Source of the DNA: a bacterium
Lineage (GTDB): Bacteria > Eisenbacteria > RBG-16-71-46 > CAIMUX01
DNA length: 64,000 nt
NCBI GenBank assembly: GCA_030431975.1
Contig: JAUIHP010000008.1
Location: forward strand, 170,318 to 234,317
Reading direction: 5' to 3'
This document shows, in pieces, positions 1 to 64,000 of the stretch. Below the pieces are notes generated by a model. The model was not told where the DNA came from. It was given only the letters and a program-made list of their open reading frames with translations, and did not search any database. Position 1 is the stretch's first letter, and the number at the start of each line of letters is the position of its first letter. Made by a program: the position numbers and the translations under genes.

Positions 1-53
1 AATCTCTTCTCGAGAGTCCCTGGGGAGCCTCTGAAGGGACCCGCTACCAACGA

Positions 54-84
54 TCAGGCCCCGAGCAAAACACCCGGGGCCTGA
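54..84 (-). terminator. Hairpin downstream of the PorV-like gene
   Basis: A perfect 10-bp inverted repeat (54-63 with 75-84) encloses an 11-nt loop about 30 bp past the stop of the PorV-like gene. It is well placed to end the minus-strand operon at 115-7046. It lacks a strong T-run on its 3' side, so it may be a weak or factor-assisted terminator. Confidence 0.5.
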
Positions 85-114
85 CGTAGCCTAGCAAGAA
101 TTCCCGCCAGGAAA

Positions 115-1131
115 CTAGAAGGCGAACTTCACCGAGAGCAGATCATTGTCGTCGAAGAAGTCCTGAACCGTACGGCGCGCATAATCGATGCTCAGCGTCG
201 ACGTGCCCAAGGGCAGGTTGAAGCCGGCTCCGAAAGCGGGACCGTAGTTGTAGTCGGCATCTCCACTGGCCACGATTCCGGCACGGACGGCGAAGATGTC
301 CTGGTAGCGATACTCGCCGCCGACACCGAACTCGTCGTCACCGAAGTTGTGGCTTACGAAGTTTCCGTAGACATCGATCGTGTTGTCACCCTGTTCGATC
401 GGCGTGTAGGCCGCGGCGATCTGGAACACGGACGGCAACTCGAAGGATGCATTGTCACTACGAAGCACACGCGGGCGGGAGTTCGGATCGTCACCGGTCT
501 GGTGCGAAGAACCGAAGTCCTCACCATCGAAATGCATGTTCGGTCCGAAGTTCTTCAGGACGAAGCCCAATCGCAGGCTCTGCCAACCGGGTCGGTACTG
601 GATACCGACGTCGAAAGACACACCCTGACTTGTGGTCTGGAGAATGTCCTCCGAAATGAATCGTCCGGTCGCACCGACCGATACCGCGTCGGTCATGAAC
701 CGCGAGTAGGTTACGCCGATCACGGTAAAGGTCGGGCTGAAGATTCGGCCGGTTCCCTCCGGATTCGCCTCAGTTGTTTCCTGAATGTCACCAATGTTGA
801 GGACATCGATGCTGGCGCCGATGGTTCCCATCCGGGTCTCGGTCGCCACCGCGATGTACTCTTTCTGGATGTCAGCAATGTACTCGAAGTGCGAGAAGTA
901 CGCTTCCGTACCATCCAGGCGGGCCGCACCCGCCGGGTTGTACCAAAGAGCGTCCACACCGGAGACATCGGCTTGGTAGCCGTCTCCCAGCGCCACCCCT
1001 CGGGGTGAGACCGGAATTCGCAGTTCTTGCGCGCCGGCCGTACCGACGCGGTCGCCGTTGCCGGCAAATGCCGTCCCCGTCACGCCGACGGCGAGCACGA
1101 GAACGAAGCCGCACAGATTCAGTTTGCGCAT
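115..1131 (-). CDS. PorV/UPF0164-family outer-membrane beta-barrel protein
   Basis: A 338-residue protein with an N-terminal signal peptide (hydrophobic residues 5-23, cleavage near AFA-GN). The early motif SPRGVALGDGY and the phrase ALWYNPAGAAR are the hallmark start of the PorV/PorQ (UPF0164) barrel family, and it ends on an aromatic strand (LLSVKFAF) typical of outer-membrane barrels. In Bacteroidota PorV is the outer-membrane shuttle of the type IX secretion system; in other FCB lineages relatives are common and mostly uncharacterised. The start ATG has an AAAGGAG ribosome site. It is the last gene of a three-gene operon, 30 bp after a large secreted protein with a FlgD-like tail. Family assignment is confident; a secretion role here is inference. 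Confidence 0.85.
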   Translation of the reverse strand: MRKLNLCGFVLVLAVGVTGTAFAGNGDRVGTAGAQELRIPVSPRGVALGDGYQADVSGVDALWYNPAGAARLDGTEAYFSHFEYIADIQKEYIAVATETRMGTIGASIDVLNIGDIQETTEANPEGTGRIFSPTFTVIGVTYSRFMTDAVSVGATGRFISEDILQTTSQGVSFDVGIQYRPGWQSLRLGFVLKNFGPNMHFDGEDFGSSHQTGDDPNSRPRVLRSDNASFELPSVFQIAAAYTPIEQGDNTIDVYGNFVSHNFGDDEFGVGGEYRYQDIFAVRAGIVASGDADYNYGPAFGAGFNLPLGTSTLSIDYARRTVQDFFDDNDLLSVKFAF

Positions 1132-1161
1132 TTCTTGACTCCTTTCAAGTTCCGTCGGTTT

Positions 1162-4100
1162 CTAGAATTCGGCCAGGCGTTCTTTTTCGACAAAGACCGC
1201 CAACTTTCCGGTGGTTGTTCCGATTCCGTCTGCTTCCACGTGATAGATGTAGATGCCGCTTGCAACCGGGATGCCGGCACGATTGTCCAGATCCCAGCGC
1301 AGGATCGACTCATTCATGTCGTCCTTACGCAGCGTGCGAACGAGTTCGCCGGCAAGGTCGAAGATACGAACCGTACACGTCGTGTTCGGCAGATTGATGA
1401 ATCGCAGGATCCGGTCGAACTGGTTGAGTTCGTAGGACGACTGGTTCAGGTACGGATTCGGCACGGCCCGGATCTTGGCCAGGTCGTTGTCGAGATTCGT
1501 TCCCGTGCCGGCACCGACCGGTTGGGCCTGCCACTCGTACACGTCCCCATCCGTGAGGATCTTGTTCATCGTGAAGTACCAGGTGCCTTCGGACTCCATC
1601 CAGGGCCGGTCGCCGCGGAGACGGGGCCATCCAGCGATGAGCACGTCCGTGTTACGGCCGTCGGTGTCAGAACCGGGGTCGCCATAAATCACGGGATTGT
1701 TCTCATCGTACTCGCTATCCATGATGAAGAAGTACTCGCGCCCACCGAGTGCACTGCCATCCGGATTCCAGATGAAGTCTGCAGGCTTGTCGATGTTCCC
1801 GTCGTTGTCCGCATCTTCTTCGTTCTCGACGAGGTTGATGTTCAGACGACGGTGATTGGCCGGGTCCGCATCGGTCACGTCCCACGCCTGGCCCGGGAAC
1901 ATTCCCGTACCGAGAGTGGCGTATCCCTGATCACGACGATAGGTCTGACACTCCGTCCACTCACCCTCGTCGGCGATGAACCGGATCTCGATCGCCTTCG
2001 TAAAGGCCGGGATCGGAAGGTTCGAGCCGAAGAACTCAAAGCCAAGCCCGACTCCGCCGTTGAAGGTCGAGCCACCCCAATCGACCCACGAGACCCATCG
2101 GGCGCCGTTCGGCTCGTTGGCCGTCCAACCCCACTCACGAACAGCCAGCTCCGGACCGACAACCTGGACGATGAAGCCCTCCGTAATCGGATTGAAGTAG
2201 TCGGCCGTGAGGTTCGTTTGATTCTCGAGTAGAACCTCACCCGTCGTCAGATTCTCGAGATCCCAGAGGTACAGGATCGGAGAGTCCGCGTCAGGATTCG
2301 GTTTGAAAGATACCTGGTAGCGATCTGTGGAAATCTCATCCTGGTTGACATAGTCGACCCGAACAGAACCATCGCTGATACCCATCGTGTGGTCAGCGAT
2401 CTGATGGAGGGTCGCTGTGCTCGCTTTCGGCATTGCCACGAGGGCCTGCTGGCTGTTCTCGAGCGTCTTGGTCACCACACCGAGACCGGTGCCGTCCGCG
2501 TCCTGGTAGGGAGCGACCTTGTTGACCTCGGCCGAGTAGGCGGTCACGGCATAGTAGTAGTCACGGTAGTTGACCAGCGGCCCACCAACGATCCGATCCG
2601 TGTCGAGCCGGATGTTCCACTGCAGGCCGTTGTCGTTTCCGGACTGCGTGAGACGACGCTCGATGACACCAACGTCCGCGTTCACAACATCGGAATAAAT
2701 GGAAGAGAACTGGCTCTCGGCATCGAACGTGGCGATCTTTTGCCACGGACCGGCCGGAGAAGACCCCTGCCACACATTGTAGCCTTCGAACTCGTAACGC
2801 TCGCCGAGGCGATCACTGATCTCGATCTGCTCTTCGCGATACGGCTCCCAGTAGATGTCGATCTCGCCGTCATACTCACGAACGTGAGAGACCGGCCGCG
2901 GCGGAGGCTGCGGAAGGTCGAAATTCACGTCGTAGGCGGACTGAGCTTCCTTGTCGTAGATCTTGAGGAGCGTGATCGAACTGAGGCGCTCACTACCCTG
3001 CGCAACGATAATCCCGACCACGATCTCCTGCTCGTCGCCCGGCTGCATCTCGAAAGGACCGGCAGAGAGCATGAAGCGACGGTCCGCCGGGTTCGAGTCG
3101 AGCCAGCCCGTGCCCAGAACTGGATCGCCCGGAACTTGGAACAACGTTTCCTCACCCGTCACCTCGTCCATGACCGGCGTTCCGTCGGCATTGAGACCCA
3201 ACATGTAGTTGTAAGTCTCGACCGGCGTATGCGGGTCCGTACCGTTGATGTACTTGTTGAACGAGGTCATGGGAAGATTCCGGAAGTCCGGGATGGGCAG
3301 GCCACTGACATACGCTGTATCTCCCGGAGACGCAACGATCGGTCCCTGGAAGAAGTCGTACCCAACGGCCGGAGGACGCCCGCCGTAGAGCTGGTCAGTG
3401 TTGTTGGCGTTGTAGCAGTAGCCGAGACTGAGATCGGTATCGCAGCCGACCAGGTCGTCTCCGGCACCGCCCAGGTCCGGATCGCTCCAGACCGAAGCAT
3501 AGGCGTCCTTGAGGACGTTCTCGCTCTTGTTGATCATCTTGAACTTGACGAAGATCGTGTTTCCGAGCCCCTCCGTCCGATCGAACGCGAACGTGGTCTG
3601 CTGGACCTCGATCCCGAGCGGCTGCGAAGCGCCGGCGTCGTTCGTGTGAACGGTAGGATCGGCGTCGTTGTAGACCGCCCACAACGTCTGGTCACCCAGC
3701 CGCTGAGGCTTCCACGTCGCCATGTTGTTCGGGTCATAGTCCGCATCCGATGTATCGACCGGAGCGCCGAGTTCGAACGGCCACTCCAGGTAGTCCTGGC
3801 TGGTGACGTGATCGGGGTCGTTCCAGTCAATTTTGTAAGTGCGATTCTCGGCGGAGCCTGGATCGGTCCAGGTGCCGTCCGCATTGATCACACCCGGGTT
3901 GTACTCCTGCGAGTACTCACCAACCGTGACGCGGGCGTTCTCCTCATCCCCCACCTTGGCGCCGACCCAGAGTCCCGACGCGAAGACAACGGTATTGTCC
4001 GTTCCTCGTGGATAGATGAGACCCGAGTTACCGGCCTCGATGTCATACGCGAACGATCCATGGTTCGTCACCACCATCTCGCACTGATTGACGTCGATGC

Positions 4101-4221
4101 GGGTCTCGTTGTCGATGATCTGCGGCACCGCGGCATCCGGACCGGGTGCTGCCGTCGACGACGACGCGAGAGCGGCAATGAGAGCCCCCGCGACGACGAA
4201 TGATCCTTTCGTTGCCGACAT
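1162..4221 (-). CDS. Large secreted protein with FlgD-like C-terminal Ig domain
   Basis: About 1,019 residues from the ATG at 4221, which has a strong AAGGAGGAAAC ribosome site; an in-frame ATG at 4242 has none. A signal peptide ends near residue 25 (SSSTAAPG). The middle includes a fibronectin-like stretch (ERYEFEGYNVWQGS) and many acidic Asp/Asn loops. The C-terminal 70 residues (VRIFDLAGELVRTL, then SGIYIYHVEA) match the FlgD-like Ig fold used as a sorting-type tail in FCB candidate phyla. It sits between a TonB receptor and a PorV homologue, so it is probably a surface or periplasmic partner of that receptor. No enzymatic motif was recognised, and the substrate is unknown. Confidence 0.75.
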   Translation of the reverse strand: MSATKGSFVVAGALIAALASSSTAAPGPDAAVPQIIDNETRIDVNQCEMVVTNHGSFAYDIEAGNSGLIYPRGTDNTVVFASGLWVGAKVGDEENARVTVGEYSQEYNPGVINADGTWTDPGSAENRTYKIDWNDPDHVTSQDYLEWPFELGAPVDTSDADYDPNNMATWKPQRLGDQTLWAVYNDADPTVHTNDAGASQPLGIEVQQTTFAFDRTEGLGNTIFVKFKMINKSENVLKDAYASVWSDPDLGGAGDDLVGCDTDLSLGYCYNANNTDQLYGGRPPAVGYDFFQGPIVASPGDTAYVSGLPIPDFRNLPMTSFNKYINGTDPHTPVETYNYMLGLNADGTPVMDEVTGEETLFQVPGDPVLGTGWLDSNPADRRFMLSAGPFEMQPGDEQEIVVGIIVAQGSERLSSITLLKIYDKEAQSAYDVNFDLPQPPPRPVSHVREYDGEIDIYWEPYREEQIEISDRLGERYEFEGYNVWQGSSPAGPWQKIATFDAESQFSSIYSDVVNADVGVIERRLTQSGNDNGLQWNIRLDTDRIVGGPLVNYRDYYYAVTAYSAEVNKVAPYQDADGTGLGVVTKTLENSQQALVAMPKASTATLHQIADHTMGISDGSVRVDYVNQDEISTDRYQVSFKPNPDADSPILYLWDLENLTTGEVLLENQTNLTADYFNPITEGFIVQVVGPELAVREWGWTANEPNGARWVSWVDWGGSTFNGGVGLGFEFFGSNLPIPAFTKAIEIRFIADEGEWTECQTYRRDQGYATLGTGMFPGQAWDVTDADPANHRRLNINLVENEEDADNDGNIDKPADFIWNPDGSALGGREYFFIMDSEYDENNPVIYGDPGSDTDGRNTDVLIAGWPRLRGDRPWMESEGTWYFTMNKILTDGDVYEWQAQPVGAGTGTNLDNDLAKIRAVPNPYLNQSSYELNQFDRILRFINLPNTTCTVRIFDLAGELVRTLRKDDMNESILRWDLDNRAGIPVASGIYIYHVEADGIGTTTGKLAVFVEKERLAEF

Positions 4222-4241
4222 GTTTCCTCCTTGGTCTCTCA

Positions 4242-7046
4242 TTAGAATCCCATCCGCAGACCGAAGCGAACGAGCCGCGGAATATCGAAGTTGTTCGGGT
4301 TGCGCTCTTTCAGGCGATACAAAGCCTGTTCCTCAGGCGTGTCGAAAGAGGCTGCGCCCTCGGTCTCATCCAGGAAGGTCGTCGACAGGGCGTCGCCCGA
4401 GCCTTCGTAGACGAAGATAGCATTGCGCTTGTCGAAGGCGTTGAGCACCCAGACAAAGGCGTCCAAGTCGAAACCACCGAGCTCGAAGGCCTTGTTCGCC
4501 TTCAGGTCGACCCGAAGGTTCCACGGTCCGGTCAGCTCGTTGATCGCACCGGCGTTCTCCGCGGAGACGCTGGCCAAGGTGACTTCGTTGTAGACCTTCC
4601 GCGGCGTAAAGGGGCTGCCGCTGGTCGCGTTGAAGATCACATTGAGCCCGGCATTCTGCAGCGGGAAGCTGTTGCCGAGGACTGGGCCGTCTTCCTGACC
4701 GAACCGGTAGTCGAGGTTCGCGGTCACGATGTGACGCTGGTCGAAGTCGAGCGGCGAAGTCAGCTTCGGCGGTTCGCTGTCCGTCCAGGCGATGTTCCGC
4801 TGCGTATCCGAAGCAGAACCCGTTCCACGTGCCCAACTCAACGTGTAGAACAGATTGGCCGAAAGGCGATCCGTTCCACGGTAGTCAAACTGGAAGTCGA
4901 ACCCTTTGATCGTGCCGTAGTCCGAGTTACGGAAGGAGCTGTACGCATTCGGTGAGGCCGGGATGTTTTGCACCTGAACGAGATTCTTGACGTCCTTGTA
5001 GAACATCGTGATCTCGAAGGCTGCGTTGTCCGCGACCTGCTTGCTCAGACCGAACTGGTAGGCGGTCGTCTCTTCCGGCTCGAGGTTCGGATTTCCGAAC
5101 GGATAGAAGTAGCCGCCCGTCTTCACCTTGTGCTCGAGGAACTTGTAGCTGACGTAGAGGTCTTCCAGATTCGGCTGCTGGAAGAACTTTCCGTAGTTCA
5201 TGTGGAACTGGGTCTGCTCCCCGATCGGGAAGGCGACGCCGAGACGAGGAGAGATCTTGTTGAACGCCTCAGCGTCCTCCAAGTCTTCCGGATCGAGGGT
5301 CGTTCGGTCCTGGCCCAACGGGAGCCTTTCGTCGACCAAACGCTCCGTCGCCGTGTCCAGGTAGTCGTAACGCAGGCCGGCACGGACGACGAAGTCATCC
5401 GTCTCGTACAGGTTCTGCAGATACAGACTGAAGTCCATCGGCTCCTTGACGCCGTCAAGGCCACCGTCCTCGGTGTCCTGACCGTCGAAGGTGTATCCGT
5501 AGTTGTCGACATCGATGAAGCCCGTGGCCTCATCGGCGACGCGAACAGGGAAGAGATGGCGATAGCGACGCAGCTGGTGCTGGCGAAGCTCGATGCCGGC
5601 CTTACCGGTATTCTGGTCACTCCAGCGGTACGTACCGTTTCCACGGAACCCGATGTAGGAAGACTCACGCTTGAGGTAATCGTCCCAGACGTGTCCGCCG
5701 CCGGCTTCGTTATCCGGGCCGTAGTAGAAGAGCGGGCTCGCCTGGTCGTAGAGTGGGTTTCCGTCCGGACGGGCGTAGGCGTAGATGTCGTCGAAGTGGA
5801 CACCATCGCCACGGAAGCGCTTCGTCTCGAACCAGTTCACAGAGACGTCATAGAACGCCTCCTCGGAAACCGTGTGGGTGAAGGTTCCGAAGAAGCTGTT
5901 GTTGTCGTCGTCGTACCGCGGAGTATGTCCCGGGTTGAACAGGTAGGCGTGACGGTACTCCTGCCAGTCGTCGGCGGACCCGAGGGTCCCCAGCTTGACC
6001 TTCATCGAGTTGGTGGGAGCCCAGGTCAACTTGCCCTGCCAGGAATACCCGCTGAGGCTGTTGAAAGGCAGGCGATCATCCGTGAAGAGAGCAGCCTGCT
6101 CAGCCGTGAGACCGAGGTCGGCGACCGGGCGAGGAGCGCGGTCGGCCTGCCAACGACGTTCTCCGGAAACGAAGAAACTGAGGTTGTCGTTCCCCGGGAT
6201 CAGCGGTCCGCCGAGCGACCCGCTGTAGATGTTGTAGTCGTAGGTCGTACTACCGACGGCGTCCGCCAAAACGTCGGAGATGATCTCGACGTTTCCGGTG
6301 TACTCATCTCTGGCTTCCTTGGTCACCACGTTGACGACGCCGGACATGATCTTGCCGTACTCGGCGTCGAACCCACCGGTCAGGACGACGACCTGATTGA
6401 TGGCGTCCTGGTTGATGTTGGTGGACGAGATACCGGTCAGCGGATCCTGCTGGGAGAAGCCGTCGACGAAGTACGCAACTTCGTTGGAGCGACCTCCACG
6501 GATGTAGAGTTTCGAGCCGTTGCTCGACTCCTCTCCGGCAACACCGGCTGCGAACGAGGCGACGCCGGCCTGAAGACCGGCCGCATCCTGGTATCCGCGA
6601 ATGGGCAGATTCTCGATTTCTTCCGAATCGACGATCCGCACCGAGCTGGTCTGATCCCGCTGAATGAGCGGTTTCTCAGCCCGAACCTCGACAGCCTCGA
6701 CCTGAAGGGCGACGCTCGTCTCGAGCTTGAAATCCAGCTTCTTCGTAAAGTCCGCGGCGACCAGGACATTGTTGATGAGGAGCGGTTTGTAGCCCATCAC
6801 CGTTGCCTGGACCCCGTAACTACCGGCCGGAACATTGAGAATGAAGTACTCTCCATCCTCGTTCGAGGCTGCACCCATGGTTGTTCCAACGATCACCACG
6901 TTGGCCGCAGGTAGCGGGAGACCGGACCCCTGGTCCAAAATGACTCCCGAAATCGTACCCGTTGTTCCGGCAAAGGCCGTACCCGCCATCCCAATAGTGA
7001 AGGCAAGCGAAAGCCACAGCCGCAAGAATTGCGGTCTGAACGACAT
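4242..7046 (-). CDS. TonB-dependent receptor with carboxypeptidase-regulatory-like domain
   Basis: A 934-residue outer-membrane receptor. The ATG at 7046 is preferred because AAGGGGG lies just upstream; an in-frame start at 7106 would place 20 non-signal residues ahead of the signal peptide. After the signal peptide (cleavage near AFA-GT) comes a CarboxypepD_reg-like domain (GTISGVILDQGSG, about residues 28-110). A plug domain follows (RGGRSNEVAYFVDGF; VVLTGGFDAEYGKIMSGVVNVVTK), then a 22-strand-type barrel ending RLVRFGLRMGF. Such receptors import ligands with TonB/ExbBD energy. It is the first gene of the operon with the secreted protein and the PorV homologue, and the layout resembles a SusC-like receptor with a non-SusD partner. 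No TonB or ExbBD gene is nearby. The ligand cannot be read from the sequence. Confidence 0.88.
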   Translation of the reverse strand: MSFRPQFLRLWLSLAFTIGMAGTAFAGTTGTISGVILDQGSGLPLPAANVVIVGTTMGAASNEDGEYFILNVPAGSYGVQATVMGYKPLLINNVLVAADFTKKLDFKLETSVALQVEAVEVRAEKPLIQRDQTSSVRIVDSEEIENLPIRGYQDAAGLQAGVASFAAGVAGEESSNGSKLYIRGGRSNEVAYFVDGFSQQDPLTGISSTNINQDAINQVVVLTGGFDAEYGKIMSGVVNVVTKEARDEYTGNVEIISDVLADAVGSTTYDYNIYSGSLGGPLIPGNDNLSFFVSGERRWQADRAPRPVADLGLTAEQAALFTDDRLPFNSLSGYSWQGKLTWAPTNSMKVKLGTLGSADDWQEYRHAYLFNPGHTPRYDDDNNSFFGTFTHTVSEEAFYDVSVNWFETKRFRGDGVHFDDIYAYARPDGNPLYDQASPLFYYGPDNEAGGGHVWDDYLKRESSYIGFRGNGTYRWSDQNTGKAGIELRQHQLRRYRHLFPVRVADEATGFIDVDNYGYTFDGQDTEDGGLDGVKEPMDFSLYLQNLYETDDFVVRAGLRYDYLDTATERLVDERLPLGQDRTTLDPEDLEDAEAFNKISPRLGVAFPIGEQTQFHMNYGKFFQQPNLEDLYVSYKFLEHKVKTGGYFYPFGNPNLEPEETTAYQFGLSKQVADNAAFEITMFYKDVKNLVQVQNIPASPNAYSSFRNSDYGTIKGFDFQFDYRGTDRLSANLFYTLSWARGTGSASDTQRNIAWTDSEPPKLTSPLDFDQRHIVTANLDYRFGQEDGPVLGNSFPLQNAGLNVIFNATSGSPFTPRKVYNEVTLASVSAENAGAINELTGPWNLRVDLKANKAFELGGFDLDAFVWVLNAFDKRNAIFVYEGSGDALSTTFLDETEGAASFDTPEEQALYRLKERNPNNFDIPRLVRFGLRMGF

Positions 7047-7638
7047 AGAACCCCCTTGTTTCTTTGCCTCAGACATCCTTTGTCCAAGCATCATCATGGT
7101 AGGCACCGATCTCCTGGCTCGTTCCCTGAGCTCGCGAAGGCAGTCTCCTTATGCCCTATGTGCGCGTCCAGTTCCCGGGAACCCAGTCCGGGTTTCCGGG
7201 TACGGAATGGTTTCCGTCGATCGGTTAGCGTGAAATTAGTATCCTAGCTAAAACCCTGTCAAGTCACTTCCGGACCGCGATACCAGACCAACTTTCGGTA
7301 CGGTGCCGAGTTACCACTCCGAAACGACCCACCTCCCCCACCACGAATCTCCATCGGCCCTCCTCCTCAAAACTTGTGTGAAGTCTGAAGGTGTCGCAGG
7401 GAATTTACATGCGCCTTGCAATTGCGGCCCGTGCAGCCTGCCCTCGGATTGCCCGTTCCGACACCTCCTCGGGCGCATCCCCCCCACGACATAAGTAGCT
7501 GTCCCGCCTGATTTTGCTCTCGCGGCCGCTTTCGCATGCCGATAACTCCGGAAGCGGCACGCGTCCTGCTTGGCACTAGGTGCATGGTGGTGGTGCGTGG
7601 CGCTCCCGTGTCCGCGTCAAATGAAGAGGTGTACGAAC
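7047..7638. other. Divergent intergenic region between receptor operon and prepilin operon
   Basis: This 592-bp gap separates two divergent operons and shows no convincing gene. It holds a near-consensus minus-strand promoter (listed separately) and a leader of about 180 nt ahead of the TonB receptor. The side toward the prepilin operon contains no promoter that I can assign with confidence. Confidence 0.6.
7235..7262 (-). promoter_or_regulatory. Sigma-70-type promoter for the TonB receptor operon
   Basis: On the minus strand a perfect -35 TTGACA (7262-7257) is followed after 16 bp by ACTAAT (7240-7235), a 4-of-6 match to the -10 box. It lies in an AT-richer pocket of an otherwise GC-rich region, about 190 bp upstream of the receptor start codon. 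The start site would fall near 7228, leaving a long leader. This is based on consensus matching only. Confidence 0.5.
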
Positions 7639-8112
7639 ATGTCCGATGTCCCGGCCCGAAAAACGAGAAAACGGAACGACGAGTCCGGCTTCACTCTGGT
7701 GGAAACGATGCTGGCTGTTTTCATGCTCGTCGTCGGTCTGTTGGCCGTCTCGCAGGTCTTCACGGTCTCGAGCCGTCACACCATGAACTCGCGGAAGGAG
7801 ACCACCGCCAACGCGCTGGCCCAGGAAATCCGCGAAAAGATCATGAGTGAGACCTTCGCCGACGTGAAATCCATCTTCGATGGAATCGATACGGACGACT
7901 CGGAGCTCCCTCAGCCGGCCCAGGATTGGGCGGGACATGTCACCGCACGACTCGGGATCGGCGCCCGCGGGGTCGTCGATGTTCAAGACCCCGACGAGCG
8001 GGCAGACCTCAACGACGGAATGTTTGCCGTCACCGTCACCCTGTCCTGGTACGAGGGACAAACCCTCGTTGACCTCCCGTTCGAGTTCATCATCGCCAAG
8101 ATCGGCGCCTGA
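7639..8112 (+). CDS. Type IV pilus minor prepilin, PilV-like
   Basis: A 157-residue prepilin. Residues near 19 carry the class III cleavage motif (SGFTLVETML), with Gly before the cut, Phe after it and Glu at +5, followed by the hydrophobic pilin helix (AVFMLVVGLLAVSQVF). The phrase ETMLAVFMLVVGLLAV is typical of PilV/PulI-type minor pilins. The ATG at 7639 is chosen because AAGAGG precedes it by 9 nt; upstream in-frame starts at 7570 (TTG) and 7621 (ATG) lack ribosome sites and would lengthen the leader. It is the first gene of a four-gene prepilin operon and would be cut by the PilD peptidase at 22669-23463. Minor pilins form the priming tip complex of the pilus. Confidence 0.85.
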   Translation: MSDVPARKTRKRNDESGFTLVETMLAVFMLVVGLLAVSQVFTVSSRHTMNSRKETTANALAQEIREKIMSETFADVKSIFDGIDTDDSELPQPAQDWAGHVTARLGIGARGVVDVQDPDERADLNDGMFAVTVTLSWYEGQTLVDLPFEFIIAKIGA

Positions 8113-8132
8113 CCGCGCGTAGGAGAATCCAT

Positions 8133-9815
8133 ATGAGCACCGATCTGACAACGAAACTCAGGATTGCAGTCCAGGCTCGCCGTAAAGACGGCGCAACGGT
8201 CGCAGCTTCCTCCTCGACTCGCCGCCGGCCGCGACGCTCGGAGGAGGGCAGCACGCTCCTGGTGGCCCTTCTGGTTCTAGGGTCTCTGTCGATCCTGGCC
8301 AGTGGCATCGTGGTTTCCGCAATGGGTGACCGCAACATGTCGAAGTACGAGCGGCATTCGTTGATGGCCCTGGGAGCCGCCGAGTCCGGCGTAGCCTTTG
8401 CCAAGAGAGCGATCGTCACGCAGTCGGCCGACATGGGCGACTACGACGCCGACGGACGCCCGGACTTTACCTTGAACGACTCCCTCTCCAACGGAGGCGC
8501 CTACTCCGTGGTGGCCGAAGCCTCCGACATCAAGGGTTTGGGCATCACGGCCTACCAGTCGAACGGTTTCGCCATCGTCTCTGAAGGAGAGTTCCTGGGC
8601 GCGAAGCGGCGGGTCAAGGCCGAGATCGTCCATGACTCATTTCTCAAGTTCGCCCGCTTCGTTTCGGTCAACAACCTGAACTACGGATGCGGTGCGGTGC
8701 TGACTGGAGAGGTGTACACGGGCGGCGACCTCAACGTCCCCTGCGGTTGCTCCTCGGGCCAGGAAGCACAGTTTCTGGAAAGCGCCTATGCCGTCGACGA
8801 CATCCCCAACGCCGGCTGCGGAATCTTCTACCGCGGCTACATTACGGACGCTGAGGTGATCGATCTCGAGAACTCCTTCGACTGGGGCGACACCCGTGAC
8901 CGGGCCCAGGGCGTCGCACCGGAGACCGACTGCGACGGCAAGGGTTCGGTCGGGATCTACATCAACCCGGGCGTCGAGGAGCCGATCAACTTCGGGCTAC
9001 AGGGCGGCGACTCGACCGACGTCATCGTTTTCGACTACTTCGACTTCCAAAACGTCACCCTTGTCCCCGGCGACACCGTCGTCACCTACCGCGGTGTGGC
9101 GGTCCCCAATCGAGTGACTTCGACCGCTCTGCGCTACGAGGACTTCAACGGGATGATCTTCGTGGAAGGGGACGCCGAAGTCATGGGTACCGCCGACGGC
9201 GTCGGGGCCCATCCGATGACCATTTTCGCAACCGACGATGTCGTGGTCCGCGAGAGCATCATTGCCGGCCACACCGGATACGACTCGGTGACCCGCCTAC
9301 CCGATGGATCCGGGGATCCGATCAACATCGGACTTGTCGGCGAGGATTACGTCGAGATGCATTCCAACACTCCAAAGGTTCTGCGGGTTGACGCCGCACT
9401 GTTCTCCCGTACCAACACATGGAGCGGTCGCGGGGACACAGGTACGCACCCCAACGCCCCTCTCGGTCCGCACGACCTGGACCTGGACGGAATCAGTGGT
9501 GAGTCGCCGGTGAACAACGACCCGACGCCGGGCGCCGGTTGGGACGAAATCATCACGACGTCCAACCGGTCCAAGACGTGGGTCCTCAATATCAATGGGC
9601 CCATCATTACCAAGTACTCCGGCTCTGCCTACCCGTGGAACGCGAGTACCGTTCTCGCGAACGCCGACGGCCCTACGCGGCGTTACAACTACGACCTCGA
9701 CATCGCCGAGTATCCACCGCCCTGTTTCCCGGTCCCGCTCAACCTTTGGAAAGAGGTTTCCTGGACCGAGATCTTCGAGGTCCGCAACGACCTCGTCGAA
9801 CACTTGCCGAACTAG
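8133..9815 (+). CDS. PilX-like pilus assembly protein (large)
   Basis: A 560-residue protein with an AGGAGAATCC ribosome site before the ATG. A basic N-terminus (about 38 residues) precedes EEGSTLLVALLVLGSLSILASGIV, the PilX N-terminal helix pattern, and then AALGAAESGVAFAKRA (seen here as MALGAAESGV), the conserved PilX signature after the helix. The long extracytoplasmic part has several Cys pairs (NLNYGCGAV, LNVPCGCSSG) and many Asp/Gly loops, and is far longer than the roughly 170-residue gammaproteobacterial PilX. It starts 21 bp after the PilV-like gene and ends 17 bp before the FimT-like gene. It probably belongs to the minor-pilin tip complex. The function of the long C-terminal region is unknown. 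Confidence 0.75.
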   Translation: MSTDLTTKLRIAVQARRKDGATVAASSSTRRRPRRSEEGSTLLVALLVLGSLSILASGIVVSAMGDRNMSKYERHSLMALGAAESGVAFAKRAIVTQSADMGDYDADGRPDFTLNDSLSNGGAYSVVAEASDIKGLGITAYQSNGFAIVSEGEFLGAKRRVKAEIVHDSFLKFARFVSVNNLNYGCGAVLTGEVYTGGDLNVPCGCSSGQEAQFLESAYAVDDIPNAGCGIFYRGYITDAEVIDLENSFDWGDTRDRAQGVAPETDCDGKGSVGIYINPGVEEPINFGLQGGDSTDVIVFDYFDFQNVTLVPGDTVVTYRGVAVPNRVTSTALRYEDFNGMIFVEGDAEVMGTADGVGAHPMTIFATDDVVVRESIIAGHTGYDSVTRLPDGSGDPINIGLVGEDYVEMHSNTPKVLRVDAALFSRTNTWSGRGDTGTHPNAPLGPHDLDLDGISGESPVNNDPTPGAGWDEIITTSNRSKTWVLNINGPIITKYSGSAYPWNASTVLANADGPTRRYNYDLDIAEYPPPCFPVPLNLWKEVSWTEIFEVRNDLVEHLPN

Positions 9816-9831
9816 CCGAGGGGAACGAAAC

Positions 9832-10380
9832 ATGCAACGTCGCCGAACCACCTTTCCAGCGCACTCGGAACCATCCGAGGACCGAAGCGTGCCTTGTCGT
9901 CACGCTCGGACCTCCCGGGGGTTCAGCCTGGTCGAGATCATGGTCGCATTGACCATCATCGGCATCGTCCTGGCGGCGGCGGTTCCGAACTTCACGAACC
10001 GCAACGCCCGCTACCGGGTGGAAGGTGCGGCGAAGGAAGTCGGTACTCGGATTGCCCTGGCTCGTCAGCAGGCTGTTGCAGAGCGGATGCCGTACCGGAT
10101 GGTCGTCGACGAGTCGGCCCGTTCCTACTACTTCGAGAAGCAGGAGAACGACTCGACCTGGACGATGTCTCCGAACGAGACCTACGAAATCAAAGGTGCC
10201 GAGACTCTTCTGATGGAGGTCGGCGAGAGTTCGACCTCTTCGACCGTGCGCTTGCAGCCTCGGGGGACGCTGCTCGACGAGGATGCACCGCTCATGATGC
10301 GTTTCGTGAGCGCCATGAACGACACGGCCTACCTCTCCGTTGTGCGGACGGGACGGACCGTGGTCACGATGTCCCAATGA
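9832..10380 (+). CDS. Type IV pilus minor prepilin, FimT/GspH-like
   Basis: A 182-residue prepilin from the ATG at 9832, which follows a GAGGGG ribosome site; the frame is open further upstream, but that part overlaps the PilX-like gene. After a fairly long basic leader comes the motif SRGFSLVEIMVALTIIGIVLAAAVPNF, with Gly/Phe at the cleavage site and Glu at +5. The following segment (AKEVGTRIALARQQAVAERMPYRMVVD) is typical of FimT/GspH pseudopilins. It belongs to the same operon as its neighbours; its stop overlaps a possible ATG (ATGA at 10377) for the next gene. The role is minor pilin priming; some FimT homologues bind DNA, which is not testable here. Confidence 0.85.
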   Translation: MQRRRTTFPAHSEPSEDRSVPCRHARTSRGFSLVEIMVALTIIGIVLAAAVPNFTNRNARYRVEGAAKEVGTRIALARQQAVAERMPYRMVVDESARSYYFEKQENDSTWTMSPNETYEIKGAETLLMEVGESSTSSTVRLQPRGTLLDEDAPLMMRFVSAMNDTAYLSVVRTGRTVVTMSQ

Positions 10381-10451
10381 CGATGAGGCTCGCCCCCACG
10401 AGTTCAACTGCGGTGAATCAGGACGGCCACCGACACCCGAGGAGAAAGCAG

Positions 10452-13283
10452 ATGCGAACGACAATCCGGCAGGCCGGTTTCACTCTCGTCGAGATGATGG
10501 TGGTCGTCGTGATCACCGGTTTCGTCTCGACGGCGATGTTCCAGATGCTCCAAGCCGGTCAGGCCACATACGAGCGCAACAAGATCGTTCTCGACGTTCA
10601 ACAAAACGGTCGAGTCGGCCTTCAGACCATCGCCGATGACATGCGACAGGTCAGCTACGGAAAGGATCCGACGCAACCCTCGATCCACTACGCGGGTCCG
10701 GACTCGGTTACGTTCGTTGCCGACATCATGCATGACGAACCCGGCGCCGAGGTCATCAGCTACTACCTTGGGGACGACGATCCGGAGACGCCCAACCCGT
10801 ACGACACCGTGCTCATGCGGACCGTCGCGGATACGGCGGGCACCGTTCTCATGGAAACGATTCAGACCTACGGCGTCGCCGCCAACGGCCTGTCCTTCCG
10901 TTGGTTCAATGGGTCCGGAGTGGAACTCTCCAATCCTGTTCCCCAGCCGGAGCAGGTCGGCGAGGTCTATATCGAGCTGCAAACAGTGGGCGCACGCTTG
11001 ATCGACGAGGAATACCCGACGCTGACCCTCTCGACGACGATCTATCCGCGTAACCTACCGCTTTCCCCCGCGCGAAGCCGCCCGAACACACCGGCCTGCA
11101 CGGGACCGTCCTATCCGAACTGTGAGTCGGCCCAGCTCGACTGGAGCACGCCAACCTACAACACGGACGGGACCGAGCTTCCGCTGGCGGAGATCAGTCA
11201 CTTCAACTTTTATTTCGGCACCGACCCGGACGACATGGGCCTCTACACCCGATTGGCACGAACCATCAACGAATGGACGGTTCCCGACCTGGAAGCCGGT
11301 ATCACCTACTACCTGGCGGTCAGTTGCGTGAGCCGTTCGGGTGTCGAGAGCTACCCGTGCACGCGGCAGGCCGTCGTCGGATCGGCCCTGGTTCCGCAGG
11401 CTCCGGCGTCGCTTAGCGCCAGCACGGCGGGCGGCGTCACCCTGAACTGGGACATCGTCACCGAGTTCACCAACGGAGACGGCATCGGGACACCGGTCAG
11501 CTACAACATCTACCGCTCGGACACGGCCGGCTTCACCCCCGGAACGACCAACTTCATCGACACGGTCTCGTGGACGACGACCTATGTCGATACCGAGACA
11601 TCTGGGATCACCTGCGGCACGTACTACTACCTGGTAACTGCAGAAGCATGCGGCAACGAGGGCGCACCGTCCCCGGAGGCCAACGGCAGCCTCCCGGCTC
11701 CTCCGTCCTGTCCCACGAACGTCTACGCGACGAACACGGGCGTCGAAGGCGAGGTCTTCGTCTCGTGGAACCTGCCGGCCACGCGACTCGACGGTTCGAG
11801 CCTCGACCCGAACGACATCGAGTACATCTACATCTATGCAGACACGGCCTCGGGGATGCCGAATGAGTTCTACGGCGTCGTTCCCGGGAACGAAACGTCG
11901 ACGACGATTCCCTACCTGGCCACCTGCACGACCTACTACTTCAATGTCAAGGCGGTGGACGTCTGCGGGCATGAAGGAGACATGTGCCTTGGCGAAGAGG
12001 TGTCCCTCTTCACCTCGGCGCCCTGCGATCCGGACGCTCCGCAAACTCCGGCCTATCTCTCGGTCACGGAGTACGACAGCAAGATGAAGCTGGAATGGCC
12101 GGCCAACGACGTCGACTGCGACCTTCAGGGCTACCGCATCTACTACGGGCACTACCCCGGAGACTACAGCGGTACCAACGCCTACGAAGGACCGAGCCCG
12201 ATCGAAGTGACGACCGACGCCGTCACCTACGGCAACCTTTGTGAGTTCGAACTCACCGGATTGCCGACCTGCACGAACTACTATGTCCAGGTCACGGCGA
12301 TCGACCAGTGCTCTCCTCCCAACGAGAGCTCGGCCAGTTCGGAAGGTAGCGGAACTACGAGCTGCATCTCCTGCAACACGACAGCCAACTGCATCCTCTG
12401 GACAGTTTCCGGCGGCAGCAACAACGAGCTCAACATCGAGCTCGAAGCCGGGGGCGCCACTGAGCTCCTGGCCGAGCTGACGCCTGACTGGTCGGGCGGC
12501 GCCTCGCTGCAGGAAGTCTGGTTCGGTCGTCCCCTGGCCAAGATTTGGGACTACGACGGTTCTGCGGGCGGAGACGGCTACACGGGTCCTGCCGGACCGG
12601 GGACGGTCCTCGACGTCGACGATGTCTACGTCGGAAGCTGGACCAATCAGGCCGACGGCGAGCCCTTGACCCTGGTCTTCGATACCGACGTTCGGGACGT
12701 GCCGGTCAACCTGCAGTTCACGGGCGACGCCGGCAGCTGCACCGCGGATGGATCCGGCGTCGGCTCCCTGGACTTCCAGAACTGGGATTCCGGCACCAGC
12801 GGCTGGTCATCCCAGAGTGGGAACTGGTTCACGTCCAACTATGAGTTGCACCAGACCTACACCGGCAGCAACTACATCATGCTCATGGACGGGCCGGACC
12901 GGACGGACTTGACCTTCGAAACAAAGGTCATGGCTTCCGGTGGTTCCTACCACTCGTCCTACCTGGTCTTCCGCTATGCCGACAGCAGCAACTACTACCT
13001 GTTCGGAATCCGCACCGACGCAAACAAGGTCCGGCTGGCTCGGATCCAGAACGGTTCCTTCATCGAGACCGGCGTGCACTACACGACGCTCTCCGACAAC
13101 ACGTGGTACACACTACGGGTCGTGGTCGAAGGAAACCGGATCCGGGGCTTCTTCGACTGTGAGCTCGTTCTCGACATCACAGATTCATCGATGTACTCGA
13201 GCGGCGACATCGGATTGACGACTCGACGCGCCGCCGGACGCTTCGACGATACCCGCGTCTTTTCCGGAGCGGTCATCCCGTGA
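10452..13283 (+). CDS. Giant modular PilW-like prepilin with FN3-like repeats and lectin-like C-terminus
   Basis: A 943-residue protein. Residues 1-35 form a class III prepilin signal (RQAGFTLVEMMVVVVITGF) with Glu at +5, followed by a PilW-like pilin region to about residue 210. Four fibronectin-III-like repeats then span roughly 216-636, each ending in a Tyr-rich strand (GITYYLAVS, CGTYYYLVTA, CTTYYFNVKA, CTNYYVQVTA) and many bearing paired Cys. After an uncharacterised segment (about 636-766) the last 170 residues look like a concanavalin-A/LamG-type sandwich (DLTFETKVMASGG, YLVFRYADSSNYYLFGI, WYTLRVVVEGNRIRGFFD). The ATG at 10452 has GGAG upstream; an in-frame ATG at 10377 overlapping the previous stop is an alternative. 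PilW proteins are normally a few hundred residues, so this is probably a tip adhesin. No PilY1 gene is seen in the window. Confidence 0.8.
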   Translation: MRTTIRQAGFTLVEMMVVVVITGFVSTAMFQMLQAGQATYERNKIVLDVQQNGRVGLQTIADDMRQVSYGKDPTQPSIHYAGPDSVTFVADIMHDEPGAEVISYYLGDDDPETPNPYDTVLMRTVADTAGTVLMETIQTYGVAANGLSFRWFNGSGVELSNPVPQPEQVGEVYIELQTVGARLIDEEYPTLTLSTTIYPRNLPLSPARSRPNTPACTGPSYPNCESAQLDWSTPTYNTDGTELPLAEISHFNFYFGTDPDDMGLYTRLARTINEWTVPDLEAGITYYLAVSCVSRSGVESYPCTRQAVVGSALVPQAPASLSASTAGGVTLNWDIVTEFTNGDGIGTPVSYNIYRSDTAGFTPGTTNFIDTVSWTTTYVDTETSGITCGTYYYLVTAEACGNEGAPSPEANGSLPAPPSCPTNVYATNTGVEGEVFVSWNLPATRLDGSSLDPNDIEYIYIYADTASGMPNEFYGVVPGNETSTTIPYLATCTTYYFNVKAVDVCGHEGDMCLGEEVSLFTSAPCDPDAPQTPAYLSVTEYDSKMKLEWPANDVDCDLQGYRIYYGHYPGDYSGTNAYEGPSPIEVTTDAVTYGNLCEFELTGLPTCTNYYVQVTAIDQCSPPNESSASSEGSGTTSCISCNTTANCILWTVSGGSNNELNIELEAGGATELLAELTPDWSGGASLQEVWFGRPLAKIWDYDGSAGGDGYTGPAGPGTVLDVDDVYVGSWTNQADGEPLTLVFDTDVRDVPVNLQFTGDAGSCTADGSGVGSLDFQNWDSGTSGWSSQSGNWFTSNYELHQTYTGSNYIMLMDGPDRTDLTFETKVMASGGSYHSSYLVFRYADSSNYYLFGIRTDANKVRLARIQNGSFIETGVHYTTLSDNTWYTLRVVVEGNRIRGFFDCELVLDITDSSMYSSGDIGLTTRRAAGRFDDTRVFSGAVIP

Positions 13284-14278
13284 TCGTCCGGTCGAACCTG
13301 CCTGGAACGAGCAAGGGAGTCCGGCCATGCGCCGGGCTCCCTTTCGCACTTTGGATCTCTCTCGCCTACATTCTGGGGATCGCGGCTGATGTCTGTGCAG
13401 TGGGCAACCCATCGTCCATTGCCTCAGGATCCGAAACGGGCGTGACGCCCTCGGCCCCCGACACCTTGGTCGTCTACCTGACGGGAGAGACTCGCGGCAA
13501 TCTCGTGCCGTGCCAGTGCCCGGACGGTCCCTGGGGAGGGCTGGACCGGCGCGTCGGCTTCCTCACCGAGCGGGCCAATACCGGGCCGGACAGTGAGTCG
13601 GGACCCACAACCTGGTACCTGGACTCCGGTGGCTTTCTTCCGGTCGGGGCAGTGCCGGTTCGCGACGATCCGGAAGCCGCACAACGCCTCGTGACCCTAC
13701 TTGTAAGTGCTCTGGACCGGTCGGGAGTCGATGCACTCGCCCTCAACCATCGAGAACGCGAGTACCTTCAGATGATGGCGGGAGAGGACTGGAGCCTCTT
13801 GAATGATCGAGCCCTGGATGCGGATCCCCCGTCTCCACATCGAGTGCTCGATTGGAATGGGACCCCCGTGGCCGTTCTCGCTCTCGAGGCGTCGCTCGAC
13901 ACGGAACTCATGGCACAGGCAGCATCCCGGGCGCGCGCAGACGCGGAGTTACTCTTCGTCCTGGCTCGAGCCGCGGGACCGTCGGGAAATCGGATTGCAG
14001 AGGCAACGGGAGCGGACCTCGTCCTCATGTCGCAAGGTTCGCGGCCACCTCGCCCCGTACGATCCGGGCGGACATGGCTGGTGGGACCGGGATCCAAGGG
14101 GAAGGAAGTCCTGGAGCTCAGGATCATTCGCGAAGAGCAGGGCCTCGACGTCATCTGGCACGAGCACGTCGCCATGGACTCGTTCGTCGAGGCGGATCCA
14201 GAGATGACCGACCGGGTCCGTCACCTTCTCGACGAATTCGGCCCGGGTTGGAGGACGCTCGTCACACCCTTGGAGTAG
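13280..14278 (+). CDS. Exported degenerate metallophosphoesterase-like protein with CxC motif
   Basis: A 332-residue protein starting at a GTG that overlaps the PilW stop (GTGA), so translation is coupled. An N-terminal hydrophobic segment (PFALWISLAYILGIAADVCAVG) suggests export. Residues near 65-95 read YLTGETRGNLVPCQCPDGPWGGLDRRVGFL, resembling the N-terminus of exported 5'-nucleotidase/UshA-like proteins that carry an LxPCGCxxxxxGGLxRR insert. The usual metal-binding DxH is here ExR (GETRG), so phosphoesterase activity is doubtful. Its place as last gene of the prepilin operon suggests a pilus-linked envelope role; this is inference. It ends 2 bp from the convergent PEP carboxykinase stop. 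Confidence 0.6.
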   Translation: MIVRSNLPGTSKGVRPCAGLPFALWISLAYILGIAADVCAVGNPSSIASGSETGVTPSAPDTLVVYLTGETRGNLVPCQCPDGPWGGLDRRVGFLTERANTGPDSESGPTTWYLDSGGFLPVGAVPVRDDPEAAQRLVTLLVSALDRSGVDALALNHREREYLQMMAGEDWSLLNDRALDADPPSPHRVLDWNGTPVAVLALEASLDTELMAQAASRARADAELLFVLARAAGPSGNRIAEATGADLVLMSQGSRPPRPVRSGRTWLVGPGSKGKEVLELRIIREEQGLDVIWHEHVAMDSFVEADPEMTDRVRHLLDEFGPGWRTLVTPLE

Positions 14279-14280
14279 GC

Positions 14281-16026
14281 CTAGAGCCCGAAACGAGCTC
14301 TCGCCTTCTCCAGTTGCGACTTCATCTCTGCCGGCAGCTTGTCCCCGAATCGACCAAAGAACTCACCCTGGTCATCGAGTTCCTTCTTCCAGTCACCCGG
14401 ATCCACTTCGAGAAGACGGGACATCGTCGCACCATCCACGTCCAGACCACTCGTGTCGATCCCATCCGCTTTCGGGACGTATCCGATCGGGGTTTCCTCG
14501 GCCTCGGCCTTTCCGGCGCAACGATTCATGACCCATTGCAGGACGCGCAGGTTTTCGCCGAACCCCGGCCAGAGATACTTCCCCCTGTCGTCCTGTTGGA
14601 ACCAGTTGACGTGGAAAATCTTGGGCATCTTGTCGCTTCGGGTGCCCATGTCCACCCAGTGCTGCCAGTAGTCGCCCATGTTGTAACCACAGAACGGGAG
14701 CATGGCCATGGGATCCCGGCGGACGACGCCGACGGCCCCGGTTGCAGCTGCCGTGGTTTCGGATCCGACGGCAGCGCCGACGAAAACGCCGTGGTTCCAA
14801 TCGAAGGACTGAAAAACGAGTGGATTGGTGCGAGCACGCCGTCCCCCGAAGAGGATCGCGTCGATCGGCACTCCCTGAGGATTCTCCCACTCCGGGGAGA
14901 TACAAGGACACTGGTCAGCGGGCGCCGTGAATCTCGAGTTGGGGTGCGCAGCCCTCTCGGCCCCGTTCGGGTCGTACGGCGCGCCCTTCCAGGTCGTCAT
15001 CTTCTCGGGCGCACTCGTTCCCATTCCTTCCCACCAGGGCTCGCGGTCGTCGGTGAGGCCGACGTTCGTGAAGATCGAGTTCTCCCGGACTGTCTTGAAG
15101 GCGTTTGGGTTCGTTTTCTCGCTCGTTCCCGGAGCCACGCCGAAGAAGCCGTTCTCCGGATTGATGGCGTAGAGCCGGCCGTCGTCACCGAACTTCATCC
15201 AGGCGATGTCGTCACCGACCGTCCACACCCTCCAGCCCTTCATCGATGCCGGCGGAACGAGCATGGCGAGGTTCGTCTTGCCACATGCACTCGGGAACGC
15301 TGCCGCGACGTATCGGGTTTCGCCCTGCGGGTTCTCGATCCCGACGATCAACATGTGCTCAGCAAGCCAACCCTGGTCGCGCGCCATGACGCTGGCAATA
15401 CGAAGGGCGTAGCACTTCTTCCCGAGAAGGGCGTTGCCCCCGTAGCCGCTGCCGATACTCCAGATCTCGCGGCGACTCGGGAAATGAAGGATGAAACGAC
15501 GATCGGGACTCAGGTCGCCAAGGGAATGGAGTCCCTTGCAGTAGTCCGTAGAGTCACCCAGTTGTTCGAGAGCCACCTTCCCCATCCGCGTCATGATTCG
15601 CATGTTGGCGACGACGTAGCGGCTGTCGGTAATCTCGACACCAACTTTGCTGATTGCACTTCCGGCGGGCCCCATGATGTAGGGAATGACGTACATCGTC
15701 CGGCCCTTCATGGCGCCTTCGAACAGCGGCCAGACTTCTTCCCTGGCCTTGTCCGGATGCTTCCAGTGGTTCGTCGGGCCGGCGTCCTCTTCCTTCTCGG
15801 AGCAGATGAAGGTCAGGTGCTCGACGCGGGCAACATCGTTCGGGTCGGACCGGTGATAGTAGCAGTCGGGATAGGTCTCTTCGTTCATGCGGAGGAAGGT
15901 GCCGTCCTCGAGCCCTTCGGCGTAGACGCGGTCGATCTCTTCCTGAGAACCGTCCAGCCAGACGACCCGGTCGGGCTGGGTGTGTGCCGCGCAGGCGTCT
16001 ACCCACTGCTTCAGATCCTGATTCAT
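14281..16026 (-). CDS. pckG: Phosphoenolpyruvate carboxykinase (GTP)
   Basis: A 581-residue cytosolic enzyme that converts oxaloacetate and GTP to phosphoenolpyruvate, GDP and CO2, the entry step of gluconeogenesis. The sequence shows the GTP-type P-loop ([13 protein letters not shown]), the metal/nucleotide segment ([10 protein letters not shown]), the family signature [13 protein letters not shown], and [20 protein letters not shown] near the C-terminus. The ATG at 16026 has a GGGAGGA ribosome site; an in-frame start at 16110 would add 28 unrelated residues. Length fits the family (about 590-620). It is a single gene, convergent with the prepilin operon. It supports growth on amino acids, in line with hutU, hutI and tryptophanase further along. 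Confidence 0.95.
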
Positions 16027-16528
16027 ACGTCCTCCCTCACGCGAGCCAGGCCAGTTCGGCCGAAAGCGCTCGCACGATAGATGTTGCCGGGACCCCCAAG
16101 CTTCCCCCACGGGATTGCGGAGCCCTCACGCGGCATTTTTCATCCGCTCAAGTCTATCCGAGGGAATCTACATCCTTTTGTTGGAGGACCCAAGTGCGGA
16201 AAACCGAGGGGCTGATGGGGACTCCGTCTCGCGGCCCGAGGCTGGAGTTTGGCGCCCAGGTTTGATCTCTCCGGGTTGGTGCCCGGGTTGGTGCTCGGGT
16301 TGGTGCCCGGGTTGGTGCCCGGGTTGGTGCCCGGGTTGGTGCCCGGGTTGGTGCTCGGGTTTGGGCGTACCGGCGGATTGCGCGCTTGGGTCCTGGGGTT
16401 GCGACCGGAAGCGTGGGCGGCATCAGGGACGGTCCGGAGCCGACGGCCGCAGGGGCCACGACGAGCTGCTGCCCGCCGTTATTCGGCGGCGGTTCCGCCG
16501 ATCTCAGGCGGCGGCGATTTGGCCGATC
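16027..16528. other. Intergenic region with G-rich tandem array
   Basis: A 502-bp gap between the divergent-side start of pckG and the end of the CheW-CZB gene. It contains the 12-bp tandem array at 16273-16356 and, close to the CheW stop, a 17-bp direct repeat (gccgatctcaggcggcg near 16497 and 16523). No protein-like open frame is supported. A pckG promoter should lie near 16030-16120 but I could not assign one. Confidence 0.5.
16273..16356. repeat. 12-bp tandem repeat, seven copies
   Basis: Seven consecutive copies of GGGTTGGTGCCC, two of them with CTC in place of CCC at the end, followed by a decayed copy (GGGTTTGGGCGT). The plus strand has regularly spaced GGG and GG runs, so G-quadruplex formation is possible. 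The array sits in a non-coding gap. Confidence 0.9.
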
Positions 16529-17380
16529 TCAGGCGGCGCTTGTCGCCGCAGATTGCGCACTCTGTTCGGAGGCGGCTGCGGTCTTTCCACCGGCAATGCT
16601 CTGGGCATCCACCCATTGCTCCAGGCGGTCCACATCAACTTCCAGGATGGTCTCGACGTCTGAGGACCAGATCCGGGAAACGATGGGAGCGGACTCGAAG
16701 CCGTCCTTGCTCGGATTGAGGTCTTCCGTGTTCAACGACCGGATGTTGTCGACGCCGTCGACAACGACGGCGTACCGGTGTCCCGCCCCGGTCTTGAGGA
16801 CGAGAGCGAGCTCGCGCATGTCATCGACGAGCGACTTCTTGAATTCCTTGAAGAGGCGAAGGAGCAGGGCCAGGGTCGTGTTTCGTGCAGAATCGACATC
16901 GGCCATCGCCTGCTCGACGTCCCCTCCACGCGCCTTGGTCAGGACCTTGTCGGCGAGGGCGTGGATCTCTCGATGCGGCGCCTCGAAACGGGCGAGACTG
17001 CGGCGCTGCGCCTCGTCGGCTGGTTGGTAGGCATAGAACCACTGACCGAATGCGCACTGGGTCGGGTCCAGCGGCTTGCGGAAAGGAGTACCGTCTTTGA
17101 CGGAAGCCTCGAGCGCATCGAGCCAAGCAATGTGCTCAGCCTCACGTTGACTAAGGCTCGTGACCAATTCGTCCCGCTCGACTCGGAGATTGGGTTCTCC
17201 GATCAAACAGCGAAAGTCGTGCAGAGGCAGCACCGTGCCCCGAACCGTGATGCCGCCGCGAAGCGAACGGGATTCGGCTGGCACTTCCGAAACGGCGTCG
17301 AGCCAAAGGACTTCCTCGACGGAGCTGACCGGCATTCCGAACAGCTTGTTCCTGGAACGAAAGATGAGGACCTTGGCCAT
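16529..17380 (-). CDS. CheW-like protein with inserted CZB zinc-binding domain
   Basis: A 283-residue cytoplasmic protein from the ATG at 17380 (AGGAG ribosome site). Residues 1-65 match the first half of a CheW domain (KVLIFRSRNKLFGMPVSSVEEVLWL, then GTVLPLHDFRCLIG). Residues about 80-145 form a chemoreceptor zinc-binding (CZB) domain with the ligand pattern H83-xx-W86, C109-xx-G112-x-W114, H136 and H140. After a helical link, residues about 200-258 resume the second half of CheW (RYAVVVDGVDNIRSL, ending VETILEVDVDRLEQWV). The tail is Ala/Ser-rich. CheW couples chemoreceptors to CheA; CZB domains sense zinc or oxidants. It lies after the pilQ terminator, so it may link chemosensory control to pili, although no CheA or receptor gene is in the window. 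Confidence 0.8.
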   Translation of the reverse strand: MAKVLIFRSRNKLFGMPVSSVEEVLWLDAVSEVPAESRSLRGGITVRGTVLPLHDFRCLIGEPNLRVERDELVTSLSQREAEHIAWLDALEASVKDGTPFRKPLDPTQCAFGQWFYAYQPADEAQRRSLARFEAPHREIHALADKVLTKARGGDVEQAMADVDSARNTTLALLLRLFKEFKKSLVDDMRELALVLKTGAGHRYAVVVDGVDNIRSLNTEDLNPSKDGFESAPIVSRIWSSDVETILEVDVDRLEQWVDAQSIAGGKTAAASEQSAQSAATSAA

Positions 17381-17520
17381 GTTTTGCGCTCCTGGTGCGT
17401 TGAAGACGCGGATTGAGCCTGACGGACGACCCGAATCCCGGGACGGGCCTCCCTCCATTTCGATTCGGCGCGTTGAGTGCCTTCCTTGAGCCGCGGGATC
17501 CATCTTCGCCTGCGCAGGAA

Positions 17521-17550
17521 CGAAAACGGGCGCTCCAGGGAGCGCCCGTT
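17521..17550 (-). terminator. Intrinsic terminator of the pilMNOPQ operon
   Basis: A perfect inverted repeat (17525-17536 with 17539-17550; core CGGGCGCTC and GAGCGCCCG) is followed on the minus strand by TTTTCG. It stands about 37 bp past the pilQ stop and has both a strong stem and a T-run, so it should separate pilQ from the CheW-CZB gene. Confidence 0.85.
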
Positions 17551-17586
17551 CACCGGCTGTCCGAGGACAGCGACTCGAGAAGACGA

Positions 17587-19647
17587 TTAGCCGTTGCTGG
17601 CCATGGTCGTGATCTTCCGCGGGGTCACGAAAATGAGCAGTTCGCGCTTTTCCGTTACCTTGTCCGTGGACTTGAAGAGGTTACCCAGGAACGGAATCTC
17701 GCGCAGAATCGGAACGCCCTGCTCAAACTCGGTCTCGTTGGTCCGGATGAGACCGCCGATGACCGCCGTCTCGCCGTCCTTGACCATGATCCGGGTCTGG
17801 GCTTCGGTCGTATTGAAGATCAGTCCGCCCTGAACTGTGGCCTGGGACGAGAGGTCCGAGATCTCCGGGTGCAGATCCATCGTGATGTGCCCGTCCGAGT
17901 TGATGTACGGAGTCACACGAAGGGTGATACCCACCTTCTTCAGCTCGGTGACCGGGTTGCCGGCCTCGTCGAGCGTGATCAGCGGGATCTCCTTACCGAC
18001 CAGGATCTCGGCGGCGTGATTGTTCACCGTCGTAATCTTCGGATTGGAGATGATGTTTGCGTCGTTGGTCTGCTCGAATGCCTGCAGGGTCGCGTCAAGA
18101 TTGCCCCACGAACGGACCAGGCCGAAACGAAGCTGACCGCTGTCGTCGATGAGCGGCTCGCTGACGCCACCGGACATCGAGAAGCCCTCGTCGGCATCAC
18201 CGAGGTTGAGAGCGTCCCAGCTGACACCCAGTCGACGAACGGCGCTTACGTCCATGTCGACGAGGCGAGCCACGATCTCGACCTGTTCGGTCTCGGCGTC
18301 GAGGTTGCGGATGAGGCCGCCCGCATCCGCGATGCGAGGCGCAATGTCCGTCACGATGACGGCATTGGTCCGCGAGTCGTGAATGACGCTGCCACGCTCA
18401 CTGAGCACGACCTTGACGGCATCGACGAGTTCCTTGGAGTTGGCATAGCCGACGCGGAAGACGTGCGTCTCCAGCTGCATCAGCTCTTCCTTCTTCCGGG
18501 CACTCGACTCGCGCTCCAGCTCTTCGTTGTTGTAGGTCTTGGTCGTGGCCACGCGAATCACTCCGCTGTCCTCTTCGATCGCGATCAGTCCGGCGGACTT
18601 TGCCACGATGTCGAGAGCCTGGCGCCACGGGACCTCTTTCAGCTGAACCGAGACCGGCCCACTGACGTCCCGATCGGGAACGATGTTCTGACCGGAGAAG
18701 GCGGAGATCGAACGGAAGACCGTGCGGACATCCGCGTTCTGTACGTCAAGGTTCATGGCCCGACCGCCGGTCTGCATGAGACCGGCGCCTGTGGCCGTGG
18801 TCCCGAATCCGGAGTCCGGCGACTTGACGGCGCCGCGCGGATCCGCGTTCCCCATGTACGGAGAGTCATCCTGCCACGTGCCGGCGTCGGCCATGTCGGA
18901 ACCCGTGTCGTTCGTCGACATCGTGGAAGCATCCGAGCCGGTGTCGTGCGTCGACGTTGTGTGAGCACCTGAGCCCATTCCGTACATCGAAGTCGTACCG
19001 GAGGAGTTGTTCTCCTGCGTCGGCATCGGCGTCGTCTCATGCCCGGAAGCCATGAGGCTCGCGTCACCATGAGTGTCGTCGCCCATCGCCATCGCGCTGC
19101 GGAAGTCGGAGCTTCCACCGCCGGAATTCAGCATCCAGCCTGAATCTTCCCCGAGCATTTCGCCCTGGGCGAGACCTGACTGGTTCGACATCACTCCCGG
19201 AACTTCGCTTCCGCTCGGAACGAGGTGAACTTCGAGAGAGCCCTCGCCGGTGTTGGTCGCGTAGTCGACAGGAGCGTTCGTCTCGAGTACGTAGCGCACG
19301 ATGCGTCCGTTCTCGTCGTCCCGCCAAATGGAGGAACGGACCCTACTGACGATGCCTTCCGGCGTCCCGGCCAACTCGATCGGAGTATCCGCGCCAAAGA
19401 CATCGACCACGACGCGATACGGATCATCGAGACAGAAGACCTCATGAGAGAGGTTTCCGGATCCATCTGTCGCCTCGAGGCGAAGGACACCGCCTTCATC
19501 GTTGGAGTCGAGCGCAACCGTGCTCAAAGGGTAAGCGCCGGCATGGCCGAACCCTGTGAGGCAGAGCGCGGCCGTGAAGAGCGCTCCAAACGCACGACCC
19601 CGAAGGCGCGCTTTCTTCTGGCTAGCGTTCACCGCGTCCACGTGCAT
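17587..19647 (-). CDS. pilQ: Type IV pilus secretin PilQ
   Basis: A 686-residue outer-membrane secretin through which the pilus exits. Order: signal peptide (about 1-37), one AMIN domain (about 40-145) for peptidoglycan contact, a Ser/Thr/Gly/Met-rich low-complexity linker (about 150-295, with DTGSD repeats), an STN-like N domain (about 297-370, NADVRTVFRSISAFSGQNIV), a secretin N domain (about 400-470), and the secretin pore (about 505-680; ISNPKITTVNNHAAEILVG, VKDGETAVIGGLIR, PFLGNLFKS). The ATG at 19647 overlaps the 3' end of pilP and has AAGGGA upstream. It is the last gene of pilMNOPQ. Having a single AMIN domain and the long disordered linker is unlike well-studied PilQ proteins, but the core is intact. 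Confidence 0.95.
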   Translation of the reverse strand: MHVDAVNASQKKARLRGRAFGALFTAALCLTGFGHAGAYPLSTVALDSNDEGGVLRLEATDGSGNLSHEVFCLDDPYRVVVDVFGADTPIELAGTPEGIVSRVRSSIWRDDENGRIVRYVLETNAPVDYATNTGEGSLEVHLVPSGSEVPGVMSNQSGLAQGEMLGEDSGWMLNSGGGSSDFRSAMAMGDDTHGDASLMASGHETTPMPTQENNSSGTTSMYGMGSGAHTTSTHDTGSDASTMSTNDTGSDMADAGTWQDDSPYMGNADPRGAVKSPDSGFGTTATGAGLMQTGGRAMNLDVQNADVRTVFRSISAFSGQNIVPDRDVSGPVSVQLKEVPWRQALDIVAKSAGLIAIEEDSGVIRVATTKTYNNEELERESSARKKEELMQLETHVFRVGYANSKELVDAVKVVLSERGSVIHDSRTNAVIVTDIAPRIADAGGLIRNLDAETEQVEIVARLVDMDVSAVRRLGVSWDALNLGDADEGFSMSGGVSEPLIDDSGQLRFGLVRSWGNLDATLQAFEQTNDANIISNPKITTVNNHAAEILVGKEIPLITLDEAGNPVTELKKVGITLRVTPYINSDGHITMDLHPEISDLSSQATVQGGLIFNTTEAQTRIMVKDGETAVIGGLIRTNETEFEQGVPILREIPFLGNLFKSTDKVTEKRELLIFVTPRKITTMASNG

Positions 19648-20191
19648 TGTTCGATCCCTTTCCTTCGGTCAGCGGAACCCGGATGCTCTGCCCGATCCCA
19701 TAGTTGTCTACGTAAAGAACGATCCCGTCCGGATTGATTCGTGTCACCGTGGCGTTCTTGAAGTGATCGCCCTGGCGCAGAATCGCACTCGTACCATCCG
19801 CCGTCTCAACCAGAGCGAACTTGTCGTGATCACCCCAGAGGATTCCGACGACGGTGATGCTGTCCTTCCCCACTCTGTCGGTGTCTTCCTCGCCGCGTTC
19901 GGCGACCATGCTGACGAAGGGGTCCCGACGTCCCAAGCTCTCGTAGTAGTACGGATCCGGGCTGAGGAGGATTTCATCGAGCATTCCGGTGCCGACGCCG
20001 GTCGTATCCGACGCAAGACCCTCGGCCGTGACCGCATCTTCGCCGCCCATACGCTCGGCTCGCTGGTCCACGACTTTCTTCACCGCGTCCTTCAGGCCGA
20101 CCGTCTCACGTGCCGAGACTCCAAGTCCCGTTCCGAAGACGAAAGCCGTTCCCAGGACAGGAATCATGATCCATCTCGAGTGCCGCTTCAT
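19622..20191 (-). CDS. pilP: Type IV pilus alignment protein PilP
   Basis: A 189-residue periplasmic protein linking the PilNO inner-membrane complex to the secretin. It has an N-terminal hydrophobic segment (residues 7-27) with no lipobox Cys, unlike lipoprotein PilP of Pseudomonas. The motif SLGRRDPFVSMV is the conserved PilP entry (GxRDPF), followed by the small beta domain (SITVVGILWGDHDKFALVETADG, RQGDHFKNATVTRI, GIVLYVDN). Its ATG overlaps the pilO stop (ATGA) and its end overlaps the pilQ start by 26 bp, indicating coupled translation. Confidence 0.88.
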   Translation of the reverse strand: MKRHSRWIMIPVLGTAFVFGTGLGVSARETVGLKDAVKKVVDQRAERMGGEDAVTAEGLASDTTGVGTGMLDEILLSPDPYYYESLGRRDPFVSMVAERGEEDTDRVGKDSITVVGILWGDHDKFALVETADGTSAILRQGDHFKNATVTRINPDGIVLYVDNYGIGQSIRVPLTEGKGSNNARGRGER

Positions 20192-20850
20192 TCGCCGCCT
20201 CCTCGTGCATGGGCTGCACCCGTGTTGGCCGCCGTCGCTCCCGCCGCACCGCCTTCGCCGACTGCGGCTTCAGGAACGCCGCCCAGGCGGTAGGCCACGG
20301 CTTCAAACGTTGCCGTCGATGTCTGGCCATCCCGAGCTTCGCGATCCTCGATCGTCGCAACGCTCAGGGACGAGACGTTGATGATCCGTCGCATGTTGGC
20401 AACCTCACTGAGGAACGCCCCCACCTGGTGGTAGCCACCGGCGACCGTGATCTCGACCGGGATCTCCGTGTAGTCGACAGCCGGACGAGCCGGAAGCGGA
20501 CGGAACTGCGTAAACTCGACGCCGGCTCGCGTTCCCAGGAGAGTGACCTTGCGGAGGAGTTCGACCATCTCGTCTTCCTCAGGTAGAAGAAGACGGCCCT
20601 GTTCCCATTTCCGGTGAAGGAGTTCGTACTCCTTCTCCAGATACGGAAGGCGATTGATCGCCTGGCGGGCCTTGTTCAGGTCCTTACTCAACTCCCGGTA
20701 CTCTTCCTCGAGCTCGTCGAGCTCCGAAGCGTTCGCCTTATAGGTGAACGAGAACCAGTCCGTCATGAAGTAAACGTAGAGAATGGCGACCAGGCCGACT
20801 CCGCCCAATATGCCCTTCTGTACGCGTGGATCTCTCAGGTTGATTGCCAT
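20188..20850 (-). CDS. pilO: Type IV pilus inner-membrane alignment protein PilO
   Basis: A 220-residue bitopic membrane protein. One transmembrane helix (about residues 13-30, GGVGLVAILYVYFMTDWF) is followed by a coiled coil (about 37-85, ELDELEEEYRELSKDLNKARQ) and a ferredoxin-like domain containing ITVAGGYHQVGAFLSEVANM, the usual PilO core. The C-terminus is Gly/Ala-rich. The family pairs with PilN. GGGGGA lies upstream of the ATG; its stop overlaps pilP (ATGA), and it starts 25 bp after pilN. Confidence 0.9.
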   Translation of the reverse strand: MAINLRDPRVQKGILGGVGLVAILYVYFMTDWFSFTYKANASELDELEEEYRELSKDLNKARQAINRLPYLEKEYELLHRKWEQGRLLLPEEDEMVELLRKVTLLGTRAGVEFTQFRPLPARPAVDYTEIPVEITVAGGYHQVGAFLSEVANMRRIINVSSLSVATIEDREARDGQTSTATFEAVAYRLGGVPEAAVGEGGAAGATAANTGAAHARGGGE

Positions 20851-20875
20851 CGATGTAGTCCCCCGTCGGACCGGG

Positions 20876-21445
20876 TCAAGGTTTTACCGTCGCCGAAATC
20901 GTGAACTCGAGGACGGACGGGCCCTCAGTGACCGCGCGATCCTTCGCCCTTTCGGATAGGACGATCGACACGCTTTCGAACATCTCGCTCTCTTCCATGC
21001 GCCGCATGAGCTCGGCCACCATCAGATTGGAGAATGTTCTTCCCACGATCTCGACCTGACCTCGGTTGATCTCCGAGACCTTCGTGAACCAGAGGTAGTT
21101 CGGCACCAGAGCGGACATCTCGTCCATGAGCGAGACCGAGAAGAATCGCTCCCGGGTCAGTGTCTGAATGACCGCCAGTCTCTGATTCAGCTGTTCGCGT
21201 TGAGCCATGAGCTGGTTGATGCGATCGATCTGCGGCTGCAGTCGACGATGTTCGACCTCCGCCGCCTGGATGTCCGCTCGCAGGGATGCGATCTTCACGC
21301 TCTGCATGAGATGCACACCGGCAATCGGAACCAGGACCGCACCCAGCGCAATCAGCGTCACCCAGATTTTCGCCCGGGGAACTTGGACACTGATTGATGG
21401 CTCTGGGACTCGTTCTTCTTCTGGGAGTAAGTTGACCCGAATCAC
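20876..21445 (-). CDS. pilN: Type IV pilus inner-membrane protein PilN
   Basis: A 189-residue protein with the family-defining N-terminus MIRVNLLPEEE, which binds the PilM groove in the cytoplasm. A transmembrane helix follows (about residues 29-48), then a coiled coil (about 50-95, with IQAAEVEHRRLQPQIDRINQLMAQ) and a periplasmic domain (RERFFSVSLMDEMSALVPNYLWFTKV). Translation starts at GTG in a GTGA overlap with the pilM stop. The motif, length and position all agree. Confidence 0.93.
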   Translation of the reverse strand: MIRVNLLPEEERVPEPSISVQVPRAKIWVTLIALGAVLVPIAGVHLMQSVKIASLRADIQAAEVEHRRLQPQIDRINQLMAQREQLNQRLAVIQTLTRERFFSVSLMDEMSALVPNYLWFTKVSEINRGQVEIVGRTFSNLMVAELMRRMEESEMFESVSIVLSERAKDRAVTEGPSVLEFTISATVKP

Positions 21446-22485
21446 TTCTCGTGCGCCTTCCTCAACGCCAGACCGATCCCTACGGCGAGTTGTGGTCCCA
21501 ACTTCGTCGCGTCTTCTGCCGGGAAAAGGTCATCCCGACATTCGATGCGGCGAAGCGGATCCGTCAGCTCGACCGGCACGTCCATTTTCTCGGAGAGGCT
21601 TTCACGAAGCCCGCCAGTGAGGGCTCCGCCACCCGAGAGAAGGATGCGATCGATGTGGTCGGTGTCTCCGTTCGACTTCAGGTAGACCAGACTGCGTTCC
21701 AGGGCGGTCACCAGATCCGCACAGTAGCCGCGTACCACCGACTCGATGTCGAGGGAACTCTGCTCACCGCTGTGCAGCGCCAGTTGCGCCTCTTCCCGAC
21801 TGACCTGGTACTTCTTCTGCAAGGTCTCGACGAAACCGTTGCCACCTTGGGAGAGGTCTTGTGTGTAGAGCGGCACACCTCCCTGAACCAAGTTGATGTT
21901 CGTCAGCTCTGCGCCTACGTTGACCATGGCCACGACCTCGGCTTTGAGGAAGTCGTAGTTGCTCTCCGAGACGTTCTGAACCGCGAAAGAATTCACGTCG
22001 ATGACCGCGGGGACGAGTCCGGCCTCACGAACGAGGTCGGCATGCGCGGTGATGAGATCGCGCTTCGCCGCCACGAGCAGAACCTGCATTTGATTGGGAC
22101 CGACGTCCGTGGCCAGCACCTCGAAGTCGAGGGCGACGTCGTTGATATCGTAGGGAACGTGCTGCTCGGCCTCCCAATGGATGGCCTCCCGAGCTTCCTG
22201 GTCCCCCATCTTTTCCATCGTGATCTTCTTCACGATGACGCCGCGACCGGAAACCCCGGTGTTGACCTGGCGGGGACGGATTTCCCGTTCCTCGAAGAGG
22301 TTCTGGATCGTTTCCACCACGAGCTGGCGATCCATGATCTCGCCTTCGACGATGGCCTCGGGCACGAGTTCTGTGACGCCGAAGTTGACGATCCTAGGAC
22401 CTTCACGTCGCTGCTCTACCTCAACCACTTTGATTGCGCTAGAGCCGATGTCCAAACCGACTGTTGTCTTCGCTTTACCCAGCAA
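21442..22485 (-). CDS. pilM: Type IV pilus actin-like protein PilM
   Basis: A 347-residue cytoplasmic actin-fold ATPase that recruits PilN. The N-terminus LGKAKTTVGLDIGSSAIKVVEVEQ holds the phosphate-1 motif, and ILLSGGGALTGGLRESLSEKM the adenosine motif. I place the start at TTG 22485, because AGGAGG lies 5 nt upstream and the resulting protein begins as PilM proteins do. The in-frame GTG at 22557 would add 24 residues without a comparable ribosome site. It is the first gene of the overlapping pilMNOPQ set, and 183 bp separate it from the pilD stop, which probably includes the promoter. Confidence 0.9.
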   Translation of the reverse strand: MLGKAKTTVGLDIGSSAIKVVEVEQRREGPRIVNFGVTELVPEAIVEGEIMDRQLVVETIQNLFEEREIRPRQVNTGVSGRGVIVKKITMEKMGDQEAREAIHWEAEQHVPYDINDVALDFEVLATDVGPNQMQVLLVAAKRDLITAHADLVREAGLVPAVIDVNSFAVQNVSESNYDFLKAEVVAMVNVGAELTNINLVQGGVPLYTQDLSQGGNGFVETLQKKYQVSREEAQLALHSGEQSSLDIESVVRGYCADLVTALERSLVYLKSNGDTDHIDRILLSGGGALTGGLRESLSEKMDVPVELTDPLRRIECRDDLFPAEDATKLGPQLAVGIGLALRKAHEK

Positions 22486-22668
22486 CGGAACCTCCTGGAG
22501 CCGAAGGATCTCCCTGGCAATGTGGCTCTCGGGGACAGAAGCGCCCCGCTTGCTCACCCTCTGTTACATCGGCCAGACGGTGGCCGGGGTTTACCGTTCG
22601 CTTGGCCTTTCCCCCCGAACCGGCCTTTTTTGCGCACACTCGCTCACACACGGGACTTACCTCCGAAT

Positions 22669-23463
22669 TCACGGTCCGACCTGGGGGAAAAAGCCCAGGT
22701 ACCACGCCCAAATCGCCGGACCCCAAATGAGTGCGGCCACAGCCGCCGGGGCGAGAAAGCTCCCGAACGGCAACGCTGTGGCGCCGCCTCCACGTCGCAT
22801 CAACATCAGGCTGAGACCGAAGGCAGCACCCAGAAACGAGGCCAGAAGGACGGTCAGAACCATTCCCTCGAGGCCGAGAAACGCGCCGAGCATTGCGGCC
22901 AACTTCACGTCCCCAAGGCCCATCCCCTGGCGTCCGCGGAATCGCTCGTAGAACCACCCCACCGCATAGAGCCCCCCTGCTCCAGCCACCGCCGCTCCGA
23001 GAGCGGGAAGGAAACCGATGGTCCACGGAGAAAGGGCCAGGCCGAGCACGGTGCCGCCAATGCTGATCTCGTCCGGAATGATTCGGTGGTCGAGATCAAT
23101 GAAGAAGACCGCAAGTAGGGAAAGACACATCCAGATGGCCGCGGCGGACTCGATGGGTCGCTCGAAGGCAAAGATCGCGACGACGGTCAGTCCCCCACCG
23201 AGAAGTTCGATGAAGGGATAGCGGAAGGAAATGGGTGCACCGCAGTAGGCACACTTTCCACGGAGAAGCACCCAGGCCAGCACCGGGACGTTGTGGTACC
23301 AACGAATCTGTGTCTCACAAGCGCCGCAACGGGAACGCGGATGGACCAACGAGAGTCCCAGGGGCAGCCGGTAGATAACGACGTTGAGGAAACTGCCGAG
23401 GCAGAGTCCGACCAACGCCACCGTGACGACGTTCCAGGCATGAGGCGGCAGCCACGAATTCAC
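22669..23463 (-). CDS. pilD: Prepilin leader peptidase/N-methyltransferase PilD
   Basis: A 264-residue polytopic membrane enzyme that cleaves prepilin leaders and methylates the new N-terminus. The N-terminal methyltransferase part shows GSFLNVVIYRLP and two CxxC pairs (CGACETQIRW, CAYCGAPISFRYP). The aspartyl protease residues are the Asp in FIDLDHRIIPDEIS and the GxGD motif (GMGLGDVKLAAMLGAFLG). The GTG start overlaps the upstream stop (GTGA) and has GAGGGAG before it. It should process PilA and the four prepilin-like proteins at 7639-13283. Confidence 0.95.
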   Translation of the reverse strand: MNSWLPPHAWNVVTVALVGLCLGSFLNVVIYRLPLGLSLVHPRSRCGACETQIRWYHNVPVLAWVLLRGKCAYCGAPISFRYPFIELLGGGLTVVAIFAFERPIESAAAIWMCLSLLAVFFIDLDHRIIPDEISIGGTVLGLALSPWTIGFLPALGAAVAGAGGLYAVGWFYERFRGRQGMGLGDVKLAAMLGAFLGLEGMVLTVLLASFLGAAFGLSLMLMRRGGGATALPFGSFLAPAAVAALIWGPAIWAWYLGFFPQVGP

Positions 23464-24194
23464 GGAGCTCCCTCCTCTGGGCCGTGGGACAGGTCATCTG
23501 TCGCGAACGGATTGGGATCCTGAAAATCGGGATGCCCAAGTTCCTGCAGGTAGTCCCAGGCCACACGTTTCATCTCGACGTTCTCGGTGTGATGGAACAT
23601 CTCCAGCCACAGTGCCTGAGCGACGACCGGATCCCCGGCCCGTTGCGCAGAAAATGCCGCGATCCGATGAACCCAGTCCGGCGCACCCTCGATCTCGGAG
23701 GCGCGGCGCAACCACCGGGATGCTTCTTCCAGATCTGTGTGCGTCACGTACAGAAAGAAACCCCGTTCGAACGCGAGCCACCAGGAATCGGGGTTGGCCT
23801 CGATGCCTTTGTCCAGGAGCTCGAGCGACGGCGCGATCTTTCCATGATGTTCGTTGAGGATGAGCGCACCAAAGATGTAGGCGTTGACGAAGTGCGGGTC
23901 GAGGTCGGTCAGCGTTCCAAAGAGAGTTTCGGCGTAGGGATAACTGAGGTCGGTCATCCGATGCTCGCCGTAGTACTGAATGGCCCGAAGCCACACCACG
24001 TCTGCGGCCAGCTCGTTCCGGCCCAGCGCCGCCAGCCGAACCCACTCTCCGTGCGGGAAGAGTGCCAGTTCGACTTCTTCCCCGCGGTCGGGTGCGGCCG
24101 CTTCGAGTCCACGACCCAGCAACCCTCCGACGACGATCAGCGCAAGTCCGCCGAAGAGCGCGGCCCAGCCCTGAATGTCCAGGTACCGGCTCAC
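23460..24194 (-). CDS. TPR-like membrane-anchored protein in the pil ABC cassette
   Basis: A 244-residue protein from the GTG at 24194, which overlaps the permease stop (GTGA); the longer frame to 24299 overlaps the permease gene further and has no ribosome site. One N-terminal transmembrane helix (about 9-27, AALFGGLALIVVGGLLG) precedes a soluble alpha-helical region of tetratricopeptide-like pairs (VVWLRAIQYYGEHRM, LTDLDPHFVNAYIFGALIL, IEANPDSWWLAFERGFFLY, EEASRWLRRASEIEG). It is coupled to the ABC permease upstream and pilD downstream. In Myxococcus xanthus three genes, pilG, pilH and pilI, occupy this slot between pilA and pilD; whether this protein is the PilG counterpart is inference. 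Confidence 0.65.
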   Translation of the reverse strand: MSRYLDIQGWAALFGGLALIVVGGLLGRGLEAAAPDRGEEVELALFPHGEWVRLAALGRNELAADVVWLRAIQYYGEHRMTDLSYPYAETLFGTLTDLDPHFVNAYIFGALILNEHHGKIAPSLELLDKGIEANPDSWWLAFERGFFLYVTHTDLEEASRWLRRASEIEGAPDWVHRIAAFSAQRAGDPVVAQALWLEMFHHTENVEMKRVAWDYLQELGHPDFQDPNPFATDDLSHGPEEGAP

Positions 24195-24961
24195 AGGGTG
24201 AACTCTCTCTTCTCGAGAATCACTCCGGCCAGAAGCAGACAGGCCAGGGTGTAGGTCAGTCCGTAGGCCAAACCGAGGAGGATCTCCTGACCCGTCCATC
24301 CGGTGCCCGCCAAGACCGGCAACGTCTCGTTGAAGAGGTCAAGGCGTGGAACGATCCAGGACACTCCCTCGATGACCCGTTGCAACACGGGATTCCCGGC
24401 TCGTCCCATGAACTCCGCCAGGTCCCCGCTGGCGTGCCCGATGACGAAGGCGGAAAGAGTGAGTACGCCCGCAAGAATGGGAGACGTAAAGGACGCCACG
24501 AGCATCGCGATGGCGGAGAGCACACTCATCTCGAGAAGCAGAAAGAGCCCGGCCTGAAGGAGGGCAGCGTCAACTTCATGACCCGCTGCCAGAAGAACGC
24601 ATCCCAGAAGAAGAAGCATCACGATCACGGAGAGGGCAAGAACGGCGAAAAGACCGAGGAACTTTCCCCAGACGAAATGCGAGCGGCGGAGGGGGCGAGC
24701 GAAGACAAAGTAGAGTGTCTTGCGCTCGACTTCGCGGAAGATGAGTTGGTGGCCGACGAAGACCGTGATCAGGCAACCAAAGACCGAGATGGCCACGAGT
24801 CCGACATCGAGCGTGACACGCCGCGCTTCGCCCAGGGCCAGCGGCGACAGAAGCTGCGAGGCCCCGAAGAGAAAGACTCCGAAGAAGAGAAGCAGGTAAA
24901 GGATCTTGTCCCGCACCGCTTCGATAAATGTGTTCTTGGCCAGTGCGGTTACGACGCGCAT
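24191..24961 (-). CDS. ABC-2 type transporter permease (PilI-like position)
   Basis: A 256-residue membrane protein with about six transmembrane helices (first near 17-45, ILYLLLFFGVFLFGASQLLSPLAL; last near 232-250). The segment EVERKTLYFVFARPLRRSHFVWGKFLGL is the cytoplasmic loop typical of ABC-2 permeases, where it contacts the ATPase. The ATG overlaps the end of the ATPase gene by 13 bp, so the two form one transporter. In Myxococcus the comparable PilH/PilI transporter is needed for piliation. The substrate is unknown. Confidence 0.85.
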   Translation of the reverse strand: MRVVTALAKNTFIEAVRDKILYLLLFFGVFLFGASQLLSPLALGEARRVTLDVGLVAISVFGCLITVFVGHQLIFREVERKTLYFVFARPLRRSHFVWGKFLGLFAVLALSVIVMLLLLGCVLLAAGHEVDAALLQAGLFLLLEMSVLSAIAMLVASFTSPILAGVLTLSAFVIGHASGDLAEFMGRAGNPVLQRVIEGVSWIVPRLDLFNETLPVLAGTGWTGQEILLGLAYGLTYTLACLLLAGVILEKREFTL

Positions 24962-25899
24962 GCCAGTCCTTCCTCTTCTCCGCCTTCCATGGCGCGGACG
25001 AATGCGGACTCCAGGTCATCCCGCACGGATTCGACGTTCCCGATACGGCCGCCGGCGTCAATGATTCGGCGCAGGCAGGCGTCCACGATGTCCGGGGACG
25101 GAGCCCGAAGGACAAGGCTCCACGGATCTCCACCCGACCATTGCGGCTCGGCGGGAAGGCCCACCCATGCGCTTTCGGGCAGCGCGCCCCACCCTTCGAT
25201 GCGCACTTCGCGAACGGAATCGGCAAGCAGTTCGGCCGTCCTCGCGGTCCGCAACATCCTTCCGTTCTGAAGCATGCCGACGCGGTCGGCCAAAGCTTCG
25301 AGATCGGCCAGAACGTGGGTGCTGAGTAGGACCGCTTTCCCGGCGGACTTCTGTTCCCGCAGGCAGTCCTTGACCAGAGCCCGGGCCAATGGGTCCAGCC
25401 CACTCATCGGCTCGTCGAGGATGAGGAACTCCGGGTCATGGACGATCGACTGCGCGAGTCCGACCCGCTGAACCTGTCCCTTCGACATCCGCCGAACGGG
25501 ACGGTTCATCGCAAAACCGATGCCGAGCCTTTCCAGAAGCGCTTCGTCCTGGCGACGGTCCTGCCCGATTCCCGCAAGGTCGCGGGCCAGGGACAGGACC
25601 TCGGCCCCGCTCAAGTGCGGATAGTAGGCAGGAAGTTCCGGCAGGAAGCCGACATGGCGGAGCGACTCCCGATGGCCGAGCGGTCGCCCGAGCAGTTCGC
25701 CCTGACCTCGGGTCGGACGGAGCAGACCGAGAATCAGCTTGAAGGTCGTCGTCTTGCCGGCGCCGTTGAGGCCGAGAAACCCGTACGTCTCCCCCGGCTC
25801 GACTTCCAAGTCGAGTCCTCGAAGCGCGTGGACCGGCTTCTTGAAGAGACTGGTCTTGTAGACCTTCTCCAATCCCTGGATGGAAAGCACCGTAGTCAT
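24949..25899 (-). CDS. ABC transporter ATP-binding protein (PilH-like position)
   Basis: A 316-residue ATPase. Walker A is GLNGAGKTTTFKLILG (about residues 40-55), the signature is RRMSKGQVQRVGLAQSIVHDP, and Walker B is FLILDEPMSGLDP, with the switch His in LLSTHVLADLEALADRV. The C-terminal 100 residues are an accessory domain. I choose the ATG at 25899 (MTTVLSIQGLEKVYKT), the normal start for this family; a longer TTG form reaches 25950. It pairs with the overlapping permease and lies between pilA and pilD. Confidence 0.88.
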   Translation of the reverse strand: MTTVLSIQGLEKVYKTSLFKKPVHALRGLDLEVEPGETYGFLGLNGAGKTTTFKLILGLLRPTRGQGELLGRPLGHRESLRHVGFLPELPAYYPHLSGAEVLSLARDLAGIGQDRRQDEALLERLGIGFAMNRPVRRMSKGQVQRVGLAQSIVHDPEFLILDEPMSGLDPLARALVKDCLREQKSAGKAVLLSTHVLADLEALADRVGMLQNGRMLRTARTAELLADSVREVRIEGWGALPESAWVGLPAEPQWSGGDPWSLVLRAPSPDIVDACLRRIIDAGGRIGNVESVRDDLESAFVRAMEGGEEEGLACAS

Positions 25900-25966
25900 A
25901 CCTAAGGAGAAATCGGCGCGAAATCCGCCCGCCCTTAGTGACGGTTGCAAAATGCGGCAAGAGAAA

Positions 25967-25990
25967 GGCGACCCGCAAAGGCGGGTCGCC
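25967..25990 (-). terminator. pilA: Intrinsic terminator after pilA
   Basis: A perfect 10-bp stem (25967-25976 with 25981-25990) and a 4-nt loop are followed on the minus strand by TTTCTCTT. It lies about 55 bp past the pilA stop and should isolate the highly expressed pilin gene from the ABC cassette. A second small hairpin (26009-26024) lies between it and pilA. Confidence 0.8.
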
Positions 25991-26044
25991 GTCTCCAGAA
26001 CTCGCGAGGCCCGGAAACCGGGCCCCGATCGAGGCTCTTCGCGA

Positions 26045-26443
26045 TTAGCTCGCGTTGTTGGTCAGGGTCAGAATGGCCGCACCAGCCTTGCCGTTCACCG
26101 TGATGGTGTAGGAGACGGCCGGCGAACCCACCTGGTAGTAGCAAGCACCAGCAGCGGTCGACGGGGCACCGTCGACGAAGGCGTTGCCGCCAAACGGATT
26201 CGTAACGCTGGTCAGACCGTTCATGTGCGTGGCAATACCGGCCGGATAGGTACCGTTGGAAACAACGGCCTGATCCTCACAGTAGAGCTGGCCGGCGTGG
26301 CCGTTACCCTTGCAGCTAGACTCACGAGCGCGGTCCTGCATACTGACGTAGTTCGGGATCGCGATCGCCGCGAGAATACCAATGATCACGACGACGATCA
26401 TGAGCTCGATGAGTGTGAAACCCTCTTGATTCTTCCGAAGCAT
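26045..26443 (-). CDS. pilA: Type IV major pilin PilA
   Basis: A 132-residue prepilin with a short leader (MLRKNQEG) and the canonical mature start FTLIELMIVVVIIGILAAIAIPNY, with Phe +1 and Glu +5. The short leader, small size and position beside pilR/pilS mark it as the major pilin. The globular part carries three Cys (SCKGNG, YCEDQ, ACYYQ), so one disulfide is possible. The ATG at 26443 has an AGGAGG ribosome site; the longer frame to 26488 does not. It is monocistronic, with a long leader upstream and a strong terminator downstream. It is probably activated by the PilS/PilR pair encoded just upstream, although I found no convincing sigma-54 box. Confidence 0.93.
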   Translation of the reverse strand: MLRKNQEGFTLIELMIVVVIIGILAAIAIPNYVSMQDRARESSCKGNGHAGQLYCEDQAVVSNGTYPAGIATHMNGLTSVTNPFGGNAFVDGAPSTAAGACYYQVGSPAVSYTITVNGKAGAAILTLTNNAS

Positions 26444-26840
26444 CCGGAACCTCCTAGGCTGGTCCAGTTTGTTATCTCCCCGGTCCAACCAGGAGATTCC
26501 TGGTCAAGCACCGCCCGGGGCATGTTCACGTTTCGTTGTCTGCTCGAAGTGTCTCGGGCACTTCTGCCAATGTGTATGGAAACTGCTGTGCCGATTTCGG
26601 AACTTCGATCAACTTAGAAGCTAAGACGCTGTCATCGGTGAAGTTGCGTTCCGCTCGAATAGAGTCGGGTCTGTCGCGGTGGCCGCCGTCGAATTGCGGG
26701 TTGCAGCGTTGCCTTCGTGCATGCATGGGTCCTGCAATGCCCGCCGCGTTCCGCACGGAAAACAGCAACATTTTCCCGGTGTTCGAGCGGGCTTACTTTC
26801 TGGATGCCGCTCAGGGGGTCCGGCTCGCAAGAAAAAAAGA
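26444..26840 (-). promoter_or_regulatory. pilA: Long untranslated leader/promoter region of pilA
   Basis: About 400 bp between the pilR terminator and the pilA start, with no supportable gene. It must contain the pilA promoter. It is less GC-rich than its neighbours and includes the inverted repeat CTTAGAAGCTAAG near 26610-26623. The only sigma-54-like candidate (near 26764-26779) has the wrong spacing, so the promoter type is unresolved. Confidence 0.45.
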
Positions 26841-26872
26841 AAGCGGCGCGGCCCGATGAGGACCGCGCCGCT
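26828..26872 (-). terminator. pilR: Intrinsic terminator after pilR
   Basis: An inverted repeat (AGCGGCGCGG at 26842-26851 with CCGCGCCGCT at 26863-26872) is followed on the minus strand by a long T-rich tract, TTTCTTTTTTTCTT (26841-26828). It lies about 40 bp beyond the pilR stop and is the strongest terminator in the window. Confidence 0.9.
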
Positions 26873-26913
26873 ATCGATTGGACAGAGTCGCGTGGGATCC
26901 GGCGCCGAGCCCT

Positions 26914-28311
26914 CTAGGCCGCTTCCTGCTCCGGCATGTCCCCTTCTCCGGCCTTCTCCGTAATCCCATAGCTGATGAGCTTGCGGTAGAGGGTCGAAGG
27001 GTTGATTCCCAGAATCTCGCTGGCCCGCTTCTTCTGCCAGGCCGTGTACTGCAGAACCTTCAGGATGTACTCGCGTTCGAGTTCTTCGAGCGTCACGCTG
27101 GGAGAATCGATGACGAGGCTGCCGCGGCGACTCGGGCCCTGCACGACGTTCTCGGGAAGGTCGACCAGTTGGATCGCACCGCCCTCATTGAGGATGACCG
27201 CGCGTTCCATGACGTTCTCGAGCTCTCGCACATTCCCCGGCCAGTCATAGCGGCTGAGGGCATCCATCGCGTCGCGTTCCACTCCCGTGTCGCTCCCCGG
27301 ACGGAACCGACGGAGGAAATGCTCGACGAGAAGGGGAAGGTCTTCCTTGCGCTGCCGCAGTGGCGGCAGATTGATCGGGATGACGTTGAGCCGGTAGAAG
27401 AGGTCCGTCCGAAAGGTACCCTCCGCCATCATGCGCTCGAGATCCGCGTTCGTGGCCGCGATCAGCCGGACATTGGTCTTGATCGGTTTGGTACCGCCAA
27501 CCGGGATGATCTCACGCTCCTGAAGAGCACGCAGAAGTTTGACCTGCGTGGCTGGAGCCATCTCCCCCACTTCGTCGAGGAAGAAGGTGCCGTTCTCGGA
27601 AACCGTGAAGAGCCCCTGCTGATCCTTGATCGCGCCCGTGAACGAACCGCGAATGTGTCCAAACAGGTTGGACTCGAGAAGATCCTTGGGAAGCGCTCCG
27701 CAGTTGATGGAAACGAACGGACCGCCGGAACGGTGACTCCGGTAGTGAATCTCCCGGGCGATCAGTTCCTTACCGGTGCCGCTCTCCCCATAAACGAGAA
27801 TGGTCGAGTCGGTGCTCGCCACCTTGTCGACCATCTGGAAGACCTTCCGCATCGCGACGGATCGACCGATGATCTTCCGCTCTGTATGCGTCTTCTTCAG
27901 CTCCGACTTCAGGTGGTGGTTCTCCGACTGGATCCGTCCGAGGGACAAGGCGTTCTTGACGACCAGGGCAATCTCGTCGTTCTTGGCCTTCTTCTCGATG
28001 TACTGATAGGCACCCCGTTCCATGGCCTCGACGGCCGAAGCCTCGGAGGCGTAGGCCGTCAGAACGACGACCGGAAGCGTAGGCTGTTCGACACGGACTT
28101 TTTCCAGAAGCTCCACACCCGTCATTCCGGGCATTCGCAAGTCGGTGATGAGGAGCTGGAAGCTCTGTTCGCTGGCTTTCTCGAGGGCTTCGGCACCGCT
28201 CGAGGCCAGGACGACGTCGTATCCTTCCTTCTCCAGAAGAATCGACAGGAATCTGCGCATGCTCTCCTCGTCGTCAACGACGAGGATGCGTACGTTGTCT
28301 GACTCTTTCAT
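26914..28311 (-). CDS. pilR: Sigma-54-dependent response regulator PilR
   Basis: A 465-residue NtrC-family activator. The receiver domain (about 5-120) has phospho-acceptor D57 (LLITDLRMPG) and acidic pair DDE near 13-15. The AAA+ domain (about 145-370) has Walker A GESGTGKEL (near 175-183), Walker B FFLDEVGEM, and the sigma-54 contact loop GSFTGA at 222-227, where most activators have GAFTGA. A Fis-type helix-turn-helix closes the protein (ASEILGINPSTLYRKLISYGI). Its ATG overlaps the pilS stop (ATGA). The neighbouring pilA gene is its expected target. The Ser in the loop is a known natural variant but worth noting. Confidence 0.92.
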   Translation of the reverse strand: MKESDNVRILVVDDEESMRRFLSILLEKEGYDVVLASSGAEALEKASEQSFQLLITDLRMPGMTGVELLEKVRVEQPTLPVVVLTAYASEASAVEAMERGAYQYIEKKAKNDEIALVVKNALSLGRIQSENHHLKSELKKTHTERKIIGRSVAMRKVFQMVDKVASTDSTILVYGESGTGKELIAREIHYRSHRSGGPFVSINCGALPKDLLESNLFGHIRGSFTGAIKDQQGLFTVSENGTFFLDEVGEMAPATQVKLLRALQEREIIPVGGTKPIKTNVRLIAATNADLERMMAEGTFRTDLFYRLNVIPINLPPLRQRKEDLPLLVEHFLRRFRPGSDTGVERDAMDALSRYDWPGNVRELENVMERAVILNEGGAIQLVDLPENVVQGPSRRGSLVIDSPSVTLEELEREYILKVLQYTAWQKKRASEILGINPSTLYRKLISYGITEKAGEGDMPEQEAA

Positions 28312-29912
28312 CCTGTCCCCTTGAGTCTATACACCGGCTCGGCAGGATCAGCGTCGGACGCGGAGTGAACTTCCGGAGGGCCGAGCGGAAGACGCACCCA
28401 GGCAGTCGTCCCTTCATCAGGTCGGGATTCCAGCAAGAGCCTCCCTCCCTGACGCTCAACCAGTTCTCTGGTAATTGCCAAACCGAGCCCCGTCCCTCGA
28501 GCCTTCGTGGTGAAAAACGGATCGCAAACGCGATTGAGGATGTCCTCAGGTACTCCGGGACCGAAGTCCCGGACAAAGAGCACGGCTTCCTGTCGTTCTA
28601 CGTTCCAACCCAACTCTATCCGGTTCGTCTCGTCGGCTTCCAAGGCGTTGACTCCGAGATTTCTGAGAATCTGGGCCAAGGCTGATCGGTCTGCCATGAT
28701 CGTCGAAAGCGAATCGCTTCCGGACGGTTCTACGATCCGAACTCTTCCTCCGGACAGAGCCGCAAGGGCTTGAAACTCCTCCTTCACTACCCTTTCGAGA
28801 TTCTGAGGCCTCACCTGTAGGGTTTTGTCACGGGCGAAGTCGAGGAACTCGGTAAGAAAGACCTCCAGATTCTCCGACTCGCGGAGAATGATGTCCATGA
28901 GCGTGGCCTGTTCCGGCGAGACGTCTTCGCTCAGAAGGAGTTCCACCGATCCCGTGATCGGTTTCAGCGAGTTCCGAATCTCGTGCGCGAGACCGGCACT
29001 CATTTGGCCGATCCAAGCCAGCCGTTCGCGCGATTTTTCTTCAGCCTCTCTCGCGATGCGATCGCTGATGTCGGCGAAGAGAATAACGTGGCCGCGGTAA
29101 AGCCCACGGGAGTCGATGATCGGTGAAACGGTTCCTTCCAGCGGCCGAATATCCCCACCCGAGTTGTTCCCGCCGGTGAGGGAACACTGGAAGTTGCTGT
29201 GGGTCTGTTCCCGCAGCAACGGATCGACGACCTGTACAAAGGGCTGCAGGTACGGGAGCCGAGCCAACGTGTCGAGGGACTCTCCATTCTCGAGCGCCCC
29301 ATGCCTGCCGAGAATGGCCTCAGCGCTCTGGTTCCACAGACGGATCCGAAGTTGGTCATCCAGACAGAGGAGCCCACTGGACAGGCAGGAGACGATGCTC
29401 AGGGCATCGAGCTGTACTTGTTCGAGTTCATTCCTGGCTCTCTGGAACTCAGCTCTCTCGCGGGCCAGACGACGCCCCAGAAAGCCGGAAAACACACCAA
29501 GCAGAAGGAAGGCGAAGGTTCGAAAGACCCAACTCTGCGCGAAGCCGTCGCCCTGCCCCGGGGAAATCCAACCGAGCCCCACCCCGATGAGCACGGAGAG
29601 CGCGGCGGCGCTGACGCCTCCCTGAATGGCCCGTTGGAACCCCCAGACCACGATTGGAAGCGCAAACAGCAGGAGAAACGGACCGGAGGCGCCCCCGGTT
29701 CTTTCAATGACATACCCGTGGACCGCCAGGTCGACCATCAGGGCGACGATCCAGCTCGCCTTTCCGAACCAGGAGCGGTGCAACGTGAAGACCGCGAGAG
29801 AAGCGCCCACGAAATAGACGAGCGCCGCCAACAGCCGGCTCGGCAAAGACAAGGAAGCGGCCCCGATGACGAGCATCGAAACCGCCAAGTTTATCGCTAT
29901 TCGGTAGGTCAC
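28308..29912 (-). CDS. pilS: Sensor histidine kinase PilS
   Basis: A 534-residue membrane kinase. Six or so N-terminal transmembrane helices (to about residue 145) are followed by a short coiled coil, a PAS domain (about 170-290, SIVSCLSSGLLCLDDQLRIRLWNQSAEAILG), an H-box with His310 (GLAHEIRNSLKPITG), and an ATPase domain with N-box LRNLGVNALEAD, G1 DFGPGVP and G2 GTGLGLAI. This is the PilS architecture. The start is GTG at 29912, with only a weak ribosome site; an ATG 12 codons later is possible. Coupled to pilR by ATGA. Confidence 0.9.
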   Translation of the reverse strand: MTYRIAINLAVSMLVIGAASLSLPSRLLAALVYFVGASLAVFTLHRSWFGKASWIVALMVDLAVHGYVIERTGGASGPFLLLFALPIVVWGFQRAIQGGVSAAALSVLIGVGLGWISPGQGDGFAQSWVFRTFAFLLLGVFSGFLGRRLARERAEFQRARNELEQVQLDALSIVSCLSSGLLCLDDQLRIRLWNQSAEAILGRHGALENGESLDTLARLPYLQPFVQVVDPLLREQTHSNFQCSLTGGNNSGGDIRPLEGTVSPIIDSRGLYRGHVILFADISDRIAREAEEKSRERLAWIGQMSAGLAHEIRNSLKPITGSVELLLSEDVSPEQATLMDIILRESENLEVFLTEFLDFARDKTLQVRPQNLERVVKEEFQALAALSGGRVRIVEPSGSDSLSTIMADRSALAQILRNLGVNALEADETNRIELGWNVERQEAVLFVRDFGPGVPEDILNRVCDPFFTTKARGTGLGLAITRELVERQGGRLLLESRPDEGTTAWVRLPLGPPEVHSASDADPAEPVYRLKGTG

Positions 29913-29923
29913 TGTTTTGATAC

Positions 29924-30351
29924 GGAAAGCGGGCTTGCGCCCGTTTCCTCGGAGCGGCTGATGCTGCGCATCAGCCGTAGATTAGGCGAATTCTGGTTCG
30001 GCCTTTTTCGGAAAGCGGGCTTTCGCCCGTTTCCTGGTGGGGGCCCAACCGTTATGACAAATCAACCGTCGACTACAATCCTTCGAACCAATCACCGGAC
30101 CTTGCCTCCACTCGCTAGCTGCCGCCCGGCACCTGGTACCTGGTACCTGGTACCTGGCACCGTACGGCCGGGGCTTCCCCGGCCGCGCCGGAGGAAACGG
30201 GTGCAAGCCCGTTTCCGCATCAAGACAGCTTCCCCGGCCGCGCCGGAGGAAACGGGCGCAAACCGTTTCCGCATCCAGACAACCTGGCACCGTACGGCCG
30301 GGGCTTCCCCGGCCGCGCCGGAGGAAACGGGCGCAAGCCCGTTTCCGCATC
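29924..30351. repeat. Nested inverted-repeat array between pilS and pilC
   Basis: Five copies of a hairpin of the form GGAAACGGGC-loop-GCCCGTTTCC occur at 29924-29948, 30010-30034, 30193-30216, 30248-30270 (decayed) and 30323-30346. Two of them lie within 70-bp direct repeats (30152-30221 and 30282-30351) that also contain a GGCCGGGGCTTCCCCGGCC hairpin, with a partial third copy at 30229-30274. A separate perfect palindrome (CGGCTGATGC-TGC-GCATCAGCCG) is at 29955-29977, and three 8-bp repeats of acctggt lie at about 30131-30155. The last hairpin sits directly after the pilC stop and may end its transcript. The whole gap 29913-30354 holds no gene. Confidence 0.9.
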
Positions 30352-30354
30352 CAT

Positions 30355-31575
30355 TTAGTGCCCGGGGCCGGCGACGACGTTGATGAGCTTGAACATCGGC
30401 ATGTACATGGCCACGACCATTCCACCGACGAGCGATCCCATGACCACGATCATGATCGGCTCGATGATCGAGGTCAGCGTGTCGACGGCGACATTGACCT
30501 CCTCATCATAGAAGTTCGCGATCTTGTCGAGCATCTTGTCGAGCGCACCGGTCTCTTCACCGACGGAAATCATCTGGACGACCATCGGGGGAAACACCTT
30601 CGACTGACGAAGTGGCGCGGCAATGGTTTCACCCTCACCGATCGAACCCTTCGTCATCATGATCGCCGCCTCGATGACCTTGTTGCCCGCAGTTCGGGCG
30701 GTAATGTCGAGCGCGGTCAGGATCGGAACTCCGGACGAGATCATCGTACCGAGCGTACGTGTGAACCGGGCAATCGACGCCTTTCGCAGGATGTCACCCA
30801 ACACCGGTGACTTGAGAGCCATGGCGTCCATCTTCATCCGGCCGTTCTCCGTCTTGTATATTCGGCGTATCGCAATAACGAAGGCGACCGTCACCAGGAT
30901 GATGACCCACCAGAAACTCTTGAGGAAATCGGACAGAGCCAAAACGACACGCGTCGGGAGCGGCAACTCCCCACCGAAGTCGGCAAAGACCTTGGCGAAG
31001 GTCGGAATGATGAAGAGGAGCATGAAGGTGGTCGCGCCGAGGGCCACGACGAGAACGACGGCCGGATAGGTCAGTGCACTCTTGACCTTCCGGCGAAGGG
31101 CCTCTGCCTTCTCCAGGTAACCGGCGAGACGGGCCAGAATGTCGTCGAGGATACCTCCGGCCTCACCCGCATCAACCATGTTGACGTAGAGATTGTCGAA
31201 GGCTTGGGGGCGCTTGCCCATGGCTTCTGCCAGAGTCGAACCGGCTTCGACGTCATGCATGACGTCGGCAACGACCTCCCGGAACGTTGCGCTCTCTGCC
31301 TGCTTCGACAGGATGTCCAGACACTGGACCAGCGGGAGACCGGCGTTGACCATCGTCGAGAACTGACGGGTGAAGATGACGAGGTCCCGAATGGACACGC
31401 CCTTCTTGAACGCGGGCAACTTGAAGTTGACCGCTCCGCTCTTCTCTTTGACCTCGGAAGCGACGATGCGCTTCTTTCTGAGGTGTGAGAGAACCTCTTC
31501 CTTGTTGGCAAGGTTGAGTTCTCCCTTTTGCTCGGCGCCACCAGGCGCCTTTCCCTTCCAAGCGTAAACCGGCAT
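30355..31575 (-). CDS. pilC: Type IV pilus inner-membrane platform protein PilC
   Basis: A 406-residue polytopic membrane protein of the GspF/PilC family. It begins MPVYAWKGKAPGGAEQKGEL, the usual PilC start, and has two repeated cytoplasmic domains (FTRQFSTMVNAGLPLVQCLDILSKQ near 70-95 and FTRTLGTMISSGVPILTALDITARTAG near 275-300) separated by transmembrane helices (about 170-195 and 220-240) and closed by a third (about 375-400, IEPIMIVVMGSLVGGMVVAMYMPMF). It is the platform on which PilB and PilT act. The gene lies 11 bp after pilT with GAGGAAA before the ATG. Confidence 0.95.
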   Translation of the reverse strand: MPVYAWKGKAPGGAEQKGELNLANKEEVLSHLRKKRIVASEVKEKSGAVNFKLPAFKKGVSIRDLVIFTRQFSTMVNAGLPLVQCLDILSKQAESATFREVVADVMHDVEAGSTLAEAMGKRPQAFDNLYVNMVDAGEAGGILDDILARLAGYLEKAEALRRKVKSALTYPAVVLVVALGATTFMLLFIIPTFAKVFADFGGELPLPTRVVLALSDFLKSFWWVIILVTVAFVIAIRRIYKTENGRMKMDAMALKSPVLGDILRKASIARFTRTLGTMISSGVPILTALDITARTAGNKVIEAAIMMTKGSIGEGETIAAPLRQSKVFPPMVVQMISVGEETGALDKMLDKIANFYDEEVNVAVDTLTSIIEPIMIVVMGSLVGGMVVAMYMPMFKLINVVAGPGH

Positions 31576-31586
31576 GGTGCGTTTCC

Positions 31587-32705
31587 TCAGGCGATCTTGC
31601 TGAAGCTCGAGTTGGCGGTTACCTGGCGCAGCAGATCAGGCGCCTGCTTTGCCATCATCTGCTCGAGTTCCTGACGATTTGAACTGTGACCCAAGGCGTC
31701 GTCGACGGAGATCTGACGCTTCTGTGCGGCAGTGAACAGCCCCTGATTCATCGTCTGCATTCCGTACTTCATTCCGGCCTGCATCAGGGAGTAGATCTGG
31801 TGGGTCTTTCCCTCACGAATGACGGCGGAGATCGCCGGCGTGCAGACCAGCACCTCGGAGATATTCGTCCGTCCGCTCCCGCTCCTCTTCGCGATGAGCT
31901 GCTGCGTGATGACCCCTTTGAGAACGAAGGCCAGCTGAGCCAGGATCTGCTTCTGCTGACTGGCTGGAAAGACGTCGACGATACGGTTGATCGACTCGAA
32001 CGTCGAGTTTGTGTGCAGCGTGGCAAAGACAAGGTGACCGGTCTCGGCGATGGTCAGCGCCGACTGAATGGTGTCCAAGTCTCTCATCTCACCAATCAGA
32101 ATGACGTCGGGGTCCTGACGCAGAACGTACTTGAGAGCTTCGGGGAAGCTTTCCGTGTCGGCGTTGACCTCGCGCTGATTGATGATGCAGCTACGGTGCT
32201 GGTGGATGTACTCGATCGGGTCCTCGATCGTGATGATGTGCCCACTCCGGTGAGTGTTGATCCGATCGATGAGTGCGGCCAGTGTTGTCGACTTACCGGA
32301 ACCCGTCGGGCCGGTCACGAGGACGAGTCCGTTAGGATGTTCCGCGAAGTTCTTGACGACTGGCGGAAGTCCCAGAGCATCGAACTGCGGAATCGTGTAG
32401 GGAATCTGACGGATGGCCGCAGCGACAACCCCTCGCTGGGAGAAGACGTTCATACGAAAACGGCAGAGGCCTTTGACTCCGAACGAGAGGTCGAGTTCGC
32501 GACTCTGCTCGAATCTCTTCTTCTGATCCTCGCGGAGCACCGAGTAGACCATGTTCTCCGTTTCATCCGGAGTCAGCGGCTCGTGATCCGTCGCCCGGAT
32601 CTGCCCGTCGATGCGAAACATCGGCGGAACGCCCGCGGTCAGATGGAGGTCCGAACCTCCCATCTTGACGACCTCTTCGAGCAGTTTGTGTAGTGTCGCC
32701 GCCAT
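31587..32705 (-). CDS. pilT: Type IV pilus retraction ATPase PilT
   Basis: A 372-residue hexameric motor ATPase that retracts pili. N-terminal domain GGSDLHLTAGVPPMFRIDGQI, Walker A VTGPTGSGKSTTLAALID (about 130-148), Asp box IITIEDPIEYIHQH, Walker B DPDVILIGEMRD, and His box TGHLVFATLHTNS, all as in PilT. The C-terminal part reads YGMQTMNQGLFTAAQKRQIS, matching the family. Length and lack of a tetracysteine zinc motif separate it from PilB. GGAGGA lies upstream of the ATG. Confidence 0.95.
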   Translation of the reverse strand: MAATLHKLLEEVVKMGGSDLHLTAGVPPMFRIDGQIRATDHEPLTPDETENMVYSVLREDQKKRFEQSRELDLSFGVKGLCRFRMNVFSQRGVVAAAIRQIPYTIPQFDALGLPPVVKNFAEHPNGLVLVTGPTGSGKSTTLAALIDRINTHRSGHIITIEDPIEYIHQHRSCIINQREVNADTESFPEALKYVLRQDPDVILIGEMRDLDTIQSALTIAETGHLVFATLHTNSTFESINRIVDVFPASQQKQILAQLAFVLKGVITQQLIAKRSGSGRTNISEVLVCTPAISAVIREGKTHQIYSLMQAGMKYGMQTMNQGLFTAAQKRQISVDDALGHSSNRQELEQMMAKQAPDLLRQVTANSSFSKIA

Positions 32706-32777
32706 TGCTGCTTAGTCCTCCGTGATTCACCAGCCGTACTAAGATCGGCCCTTCGTCGGGTCGTCTTGAGGATTCGC

Positions 32778-32807
32778 CCCGGCTTGGGTCCGATGACCCA
32801 GACCGGG
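32778..32807 (-). other. Hairpin between pilB and pilT
   Basis: An interrupted inverted repeat (CCCGG-ct-TGGGTC, 4-nt loop, GACCCA-ga-CCGGG) lies just past the pilB stop in the 106-bp pilB-pilT gap. It lacks a T-run, so it may be a partial terminator, an mRNA-stabilising stem or nothing functional. Confidence 0.35.
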
Positions 32808-32811
32808 AAGA

Positions 32812-34521
32812 TCACGCCGATTCGAGTTCTTCGAGTTTGTCGGCTGCCGATTCCTTGAGAACCTCGGCCACCGACGTCACCCCACGCTTCAGTTTCTCCA
32901 GCGCATCCATGCGCAGAGTCAGCATCCCATCCTTTACGGCCTGTACCTTGATCTCACTGGTCGGACGGTGTTCGAGGATGAGGTCCCGGATGGACGGACT
33001 GATCGGCATCACTTCATAGATTCCCTGCCGACCCCGGTACCCTGTGTTATTGCAGTCGTAACAACCCTTCGGAGCAAAGAAGGTCGCGTCCTTGGTGGAC
33101 TCAGACCGCATTTCGAGTTCCTTCAGCGTTTCCGCGGAAAGAGTGGTCGGCTCTTTGCACTTTTCGCAGAGACGCCGAACGAGACGCTGAGCCAGAACGA
33201 GATTTGTCGAAGTCGCGACGAGGAAGTTCTCGATCCCCATGTCGACGATACGGTTGATCGTGGACGGGGCGTCATTGGTATGGAGGGTCGAGAGCACGAG
33301 GTGACCGGTCAACGCTGCTTTGATCGCGATCGCACCGGTCTCCTTGTCTCGGATCTCTCCAACCATGACGATGTTCGGGTCCTGGCGGAGAAAGGCCTTC
33401 AGCGAGGCGGCAAAGGTCAGCCCGACCTGGTTGTGGACGTTGACCTGATTGATCCCGTCGATGTTGTACTCGACCGGGTCCTCGGCCGTCATGATATTGG
33501 TGTCGACCGTATTGATTCGGGACATCGCCGAGTAGAGCGTCGTGGTCTTACCACTACCTGTCGGCCCCGTAACCAGAACCATGCCGTAGGGCGACTCGAC
33601 CGCACGAATGAAGTTATCGAGAGCCCCCTGCTCGAATCCCAACTTGGTCAGATCCAAGGCCAGGTTGCTCTTGTCGAGGATACGCATGACGATCTTCTCG
33701 CCGAAGATGGTCGGAAGCGTGGAAACACGAAGGTCGATCGTCTTCTTGGAAAGGCGAATCTTGATGCGACCGTCCTGGGGAACGCGACGCTCGGCGATAT
33801 CCAGCTCCGCCATGATCTTGAGACGCGATGTGATGGCCTGCTTCATCTTGAGCGGGGGCGACATCATTTCGTAGAGGCTGCCGTCGATACGGAAACGGAC
33901 ACGGAGTTTCCGTTCGAAGGGCTCGATGTGGATGTCACTGGCGCCCCGGCGTACGGCCTCGGCGATCAAGGTGTTGACGAACTTGACGACCGGAGCTTCT
34001 TCGGTGTCGCCATCGTCCCCGTCCTCTTCGCTGACTTCGACGACCTCAACGTCTTCCTCGATGGAGTCGAGGACATCCTGCATGGTCTCCGTCGAGTCGT
34101 AGAGTTGATCGAGAGTGGCCTTGATCTGCCCCTCGGTTGCCACCCGCACCCGGACCTCGTAGCCCGTGATGAACTTGATGTCGTCGATGGCAAAGAAATT
34201 GGCCGGGTTGGCCATGGCCACTTCCAGGACGCGACCGGCGCGACCAATGGGAACGACCTGAAACTTGCTGGCAACTTCTGCGGGGATGAGGCGTGCGAGA
34301 CCCGGGTCGAGATCCAAGTCATCGAGGTTGACCGCAGCGGTTTCGTAGGCTTCGGCGAGGAAGGTGAGCAGCTGGGATTCAGAGATTGAGCCCAGCTTGA
34401 CCAGAGACGCGGTGACCAGACTCCCGTCTTCCTTCTCGATCTCCCGAGCTCGCCGCAGATCGTCCTCGCTGACGAGTCCTTTCTGGACGAGCATGAGACC
34501 CACATCTACTTTTTGGTGCAT
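32812..34521 (-). CDS. pilB: Type IV pilus extension ATPase PilB
   Basis: A 569-residue GspE-family motor ATPase for pilus assembly. Order: MshEN/T2SSE N-terminal domain (about 5-150, GLMLVQKGLVSEDDLRRA), acidic hinge (about 155-178), N2 domain (RRGASDIHIEPFERKLRVRFRIDG), Walker A LVTGPTGSGKTTTLYSAM, Asp box MTAEDPVEYNIDG, Walker B DPNIVMVGEIRDKET, His box TGHLVLSTLHTND, and a tetracysteine zinc site (CEKCKEP with CYDCNNTGYRGRQGIYEV). It is the first of pilB-pilT-pilC in transcription order. Confidence 0.95.
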   Translation of the reverse strand: MHQKVDVGLMLVQKGLVSEDDLRRAREIEKEDGSLVTASLVKLGSISESQLLTFLAEAYETAAVNLDDLDLDPGLARLIPAEVASKFQVVPIGRAGRVLEVAMANPANFFAIDDIKFITGYEVRVRVATEGQIKATLDQLYDSTETMQDVLDSIEEDVEVVEVSEEDGDDGDTEEAPVVKFVNTLIAEAVRRGASDIHIEPFERKLRVRFRIDGSLYEMMSPPLKMKQAITSRLKIMAELDIAERRVPQDGRIKIRLSKKTIDLRVSTLPTIFGEKIVMRILDKSNLALDLTKLGFEQGALDNFIRAVESPYGMVLVTGPTGSGKTTTLYSAMSRINTVDTNIMTAEDPVEYNIDGINQVNVHNQVGLTFAASLKAFLRQDPNIVMVGEIRDKETGAIAIKAALTGHLVLSTLHTNDAPSTINRIVDMGIENFLVATSTNLVLAQRLVRRLCEKCKEPTTLSAETLKELEMRSESTKDATFFAPKGCYDCNNTGYRGRQGIYEVMPISPSIRDLILEHRPTSEIKVQAVKDGMLTLRMDALEKLKRGVTSVAEVLKESAADKLEELESA

Positions 34522-34716
34522 CGCTACTTATGTCCCCCGGGGACGTATCGGCCGTTCCGGAGTGGGTCTGGACGAAAAGCTTGCACACTTGAGCTTGGAC
34601 CCAGGGAAAGAGTGCAAAAGACGTGAAGCCGCGTTCGAGGAGCGCCGCGAATGGGCCAAACACCGCAGCTCGTTCGGCGGCGTCCAACCCGGAAAGGAGA
34701 CTTTCGCGGGAAGCGT

Positions 34717-35439
34717 CTAGTCCTCGCCCGACGCCCTTTGCCCTCCGATGGTGATCAACGGTCGGATTTTGTCCAGGGTCTTGGGGCCAATCCCCCGAAC
34801 GCGGAGGAGATCGTCCGTCTGGAGAAACGGCTGTTCCGTGCGGGCCGCGATGATCCGAGCGGCCAATGCCGGACCAATGCCCGGAAGCTGGGTGAGGTCC
34901 GCGGCCGAGGCTTGGTCGATTCGGATTCTGCCGGACTCAAGAATGCCGGGAGGAAGAGAATCGAGCGGTTCGACGGCAATTTCTTCCGGGAGTTCTTCCG
35001 GGAGTTCTTCCGGGAGTTCTTCCGGAAGTTCTTCCGGGACTTCCTGCCAGACTTCCGTCGGGTGTCCCGGCGAAAGTTGCGCATGGAGGTCTGTGGGCTG
35101 TTCTGTCGGGTGTTCTGACGGGTCCGCCGCCTGGTGCTCGTCCGTGGACTCGTGCACTGGTGAATGCTCGTCCGCGCCGTCCGACTCGTTCGCAGCCGAC
35201 TCCCGTTCGACACGGAAGCTTGTCACTTCCGTCAACCAGGCGGCTTGCTCACGATCCAGTTCTCCGGCCTTCCATTCTCTCCACGAGGTCAGGACCTGGC
35301 CGGTCAGGACGAGTAGGCCGAGGAGAAACAGTGCTCGTCGCTCGTCGGGAGTCAGCAGCACGAGGTCCGTCCGAAAGACGCGACTCCGAGTCTGGAAAAC
35401 GCGGCCCGATGTCCTGTCGCGCACCGACCTCCGCAACAC
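34717..35439 (-). CDS. ComEA-like membrane-anchored helix-hairpin-helix protein
   Basis: A protein of about 240 residues. One transmembrane helix (about 35-52, ALFLLGLLVLTGQVLTSW) anchors it; residues 75-165 are a disordered acidic linker with a direct repeat of ELPEE (DNA array near 34977-35030); residues 170-230 form two helix-hairpin-helix motifs (IDQASAADLTQLPGIGPALAARI and FLQTDDLLRVRGIGPKTLDKI), as in the DNA receptor ComEA. That fits DNA uptake together with the pili. The start is uncertain: GTG at 35439 has no good ribosome site, and several in-frame GTG codons follow. It begins 10 bp after the barrel gene. Family assignment rests on the HhH domain alone. Confidence 0.75.
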   Translation of the reverse strand: MLRRSVRDRTSGRVFQTRSRVFRTDLVLLTPDERRALFLLGLLVLTGQVLTSWREWKAGELDREQAAWLTEVTSFRVERESAANESDGADEHSPVHESTDEHQAADPSEHPTEQPTDLHAQLSPGHPTEVWQEVPEELPEELPEELPEELPEEIAVEPLDSLPPGILESGRIRIDQASAADLTQLPGIGPALAARIIAARTEQPFLQTDDLLRVRGIGPKTLDKIRPLITIGGQRASGED

Positions 35440-35448
35440 GGCCGACGG

Positions 35449-37866
35449 CTAGTCGAAAAACCTCCACGTAAGTCCCATCCGATAGGAACGAAGCGGCAGG
35501 GACATTGCCGTCTGATCCACCGTGGCCGACTCCCGTACATCGTTCTCGAGGTTCTCCAGCAGATAGAACAACGTCATGGTCGAGATCGTGGCGGTCCCCC
35601 CCGCATCGAACCGATTCATCGGCGCGATCCGACCGAGAATGGTCGTCCGATCGTCGTTCCACCGCCCGCGCACGAAGAGCTTCAGATCCATCGCTCCGGC
35701 GAAGAGCGTGGCCTCCCAGGAGAGACGGACGCGGGCTTCCGCCGGAGTGAACCAGAGCTGGTCCCGAGCATCATCGTCGACGGACCGAACCACGCCTGCG
35801 ACCTGGGTCGAGAGCCCCCAGGGCAGACCTCGCTCCCACTCGAGGTGAGCAGAGACCGCACTCACGTCCTGTCCCAAAGCGTCGGATGAGACCGATTCCG
35901 TCAAGTAGGCCAGCGACACGAGATCGGCCAGTTCCGTTCCGGAAGTCGCCGACACGGACGAGTGCACTTCGACCCGCCGCAGCCCCAGTCGAAGCCTCCC
36001 GCCCGTGGGCTCGCCACGATCCAGCCACGCCTCGATGGTATCGACCGTTTCAAGCTCCGAGCCGTCCGTCCCAGGAACCGTCAGCCCCTGCCCCACCTGC
36101 GTATAGAGGTCGTTCGGAAGTCGGACGAGCAAAGGCACCCGCGCTGTTCGCCCGACATAGGTCCGCAACATCCACGAACGCCACGACTGGTCCACTTCCG
36201 CGGCAAACGTCCACTCTCCATCCCACCCGGGGATCTGGGATCGGCCGACGGACGCTTCATACCGACGGCCATCCGTCTCTCCACCCAGTCCCACTGCGAA
36301 TCCCATGCCGGTGTGTGTTTCGTCGTGAGAGACGGCCGGAAGTTGCAGGGCGAAGGCAGGAATCTGGTAGAAGCGCAGCCGTTCGCGATCCAACTGGGCG
36401 CTGGCCAGGAAGCGAGCGGGGATCGTCGGGTGACCCGGCGACTCGGTGCGAAGCAGAACTTGCGACACCCTGGACTTCCGTGTCGCAGTGACTTCTCCTT
36501 CCCATCCGTGACGGTACCAACCCGTGGACGCGCCCAAGTCCACGGACCAACCACGGAACTCGCCGTCCAGGGACGCGACATAGGCATCCCGTTCCCAGAG
36601 CCAACGCCGATTCGTCACCAACAATTCGTCGAAGACGCGCTGCCGCGCAAACTGATGATGCGCCGCCACCGACCAGTTGAGTGCGCCGCTTCGGGAGTAG
36701 CGAAGAACCAGGTTCGAGCCGTCGGGAGCACCGTAGTTCAACCGCCCCTGACTCTTTTGGTCGGACCAGAATAGTTGGTAGAGAGAGTCCCCGCTCGGGC
36801 GAATGAAGTAGAACTCATTCGAGTTCGAATCGTAGTTGCCGTCGCTGAGGCGGGCTCCCGACACGGTCGTCGTCGTGTCCGGACGAAGCCATTCCATCTC
36901 CAGGATTGGACCGCCCGTCGGGTTGTTCGGAAGTCGGAGCGGAGTGGCGAACCAAAGCCGTTGTTCGCCGGCCCAGGAAGGAGCCCAGATCTCCGGGCTC
37001 GCCTCGGGCATCGAGGGGGGGCCTGCGGGCAGGCCCTCGGCCACGAGACTCAGCGGTTCTCTCCCGGGAAGGTCTCCCCGGCCGATGGGATCCGGAGTGA
37101 AGGGGGAGCCGCTTTCGATCGTGCGCAGCGACGACTCCCAGGGCCACATTTCCCGCGCAACCCGGTCCGGACTCCGTGTCCAGATTCCGTGGCGCTGAAC
37201 GATATGGGGAAGCACCCCGGGAAGGCGCGGTTCGATCATCGCGGTAGTGTCCGCGGCGGCAACCGTGACCGCAGTCGAATCTGCGCCACTACTGTCCGCG
37301 ACGGTGGCGATTGCTTCCAGGGAATCAGGGTCGCGCGCTTCCGCACCGGGCTTCGCTTCAGCAGGATTTGTTACAGCGGGCTCCGCTTGACCGGGAGTTG
37401 CTGCCCCTGGCTTCGCTTGACGGGGCTTCTTTCCGCGGCCCGTGTCGTCCGAGTCGCTCGGACTTAGAGTTCCCTGCCCTTCGTTTCCCTTCCGCGCGGC
37501 CAGGACGCTGTCCATGATGGCGGAAGCGCGATTCGTGCCGCTGTCAACATTCGGACCGAGGTCAAGCCCATCGGGGGTTGTGCCGGGCGAAACCACGACG
37601 ACGGTTGAGTCGCCGTCCAGCGGAGGAAGAAGTCCACGTTTCCGAAGATGTCGAAAGATGGACCGGTCGGCGGGAACGTGAAGACTGTCGGGAGCGGTTA
37701 CGTAGAGAGAGTCCGAGGGCGTCGCCCGTTCGTTCCGTGAGGCGTCCGCCTCTTGATCCGCAGTCGAACGGGCGCCTTCCGCCGGCTCATCGGCATGAGC
37801 CGACGAGATCGCAGCCACACAGAAAACCAGAGCGAGCAACGTCCCCCGAAAGGGACGCGCTGCCAT
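35449..37866 (-). CDS. Putative outer-membrane beta-barrel protein
   Basis: About 805 residues from the ATG at 37866; the frame is open upstream but that part overlaps the TPR gene. A signal peptide (MAARPFRGTLLALVFCVAAISSAHA, cleavage near AHA-DE) is followed by about 280 residues of low-complexity Pro/Ala/Asp/Ser sequence with a repeated KPG-A-PGQAEPA-type stretch. The C-terminal 400 residues show alternating amphipathic strands (GWSVDLGASTGWYRHGWEGEVTATRKS, WTFAAEVDQSWRSWMLRTYVG) and end on an aromatic (MGLTWRFFD), the usual outer-membrane barrel signature. I do not recognise the family. It stands between a TPR gene and the ComEA-like gene, so a role in DNA or pilus traffic across the outer membrane is possible but speculative. 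Confidence 0.6.
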   Translation of the reverse strand: MAARPFRGTLLALVFCVAAISSAHADEPAEGARSTADQEADASRNERATPSDSLYVTAPDSLHVPADRSIFRHLRKRGLLPPLDGDSTVVVVSPGTTPDGLDLGPNVDSGTNRASAIMDSVLAARKGNEGQGTLSPSDSDDTGRGKKPRQAKPGAATPGQAEPAVTNPAEAKPGAEARDPDSLEAIATVADSSGADSTAVTVAAADTTAMIEPRLPGVLPHIVQRHGIWTRSPDRVAREMWPWESSLRTIESGSPFTPDPIGRGDLPGREPLSLVAEGLPAGPPSMPEASPEIWAPSWAGEQRLWFATPLRLPNNPTGGPILEMEWLRPDTTTTVSGARLSDGNYDSNSNEFYFIRPSGDSLYQLFWSDQKSQGRLNYGAPDGSNLVLRYSRSGALNWSVAAHHQFARQRVFDELLVTNRRWLWERDAYVASLDGEFRGWSVDLGASTGWYRHGWEGEVTATRKSRVSQVLLRTESPGHPTIPARFLASAQLDRERLRFYQIPAFALQLPAVSHDETHTGMGFAVGLGGETDGRRYEASVGRSQIPGWDGEWTFAAEVDQSWRSWMLRTYVGRTARVPLLVRLPNDLYTQVGQGLTVPGTDGSELETVDTIEAWLDRGEPTGGRLRLGLRRVEVHSSVSATSGTELADLVSLAYLTESVSSDALGQDVSAVSAHLEWERGLPWGLSTQVAGVVRSVDDDARDQLWFTPAEARVRLSWEATLFAGAMDLKLFVRGRWNDDRTTILGRIAPMNRFDAGGTATISTMTLFYLLENLENDVRESATVDQTAMSLPLRSYRMGLTWRFFD

Positions 37867-37874
37867 CAAAGACG

Positions 37875-40238
37875 CTAGGCCGCTTCCGTGGGTGAGTCGC
37901 GCCGCCCTTCGCAGGCACGGATCCGGTCCTCGACGTCCAGGAACCCAGGGGCTTCCAGCCTCAAGCGGACATAGGTTTCCGCTGCCTCCTGCCATTCCTC
38001 CAACGCTTCCAGTGACCGACCCAGATTGTAGAGTGCCGTCCGGCGGGACGTAGGGTCGCCGCCCGACAGTTCGGCCGCTTCCCGGTATTCGTGGACGGCC
38101 TCGCGGTGTCTTTCCAAACCAACCAGGCACGAGCCTTTGAGTTCCCGAGCTTGGCGCGCAACTTCGGCAGGAATCCCCGAGGATCCGAGAACGAATTCCA
38201 CGGCTTCCAGTGCTTCCTCGTACAGCCCCATCCCGTGGTGGGACAACGCGAGGTCATAGTGGCCCTGGTAGTCCGAGTCGTCCATCTGTTTCTTGAGACC
38301 GTCCTTGAACTCCTCGAGCAGCCCTTCGAGTTCCACCCAGTCTTCGCTACGGAATTCGCTGGAGTTGTCGGAGCGGACTTCGATCTCGGAACGCCCCGTC
38401 TCGAGAACGCCGGCAACCGAGTTGGAGTCGGACTCCTCGATGACCTCAGCGCCGCGGACGCCCATCTCACGGAACCGCGACAGGCGTCGCTTCGCCGTGG
38501 CGTTTTCCGGATCGAGACGCACCACCTTGAGGAAGCATTCCAGGGCCTCCTCGAGTTGTTCCTCCTCGATCCAGGCATCGCCGAGCAGGCTCAGGTAGTG
38601 GACTTCTGCGTGTTCATCCTCGAGATAGCGAACCGTCTCGACGAGCTTGGCCAGGACACGGCGGTTTCCAGCGTCCAACTCGAGAACCGCGTCGTAGAGG
38701 TTGCGTGCCTTGGACCACTGGCCGTCCAGGAAGGCGTCGTTGGCCTGGTCGAGCACCTCTTCCGGTGCCGAGTCTGCTGCGGCGACGTTCTCGGACTCGG
38801 TGTGGCCGGCGTGGGCATCAACCGTTTCCGGTTGCGGTGACAGTCCGTCGGTCTCTGGTGCAAGGGCATCGTCGGACGAGTCGTCCCAGGCAAAGGACGC
38901 ATCGGCTTCGTTTCGTGTTTCGTCTGCCGCGTCACTGTCCGTTGCGTCGATGTCCGTCGCGTCAGTGCCCGTTGCGTCGGTCAGGACCCCAAAATCGAAC
39001 GCCTCATCTTTGTCGTTACCGCCTTGCGTCGTGTCGAGATCGACCTCACCGAAACCGTCAGTCGTCGCCACGACATCGTCATCCGATTCGCGGTCGGACG
39101 GTGAGTCGGACGATGTGTCGGCCGCAAATGCGCTCGCCAACTCCGGCGGGATCTCCATCGCCATCGTGCGTGAGGACGCCGCGGGCTCGTCCGAGTCCTC
39201 GCCAACGGCTCCAAAGTCGAAGGATTCGTCTTCGACGTCGATTTCGAAGACACCGTCCTCGCCCGGACCCTCTGCGAGGGGAACGTCCTCTTCCGTGTCC
39301 TCGGCATCCAGAGTCAGTTCGCCGAACGGGAGCTCTTCTTCATCCCCGGTGGCTGCCGGTGCGCCCAAGTCGACGTCCCCGAAGTCGAGATCGCTTGCAG
39401 GGAGCGCCGGCGGTTCTTGCGCATCTTCCTTTGGCGACTCGGAGGCAGGGAAATGTTCGACCACGAACGCGCCGGAGTCCTGGCTGTCGTCCGCATCGGC
39501 GGAGGACTCGAGGGCACGCTCCATCGCCGACGTATCGATCGCGATCGGCGGCGCGTCCTCCAAGGGCGGAGGAGGCGGAGGAAGCTCGGGTGGCGCGTCG
39601 AGCTCCATCTCCATCGGAAGCTCTTCCGCCATGTCCGGCATCGGCGGCGGACCGCCCCGGAGATCGGCTGCGCGACGACGAAGCTCGGAGGCCATGTCGT
39701 CCCCGCCCTCGCCGGCATTGTCCGCAACCTCTTCCAGGAGTTGAGCGGCCTTCTCGCCCGAGTTGACGCGGATGAAGTGATCCGCCAGTCGCAGTGCGAC
39801 TTCAACTCTGGATCCGGTAATCGATGCCGCTTTGTCGAGGGTGTCCAAAAACTCGGTAGGAGGAACCGACTCGCCGGCGAACGAGTCGAGATAAGTCAGG
39901 TAGTGCGGAATCGCTTCGCCGTGCAGGCCATCATCGTCATAGAGTTCCGCGAGTGTCCTGTGCACCTCGGGTCTCTTCGAATCGATGCGAAGCATCTTCT
40001 TGCCGATGGCAATGGCGTTGCGAACGAGTCCGACCTCCCGGTAGGAGGTAATCGCCGTTTGGTAGCAGAACAGGCACTCGTCCTTCTCCTCGACCCGCAT
40101 GTGCAGGTCGCCGAGGTAGACGTGATCGTAAGGATCGGTTTCACCATCGGAGATGCCATCCTTGAGCGTCTGGATCGCCTCCTGGATCTTGCCTTTCCTG
40201 ACCAGCTCCTGCGCTTTCCTCTTTGCTGTGGTGCTCAT
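37875..40238 (-). CDS. TPR protein with long acidic linker
   Basis: A 787-residue cytoplasmic protein without signal peptide. The N-terminal 190 residues are TPR repeats (AQELVRKGKIQEAIQTLKDGI, EEKDECLFCYQTAITSYREVG, AELYDDDGLHGEAIPHYLTYL). Residues about 195-490 are an acidic, Asp/Glu/Ser/Ala-rich disordered linker with short repeats (TDATDIDATDSDA). The last 300 residues are again TPR repeats (ALECFLKVVRLDPENATAKRRL, EEALEAVEFVLGSSG, EAVHEYREAAELSGGDP). GGAGAC lies upstream of the ATG. It is the first gene of the barrel/ComEA-like/pil series. It probably works as a scaffold; no enzymatic domain is seen. Relatives with this layout occur near pili and gliding genes in deltaproteobacteria, but I cannot name an orthologue. 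Confidence 0.65.
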   Translation of the reverse strand: MSTTAKRKAQELVRKGKIQEAIQTLKDGISDGETDPYDHVYLGDLHMRVEEKDECLFCYQTAITSYREVGLVRNAIAIGKKMLRIDSKRPEVHRTLAELYDDDGLHGEAIPHYLTYLDSFAGESVPPTEFLDTLDKAASITGSRVEVALRLADHFIRVNSGEKAAQLLEEVADNAGEGGDDMASELRRRAADLRGGPPPMPDMAEELPMEMELDAPPELPPPPPPLEDAPPIAIDTSAMERALESSADADDSQDSGAFVVEHFPASESPKEDAQEPPALPASDLDFGDVDLGAPAATGDEEELPFGELTLDAEDTEEDVPLAEGPGEDGVFEIDVEDESFDFGAVGEDSDEPAASSRTMAMEIPPELASAFAADTSSDSPSDRESDDDVVATTDGFGEVDLDTTQGGNDKDEAFDFGVLTDATGTDATDIDATDSDAADETRNEADASFAWDDSSDDALAPETDGLSPQPETVDAHAGHTESENVAAADSAPEEVLDQANDAFLDGQWSKARNLYDAVLELDAGNRRVLAKLVETVRYLEDEHAEVHYLSLLGDAWIEEEQLEEALECFLKVVRLDPENATAKRRLSRFREMGVRGAEVIEESDSNSVAGVLETGRSEIEVRSDNSSEFRSEDWVELEGLLEEFKDGLKKQMDDSDYQGHYDLALSHHGMGLYEEALEAVEFVLGSSGIPAEVARQARELKGSCLVGLERHREAVHEYREAAELSGGDPTSRRTALYNLGRSLEALEEWQEAAETYVRLRLEAPGFLDVEDRIRACEGRRDSPTEAA

Positions 40239-40447
40239 CTACGGTGACGTCTCCGATTGCATACCGGCCTCGCGGGCGATGCGGGCTTTGGACCACACCC
40301 CGAAATCCGCGTTGCGGTCTTCTCTAGAGTTCTCGGAGCCCTGCGGCCGTTCTTTTGCCGCCTTTTGGGGAAAGTTGGCCGTAGCGCAAGTTTTCGTACG
40401 AGCCGGAGACATGCGTGGACAGGGTCGCCGCCCTGCCTCAAACACCA

Positions 40448-40476
40448 CTCAAGCCACTCACATGCAATGGCTTGAG
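40448..40476 (-). terminator. hutI: Hairpin after hutI
   Basis: A perfect 9-bp inverted repeat (CTCAAGCCA 40448-40456 with TGGCTTGAG 40468-40476) lies 11 bp past the hutI stop in a 248-bp gap. On the minus strand it is followed by TGGTGTTTG, a poor T-run, so it is only a probable terminator. Confidence 0.45.
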
Positions 40477-40486
40477 CAGCTCTATG

Positions 40487-41776
40487 TCAAGTAGCACTTG
40501 AAGTGGTAACTGGCGGAGGAGGAGGGAAAACCCGACCATCCTTGACGACCCAACGAACATGGGATCCGCCGAGGTGATAGACAAGGCTGACGTAGGAAGG
40601 TGCTTCCAGGATCTGCAGGTCGGCCCTCAGACCGGGAACGATTCGCCCACGATCCGCCCCCTCCCCCACGGCGTGGGCGGAATTGACCGTCGCTGCGACC
40701 ACGGCTTCGGCCGGCGTCAGCCCGATTTCCAGGCAGGCCAGGCTGAGGACCAGGGGCATCGAATCGACCATGGAGGAGCCGGGATTGCAGTCTGTGGCCA
40801 GGGCCACCGGAATGCCCATCTCGATCATCTTTCTTCCGCGGGCGTAGACGTGCTTGCCCAGGGAAAAGCTGGTGCCGGGCAGGCAGACGGCGATGACCCC
40901 GCCGTCCCGTAGCGCCTCCAGACCCTGGTCCGTCGACGCCAGGAGATGATCCGCACTGACGGCGCCGAGCTCCCCCGCAAGTTCCGCACCCCCGATAGGT
41001 TCGAACTCGTCGGCATGCAGCTTCAGGCGCAGCCCGAGTTTCTGGGCCTTTTCGACGACCCGCCGCGTCTGTTCGACATCGAAGACTCCAGCCTCACAAA
41101 AGACGTCACAGAAACGGGCATTGGTTTCTGCGGCCACCCGGGGAAGCATCTCATCCGTCAGGATGCGAACGTAGGCTTCCCTGTCTTCGCGGTACTCGTC
41201 AGGAAACTCGTGGGCGCCCAGGAATGTCGAGACCAGGTCGCAGGGGTGCCGCTGATCGAGCTCTTCGATAAGTCGGAGTGCCCGCATCTCCTGTTCCGTG
41301 GAGAGCGCGTATCCGCTCTTCACCTCGACCGTGGTCGTTCCGTAGTGAAGCATTCGATCCAGACGACGCAGGGACTGCCCGAGGATGGCCTCGTCGGCAG
41401 CGGCGCGAAACGAACGCACGCTGGAGCGGATGCCACCCCCCTCGGCGGCGATCTCCATGTAGCTCCGGCCCTGGCAACGCATTTCGAACTCGTGCTCACG
41501 CGTCCCGGCAAAGAGGAGGTGAGTGTGCGGATCGGTGAAACCGGGAAGAACCACTCCCCTCTCGGCGTCGATGGTCTGTTCGGCGGGAGCTTCGAAGGCC
41601 GAACGAAGGTCCTGGGAAGGTCCGACCGCGTGGATCCGCCCGTTCTTCGTGGCGACGGCTCCGTCTTCGACGATGTCCAACCGTGACTGTTCGGGCCCAC
41701 GACGCGGACCGGGCTCCTGCCCCATGGTCACGACCTGGCCGGCATTGAAAATCAGTGAATCGACTCGCTCTTTCAT
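40487..41776 (-). CDS. hutI: Imidazolonepropionase
   Basis: A 429-residue amidohydrolase-fold enzyme catalysing the third step of histidine breakdown (imidazolonepropionate to N-formimino-glutamate). The zinc HxH motif is in GFTDPHTHLLFAGTREHEFEMR, the hallmark of HutI; further family segments are KSGYALSTEQEMRALRLI, TFLGAHEFPDEY, LKLHADEFEPIGGAELA and ALATDCNPGSSMV. The ATG at 41776 has CGGAGGA before it, while the longer form to 41830 does not. Its pathway partner hutU lies 7.4 kb upstream; hutH is not in the window. Confidence 0.93.
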   Translation of the reverse strand: MKERVDSLIFNAGQVVTMGQEPGPRRGPEQSRLDIVEDGAVATKNGRIHAVGPSQDLRSAFEAPAEQTIDAERGVVLPGFTDPHTHLLFAGTREHEFEMRCQGRSYMEIAAEGGGIRSSVRSFRAAADEAILGQSLRRLDRMLHYGTTTVEVKSGYALSTEQEMRALRLIEELDQRHPCDLVSTFLGAHEFPDEYREDREAYVRILTDEMLPRVAAETNARFCDVFCEAGVFDVEQTRRVVEKAQKLGLRLKLHADEFEPIGGAELAGELGAVSADHLLASTDQGLEALRDGGVIAVCLPGTSFSLGKHVYARGRKMIEMGIPVALATDCNPGSSMVDSMPLVLSLACLEIGLTPAEAVVAATVNSAHAVGEGADRGRIVPGLRADLQILEAPSYVSLVYHLGGSHVRWVVKDGRVFPPPPPVTTSSAT

Positions 41777-41927
41777 CCGTCCTCCGGGCCGTGAGTCTGT
41801 GGGATCCGAACCGGGGGTGCAACCGACCATCCGTGAGACGTCGAATGGTCTGTGAGCCTGGCCCCCAAACGCTGCATCGTGTCAGTTGCCGCGAAAGGAG
41901 GCGCGATGAAGCAGCTTCCGCTCTCCC

Positions 41928-44678
41928 TCACCCGGACAGGAGCTTGGCGCGCAACTCGTCCGCACGCTTGATGCCCGATTCGTCCCCGTTCTCTTCCAGA
42001 ACCGCGCGAGTCTTGGTGAGGAGTTGATCGGCTTCCGTACCGCGTCCGAGTTCGCCGAGAACCCGAACGAGCAGAAGCCGGCTCGCAGACGTCATTCGGT
42101 GGTCCTCCCCCAGTTCCTGCTCCCGGATCCGAACAGCCTCCCTCGCCGGCTCGACCGCTTCGCCGGCACGGGACTCTTCGATCGCAATCTCCGCCAGAAG
42201 ATGAAGGGACCGGGCGATGTCCGGATGGTCGGGCCGAAGGGCCGCCCGCCGAATCTCCAGGGAACGCCGACAGGCTGCGCGTGCCTCAGCCATCTGTCCG
42301 GCCTCGTGCCGACTCGACGCTTCGTTAAACAGCGTGATGGCAACCCACGGATGGTCCCCGCCCATGTGCTTCTCGTAGATTCGCCGTGCCTCGGCATGAT
42401 GCTCCGCGGCCGCGAGGTGGTCTCCCCTTTCTCCGAGCAGGAATCCGAGATTCGCGACATGGGTGGCGACGTCACGGTTGTCCTCCCCGAATCTCGCTTT
42501 CGTCAGTTCTACCTGGCGCTCCATGATCTCGATGGCTTCGTCTGTCCGTCCGACCTTGTTCAGGGCAATTCCATAGTTGACCCAGGCACTGGTCAGACGG
42601 GGATGGTCTTCGGGAAACAGTTCGACATAGATCTCGATCGCCTGCGCGATGAGTTCGACAGAGTCACTTTCCCCGGGAAGCTGATTCTTGGCCCAGCCGA
42701 CGTTCTGCAGGATCTGCGCAGTCTCGAAGCTTCGCTCACCCGTAAGTTCCCGTGAAAGACGCAGGGCGTCTTCCGATGACCGTAGCGCTTCTTCGTACCT
42801 TCCCTGCTGGACGAGGAGCATGGCCAGGTCATTGAGGGCGCCCATCCGATCGAGGCTGACCTTTCCACCGGACGCCTCCGAAAGTTCGACGGCGAGTCGA
42901 TGAAGCGATTCCGACTCTTCGTAGCGTCCCTGCTTTCGGCGCAGCACCGCCAGGCTCCGGGCCACGCGCCCTTCCTCACCGTGGTCCTCGCCCTCCAACT
43001 CGCGACAGATGCGTAGCGCATTCTCAAGCGTTTCGTTTGCGGTCTCCGTTTCTTCCAGCTCGACCTCTATGTTGCCCAGACCGCGCATGGCCTCCACGAG
43101 CTGCACCTTCGATTCCGGGTCCCTGCGGAAGAGATCGACCGCTGCTGTCAGATGGGAGCGCGCCTTTGCGAACTCGGCCACGTTCTTGTACGCCGTCCCC
43201 ACTGTGAGGTGAAGCGAGGCGGCGGCAGCGCCTTCGAGTTCGTTGATCTGCGCCGAGGCGTCATCCAGCATCTCCCGCACCATGAGATCCTTGTCACGGC
43301 TCTTGTGCGGGTCCGCCCCCTCGAGGACACCGCGCAAGTGGCGGGTCACCTCCTGTGCGGTAGCTCTTTGCCGTTCGGCTTCGTCTTTTGCTCTCTGCGT
43401 CCGAATGAAAAGCATTGTGCTGACGACCGCGGCGGCAGAGAGGGTCAGGGCCAGCGCGCCGGCGGCCAGAACGGCGACGCGGTTTCGGGAGACGAACTTT
43501 CCGGCGCGGTATCGTGCGGTGCTCGGACGGGCTTCGACCGGATAGCCGTCGAGGTGGCGCCGAATGTCGGCCGCCAGGTGTTCCACGGTGGGATAGCGTC
43601 GCTCCGGCTCTTTGCGCAGAGCCATCGACACGATGTTGTCGAGATCGCCGGACAGTCGTCGGGACCAGTCGCCCCGGTCTCCGGGTAGTCGCGGAGATTT
43701 CGATGACGAGACGTCCTGGACAGCCAGACTGGGACGCGTCGGCTCCCGTTCGAGAAGAATGCGTTCGACCTCGGCGGGAGAACACCCATCGATCTTGTAC
43801 GGTCGCTCACCGGTTAGAAGCTCGTACAGTACGACTCCGAGCGAATAGACGTCTGTCGCCGTCGACACCGGTTCTCCCCGGATCTGTTCCGGACTGGCGT
43901 AGGTCGGCGTCATCATCGCAAGACCGGTTTGCGTGGAGAGTTCGTCTGGGTCCTGATGCTCGATGACTTTGGCGATGCCGAAGTCGAGAAGCTTCACCCG
44001 CCCCGCTTCGTCGACCAGGATGTTTCCGGGTTTCAAGTCTCGGTGAACGATCAGTTTCTGATGCGCGTAGGAAACGGCGGAGCAGACGTCGAGGAACAGA
44101 TCCAACCGCTGATCGATCGACAAGTGCCGCGTCTCCGCATGCCGATGGATAGGGGCTCCCTCAACGTACTCCATGACGATGTAGGGCTGGCCGCTCTCCG
44201 TCACTCCGCCGTCGAGAAGGCGGGCGATGTTCGGATGTTCCAGCTGAGCCAGGACCTGTCTTTCGCTGCGGAATCGAGGCAAGAGTTCGTCCGTATCCAA
44301 CCCGGGGCGGAGCAACTTGATCGCAACGTCTTTGTCGAACTGGGAGTCGGACCGTTCGGCGCGATAGACCTTGCCCATCCCCCCGGCACCGATTTCCTCG
44401 CAGAGCCGCCACGGCCCCAACTCGAGCCCGGCCAGTTCGCGCTCGGGTTCCGCAGACAAGTCCAGACCCGGGATCCGTGAGACCGCAACCGGATCTTCCA
44501 GGAAGTCCAGGGCATCTTCATCCGCCGAAAGAAGTGATTCCAACTCCGCGCGCAGCTCGGGTTGGCCGCCACACTCTTCGTCGAGAAAGGCGCGGCGCTC
44601 TTCCCCCGAAAGTTCGGCGGCGCGGAAGAAGAGTTCATCGAGTCTCGAGCCGTACTTGGGAGACTCAGGCATGCTCAC
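41928..44678 (-). CDS. Serine/threonine protein kinase with C-terminal TPR domain
   Basis: A 916-residue membrane kinase. A roughly 80-residue N-terminal region (LDELFFRAAELSGEERRAFLDEECGG) precedes a Hanks-type kinase domain with GAGGMGKVYRAERSD, catalytic loop HRDLKPGNILVD, DFGIAK and TYASPEQIRG. A single transmembrane helix (about 405-430, VAVLAAGALALTLSAAAVVSTMLFI) leads to about 450 residues of TPR repeats (FGEDNRDVATHVANLGFLLGERGDHLAAAEHHAEARRIYE is one pair). Translation starts at GTG overlapping the ECF sigma stop (GTGA). The architecture and coupling to an ECF sigma factor are typical of the kinase/ECF pairs common in Planctomycetes, Acidobacteria and Gemmatimonadota-like genomes. 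The TPR part is probably external and may sense an envelope partner. Confidence 0.9.
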   Translation of the reverse strand: MSMPESPKYGSRLDELFFRAAELSGEERRAFLDEECGGQPELRAELESLLSADEDALDFLEDPVAVSRIPGLDLSAEPERELAGLELGPWRLCEEIGAGGMGKVYRAERSDSQFDKDVAIKLLRPGLDTDELLPRFRSERQVLAQLEHPNIARLLDGGVTESGQPYIVMEYVEGAPIHRHAETRHLSIDQRLDLFLDVCSAVSYAHQKLIVHRDLKPGNILVDEAGRVKLLDFGIAKVIEHQDPDELSTQTGLAMMTPTYASPEQIRGEPVSTATDVYSLGVVLYELLTGERPYKIDGCSPAEVERILLEREPTRPSLAVQDVSSSKSPRLPGDRGDWSRRLSGDLDNIVSMALRKEPERRYPTVEHLAADIRRHLDGYPVEARPSTARYRAGKFVSRNRVAVLAAGALALTLSAAAVVSTMLFIRTQRAKDEAERQRATAQEVTRHLRGVLEGADPHKSRDKDLMVREMLDDASAQINELEGAAAASLHLTVGTAYKNVAEFAKARSHLTAAVDLFRRDPESKVQLVEAMRGLGNIEVELEETETANETLENALRICRELEGEDHGEEGRVARSLAVLRRKQGRYEESESLHRLAVELSEASGGKVSLDRMGALNDLAMLLVQQGRYEEALRSSEDALRLSRELTGERSFETAQILQNVGWAKNQLPGESDSVELIAQAIEIYVELFPEDHPRLTSAWVNYGIALNKVGRTDEAIEIMERQVELTKARFGEDNRDVATHVANLGFLLGERGDHLAAAEHHAEARRIYEKHMGGDHPWVAITLFNEASSRHEAGQMAEARAACRRSLEIRRAALRPDHPDIARSLHLLAEIAIEESRAGEAVEPAREAVRIREQELGEDHRMTSASRLLLVRVLGELGRGTEADQLLTKTRAVLEENGDESGIKRADELRAKLLSG

Positions 44679-45271
44679 GTCTCACGGCGCTCTCCTGACT
44701 GTCCGGCCTCGTCCGCCAGAGCGCGGAAGAGCCAGGCGCGGCCAAAACGCCAATGTCTCTCGACAGTCCGGGTCGTCACCCCCATCACCTCAGCAACCTG
44801 TTCGTTGGTCAGGCCCCCGAAGAACCGCAACTCGATGACCCGTTCCTTCTCGGGATGGAGCTGCCCGAATTCCTCCATGGCCAGGCTGAGAGCCACCAGG
44901 TCGACCCGTCCGTCGTCAACGGCGACTCCCAGGGCATCCTCCAGAGGAACGTTGGCCTGCCCTCCGCCTCTCTTCTTTCGCCCGCGTCGCCGAGCGTGGT
45001 CGACAAGGATCTGCCGGATCGCGCGTGCGGCGATCGCGAAGAAGTGGGCACGATTCTGCCAGGTCTGCTGCGACTGATCGATGAGTCGCATGTAGACCTC
45101 GTGGACGAGGGCCGTCGGCTGGAGCGTGTGATCGTCCCGCTCGTTGCGCATGTAGACGCCGGCCATGCGCCGGAGTTCGTCGTACACGATCGGAAAGAGA
45201 CGATCCACTCCCGACGTACTGCCACCGGTGACCTCGGAGAGAATCTCTGTGGCTTCGACGGGATCGGACAT
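44675..45271 (-). CDS. ECF-subfamily RNA polymerase sigma factor (ECF-with-kinase type)
   Basis: A 198-residue sigma-70-like factor. Region 2 reads LFPIVYDELRRMAGVYMRNERDDHTLQPTALVHEVYMRLID, the signature of the ECF group usually found with Ser/Thr kinases (TIGR02999 type). Region 4 is LHPEKERVIELRFFGGLTNEQVAEVMGVTTRTVERHWRFGRAWL. I choose ATG 45271, since GAGG lies 9 nt upstream; an ATG at 45280 and a long frame to 45358 also exist. It shares a GTGA overlap with the kinase and no anti-sigma gene is adjacent, so the kinase probably controls its activity. Confidence 0.88.
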   Translation of the reverse strand: MSDPVEATEILSEVTGGSTSGVDRLFPIVYDELRRMAGVYMRNERDDHTLQPTALVHEVYMRLIDQSQQTWQNRAHFFAIAARAIRQILVDHARRRGRKKRGGGQANVPLEDALGVAVDDGRVDLVALSLAMEEFGQLHPEKERVIELRFFGGLTNEQVAEVMGVTTRTVERHWRFGRAWLFRALADEAGQSGERRET

Positions 45272-45384
45272 CGGGGACATCCTCGGGAAGAGTGACAGTG
45301 GCCTGGCCCCGATACCGGGACCGAAACTCAACCCGAGCATTGTACCCTTCGTGGTCATCCCGCCTCAAACGCCCCCGCCCGGCA

Positions 45385-46581
45385 CTACGGACGTGCCGTC
45401 ACCTGGATGTAGAACGCGTTGTCCGTCGTCATGAAGTTGTGGTTCCCGGGAATGAAGATCCTCGTAACCACGTCGATGGAGTTCGGCGAGACATTGGTCG
45501 TTGCCAGAATCGGATCGTTGACCGCCTGGGCCGTCACGGTTGCGCAGACTCCGTTCGAGAACGTGTTCTGCAGCCGGACTTCGTAGCGGCCCGCGGCCAA
45601 CCGAAGGATCGAATCGACACCGTAGCTGCTGAGAATGACCCCGTCTCCACGGACATGCGCCCAGGCGCAGATGACGTTGTCCCGGTGGGTGGCTCCGAAG
45701 TCCGGCGTCGCCGTCGGTCCGAGGTCTTGTCCGGCCCGGAACTCCTCGGCCTCCACGTCCCCCACGACCTCGAGCTTCGCGCCCGGAGAGATGGTCCCGA
45801 TGCCGGTGTCCCCATTCTTTTCGATCATGAGTTTCGTGTCACCGGAAGCGCCGTCGTTGTAAATGAAGTGAAGTTCCGAGTCGGATCCGAACGTATCGCG
45901 TCGCATCGACCACGAGTCTCGAGGCACACCACCGTCGTACTCGAAGAGAGCGACGGAGGAACCGTTTTCCCCAGTCCCATCGCTGTAGAGCCCGAGCGAC
46001 GCGTCCCTGGACTCGACGATGATGTCCACGTTCGCGGAGATCTCGCCGGAATCGATGCCAAGATCGCTCGTCTCGATGTGTAGCTTGCGAACCGGTTCCG
46101 TCTCTCCGATCCCAACGTTTCCGTCGTCACGGTGGACATTCGATCCGTCGATCGTCCAGTCGGTATCCCCCTCTGCATTCAACGCGACGTCGGCTACGGT
46201 CGCCCGCATGGCGTAGGGGACGCTCAGGAACTGGCGTCGCGGCGCCATCGCCGTCCCGTCGACGGAAGTTTCGATCCACCGATCCGCCGAGAAGAGCGTC
46301 TCGTCCATGGCGCGAATCTCGCCCAGAACGACGCTGAAGACACCGTCCTGGACAGTGACGGGTCCATGGTTCTCCGACCAGAGCAAGGCTCCGCCCGTTG
46401 ACGCGCTGTAGATGCGGAAAATCAGTTCCGGGGTTCCGTTGACGGGATCCCCGCCGTTGTCCCGAAGAAAACCGTTGTAGTTCATGAGATCCGGTCCGGC
46501 CGCACGGCTCTCACCGGCGAAACCCAGGCACATACAGGCAAACAGCGTAAAGACGCAGAAGCGAATGAGAAAATTCATCAT
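45385..46581 (-). CDS. Exported protein with tail-fibre-like repeats
   Basis: A 398-residue protein with a signal peptide (MMNFLIRFCVFTLFACMCLGFAGESRA, cleavage near SRA-AG). The N-terminal domain (LMNYNGFLRDNGGDPVNGTPELIFRIY ... LLWSENHGPVTVQDGVFSVVLGE) is the common exported module that precedes collar or fibre repeats. Two short repeats follow (NVGIGETEPVRKLHIE and DTGIGTISPGAKLEVVGDVEAEEF), which resemble phage tail-fibre and head-decoration segments. No enzymatic motif was found. It lies 27 bp downstream of a small exported protein with a FlgD-like tail and may be co-transcribed with it. Function unknown. Confidence 0.7.
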   Translation of the reverse strand: MMNFLIRFCVFTLFACMCLGFAGESRAAGPDLMNYNGFLRDNGGDPVNGTPELIFRIYSASTGGALLWSENHGPVTVQDGVFSVVLGEIRAMDETLFSADRWIETSVDGTAMAPRRQFLSVPYAMRATVADVALNAEGDTDWTIDGSNVHRDDGNVGIGETEPVRKLHIETSDLGIDSGEISANVDIIVESRDASLGLYSDGTGENGSSVALFEYDGGVPRDSWSMRRDTFGSDSELHFIYNDGASGDTKLMIEKNGDTGIGTISPGAKLEVVGDVEAEEFRAGQDLGPTATPDFGATHRDNVICAWAHVRGDGVILSSYGVDSILRLAAGRYEVRLQNTFSNGVCATVTAQAVNDPILATTNVSPNSIDVVTRIFIPGNHNFMTTDNAFYIQVTARP

Positions 46582-46608
46582 CTTGTTCCTTTTGTCGCTT
46601 GGATTCGC

Positions 46609-47205
46609 TTACTTGGAAAGGACCATGCGAATGGTCTTGTGGGTCGCACCCGAAGTGAGTCGGGCGAAGAAGACTCCCGTCGGAACCGGGTCACCGACGG
46701 CGTTTCGCCCGTCCCAATCGAGTTCATAGTTCCCGGCCGCGAGAGGTTCGTTCACGAGCTCCCGCACGACCCGCCCCGCAACATCGAAGATCTCCAGTCG
46801 TGTCAGGACCACGTCGGATCGAGTCGGGTTCTCGGTCGCGGCAGACGGGGACGTCGCCGTGGTGGTCAAGCTCGACCCGACCTGAAAGCGAATCCGGGTC
46901 GACGGGTAGAATGGGTTGGGAGCGTTCTGGCTGAGCGTCGCATGAATCGGCAACACGCCGTCCGGTCCCCCGACTCCGGACGGTATCGGCACCCCCGGAA
47001 ACGGGAGTTCCGTCCAAAGTTCCAGAGCACCCCCCGAAGACGCGCCGGCAAGTGGCGTACCCGCGACGGTTCGCAACGAATGACCGGAGTTCACGGCAAC
47101 TCCGCCGACCGCGCTGACTGCGTCGAGAACCAGTTCCTGAGCGGTGACTTCACCGAACCCAAGACAGAGCGTGCCCGAGACGGCCATAAGAATGGTTCGT
47201 TTCAT
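46609..47205 (-). CDS. Exported protein with FlgD-like C-terminal domain
   Basis: A 198-residue protein from the ATG at 47205 (GAGGAAGAG ribosome site). After the signal peptide (cleavage near VTA-QE) there is a short variable region, then SQNAPNPFYPSTRIRFQVG and LEIFDVAGRVVRELVNE ... YELDWDGRNAVGDPVPTGVFFARLTSG, a textbook FlgD-like Ig sorting-type domain with the NPFNPxTxI-like lead. Almost the whole mature protein is this domain. It is followed closely by the tail-fibre-like gene. It could be a small surface protein; its function is unknown. Confidence 0.75.
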   Translation of the reverse strand: MKRTILMAVSGTLCLGFGEVTAQELVLDAVSAVGGVAVNSGHSLRTVAGTPLAGASSGGALELWTELPFPGVPIPSGVGGPDGVLPIHATLSQNAPNPFYPSTRIRFQVGSSLTTTATSPSAATENPTRSDVVLTRLEIFDVAGRVVRELVNEPLAAGNYELDWDGRNAVGDPVPTGVFFARLTSGATHKTIRMVLSK

Positions 47206-47445
47206 CTCTTCCTCTGTGGATCGTATGTCGGCGGTGAGCGCGTCTCCCCGATCAGGCCGAAGGAGTCCGAATCTCACCGCATTTCACCAACAACAAAGAA
47301 GGCGAGGGTTCGGCGGCGAAACCCGACACAGTTTTTTCGAGCAAGAGAAGGCCGGCTAGGTTTGGGGGTGTGGGTGTGGGCGCAGTGCGGGTGCAGGTGG
47401 CGGGTGTGAGACAAGCTTCCGGCGTAAGATGGTCTCGGCCGGGAA
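47206..47445. other. 240-bp gap with G-rich tract
   Basis: A gap between the PGM1-like gene and the exported-protein gene. It has no supported gene. A G/T-rich tract (GGGTGTGGGTGTGGGCG... near 47365-47408) is present. Confidence 0.5.
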
Positions 47446-49026
47446 CTACTCCATCCCGCCAAAGGGAGCATCGACCCAACCGAATGCTTCCCCGCCGGAG
47501 TCTTTCCGAGCCCCCGTTTCGCGATCGAGGACTGCGACGCAACGGTCGTAGAGGGCGTCGGCTTCTTCCGGGCTGTTCCCAATGCAGGTCACGCCGAGCT
47601 TCCCGTACTGGGAAAGGCCGCCGATCATGTGGAAGACGACCCCCGTTTCCGTCGACGGACGGAACTGCAGTCGATTGGCGATGAGAATGTCCATGAGGTC
47701 ATCCGGAAGCAGTCCGCGGTAGTGGGGCGACTTCAGATTGTCGGTGGAGAAATAGAATTTCGGCTCTCCGCGAGCTGATAGGTGGAGCCCGGACTCCGCG
47801 TCCAACTCTCCACCGGTCAGAAACTGGAGCGCCATGTACGGATGGGTCGTGCCCCCCATTCGCAGGTTGATCTCGATGGCATGGATGTCGAAGTTCCCCG
47901 ACTCATCGGAGATGACCATGAAGTCGAGACCGAAGCGGCTGATGACCCCGTACTGACTGAGACACTTTGCGACGCGCCAGCCGTAGTCCTGCAGCGTCGT
48001 CCGATAGGACTGGTCCGCCGGGAACCGGCAACCGACGTAAACCTGTCCCGTCGGCCCGCCCAAGACTTGTTCGTGCGTCGAAACGAGAGTCGGTTCGCCG
48101 GTCGGAGTGATGCGCATCTGCACGCTCGGCGACTTCGTCGAGTGCCCGGAGACGAACTCCTCGACGACGCCCCCCATGCGGGAAAGCTGCGAGAGGAACT
48201 TCTTCAGGTTCTCGTCTTCGGCGGACCACTTCATCTCGGTGAGGGCCTGTCGCAGCTGGGATCGACGTCCAGACTCGTCCGACTCGCGCGTGGACGGGAA
48301 CTGGAAGAGCGCGTTCCCCTGTCCGGCGAAGCCTTCGTTCAGCTTTACGACAGCGGCACGCGGCGGAGACGGCTCTGACCAGAGATCCTCGAGCCCTTGA
48401 AGAAGTTCGTCCTCACTGTGAATGTTCTCGATCCCGCGCGGGGCCGGCACGGCGCTCTCCTTGAAGACGCCACGGGCACCGGACTTGGTTCCGTACGACA
48501 AACGGTCGGGGTGGACTCCGTTCAGCGGAATGCCCAACTCGACGGCGAGGCGCCTCTCCCGGTCTGTGGAGTTGAAGCAGGTCAGATAGGCGCGGCTGGT
48601 GTCGCCGATCGCGTGGCGAATCCGTTGCACCAGTCGCGGCCGCGCCAGGATCTTGTCCGTCAACGCCTCCGGACTTCCGTCAAAGACCGAGAACATCTGC
48701 AGACGACGTCGAGCATGGCCGCTGGGAACGCCGTAGAGAAGTTGCAGGTAGTAGTCGACGATCTCCGGATGGATCGGGTGGCTCGTGACGTAGACGAGGC
48801 GTGCAGCGGGATTGGTCAGGCGAATCAGCGTGAAGAGAAGGCGCTCTTCGTAGAACGGAACACCCTGGATCTTGGTCAGCTCCGTTTGGTCGAAGCTGAT
48901 CGACGGAACGACGACCGACGTGTGTTCCCAGGACGTTCCGCCTGAAATTTGCCTCCACAGTTCGGGAAGCTTGTCTTCCAGTGCCTCGAACTGCGCCCGA
49001 ATCCGGTCCTCGTCGACATTCACCAA
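47446..49026 (-). CDS. ATP-grasp peptide ligase, PGM1-related
   Basis: A 526-residue protein with no signal peptide. The N-terminal half (SVVVPSISFDQTELTKIQGVPFYEERLLF; RLVYVTSHPIHPEIVDYYLQLLYGVP) matches the pre-ATP-grasp region of pheganomycin ligase PGM1-related proteins. The ATP-grasp core includes AAVVKLNEGFAGQGNALFQFP, VVEEFVSGHSTKSPSVQMRI and SRFGLDFMVI ... HAIEINLRMGGTTHPYMAL, where EINLR is the metal-binding Asn motif. Such enzymes form amide bonds with ATP. The start is TTG 49026, or GTG 49023, after AAGGAGTG. It stands alone between unrelated genes, so its substrates cannot be inferred. Confidence 0.8.
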   Translation of the reverse strand: MVNVDEDRIRAQFEALEDKLPELWRQISGGTSWEHTSVVVPSISFDQTELTKIQGVPFYEERLLFTLIRLTNPAARLVYVTSHPIHPEIVDYYLQLLYGVPSGHARRRLQMFSVFDGSPEALTDKILARPRLVQRIRHAIGDTSRAYLTCFNSTDRERRLAVELGIPLNGVHPDRLSYGTKSGARGVFKESAVPAPRGIENIHSEDELLQGLEDLWSEPSPPRAAVVKLNEGFAGQGNALFQFPSTRESDESGRRSQLRQALTEMKWSAEDENLKKFLSQLSRMGGVVEEFVSGHSTKSPSVQMRITPTGEPTLVSTHEQVLGGPTGQVYVGCRFPADQSYRTTLQDYGWRVAKCLSQYGVISRFGLDFMVISDESGNFDIHAIEINLRMGGTTHPYMALQFLTGGELDAESGLHLSARGEPKFYFSTDNLKSPHYRGLLPDDLMDILIANRLQFRPSTETGVVFHMIGGLSQYGKLGVTCIGNSPEEADALYDRCVAVLDRETGARKDSGGEAFGWVDAPFGGME

Positions 49027-49211
49027 GCCGTCACTCCTTGATTGCTATCGGTGTTATGAAAGAGAGGATGTTTCTTCTCTGTTCCACGCTACCCATTCCC
49101 ATCAGCACCACAGAGGTGCGTTCCCCCAGCCCGTTGTAGTCGACCGTAACCAAGGTCCGCTGCGGTGAAGACCTTCATGAATCGATCGGTCACTTGTCCG
49201 GTTGACCTGGA

Positions 49212-50885
49212 CTATCCCTCCGCCATCGGCACGCGAACACCTTTCTCCCGCGCGCAGGCCATCGCCTCTTCGTAGCCGGCGTCGACGTGACGGATCACTC
49301 CCATTCCCGGGTCCGAGGTCAGAACTCGTTCCAGTCGCCGCGCTGCTTCGTCCGTCCCGTCGGCAACCACGACCATTCCGGCGTGGATGGAGTTTCCGAT
49401 CCCGACCCCGCCGCCGTGATGAACGGACACCCAGTGGGCGCCGGCCGCCGTGTTGACCAGCGCGTTCAGGATCGGCCAGTCCGCCACCGCGTCTGATCCG
49501 TCCTTCATCGCTTCGGTCTCGCGGAAGGGCGAGGCGACCGAACCGGAGTCGAGATGATCACGTCCAACGACGATGGGTGCGGAGATCTCGCCTTTGCGAA
49601 CCAGGTCATTGAGATGGAGCCCGAACTTGGCCCGATCCCCGTAGCCGAGCCAACAGATTCGTGACGGCAGGCCCTGCCAGGCGACCCGCTCCTGCGCCAT
49701 GGGAATCCAGCGGGCAAGCACCGGATCGTCGGGAAAGAGCTCCAGCGCGGCGCGGTCGGTTCGGTGGATGTCGGCAGGATCTCCGGACAGCGCGACCCAA
49801 CGGAACGGACCTTTGCCGCGACAGAAGAGCGGACGAATGTAAGCCGGGACGAAACCCGGATAGTCGAAGGCCCGCTCGAATCCGGCTTCCTTGGCCGCTC
49901 CGCGCAGATTGTTTCCGTAGTCGACAACGATGCGCCCCGCGTCGAGGAAGTCGACCATGGCGGCGCAGTGACGGGCCATCGAAGCCATCGAGCGCTCGAC
50001 GTAGCCTTTCGGATCCTTCTCGCGCAGCGCGAGCGCGTCTTCGAGGGAGAGACCGTGCGGGACATATCCTCCCAGTGGATCGTGGGCTGAGGTCTGATCC
50101 GTGACGAGGTCCGGAGCCGCGCCACGCTGGACCAGTTCGGGCAGAACGTCGGCAGCGTTACCGAGAAGCCCGATCGAGACGGCCTCTTTCTTCGCCACCG
50201 CCTCATCGACCCAGCGTAGTGCTTCGTCAAGCGATGCCGTCGACTTGTCGAGGTACCGGGTTTCCAGCCGTCGCTCGATGCGGTGCGGATCAACCTCGAC
50301 GCAGAGCGCGACCCCGCCCGCCATGGTCACGGCCAGCGGCTGTGCGCCTCCCATTCCACCGAGACCGGCGGTCAGAACCCAACGTCCGGCCAGGTCGCCA
50401 CCGAAGTGTTGCCGGGCGGCCTCGGCAAAGGTTTCGTGGGTCCCCTGGAGAATGCCCTGCGTGCCGATGTAGATCCAGGAACCGGCCGTCATCTGGCCGT
50501 ACATCATGAGACCCTTCGCTTCGAGTTCGCGGAAGTAGTCCCAGTTTCCCCAGCGCGGAACGAGGTTGGAGTTTGCGATGAGGACGCGCGGCGACTCCGG
50601 ATGCGTGCGGAAGACTCCGACCGGCTTTCCGGACTGGACGAGCAACGTCTCGTCCGATTTCAGAGTGGTCAATGTCCGGACGATGGCATCGAAAGCCGGC
50701 CAGCTACGAGCTGCCCGCCCCGTGCCCCCGTAGACGACGAGCTCGTCCGGGTTCTCGGCCACCTCCGGATCGAGGTTGTTCATGAGCATGCGAAGGGCAG
50801 CTTCCTGCGGCCACCCCTGGCACGTGAGATTCGTTCCTCGCGCCGCGCGGACCGGGCGGGCGCCTGTCATCGTCGCCGTGGACAT
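49212..50885 (-). CDS. hutU: Urocanate hydratase
   Basis: A 557-residue NAD-dependent enzyme converting urocanate to imidazolonepropionate, the second step of histidine catabolism and the direct supplier of HutI. Family motifs are [58 protein letters not shown], the NAD-binding [18 protein letters not shown], and [14 protein letters not shown]. The ATG at 50885 has GGAGGA upstream; an in-frame ATG at 50912 adds nine residues. It is separated from hutI and has no other hut gene beside it. Confidence 0.96.
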
Positions 50886-50954
50886 GGATCCTCCATGGTT
50901 CGGTGCGATCATCGGTGCGGATCATGGTTTGCGTTCGAGAATAGCACCGAAGTC

Positions 50955-53048
50955 TTACGAAGGGTTCGCGAACCACTCCTCCCCCGACGCAGCGATCTCG
51001 TCCCAGGCCGAGGCTTCGCGAAGCGGAACTCCGACCGCCTCCGCGAACTGCGCCCCGTAGCCGCGCTGGCGGATGCGCGGGTCCGCGACGATGAAGAGAC
51101 CGCGGTCCCCCCGTCGGCGGATCAGTCGGCCGAAGCCCTGACGGAACCTCAGGATCGCCTCGGGAAGGTAATAGGTCGCGAACGGGTCTTTGCCGCCCGC
51201 CTTGATTCGTTCGACCCGCGCTTCGACCAGAGGATCGGAGGGCACGAGGAACGGCAGGCGGGTCAGCACGAGAATTTCCAGTTCCTGCCCCGGAAAGTCG
51301 ACCCCTTCCCAGAACGACGCGGCTCCCAAAAGGACGCCTTCCTTGCCGTCGATGAACTGGCTGCGGATCTGGCGCCGTCCGCCCGACAGCCCCTGGGCCA
51401 GCAGCGGAATCCCGCGGGCGGCGAGCGGCCCTTCGAGGAGCTTCGCCACCTTTCGCAGCGCATCGTGCGAGGTGAAGAGGACCAGGGTCTTCCGGCCCAG
51501 ACGGGTCACCAGCTCTTCGATTCCGGAAGCGATCGTCGGCACGAAGTCCGGGCTGTTCGGCTCGGGCGCTCCGGTGTGGACCCAGGCCTGCACCTGCTCC
51601 TTCAGTTGAAACGGGGTCGGCAAGGCCAGAGTCTCCCGAACCGCTTCGGGAATTCCGAGTTTGTCGGCCATGAGACCGAAGTCACCGAGCACCGAAAGTG
51701 TCGCGGAGGTCACGATCACCGACCGCTTCTTCTGGTAGAGGGACTCGCGAAGATAGCGGCCGCTTTCCAGCGGAGTCGTTCGCAAGGTCACGCCACCCGG
51801 CCCCGCCGGATCGATCCAGTAGACATGGTCCCGTTCGGTCGGCGCGACCAGATTCTCGAGCTGGCCCAGCGACTCGAAGGCACGCTCCAATCGGCGCCGC
51901 GCTTCGCGAAGCGCCGCCGGCTCCCGCAGTTCGCCTCCCTCGTCATCAAAGAGACTCGCCACTTCGTCGACGCGGGGTTGAAAGCGGCGAAGATGCTCGG
52001 CCCACTGACGGCAGAATTCCATGCATGCCTCGGGCAAACCTTCCGTCTGGTTGGACGACGGCCCGAAGCGGGCGCGCTCCTTTCCGCGAGGAAAAAGCCG
52101 CGAGCCGCGCACTTCGTTCCAGAAACCGCGCCCCGATTTGAGGAGCAAACCGGTCTCCCGATCCAATTCACGCAATCGCTCGAGCACAGACTTTCGGGTC
52201 TCGGCATGAGTCACGATGCGAAGGACCCGCCGCAGATCGTCGGTGACGCCCGGCTCTCCGCGGCCGCCCAGTCCCTTGAGAGACGACTCCAGGGACGCCT
52301 CCGACACCGCGTAACTCAGCGGTCCGGCCGCTGCTTCGGGAAGGTGGTGACCCTCGTCGAGAATGACCGCCTCGTAGTCCGGGACGCCACCGCCCTTCCC
52401 CAACAGGTCGAGCACGAACAAGGCGTGGTTGACGATGATGATGTGCGCATCCTTGGCCCGCTTTCTCGACCTCTTGTAGAAGCAGCCGGTCTCTGCGTTG
52501 CAGCGAGCCGAGGCACAGAAGCGCTCGTCACTGGCGATTCGGGACAGAACCGCGCGATCCCGGAAGGAAAGCTCCGGGGCCTCCGAGAAGTCTCCCGTCT
52601 CTGTGACCTCGACCCATCCGGCCAGCAGTCGAACGACCCGCTCCCCTTCCGTGGTCCCGTCGGCTTCTTCGAGAAAGCTCTCCCACCGGGCACGGCACAG
52701 ATAGTTTCCCCGTCCCTTGAGCACGACAGCCCGGATCTCCCGGTCAACCATGCGGGCGATGCGCGGGATTTCCTTTTCCAGGATCTGGTCCTGAAGAGTC
52801 TTCGTGTGGGTCGAGATGACCACCGGCTGGTCTTCACGCTGTGCGTAGAGAATGGCCGGCATCAGGTAGGAAAGCGACTTCCCGACGCCCGTGGGGGCTT
52901 CGATCAGGTTCGCTCCCCCGTATTCCAGGACGTCCCAAACCGCCGAAGCCATCTCGGCCTGCTGGGGTCGCACCTCGAAGTCCGGGGCCAGTACCCGGGA
53001 GAGTGTTCCCTGAGGTGCAAAGGCTTCTTCGATCCGGGTCCGGCTCAT
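50955..53048 (-). CDS. dinG: DinG-family ATP-dependent DNA helicase
   Basis: A 697-residue XPD-like superfamily-2 helicase (DinG/YoaA type). Walker A is LIEAPTGVGKSLSYLMPAI (near residue 48-60), the iron-sulfur cluster region has four Cys (LCRARWES; FCASARCNAETGCFYK), the DEAH box is VILDEGHHLPEAA, and the C-terminal motifs include GAASFWEGVDFPGQELEILVLTRLPF and QGFGRLIRRRGDRG. The product would unwind DNA in repair. Its ATG overlaps the stop of the DUF2304 gene (ATGA). The gene symbol could equally be yoaA. Confidence 0.92.
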   Translation of the reverse strand: MSRTRIEEAFAPQGTLSRVLAPDFEVRPQQAEMASAVWDVLEYGGANLIEAPTGVGKSLSYLMPAILYAQREDQPVVISTHTKTLQDQILEKEIPRIARMVDREIRAVVLKGRGNYLCRARWESFLEEADGTTEGERVVRLLAGWVEVTETGDFSEAPELSFRDRAVLSRIASDERFCASARCNAETGCFYKRSRKRAKDAHIIIVNHALFVLDLLGKGGGVPDYEAVILDEGHHLPEAAAGPLSYAVSEASLESSLKGLGGRGEPGVTDDLRRVLRIVTHAETRKSVLERLRELDRETGLLLKSGRGFWNEVRGSRLFPRGKERARFGPSSNQTEGLPEACMEFCRQWAEHLRRFQPRVDEVASLFDDEGGELREPAALREARRRLERAFESLGQLENLVAPTERDHVYWIDPAGPGGVTLRTTPLESGRYLRESLYQKKRSVIVTSATLSVLGDFGLMADKLGIPEAVRETLALPTPFQLKEQVQAWVHTGAPEPNSPDFVPTIASGIEELVTRLGRKTLVLFTSHDALRKVAKLLEGPLAARGIPLLAQGLSGGRRQIRSQFIDGKEGVLLGAASFWEGVDFPGQELEILVLTRLPFLVPSDPLVEARVERIKAGGKDPFATYYLPEAILRFRQGFGRLIRRRGDRGLFIVADPRIRQRGYGAQFAEAVGVPLREASAWDEIAASGEEWFANPS

Positions 53049-53569
53049 CGCTGTTCTCCATCTGAGGTGCTGTTGGGGGTGGAACGGGAGTCGGATCCGA
53101 TGCGCCCGCCCGGTCCTGAGGTACCGCTCGTTCCGGCGGGCGCGTCCGGCCTGGAACGCCCGGCGCCCGAAGTTCCGCCGGAGTCCCGGCCATCAAAGTC
53201 GCTGGGACGGTTGGGTGGCTCGGGACCATCCCTTGGTCCCATCCCGACATCGAGCAACGCTTTTTCCTGCGCGACCCGCCGCAGGCGGTCAGAGAGAGTC
53301 GAGACCCGAACCGAAAGCTGGAAGAGAATGATCAGCAGGCAGAAGGAAAGGACCAGGAAGAAGAACGCCGGCGGATAGTCGATCCCGACCCAGGCCGCCA
53401 GCCGGTCGGCACTCTTCTGAAAGACGGCCGCGGCGACGATGACCACCCCGAGACCGATCCAGAGCGCACTGTACTCGAACTGAATCCGGCTCTTGCGCTG
53501 CGACCGCAGAACAACGAGCAGCAGGATGAGACCCAGCCCGGCGACGAAGATGCGAGCCTGTGGTGTCAC
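53045..53569 (-). CDS. DUF2304-family membrane protein
   Basis: A 174-residue protein with three or so transmembrane segments (about 7-20, 34-50, 68-87) and a short coiled coil (VRVSTLSDRLRRVAQEKALLD), which is the layout of DUF2304 proteins that occur beside GT2 glycosyltransferases. The last 70 residues are Gly/Pro/Arg/Ser-rich and disordered. GTG start overlapping the GT2 stop (GTGA), and ATGA overlap with dinG, so three genes are translationally linked. Probably assists the glycosyltransferase; role not experimentally defined to my knowledge. Confidence 0.75.
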   Translation of the reverse strand: MTPQARIFVAGLGLILLLVVLRSQRKSRIQFEYSALWIGLGVVIVAAAVFQKSADRLAAWVGIDYPPAFFFLVLSFCLLIILFQLSVRVSTLSDRLRRVAQEKALLDVGMGPRDGPEPPNRPSDFDGRDSGGTSGAGRSRPDAPAGTSGTSGPGGRIGSDSRSTPNSTSDGEQR

Positions 53570-54405
53570 ACGACCTTCCTTTCCCGGCGTGAGGTCAACT
53601 CCCGACGCGAGGTCAACAGAAGCGCGATCGATACGAGCATCTTGGCGACGTAGTAGATCGGCTTCAGACCCGAGTGAATGGAGGCGCCTTCGCTTTCATA
53701 CATGTCGACCGGAATCTCGGTGACGCGGAATCCGGCCAACCCGACCCGGATCAGCACGTCCGCGTCCGGGTAGTCGGGCGGAAAGAAGTCGCCTTCGGCA
53801 TAGAAGCGCACCAATCTTGGAGAAAGCGCCTGGTACCCGGTGGTCGGATCCGTGATCCGGCGTCCCAGAACCCAGCCCGAGATCCCGCCGAACAGCTTCA
53901 TGCCCAAACGGCGGACCAGCGGTGCCCGGTAGCGGCGCGCTCCGTCGAGAAAGCGGGAGCCCAGAACGAGGTCAAACCCGTTTTCCAGTTCGGCAAGCAG
54001 CTTCCGAAGAAACTCCGGTTCGTGTTGGCCGTCCGCATCCAGTTGCAGGACAGCCCGGGCCCCACGCCGGGCCGCATACAAATAGCCCGTTTGGATCGCC
54101 GCCCCGTAGCCCAGGTTGATCGGATGGGAGGCGACCCGCACCCCGGCCGCTCGAGCGACCTCGGCCGTGCGGTCGGTCGAACCGTCGTTGATGACGAGCA
54201 CCTCGGCTTCAGGCAATGCCTGACGAACTTTCGGCAGCACGCCGGGAAGGGAGCGTTCTTCGTTCCAGGCCGGGATGATGATCACGATGGGGCCAGTGGC
54301 CGAACCGGTGGCAGGGCCGAGGGCCGGACTGGGGGCCGGATCGGTGGCAGCGCCAAGGGCCGGGCCGGTGGCCGAGTCGCGGGATGTCGAATGCTCGTTC
54401 GCCAT
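53566..54405 (-). CDS. Family 2 glycosyltransferase (polyprenyl-phosphate sugar transferase type)
   Basis: A 279-residue enzyme. After a 38-residue N-terminal stretch of Gly/Pro/Ala/Thr repeats (from GC-rich DNA repeats at 54290-54384) comes a GT-A domain: VIIIPAWNEERSLPGVLPKV, EVLVINDGSTDRT, the metal motif LQLDADGQHEPEFL, VLGSRFLDGARRY and the acceptor loop ITDPTTGYQALSP. The C-terminus has one hydrophobic segment. This is the dolichol-phosphate mannose synthase-like family that loads a sugar on a lipid carrier. The start at 54405 lacks a good ribosome site, so the repeat region may be partly untranslated. Coupled to the DUF2304 gene. Confidence 0.88.
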   Translation of the reverse strand: MANEHSTSRDSATGPALGAATDPAPSPALGPATGSATGPIVIIIPAWNEERSLPGVLPKVRQALPEAEVLVINDGSTDRTAEVARAAGVRVASHPINLGYGAAIQTGYLYAARRGARAVLQLDADGQHEPEFLRKLLAELENGFDLVLGSRFLDGARRYRAPLVRRLGMKLFGGISGWVLGRRITDPTTGYQALSPRLVRFYAEGDFFPPDYPDADVLIRVGLAGFRVTEIPVDMYESEGASIHSGLKPIYYVAKMLVSIALLLTSRRELTSRRERKVV

Positions 54406-54456
54406 TCGGCGCAGACTACCCAAAGGCGAAGACCAGCGCAAAGGCCGGTCGTGAAG

Positions 54457-56241
54457 TCAGGGCAGTCGAACAGCTTGGCTGTCCGTTCCTCCCTTGGACG
54501 ACTCCACCCGAACCCGCGCATTACCTCCCCCCGCGACGAGGAAGACCGCGTCGACCCGTCCCAAGCCCGGAATCGACTCCAGGAGCAACCGACTCGGTCG
54601 CGCCTCCTGCCAAACCACCTGGTCGCGCCTTTGCGGGTCGGGCAGCCGGCCGGCGCGAATGACCTCCACCCCTTCGACGACGACCGCGTTCCGCGGCGTG
54701 ATCTGATTGGAGACATCGTGGGCCGAACGGCTCGGGATCACCCCCTCGTTCTCCACCGTGACCCAAAGTCGACGTAGACCGCCACCCAGGTTTTCCGTTT
54801 CGACGCCCGCGATCCGGACTCGCGGCATGCACTCGGCGTGGTACAGGGTGAAAACCGTGTTGCGGTGCAGCTCTTCTTCCAACAGGAAGCCGGGAGGTAC
54901 ACGACCGAAGTTCTTCGGCGTTCCGCCGATCTCGACACGCCCGTACTGCGGATGGTCGAACTCGGTCCAGGGAGTCCATCCCTCGCCCATCAGGACGAGG
55001 TCGCGGAAGGTTTGCGACTCCCGTTGTCCGTCGGCGCCCGAGGCGGCACTGCGACGGAAGTAGTTGTCGCGGTCCCACATCTCGTTCGTGAAGCTGAGGA
55101 TGCCCAGCCCGCCGTAGAACCAGTCGAACTCTCCGCCCCAGACTGTGTAGAGGTCGTCCCAGACAACCAGCGACTCGTAATGGGGAAGCATTTCCTCGCC
55201 GCGCTCCGCGATGAAACGAAGGACGGCGTCATCTTCGGATGCGAGGATGCCGCCTTCCTGACCCGGTCCGCGGAGGATCATGCCGCCCGCGTTGTGGTAG
55301 GTCTGGACCGCAGCAATGTTCGGACGAGCCGCCACGTAGTTGGAGACGGCGCGGGTGTTCGGAAGTGAAAACGGGTAGTCGTGGGCACCGTACTGAACAC
55401 TCTCCGGCTGCCAACCCCAGGGCCAGTTTCGATTCGGGTCGTAGCCGCCCGGACCATCCTCGTTGATCTGGCCATCGCCATCGTTGTCGAAGCCTTCCCA
55501 GCCCAGTTGCCGGTAGCTGCCCTTCTCGTCCCGGTCGACCTCACGAAGCAGAAAGTCCGGAAAGTCCGGGTCCGGCTCGTGGCGACCCCACTCGTCTTTG
55601 ATCCGCATGCTCGTGATGTGGCCGTCGCCATCCATGTCGTCCGGCCCGTCCTCGTCAAAACGGCCGTCCCCATCGTTGTCGACCGGAACCACTCCGCCTC
55701 GAAAGAGATGAGGATTGGCTGGGTTTTCGAACCAGTGGTCGCGACCATCCGGATTGATCGTGGGGACCAGATAGAAAGCCTTCTCGTCGAGCAGCTTCGT
55801 GATCCGATCCACTTTGCCGTAGGACTCGAGAAGCATCCAGGCCGTATAGGCGACGACATCCCCGGCCTGTACTTCGTTGCCGTGAATGTTTCCGTCGATG
55901 TACATGGCCGGCTTTTCCCGAGCGGGTCCGGTCGCTTCGTTCGTCACTTCCAATGCGAGGATGCTGCGGCCTTCGTAGCTCTTTCCCAGCTCGACCAGTT
56001 CGGCCAATTGCGGGTACGCCTGATGAAGCTCACGAAGGATCCGGTGAAGACCGTCCGTGTCGGAGAATCGGTTCCAGTGCACCTCGACCTTCGGGTCGGT
56101 TGGTGTTCCCAAACCCATGAGGCTCGCCGCAGACACGGTGGCCGGGCTCCAGATAGCCAGGACGGATGGGATGGCTAGGATGAGGCATGCGAACAGTGCG
56201 CGACGTGAGGTCCGGTCTGACTTCAAGACTGTTCGACTCAT
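54457..56241 (-). CDS. Exported M14 zinc carboxypeptidase with Asp-rich loops
   Basis: A 594-residue exported peptidase from the ATG at 56241 (GGAGGAG ribosome site), overlapping the upstream gene by ATGA. Signal peptide to about residue 38 (VSA-AS). Zinc ligands H120 and E123 (DGNIHGNEVQAGD) and H316 (QTYHNAGG), substrate-binding NRNW (270-273), and catalytic Glu387 (SFTNEMWD) are all present. Between the ligands, loops DNDGDGRFDEDGPDDMDGDG (188-207) and DNDGDGQINEDG (252-263) look like Ca-binding repeats. A C-terminal beta domain ends the protein. It removes C-terminal residues from peptides outside the cytoplasm. It is the last gene of an operon with tryptophanase and a degenerate M14 protein. 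Confidence 0.92.
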   Translation of the reverse strand: MSRTVLKSDRTSRRALFACLILAIPSVLAIWSPATVSAASLMGLGTPTDPKVEVHWNRFSDTDGLHRILRELHQAYPQLAELVELGKSYEGRSILALEVTNEATGPAREKPAMYIDGNIHGNEVQAGDVVAYTAWMLLESYGKVDRITKLLDEKAFYLVPTINPDGRDHWFENPANPHLFRGGVVPVDNDGDGRFDEDGPDDMDGDGHITSMRIKDEWGRHEPDPDFPDFLLREVDRDEKGSYRQLGWEGFDNDGDGQINEDGPGGYDPNRNWPWGWQPESVQYGAHDYPFSLPNTRAVSNYVAARPNIAAVQTYHNAGGMILRGPGQEGGILASEDDAVLRFIAERGEEMLPHYESLVVWDDLYTVWGGEFDWFYGGLGILSFTNEMWDRDNYFRRSAASGADGQRESQTFRDLVLMGEGWTPWTEFDHPQYGRVEIGGTPKNFGRVPPGFLLEEELHRNTVFTLYHAECMPRVRIAGVETENLGGGLRRLWVTVENEGVIPSRSAHDVSNQITPRNAVVVEGVEVIRAGRLPDPQRRDQVVWQEARPSRLLLESIPGLGRVDAVFLVAGGGNARVRVESSKGGTDSQAVRLP

Positions 56242-58259
56242 GGTCTCCTCCAACTCTCGCCGACAGCGATCCTTCGATCGTCCTGGCCACCCAGTTCGGA
56301 GATGATGTTGATCCGCACCGGGCCGGTCTGCGGCAGTCGCAGAAGGCGTCGGACTTCAAGCATTTCGCCCCCTCCCGGAAGACGTTCCATCGACTCCCGC
56401 TCGGTTCCGCCGAGCACCGCGCCGCCCGTCGGCAGGTCCAATTCGAAACGTGTCGGCCGGACGTGTGTCGAGTAGACACCCTGGCCGAGCACGTCGGGCA
56501 GGTATCCCGTGTTCTCGACTTCGAAGACCAGTTCGTAGACATCCGCGCCCAAGGACTGAAGCGACGCCGCGCGCAGCCCGACTTGGGGGCGGACCTCGAG
56601 AAGCTCGAGCAGGAAGTCGTGATGCGATTCCGTCAAACGGTCGAGAACGGAGTCCGGCGGGTACACCCAGGCCAGAGGGGCGTAACCGCCAACCTCGACC
56701 TGCCGGTCGGGGAAGTCCGGATGGGAAATGGAACGCCAGGGGGACCAGGCGTCGGGGTTCGTTTCGACGAGCCAGTCGTGAAACTCGGCGTAGGTCTCGA
56801 GTTCGGTTGGGAGGTCGGGCTCGGGCGTGGCGTCGGGATCGGGCGTAGCATCGGGATCGGACTCTGGCGTTGCGTCGGGCTTGGGCGTGGCATCGGGATT
56901 GGACTCTGGCGTGGCGTCGGGCTTGGCCATCGCGTCAGGCTCCGCTGCCCCATCCTGCTCGAGAGAATCGGTAGGCGTGGCTCCCCCGGAAGTCTCGCGC
57001 TCCGAAGCTCCTTCTTTCTCCGCGGCCTTCTTTGCGGCGTCCGCGTCCTCTGCGGCGTCTGCGTCCAGTTCGTTCCACGCCATTTGCAGGCGTGGCGTCC
57101 AGCACGGAGTCATAAGGGCCAGTCGGCCCCGGTGGAAGTAGGCGAACGATCCGAACCCGCCCTTTGACGCGTCCGACGCGGAAGGAATCGGCTGGCCCTG
57201 CTCGGGCAGGATGTCGTGCAGAAAGTCGCCATAAGCCAGGTTGTTCTTGGGCTTCTCGAATCCCAGGAACTCCTGGTAGCGGCGGCTGAGTTCGCGGACC
57301 AGAGGAAGATCATGTTCGTTCGGAAGCGTGATCGGGCGCCGTCCCCACCGGGATCCCGAAAGGTTCGGCGATGAGGACTTTCCCTCCGGCCACGGTTGGA
57401 GCAGGTTGTCCTCGAACCCGTAGACGAGAACGGCTCCCACTTCGGGATGCGCCACCAGAAAGTCGGCTAGCGCGCGCGTCTCCGTGGTGCTGACCTGGTG
57501 AAAGCCACGGTTTCGGGCGAACCACTCGTACTCGAACGGAAAATTGCTCGACAGAAGGACTCCGCCATCCTCTTCTTCGTTCCACACACGATCACCGTCA
57601 TCGTCGCGTCCTTCGACCAGCAGTCGCCACTGCCCCGTCTTTCCCTCTTCGCGGTTTGCCGGAAAGAGCAACTCGGGACGTGAAGGATCGGTCCGAAAGG
57701 GACCCGCGTCATCCCGGACCCGGACCCACCTCACGACACCGTCCCCGTCCAGGTCGTCGGCTACGTCTTCGTTCTGCAGTCCGTCATGGTCATGATCGTG
57801 GTCGCCGGTGCCCGGAGCCGTCGACCGAGCACGGCGCGGTTCCTTCCCGAGAGCATCGGAAGCGCTCGGGACCAGCGTCGGAATGATGTAGAGCGTGGTG
57901 CTTCCCAACGCGGCCCGGGCCGACTCCGCGTCCCCTGCCAGCCTTTCCAGGTGACGCAACGCCAATTCCGTTCCGACCGCGTGCCGTCCATCCAGTCCGG
58001 CTACGACCAGGACTCCCGGTTCACGCGCGTCGCCGTTCCCGACTTGTGCGATCGATATCGGATTGCCATTCGCATCACGGCACAGTTCTGAAACGTTGAT
58101 CAGGCCACCGGACTGACCGGAGACGGCGCGGAGCCGGGATCCAACCTCGGCTGCCGTCGGGGGCGATGCCGCGGCGGTTCCAAAGAGGAGCAGGGTCCCA
58201 AGGCAAAACAGAGCGCCTGTGAGGGACCGGGACAGAGGCCTGCGATTCATCCCGCTCAT
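56238..58259 (-). CDS. Degenerate M14-like exported protein (pseudo-carboxypeptidase)
   Basis: A 673-residue exported protein paralogous in layout to the following M14 peptidase: signal peptide (cleavage near AAA-SP), the M14-like segment (VLVVAGLDGRHAVGTELALRHL), Asp-rich loops (DHDHDHDGLQNEDVADDLDGDG) and a C-terminal beta domain. However, the HxxE pair is spaced HxxxxE (H93, E98), the third His is replaced (LVYGFEDN), and the catalytic Glu region reads RGRLALMTPCW without it. A linker near residues 440-480 has tandem DATPES/DATPKP units. The ATG overlaps the tryptophanase stop (ATGA). It is likely an inactive partner or substrate-binding protein. Function is not established. Confidence 0.7.
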   Translation of the reverse strand: MSGMNRRPLSRSLTGALFCLGTLLLFGTAAASPPTAAEVGSRLRAVSGQSGGLINVSELCRDANGNPISIAQVGNGDAREPGVLVVAGLDGRHAVGTELALRHLERLAGDAESARAALGSTTLYIIPTLVPSASDALGKEPRRARSTAPGTGDHDHDHDGLQNEDVADDLDGDGVVRWVRVRDDAGPFRTDPSRPELLFPANREEGKTGQWRLLVEGRDDDGDRVWNEEEDGGVLLSSNFPFEYEWFARNRGFHQVSTTETRALADFLVAHPEVGAVLVYGFEDNLLQPWPEGKSSSPNLSGSRWGRRPITLPNEHDLPLVRELSRRYQEFLGFEKPKNNLAYGDFLHDILPEQGQPIPSASDASKGGFGSFAYFHRGRLALMTPCWTPRLQMAWNELDADAAEDADAAKKAAEKEGASERETSGGATPTDSLEQDGAAEPDAMAKPDATPESNPDATPKPDATPESDPDATPDPDATPEPDLPTELETYAEFHDWLVETNPDAWSPWRSISHPDFPDRQVEVGGYAPLAWVYPPDSVLDRLTESHHDFLLELLEVRPQVGLRAASLQSLGADVYELVFEVENTGYLPDVLGQGVYSTHVRPTRFELDLPTGGAVLGGTERESMERLPGGGEMLEVRRLLRLPQTGPVRINIISELGGQDDRRIAVGESWRRP

Positions 58260-59641
58260 ATCGAACGGAACCGGGCTGTGAAGTGGCGCAGGTATGGGGC
58301 CTGGTATGTCATCTCCAAACCGCGCAGTTCTTCACGACGGGCGAAGACCTCGAGCACGACCTCCGCAACGAAGTCGACATGGCTCTGCGTGTAGACCCTT
58401 CGTGGAATGGCCAGCCGAACCAATTCCATCGGAGGCCCCACGTGCGCGCCGGTCTCGTCTGTCTTGCCGAACATGACCGAACCAATCTCGACGCCACGCA
58501 CGCCCCCGTGGAGATAGAGTTCATTGGCCAAGACCTGACCCGGGAACTGGGATGGCGGAATGTGCGGCAGGAAGCCGCCCGCATCCAGATAAACCGCATG
58601 TCCGCCCGCGGGAAGAATGAGCGGGACCTCTCCCCCTTCCAACTTGTCCGCGAGATACTCGACCGACCGAACCCGGTAGCGGAGGTAGTCCTCGTCGACC
58701 ACTTCACGCAGGCCCTGCGCCACCGCTTCCAGGTCACGCCCCGCCAGTCCTCCGTAGGTCGGGAAACCCTCCGTCAGGATGAGTAGGTTTCGCGAGGCCA
58801 TCGCCAACTCGGAGTTGTTGAGCGCCAGGAAACCACCGATGTTGGCCAGTCCGTCCTTCTTCGCGCTCATGGTCGTAGCGTCGGCGTAGGAGAACATCTC
58901 CTGGGCGATTTCGAAGACGGATTTGTCGGCAAAGCCCGGTTCCCGCTGCTGGATGAAGTAGGCGTTTTCGGCAAAGCGACAGGAGTCCAGGACGAAAAGA
59001 ACGCCGTGCGACTTCGCCAACTCCGACGCCGCGCGAATGTTGGCCATGGACACCGGCTGTCCGCCGCCGCTGTTGTTGGTCACGGTCAGGATGACCGCGC
59101 GGACATTGTCACTATGCTCTTTCAGACCCGCCTCGAGACGGACCAGATCGATGTTGCCCTTGAACGGGTGGCGCTTTGCCGGAACCAGCCCCTCGGGGAT
59201 CGGTAGGTCGAAGGCCTTTGCGCCCGTGAACTCGATGTTGGCGCGGGTCGTATCAAAGTGAGTGTTGCCCAGGTACACCGCGTTCGCAGAGTTCGGAGAG
59301 TTTGGGCGGTCGAGAACCGTGAAAAGGATCTTCTCCGCAGCACGCCCCTGGTGGACTGGAATGACGAACTCGAAACCCGTGAGGTTCCGGACCTCCTGTT
59401 CGAATTCGTGATAGGAACGACTCCCCGCGTAGGACTCGTCACCCTTCATGATCGCGGCCCACTGCATGGCGGACATGCTGGACGTCCCGCTGTCGGTCAG
59501 AAGATCGATGATGACGTCGTCGGCGTTCAGGAGAAAGAGATTGAGCCCGGCCTCTTCGAGAAGCTTGGTGCGCTCCGGGCGCTCGGTCATGCGGATGGGT
59601 TCGACGGACTTGATCCGGAACGGTTCGATGATGGTCTTCAC
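58256..59641 (-). CDS. tnaA: Tryptophanase (tryptophan indole-lyase)
   Basis: A 461-residue PLP enzyme of the beta-eliminating lyase family that splits tryptophan to indole, pyruvate and ammonia. Landmarks are EPFRIKSVEPIRM, IDLLTDSGTSSMS, HQGRAAEKILF, NNSGGGQPVSMAN, DSCRFAENAYF and the PLP lysine in MSAKKDGLANIGG. Tyrosine phenol-lyase has Arg at the key position in RSMERG; here the segment is RGVEIGSV, with Ile as in tryptophanase, so I call it TnaA. The GTG at 59641 is used because AAGGAGGGA precedes it; the frame also extends to 59695. No TnaC-type leader or tnaB permease is seen nearby. It heads an overlapping operon with the two M14-type proteins. Confidence 0.88.
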   Translation of the reverse strand: MKTIIEPFRIKSVEPIRMTERPERTKLLEEAGLNLFLLNADDVIIDLLTDSGTSSMSAMQWAAIMKGDESYAGSRSYHEFEQEVRNLTGFEFVIPVHQGRAAEKILFTVLDRPNSPNSANAVYLGNTHFDTTRANIEFTGAKAFDLPIPEGLVPAKRHPFKGNIDLVRLEAGLKEHSDNVRAVILTVTNNSGGGQPVSMANIRAASELAKSHGVLFVLDSCRFAENAYFIQQREPGFADKSVFEIAQEMFSYADATTMSAKKDGLANIGGFLALNNSELAMASRNLLILTEGFPTYGGLAGRDLEAVAQGLREVVDEDYLRYRVRSVEYLADKLEGGEVPLILPAGGHAVYLDAGGFLPHIPPSQFPGQVLANELYLHGGVRGVEIGSVMFGKTDETGAHVGPPMELVRLAIPRRVYTQSHVDFVAEVVLEVFARREELRGLEMTYQAPYLRHFTARFRSI

Positions 59642-59807
59642 GTCAGTCCCTCCTTGGCGACGAGATACGGTATCAACGCGATTTAGCCGGGTCAAACTCG
59701 TGAAGGCAGCACTGCAGGCCCCAGGTCCAGGCAGACTCTGTCGACGTTGGCTGTCTCGCCTTCACGCGTAGTGCCGGCTGGCGCGGCCCGAGTTTGCCGA
59801 CGGGCCC

Positions 59808-60686
59808 CTACGAAGAACGGGAATCGGCATTGTCCGCGGTCGGATGCGGCCGCGTGCGAAAACGCTCGAGATAACGGAAGAGACGGTTGCCATGGTCGTG
59901 ACCGAAGTACGAGACCATCAGGTGCTGCAATGTCCGGATCAGAAGGTCTCTCGACGTCGAGTTCGAGACGTAGCCGTCCTTGAAGTAGTAGCCCGAGCTG
60001 CTCAGGTACTGGGCCAGGTCACGACGGGTGAGCATGCGCCCCTTACTCGACGGATCAAAGAACAGGTTGGTGTCCTCATCGCCATAACGGTTGAGGACCG
60101 CGTTCGGCATCCCCACCGCATAGATCGGCAGACCCAGCCTCTTTCCGACCAGCACGTAGAGGGTGGCCAGGGAGACGGAGACGCCCGTCCGCAGTTCGAG
60201 GACCCGATTGAGAAAGGTGTTGTCCGGGTCGTAGTAGTTGCGGTGATCGCGACGAAACCCCCAGTCCTCGAAGAGGACGTGGTTGGCGATCTTGATTCGG
60301 TCCCGCGGATCCTCGACACCCTGAAGCTTCTTCCCGACCTCTTCGGCCAGCCGATCCAGCGGCTCCGAAATCTTGCTGCGTTCCAGCCCCGGGAACTCCG
60401 TCCGGGCGATCAGCCAACAGCCGTACTCCAAGTCCAGCTCCGGATCCGGGACCGAGGCCAGATCGTCCAGCTCCTGCTCGACTTCGAGAAGTCGTAGTTC
60501 ACCCACCAGGTGACGGGAACGGATCCGAATCCGAGGGTCGTCGCTTTCCGCGGCCCCTTCCAGCGTCGGGATGGCGCTGGCGCCCAGTTTGCGCAGATGA
60601 TCCGCGACCATCTCGTAGATGCGCGGATCCTCGTCGGAGAGAAGGGAGACCAGAGCCTCGATCTCGTTTTGGGTCGTCTGCGTCAA
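59808..60686 (-). CDS. SirB1/transglutaminase-like protein with HEAT-like N-terminus
   Basis: A 292-residue cytoplasmic protein. Residues 1-65 look like a HEAT/ARM repeat (LSDEDPRIYEMVADHLRKLGASAIPTLEGAAESDDPRIR). Residues about 70-280 match the SirB1/Transglut_core2 family (LEYGCWLIARTEFPG, DPRDRIKIANHVLFEDWGFRRDHRNYYDPDNTFLNRVLELRTGVSVSLATLYVLVGKRLGLPIYAVGMP), where the usual catalytic-type Cys position is taken by Ser (VSVSLATLY). The start is probably TTG 60686 with AGGAAA upstream. It is monocistronic, between the M1 peptidase gene and the tryptophanase operon. Confidence 0.8.
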   Translation of the reverse strand: MTQTTQNEIEALVSLLSDEDPRIYEMVADHLRKLGASAIPTLEGAAESDDPRIRIRSRHLVGELRLLEVEQELDDLASVPDPELDLEYGCWLIARTEFPGLERSKISEPLDRLAEEVGKKLQGVEDPRDRIKIANHVLFEDWGFRRDHRNYYDPDNTFLNRVLELRTGVSVSLATLYVLVGKRLGLPIYAVGMPNAVLNRYGDEDTNLFFDPSSKGRMLTRRDLAQYLSSSGYYFKDGYVSNSTSRDLLIRTLQHLMVSYFGHDHGNRLFRYLERFRTRPHPTADNADSRSS

Positions 60687-60768
60687 ACTGGTTTCCTGAC
60701 CTGGGTTCTCTTACACCTGACTCAAGGCTAGCAAAGCGTCCAAGCACTCACAACACGTCCGCCGACCC

Positions 60769-60820
60769 GGGCTGGGCTGGGCTGGGCCGGACCTGGCTGG
60801 ACCGGACCGGGTTGGACCGG
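60769..60820. repeat. Degenerate 5-bp GCTGG/ACCGG tandem array
   Basis: A run of short units gggctgggctgggctggg followed by ccggacctggctggaccggaccgggttggaccgg lies in the 187-bp divergent gap between the SirB1-like gene and the M1 aminopeptidase gene. It occupies the likely promoter region of both. Confidence 0.8.
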
Positions 60821-60873
60821 ACTCGGCGCCAGGCCCGTTCCCATCCATGGCCTGCATGTCCTATCCTTTCGGC

Positions 60874-63021
60874 ATGAGAAGCTTTCAAGTGAGATATCTC
60901 CTGACATGGGCCGCAATTTGCGGCGTTGTTCTTGTTTCCTGCACCGTGGTACGGCCGAACAGTGCGGAAGCCGCCTTGCCGCAGTTCCACACGGACGCTG
61001 CCGACAACGGCTCGGCCAGTCTGACTCAAGAAGACCTGGCACCGACCACGGTCGCTGCATCTTCATCCCTTCCGTCTACATCCGGAATCGACGACGACGA
61101 CCCACGGCGTCAATACGATGTCCGGCACTACGACCTCGACCTGACCCTGGATCCCGAAAAACAAACCATCTCCGGATCGGTCCGCATCGACCTGACCGTT
61201 CTCGAGGCGTTGGACGCAATCGTTCTCGACGTCTACCCGAACCTGGAAATCGTCGAGGTCGTCGCCGACACTTTTGAAGTGCGAAATGTGGTCCGGATCG
61301 ATTCGCGTCAGATTCGCGTGGAGCTCGGCCAGTTCCTGCTCGACGAAACCGAAACGTACCTGCTCGTCCGCTATCGCGGAGAGCCCGGCCCCACCTTCTT
61401 TTCCAACTGGACCGTGTGGGACACACACGGCGAGGCACCCAACGACGGGCCCGTCATTGCCACCATCAGCACGCCCGACCGGGCCGGTCAATGGTGGCCC
61501 TGTAAGGACACGCCTCAGGACAAAGCGACGACGAGTGTTCAGGTCACGACGCGAGACGACCTCATCGTGACTTCGAACGGCCTGTTGGAGGAACGCATCG
61601 AGAACGGGGACGGAACCGCGACGACCCGCTTCCGGACCGAATACCCGATGGCGACGTACAACGTGTCGCTGGCCATGTCGGACTATGCGACCTGGACCGA
61701 CACCTACACCTCGGCGCAGACCGGCGTGCAGTTTCCCATCGACCACTTCGTCTACCCAGAGGATTTGGCAGACGCCCAAGTCGACCTGCCCGCAGCGATG
61801 GAAGCAATGGACGTGTTCGAGGAGCTCTTCGGCCCGTATCCGTTTGCCAACACCGACATCCGAGTCGAGCGGTACGGACATGCCGAAGTCAACTGGTCGG
61901 GAGCCATGGAGCACCAGACGATGACCAGCCTCGGCAACTCGTTCATCCGCGGCAACGGGACCACTGCCTGGGCCGTAGCCCACGAGCTTGCGCATCAGTG
62001 GTTCGGGAACTGTGTGACGCCGGAGAACTTCGACGACATCTGGCTGAACGAAGGCTTTGCCACGTACTGCGAGGCCCTCTTCGCCGAGTCCCGCGGCGGG
62101 CTGGCCGCCTACCATGATTGGATGCGGAACCGGCGCTTCTCCATTTTCCTGGAAGGTCCCATCGTCGAACCCACCGCCACCTTCGGCGCCACCGTCTACT
62201 GGAAAGGTGCATGGGTGCTGCACGGGCTCCGTTGGATCCTGCGGGAAGAAATGGGTGAAGAGGCCGGCGACGAGACGCTCTTCCAGATTCTGCGGGAACA
62301 AGTCCAGGGCGGGGACCGCCAGTACGGGAACGCAACAACGACCGAGTTCATCTTTCTCGCAGAGACCCTGGCCGGAATGGATCTGCGCTGGTACTTCGGG
62401 CCGTGGTTGTACGGCGACGGACGCCCCACCGTTCGATGGGACTGGAGACCCGCCAGCTCCGACGGCCGCCAAGTCCAACTCAATCTCGACCAATCGTTGG
62501 CGCCCCTCGTCTACCCCAACGGAAAACCCTTCCCCACGTCGCCGGACTTCTATCCCCTTCCGTGGGAGGTCCGCCTCTACTCGGCGAACGGCGACAGTTC
62601 CAGCACGGTGGTCTGGCAGTCGGCGGAACAGACGGAGACCGTGATCCAGGCGAACTTTGCCGTCGATCGAGTCGCCCTCGATCCCGACCGGTGGTTCCTG
62701 GCCACGCTGGAACGCGGAACGGGAATCTCCGACTCTGGAATTCTGGCGCCGTTCACCAATCCAATCGGCGGAACCGGGACGCGCCTCGCCTACGACGTCG
62801 GATCGCTCGGCAGTCAGGTCGACATCGAACTGTTTGACACGCAGGGACGACGGATCGTGCAGCTCGTCGAGCAGGACACCCGACCCGGCCTGCATTGGGT
62901 GGACTGGGATGGCCGGATGGACAGCGGCGAAACGGCACCATCCGGGGTTTACTTCGTTCGGGCGCGACAGACTGGCGCTGCAGGGCGGGAAGAAGTTCGG
63001 CGTTTGGTGATCGTGCGGTAG
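60874..63021 (+). CDS. Exported M1-family aminopeptidase with FlgD-like C-terminal domain
   Basis: About 715 residues from the ATG at 60874 ([23 protein letters not shown]); ATGs at 60847 and 60856 are in frame, and none has a clear ribosome site. The N-terminus is a signal peptide and could be a lipoprotein signal (LVSC). The M1 domain has the exopeptidase motif GAMEH (GAMEN in most) and the zinc motif [26 protein letters not shown] (HExxH plus 18 residues to Glu). The last 70 residues ([32 protein letters not shown]) are a FlgD-like domain as in two other exported proteins of this window. It cuts N-terminal residues from peptides outside the cytoplasm. Transcribed away from the neighbouring amino-acid genes. 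Confidence 0.9.
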
Positions 63022-63028
63022 AGGGTCT

Positions 63029-63166
63029 GGGTTCGGGTTCGGGTTTGGGTTCGGGTTTGGGTTCGGGTTCGGGTTCGGGTTTGGGTTCGGGTTTGGGTTC
63101 GGGTTTGGGTTCGGGTTTGGGTTCGGGTTTGGGTTCGGGTTTGGGTTCGGGTTTGGGTTCGGGTTT
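63029..63166. repeat. Telomere-like GGGTTC/GGGTTT tandem array, 23 hexamers
   Basis: Twenty-three contiguous 6-bp units, GGGTTC and GGGTTT, mostly alternating so that the effective unit is 12 bp. It starts 7 bp past the M1 aminopeptidase stop and ends 16 bp before the end of the convergent HNH gene. With regular GGG runs on the plus strand it has strong G-quadruplex potential. Confidence 0.95.
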
Positions 63167-63182
63167 GGGCCCGGCGGCGGGA

Positions 63183-64000
63183 CTAGCATGTGGACCTCGC
63201 TTCGGACAGCCACGGCCGAACCACAAGCGATGACGCATCGACGGCCGGGCCGCGACTTGGGTCGAGGCCGAAGGTCCACCTCAAAGCATCCGGTGCGTGC
63301 CCCTTCACTGTGATCGTCCCTTTGGCGTGGACGCCCTGCAGATGACAAGCAGCACAAAGCGTCGTTAGGTTGGAGGGATCGTCCGACCCTCCTTGGGATC
63401 GAAACACAATGTGATGAACATTCAGGTTCCTCCGCGAACTGCAACGCGGCGACGTACATTGGAATCCATCGCGAGCCAAGATGCCGAACTCGGCGGTTCG
63501 GCGACGGAAGTCCCGGTCTTCGGCGCCCCAACCGTTCCGGACTTCGAGAATCATGACCTCGACACACCACCAATCTGGTTTGTCGACTCCGTATCTGGCA
63601 CGAGTGTGAAGAATCGCGCGATCCAGAGCTTCCAGCGTGTGGCGATCCGTTCGAAACTGGATGTGTGAGTCACAATTCTCTGACGGATCGGGCACACGTA
63701 GGATGTCCCGCCAGTGGCGCGCAGAAATCTTCCCGAAGTCGCCCGCACCTTCCGCCGGGTCGCACGGAACGTTTTCCGACATGGCATCGTGAAACTCCGG
63801 CAGCGAAATCAACTCCGGCGTTGATTGAAGCTTCGCGGCGATCGTCGGCCACGCAGTTTCGCAAGGCGGCGCGTAACGAAGTCGGTGCGACGGATCTACG
63901 GCTTCCGTACCTCGGGTTGGTAGAAGATCGTCGTGAGCCAGGGCCCAGCGAATCTGTTCCTCCAACATTGTGGCGGACACGTTGGACGCTCGTTCCAGCC
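63183..64000 (-). CDS. HNH endonuclease domain protein (probably 5'-truncated by window edge)
   Basis: At least 265 residues are visible; the frame stays open to the right edge ([20 protein letters not shown] before the in-frame ATG at 63968), so the true start may lie outside the window. The C-terminal part holds an HNH motif with zinc-knuckle Cys: [11 protein letters not shown], then [28 protein letters not shown]. The central part ([22 protein letters not shown]-like [11 protein letters not shown]) resembles the multi-copy HNH proteins common in deltaproteobacteria and candidate phyla. No partner methylase or toxin is adjacent. It may be a mobile or house-keeping nuclease. Confidence 0.75.

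Follow-up and report, generated by a model that had tools for sequence, protein, structure and literature searches.

This locus raises the question of how a diderm type IV pilus sticks to surfaces without PilY1. The window, the whole 64,000-nucleotide stretch analyzed here, comes from an Eisenbacteria genome. It encodes a 943-residue prepilin, hereafter the giant. An earlier note, made from the letters of the window, had read it as a minor pilin that may have a built-in adhesin in place of PilY1.

The giant prepilin, its operon, and the pilus machinery

The coordinates 10452 to 13283 on the forward strand are the exact bounds of the open reading frame. The protein opens with a typical class III signal, MRTTIRQAG|FTLVEMMVVVVITGFV. 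N_methyl PF07963 (residues 6 to 30, E 5.8e-7, 29.3 bits against a cut-off of 21.2) and TIGR02532 (NCBIfam) both scored over their cut-offs, which bears out the clear prepilin signal of the earlier note. The gene divides as follows.

10452 to 13283, forward: giant PilW/GspJ-type modular prepilin, 943 aa (translation, Pfam/NCBIfam, orthologues, structure model)
10452 to 10478, forward: class III leader MRTTIRQAG, predicted PilD cut after G9, mature protein starting FTLVE (sequence; PF07963, TIGR02532)
10479 to 11066, forward: pilin module, alpha-1 helix 12 to 64 and beta head, ending at the junction motif R200-N201-L202-P203 (model; junction alignment with the short-PilW C-terminal LRN)
11067 to 12362, forward: four FN3 domains, approximate borders 206 to 310, 311 to 416, 417 to 522, and 523 to 637, with 15 Cys (Pfam fn3, Foldseek FN3 tandems, Cys conservation)
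12363 to 12779, forward: Cys-rich beta domain, about 638 to 776, with no assigned family (model strands; Pfam and PDB sequence searches without a match)
12780 to 13283, forward: CBM66-like (concanavalin-type) C-terminal module (PDB levanase CBM66, E 4.7e-19; PF06439)

A modular type IV pilin has an N-terminal class III signal and extra C-terminal domains foreign to pilus biology, and is processed by prepilin peptidase and built into the filament (PMC8179133). The giant has the signal and the extra domains, which are fn3 and CBM66-like. Its architecture thus places it among the modular type IV pilins; its processing by PilD and its assembly into a filament are predicted.

The minor-pilin set is complete, with PilV, PilX, and GspH/FimU genes ahead of the giant PilW as the last prepilin gene. 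The neighboring genes are these.

7639 to 8112, forward: PilV/GspI-type minor prepilin (TIGR02523, 39.4 bits, below the cut-off of 52.2)
8133 to 9815, forward: PilX/GspK-type minor prepilin, 560 aa (PilX_N E 4.8e-4, below cut-off; C terminus conserved in relatives)
9832 to 10380, forward: FimU/GspH-type minor prepilin (N_methyl over cut-off; GspH models sub-threshold)
13280 to 14278, forward: UshA-like family gene (sub-threshold), 332 aa, with a PCxCP motif (NCBIfam; tblastn)
17587 to 19647, reverse: PilQ secretin (TIGR02515 over cut-off)
19622 to 22557, reverse: candidate PilP (by position only), PilO, PilN, and PilM (Pfam/NCBIfam for the last three)
22669 to 23463, reverse: PilD prepilin peptidase, the sole Peptidase_A24 of the genome (whole-genome search)
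26045 to 26488, reverse: PilA-type candidate major pilin
30355 to 34521, reverse: PilC platform protein, PilT-like ATPase, and PilB ATPase

With its partner genes at 7639 to 10380, the giant holds the J place in a four-gene H-I-J-K minor-pilin operon. It scored below the cut-off of the curated gspJ model (TIGR01711, 14.1 bits against 64.85). Its assignment to PilW/GspJ follows from its operon position and from the pilin module that it has in common with the short PilWs of the phylum. Judged by gene content, the machinery beside the giant is that of a T4aP rather than a T2SS.

The UshA-like gene overlaps the stop of the giant by four bases and may belong to the same operon. UshA-like genes often adjoin the giant in relatives from the same order (L031/L051, L032, L057). 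The genome also contains a second type IV filament locus (L108, G000:C10, positions 6618 to 14193). It encodes three PilA-like prepilins of 177 to 206 aa (mature) and no PilY1.

Domain make-up and conservation of the arm

AlphaFold2 run on the giant alone (single sequence) gave an unusable model with a pLDDT of 33.5. The model used here was built on a 9-sequence alignment and had a mean pLDDT of 75.9. It contains the long helix, a beta pilin head to about residue 199, and all-beta domains to residue 938. The beta domains of the arm are four FN3 domains (about 206 to 637), one more (638 to 776), and a last one (785 to 938). The pTM of 0.33 and the low whole-chain TM-scores leave the spatial arrangement of these domains unfixed. 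The top PDB matches from Foldseek include FN3 tandems (LAR FN1-4, E 2.4e-17; fibronectin FN7-B-8-9, E 9.5e-16), and Pfam fn3 matched the protein with an E value of 1.6e-12. The four FN3-like repeats first read from the sequence thus stand, and both FN3 and lectin-like folds were predicted and matched.

The domain at about 638 to 776 had no Pfam and no PDB sequence match. It is a conserved beta domain between FN3-4 and the CBM66-like module (window positions 12363 to 12779) and carries the motif GRPLxKIWDxDGSAGGDGNVGP... All 20 cysteines of the giant are in the arm, with none in the pilin module, and most are invariant. Two of the eight sequences lack C420 and C512 together, the pattern expected of a disulfide. 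The stalk stabilized by paired cysteines that the earlier note suggested fits this pattern, which is compatible with disulfides but is not proof of them.

The C-terminal domain matched PF06439 above the curated cut-off (residues 782 to 935, E 2.6e-7). A single-sequence phmmer search against the PDB matched levanase CBM66 chains at 780 to 932 (E 1.7e-10), and a family profile matched levanase CBM66 at 786 to 938 (E 4.7e-19). LamG_3 PF13385 scored below cut-off on the isolated domain. By sequence similarity the nearest family is CBM66; the earlier label of concanavalin/LamG-like is right at the superfamily level.

The same domain order was found in eight relatives: 7 of the 10 other members of the order, at 44 to 50% identity over the aligned length (45 to 51% as given by the search), and L056. 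The copies of G001, G004, G005, and G007 are full length; those of G006, G008, and G009 are either split or truncated at contig ends. A contig scan with the single giant protein gave no matches, and a scan with the alignment found relatives. The named public records are Candidatus Eisenbacteria MAGs, apart from L056, a full-length copy under the label Gemmatimonadetes, and L058, from an unclassified bacterium. The L058 copy (9995 to 12821) was taken for its arm only. Its gene shifts frame near the pilin/arm junction, possibly through a sequencing error, decay to a pseudogene, or programmed frameshifting. The pilin module (55 to 61% identity) and the first FN3 domain (47 to 62%) are the best conserved parts. 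Most domains farther out, including FN3-3 and the CBM66-like module, have lower identity. A chance or assembly fusion was rejected on the recurrence of this architecture in the eight relatives.

Alternation of giant PilW and PilY1

PF05567 (PilY1) had no match in the giant itself and none anywhere in the 97%-complete genome. The same search was also silent in control genomes, so the absence of PilY1 was checked by another route. PF05567 was searched in the 47 genomes of the class (these make up the entire phylum in the data set), and a profile was built from six full PilY1 proteins. PF05567 matched in 6 of the 47 Eisenbacteria genomes and was absent from 41; the in-phylum profile recovered the same six and no further ones. 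The absence of PilY1 reported for the window therefore extends to the whole genome, and neither search found a separate pilY1 elsewhere in it. Prepilin matches outside the window include loci on C10 and C22 and single matches on C24 and C28; a second minor-pilin set with PilY1 was sought by reading the C10 and C22 loci. Neither of these two loci has one: their pilins are short and of different kinds, and PilY1 is absent from both.

The six PilY1 loci encode GspH (129 to 131 aa mature), PilV (109 to 110 aa), and PilW (181 to 185 aa), followed by PilY1. In G015, G032, and G033 a short PilX (148 to 155 aa) was read between these genes. PilX is large in giant operons (about 410 to 560 aa). PilY1 adjoins the giant PilW in 0 of 31 giant operons (538 to 990 aa as read, with some giants truncated at a contig end), 18 of which have at least 2.8 kb of readable contig downstream. 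In G032 and G034 the two operon kinds coexist, each on a contig of its own; the rule therefore holds per operon and not per genome. The main operon of G016, whose PilW has no readable signal, was left out of the counts. The other G016 locus (C17) encodes a 276-aa PilW and no PilY1.

Fisher tests of giant PilW against PilY1 gave 2.5e-6 for the 31 operons and 4.0e-5 for the 18, values that overstate the case because the PilY1-linked PilWs are one clade (support 100/99) and related genomes are not independent. On this tree the association of PilY1 with short PilW may rest on few evolutionary events. The alternation across the phylum, PilY1 loci with a short PilW and giant operons without PilY1, is the strongest support for a minor pilin with a built-in adhesin in place of PilY1, and at the genomic level that interpretation is supported.

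L072 (G032:C56, positions 1871 to 10214) and L077 (G042:C548) each contain two giant PilW operons in tandem in one genome, each operon with its own GspH and PilV. G032 has a separate PilY1 operon besides. It is possible that one cell has a repertoire of pilus caps.

Giants of other families occupy the same operon slot with other arms. L037 and L043 have a Gly-Thr-rich linker and FG-GAP repeats. L046, L072, and L080 have SdrD_B and FG-GAP, and L049 has invasin-type Ig and FG-GAP. FG-GAP repeats form propellers in known proteins. These arms invite comparison with the PilY1 propeller, as a likeness in kind of fold and not as established homology. A carbohydrate-binding relative is found for the FN3/CBM66 form only, the FG-GAP forms being without one. 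We found no paper describing FG-GAP prepilins in the literature searched.

Short PilWs end in ...STRITLRN(R/M). Giants run through ...STTIYPRNLP, ...TSVEPRNFP, ...INSMRSVP, or similar, and then the arm starts. Because the arms start where short PilWs stop, they appear to be appended at an equivalent junction, the natural C terminus of the pilin.

Proposed cap, alternatives, and known systems

The giant is probably a cap pilin whose fused lectin-like adhesin arm stands in for PilY1 and works like it while covalently attached. In a type IVa pilus cap made of the H-I-J-K minor pilins, it would take the J (PilW/GspJ) position, and the arm would extend from the natural C terminus of its pilin module. 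PilD would remove the nine-residue leader. The pilin module would then join FimU/GspH, PilV, and PilX to form the initiating cap, which would lead the filament out through PilQ. The arm of about 740 residues (four Cys-rich FN3 domains, one beta domain, and the CBM66-like module) would project from the tip. Its distal module may bind a glycan, either exopolysaccharide or surface polysaccharide. Cycles of PilB and PilT would pull on the bound glycan, and PilY1 would not be needed.

The arm could instead be an adapter that binds no surface itself and holds out another, secreted effector at the pilus tip, in the way that CofB carries CofJ in T4bP (PMC8179133). FN3 domains are common protein-protein spacers, and an overlapping UshA-like secreted gene follows the giant in several relatives. 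However, the free end already holds a module of carbohydrate-binding type, and no secreted partner shared by giants with other arms turned up in their neighborhoods; we consider an adapter unlikely. A place along the whole filament, or a role in priming a secretion pseudopilus, is a little more doubtful still; in either case the giant would not be a tip adhesin. A T2SS has H-I-J-K as well, without PilY1 (PMC10191384), and several matches in the locus are to Gsp pseudopilin models. Against a pseudopilus, the locus contains PilM, PilN, PilO, a PilQ that scores over its T4P cut-off, a PilT-like ATPase, and a PilA-type pilin. A bulky C-terminal arm suits a cap more than a packed shaft, though PMC8179133 leaves a shaft position possible.

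The above-cut-off PF06439 match would also fit a pilus-displayed enzyme, with a 3-keto-disaccharide hydrolase and no binding module at the C terminus. The noncatalytic levanase CBM66, which is the best solved relative of the domain, outscores it on this model (41.4 against 35.4 bits), so the PF06439 name does not indicate catalysis. The enzyme label was set aside as nondiagnostic on this control, and an enzyme is very improbable.

The cap pilin with a fused adhesin may be part of a wider pattern, toward which we lean slightly. Eisenbacteria T4aP may have two exchangeable caps. One would have a short J, a short K, and a separate PilY1. The other would have a giant J and a large K (about 410 to 560 aa) without PilY1, its adhesin joined to J at a constant junction and exchanged between lineages (FN3x4 and CBM66-like; Gly-Thr linker and FG-GAP propeller; SdrD_B and FG-GAP; invasin-type Ig and FG-GAP). 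The covalent fusion would replace the docking interface between PilY1 and minor pilin. The phylum is a natural comparison, with PilY1 and the fused pilin arm alternating per operon and sometimes inside one genome. This alternation makes it testable whether the essential job of PilY1 is to place an adhesin on the cap.

The giant shares its operon slot, pilin module, and neighbors with the PilW of the FimU-PilV-PilW-PilX-PilY1 operon of diderm T4aP, such as that of M. xanthus (PMC7541494). That PilW is short and has a separate PilY1, whereas the giant has a 740-residue arm and no PilY1. Like the PilY1/PilC tip adhesin (PF05567), the giant is a large, modular, proposed extracellular adhesin with a proposed place at the pilus tip. 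PilY1 is a non-pilin and, with no PF05567 match in the giant, not its homologue; the arm of the giant is covalent to a pilin. CBM66, known from the C-terminal module of levanase SacC and from a Cohnella xanthanase (PMC11002231), is the best sequence match of the C-terminal domain. Known CBM66 modules are carried by glycoside hydrolases, with fructan ends or a modified xanthan as ligands; the module of the giant is borne by a pilin.

A published survey counts over 1,200 modular pilins, spread over 264 architectures, with IPR003961 (FN3) and PF13385 (LamG-like) within the 15 commonest modules (PMC8179133). The most extreme many-domain example named there has 860 residues. The general principle, an adhesin borne by a modular pilin, is known from published work on Streptococcus sanguinis (PMC8179133, PMC9934059). 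A diderm J-subunit modular pilin alternating with PilY1 looks new; among open-access papers we found none on such a pilin or on a modular adhesin pilin in Eisenbacteria, which is weak evidence of novelty.

S. sanguinis PilB and PilC resemble the giant in having an adhesive module on a minor pilin, no PilY1, and a proposed tip complex. PilC is a glycan-binding pilin with an Ig-like domain and a concanavalin-type lectin, like the concanavalin-type end of the giant, and has been set against diderm PilY1 (PMC9934059). A tip position for a lectin-bearing modular pilin has experimental support in that species (PMC9934059). S. sanguinis has a monoderm three-subunit cap, whereas the giant is a diderm J-type subunit in a complete H-I-J-K set. 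It also differs from PilB and PilC in its four FN3 domains and CBM66-like module, its 943 aa, and its in-phylum alternation with PilY1. With the giant, the published concept of modular pilins reaches the J subunit of a complete cap and gains a new module combination.
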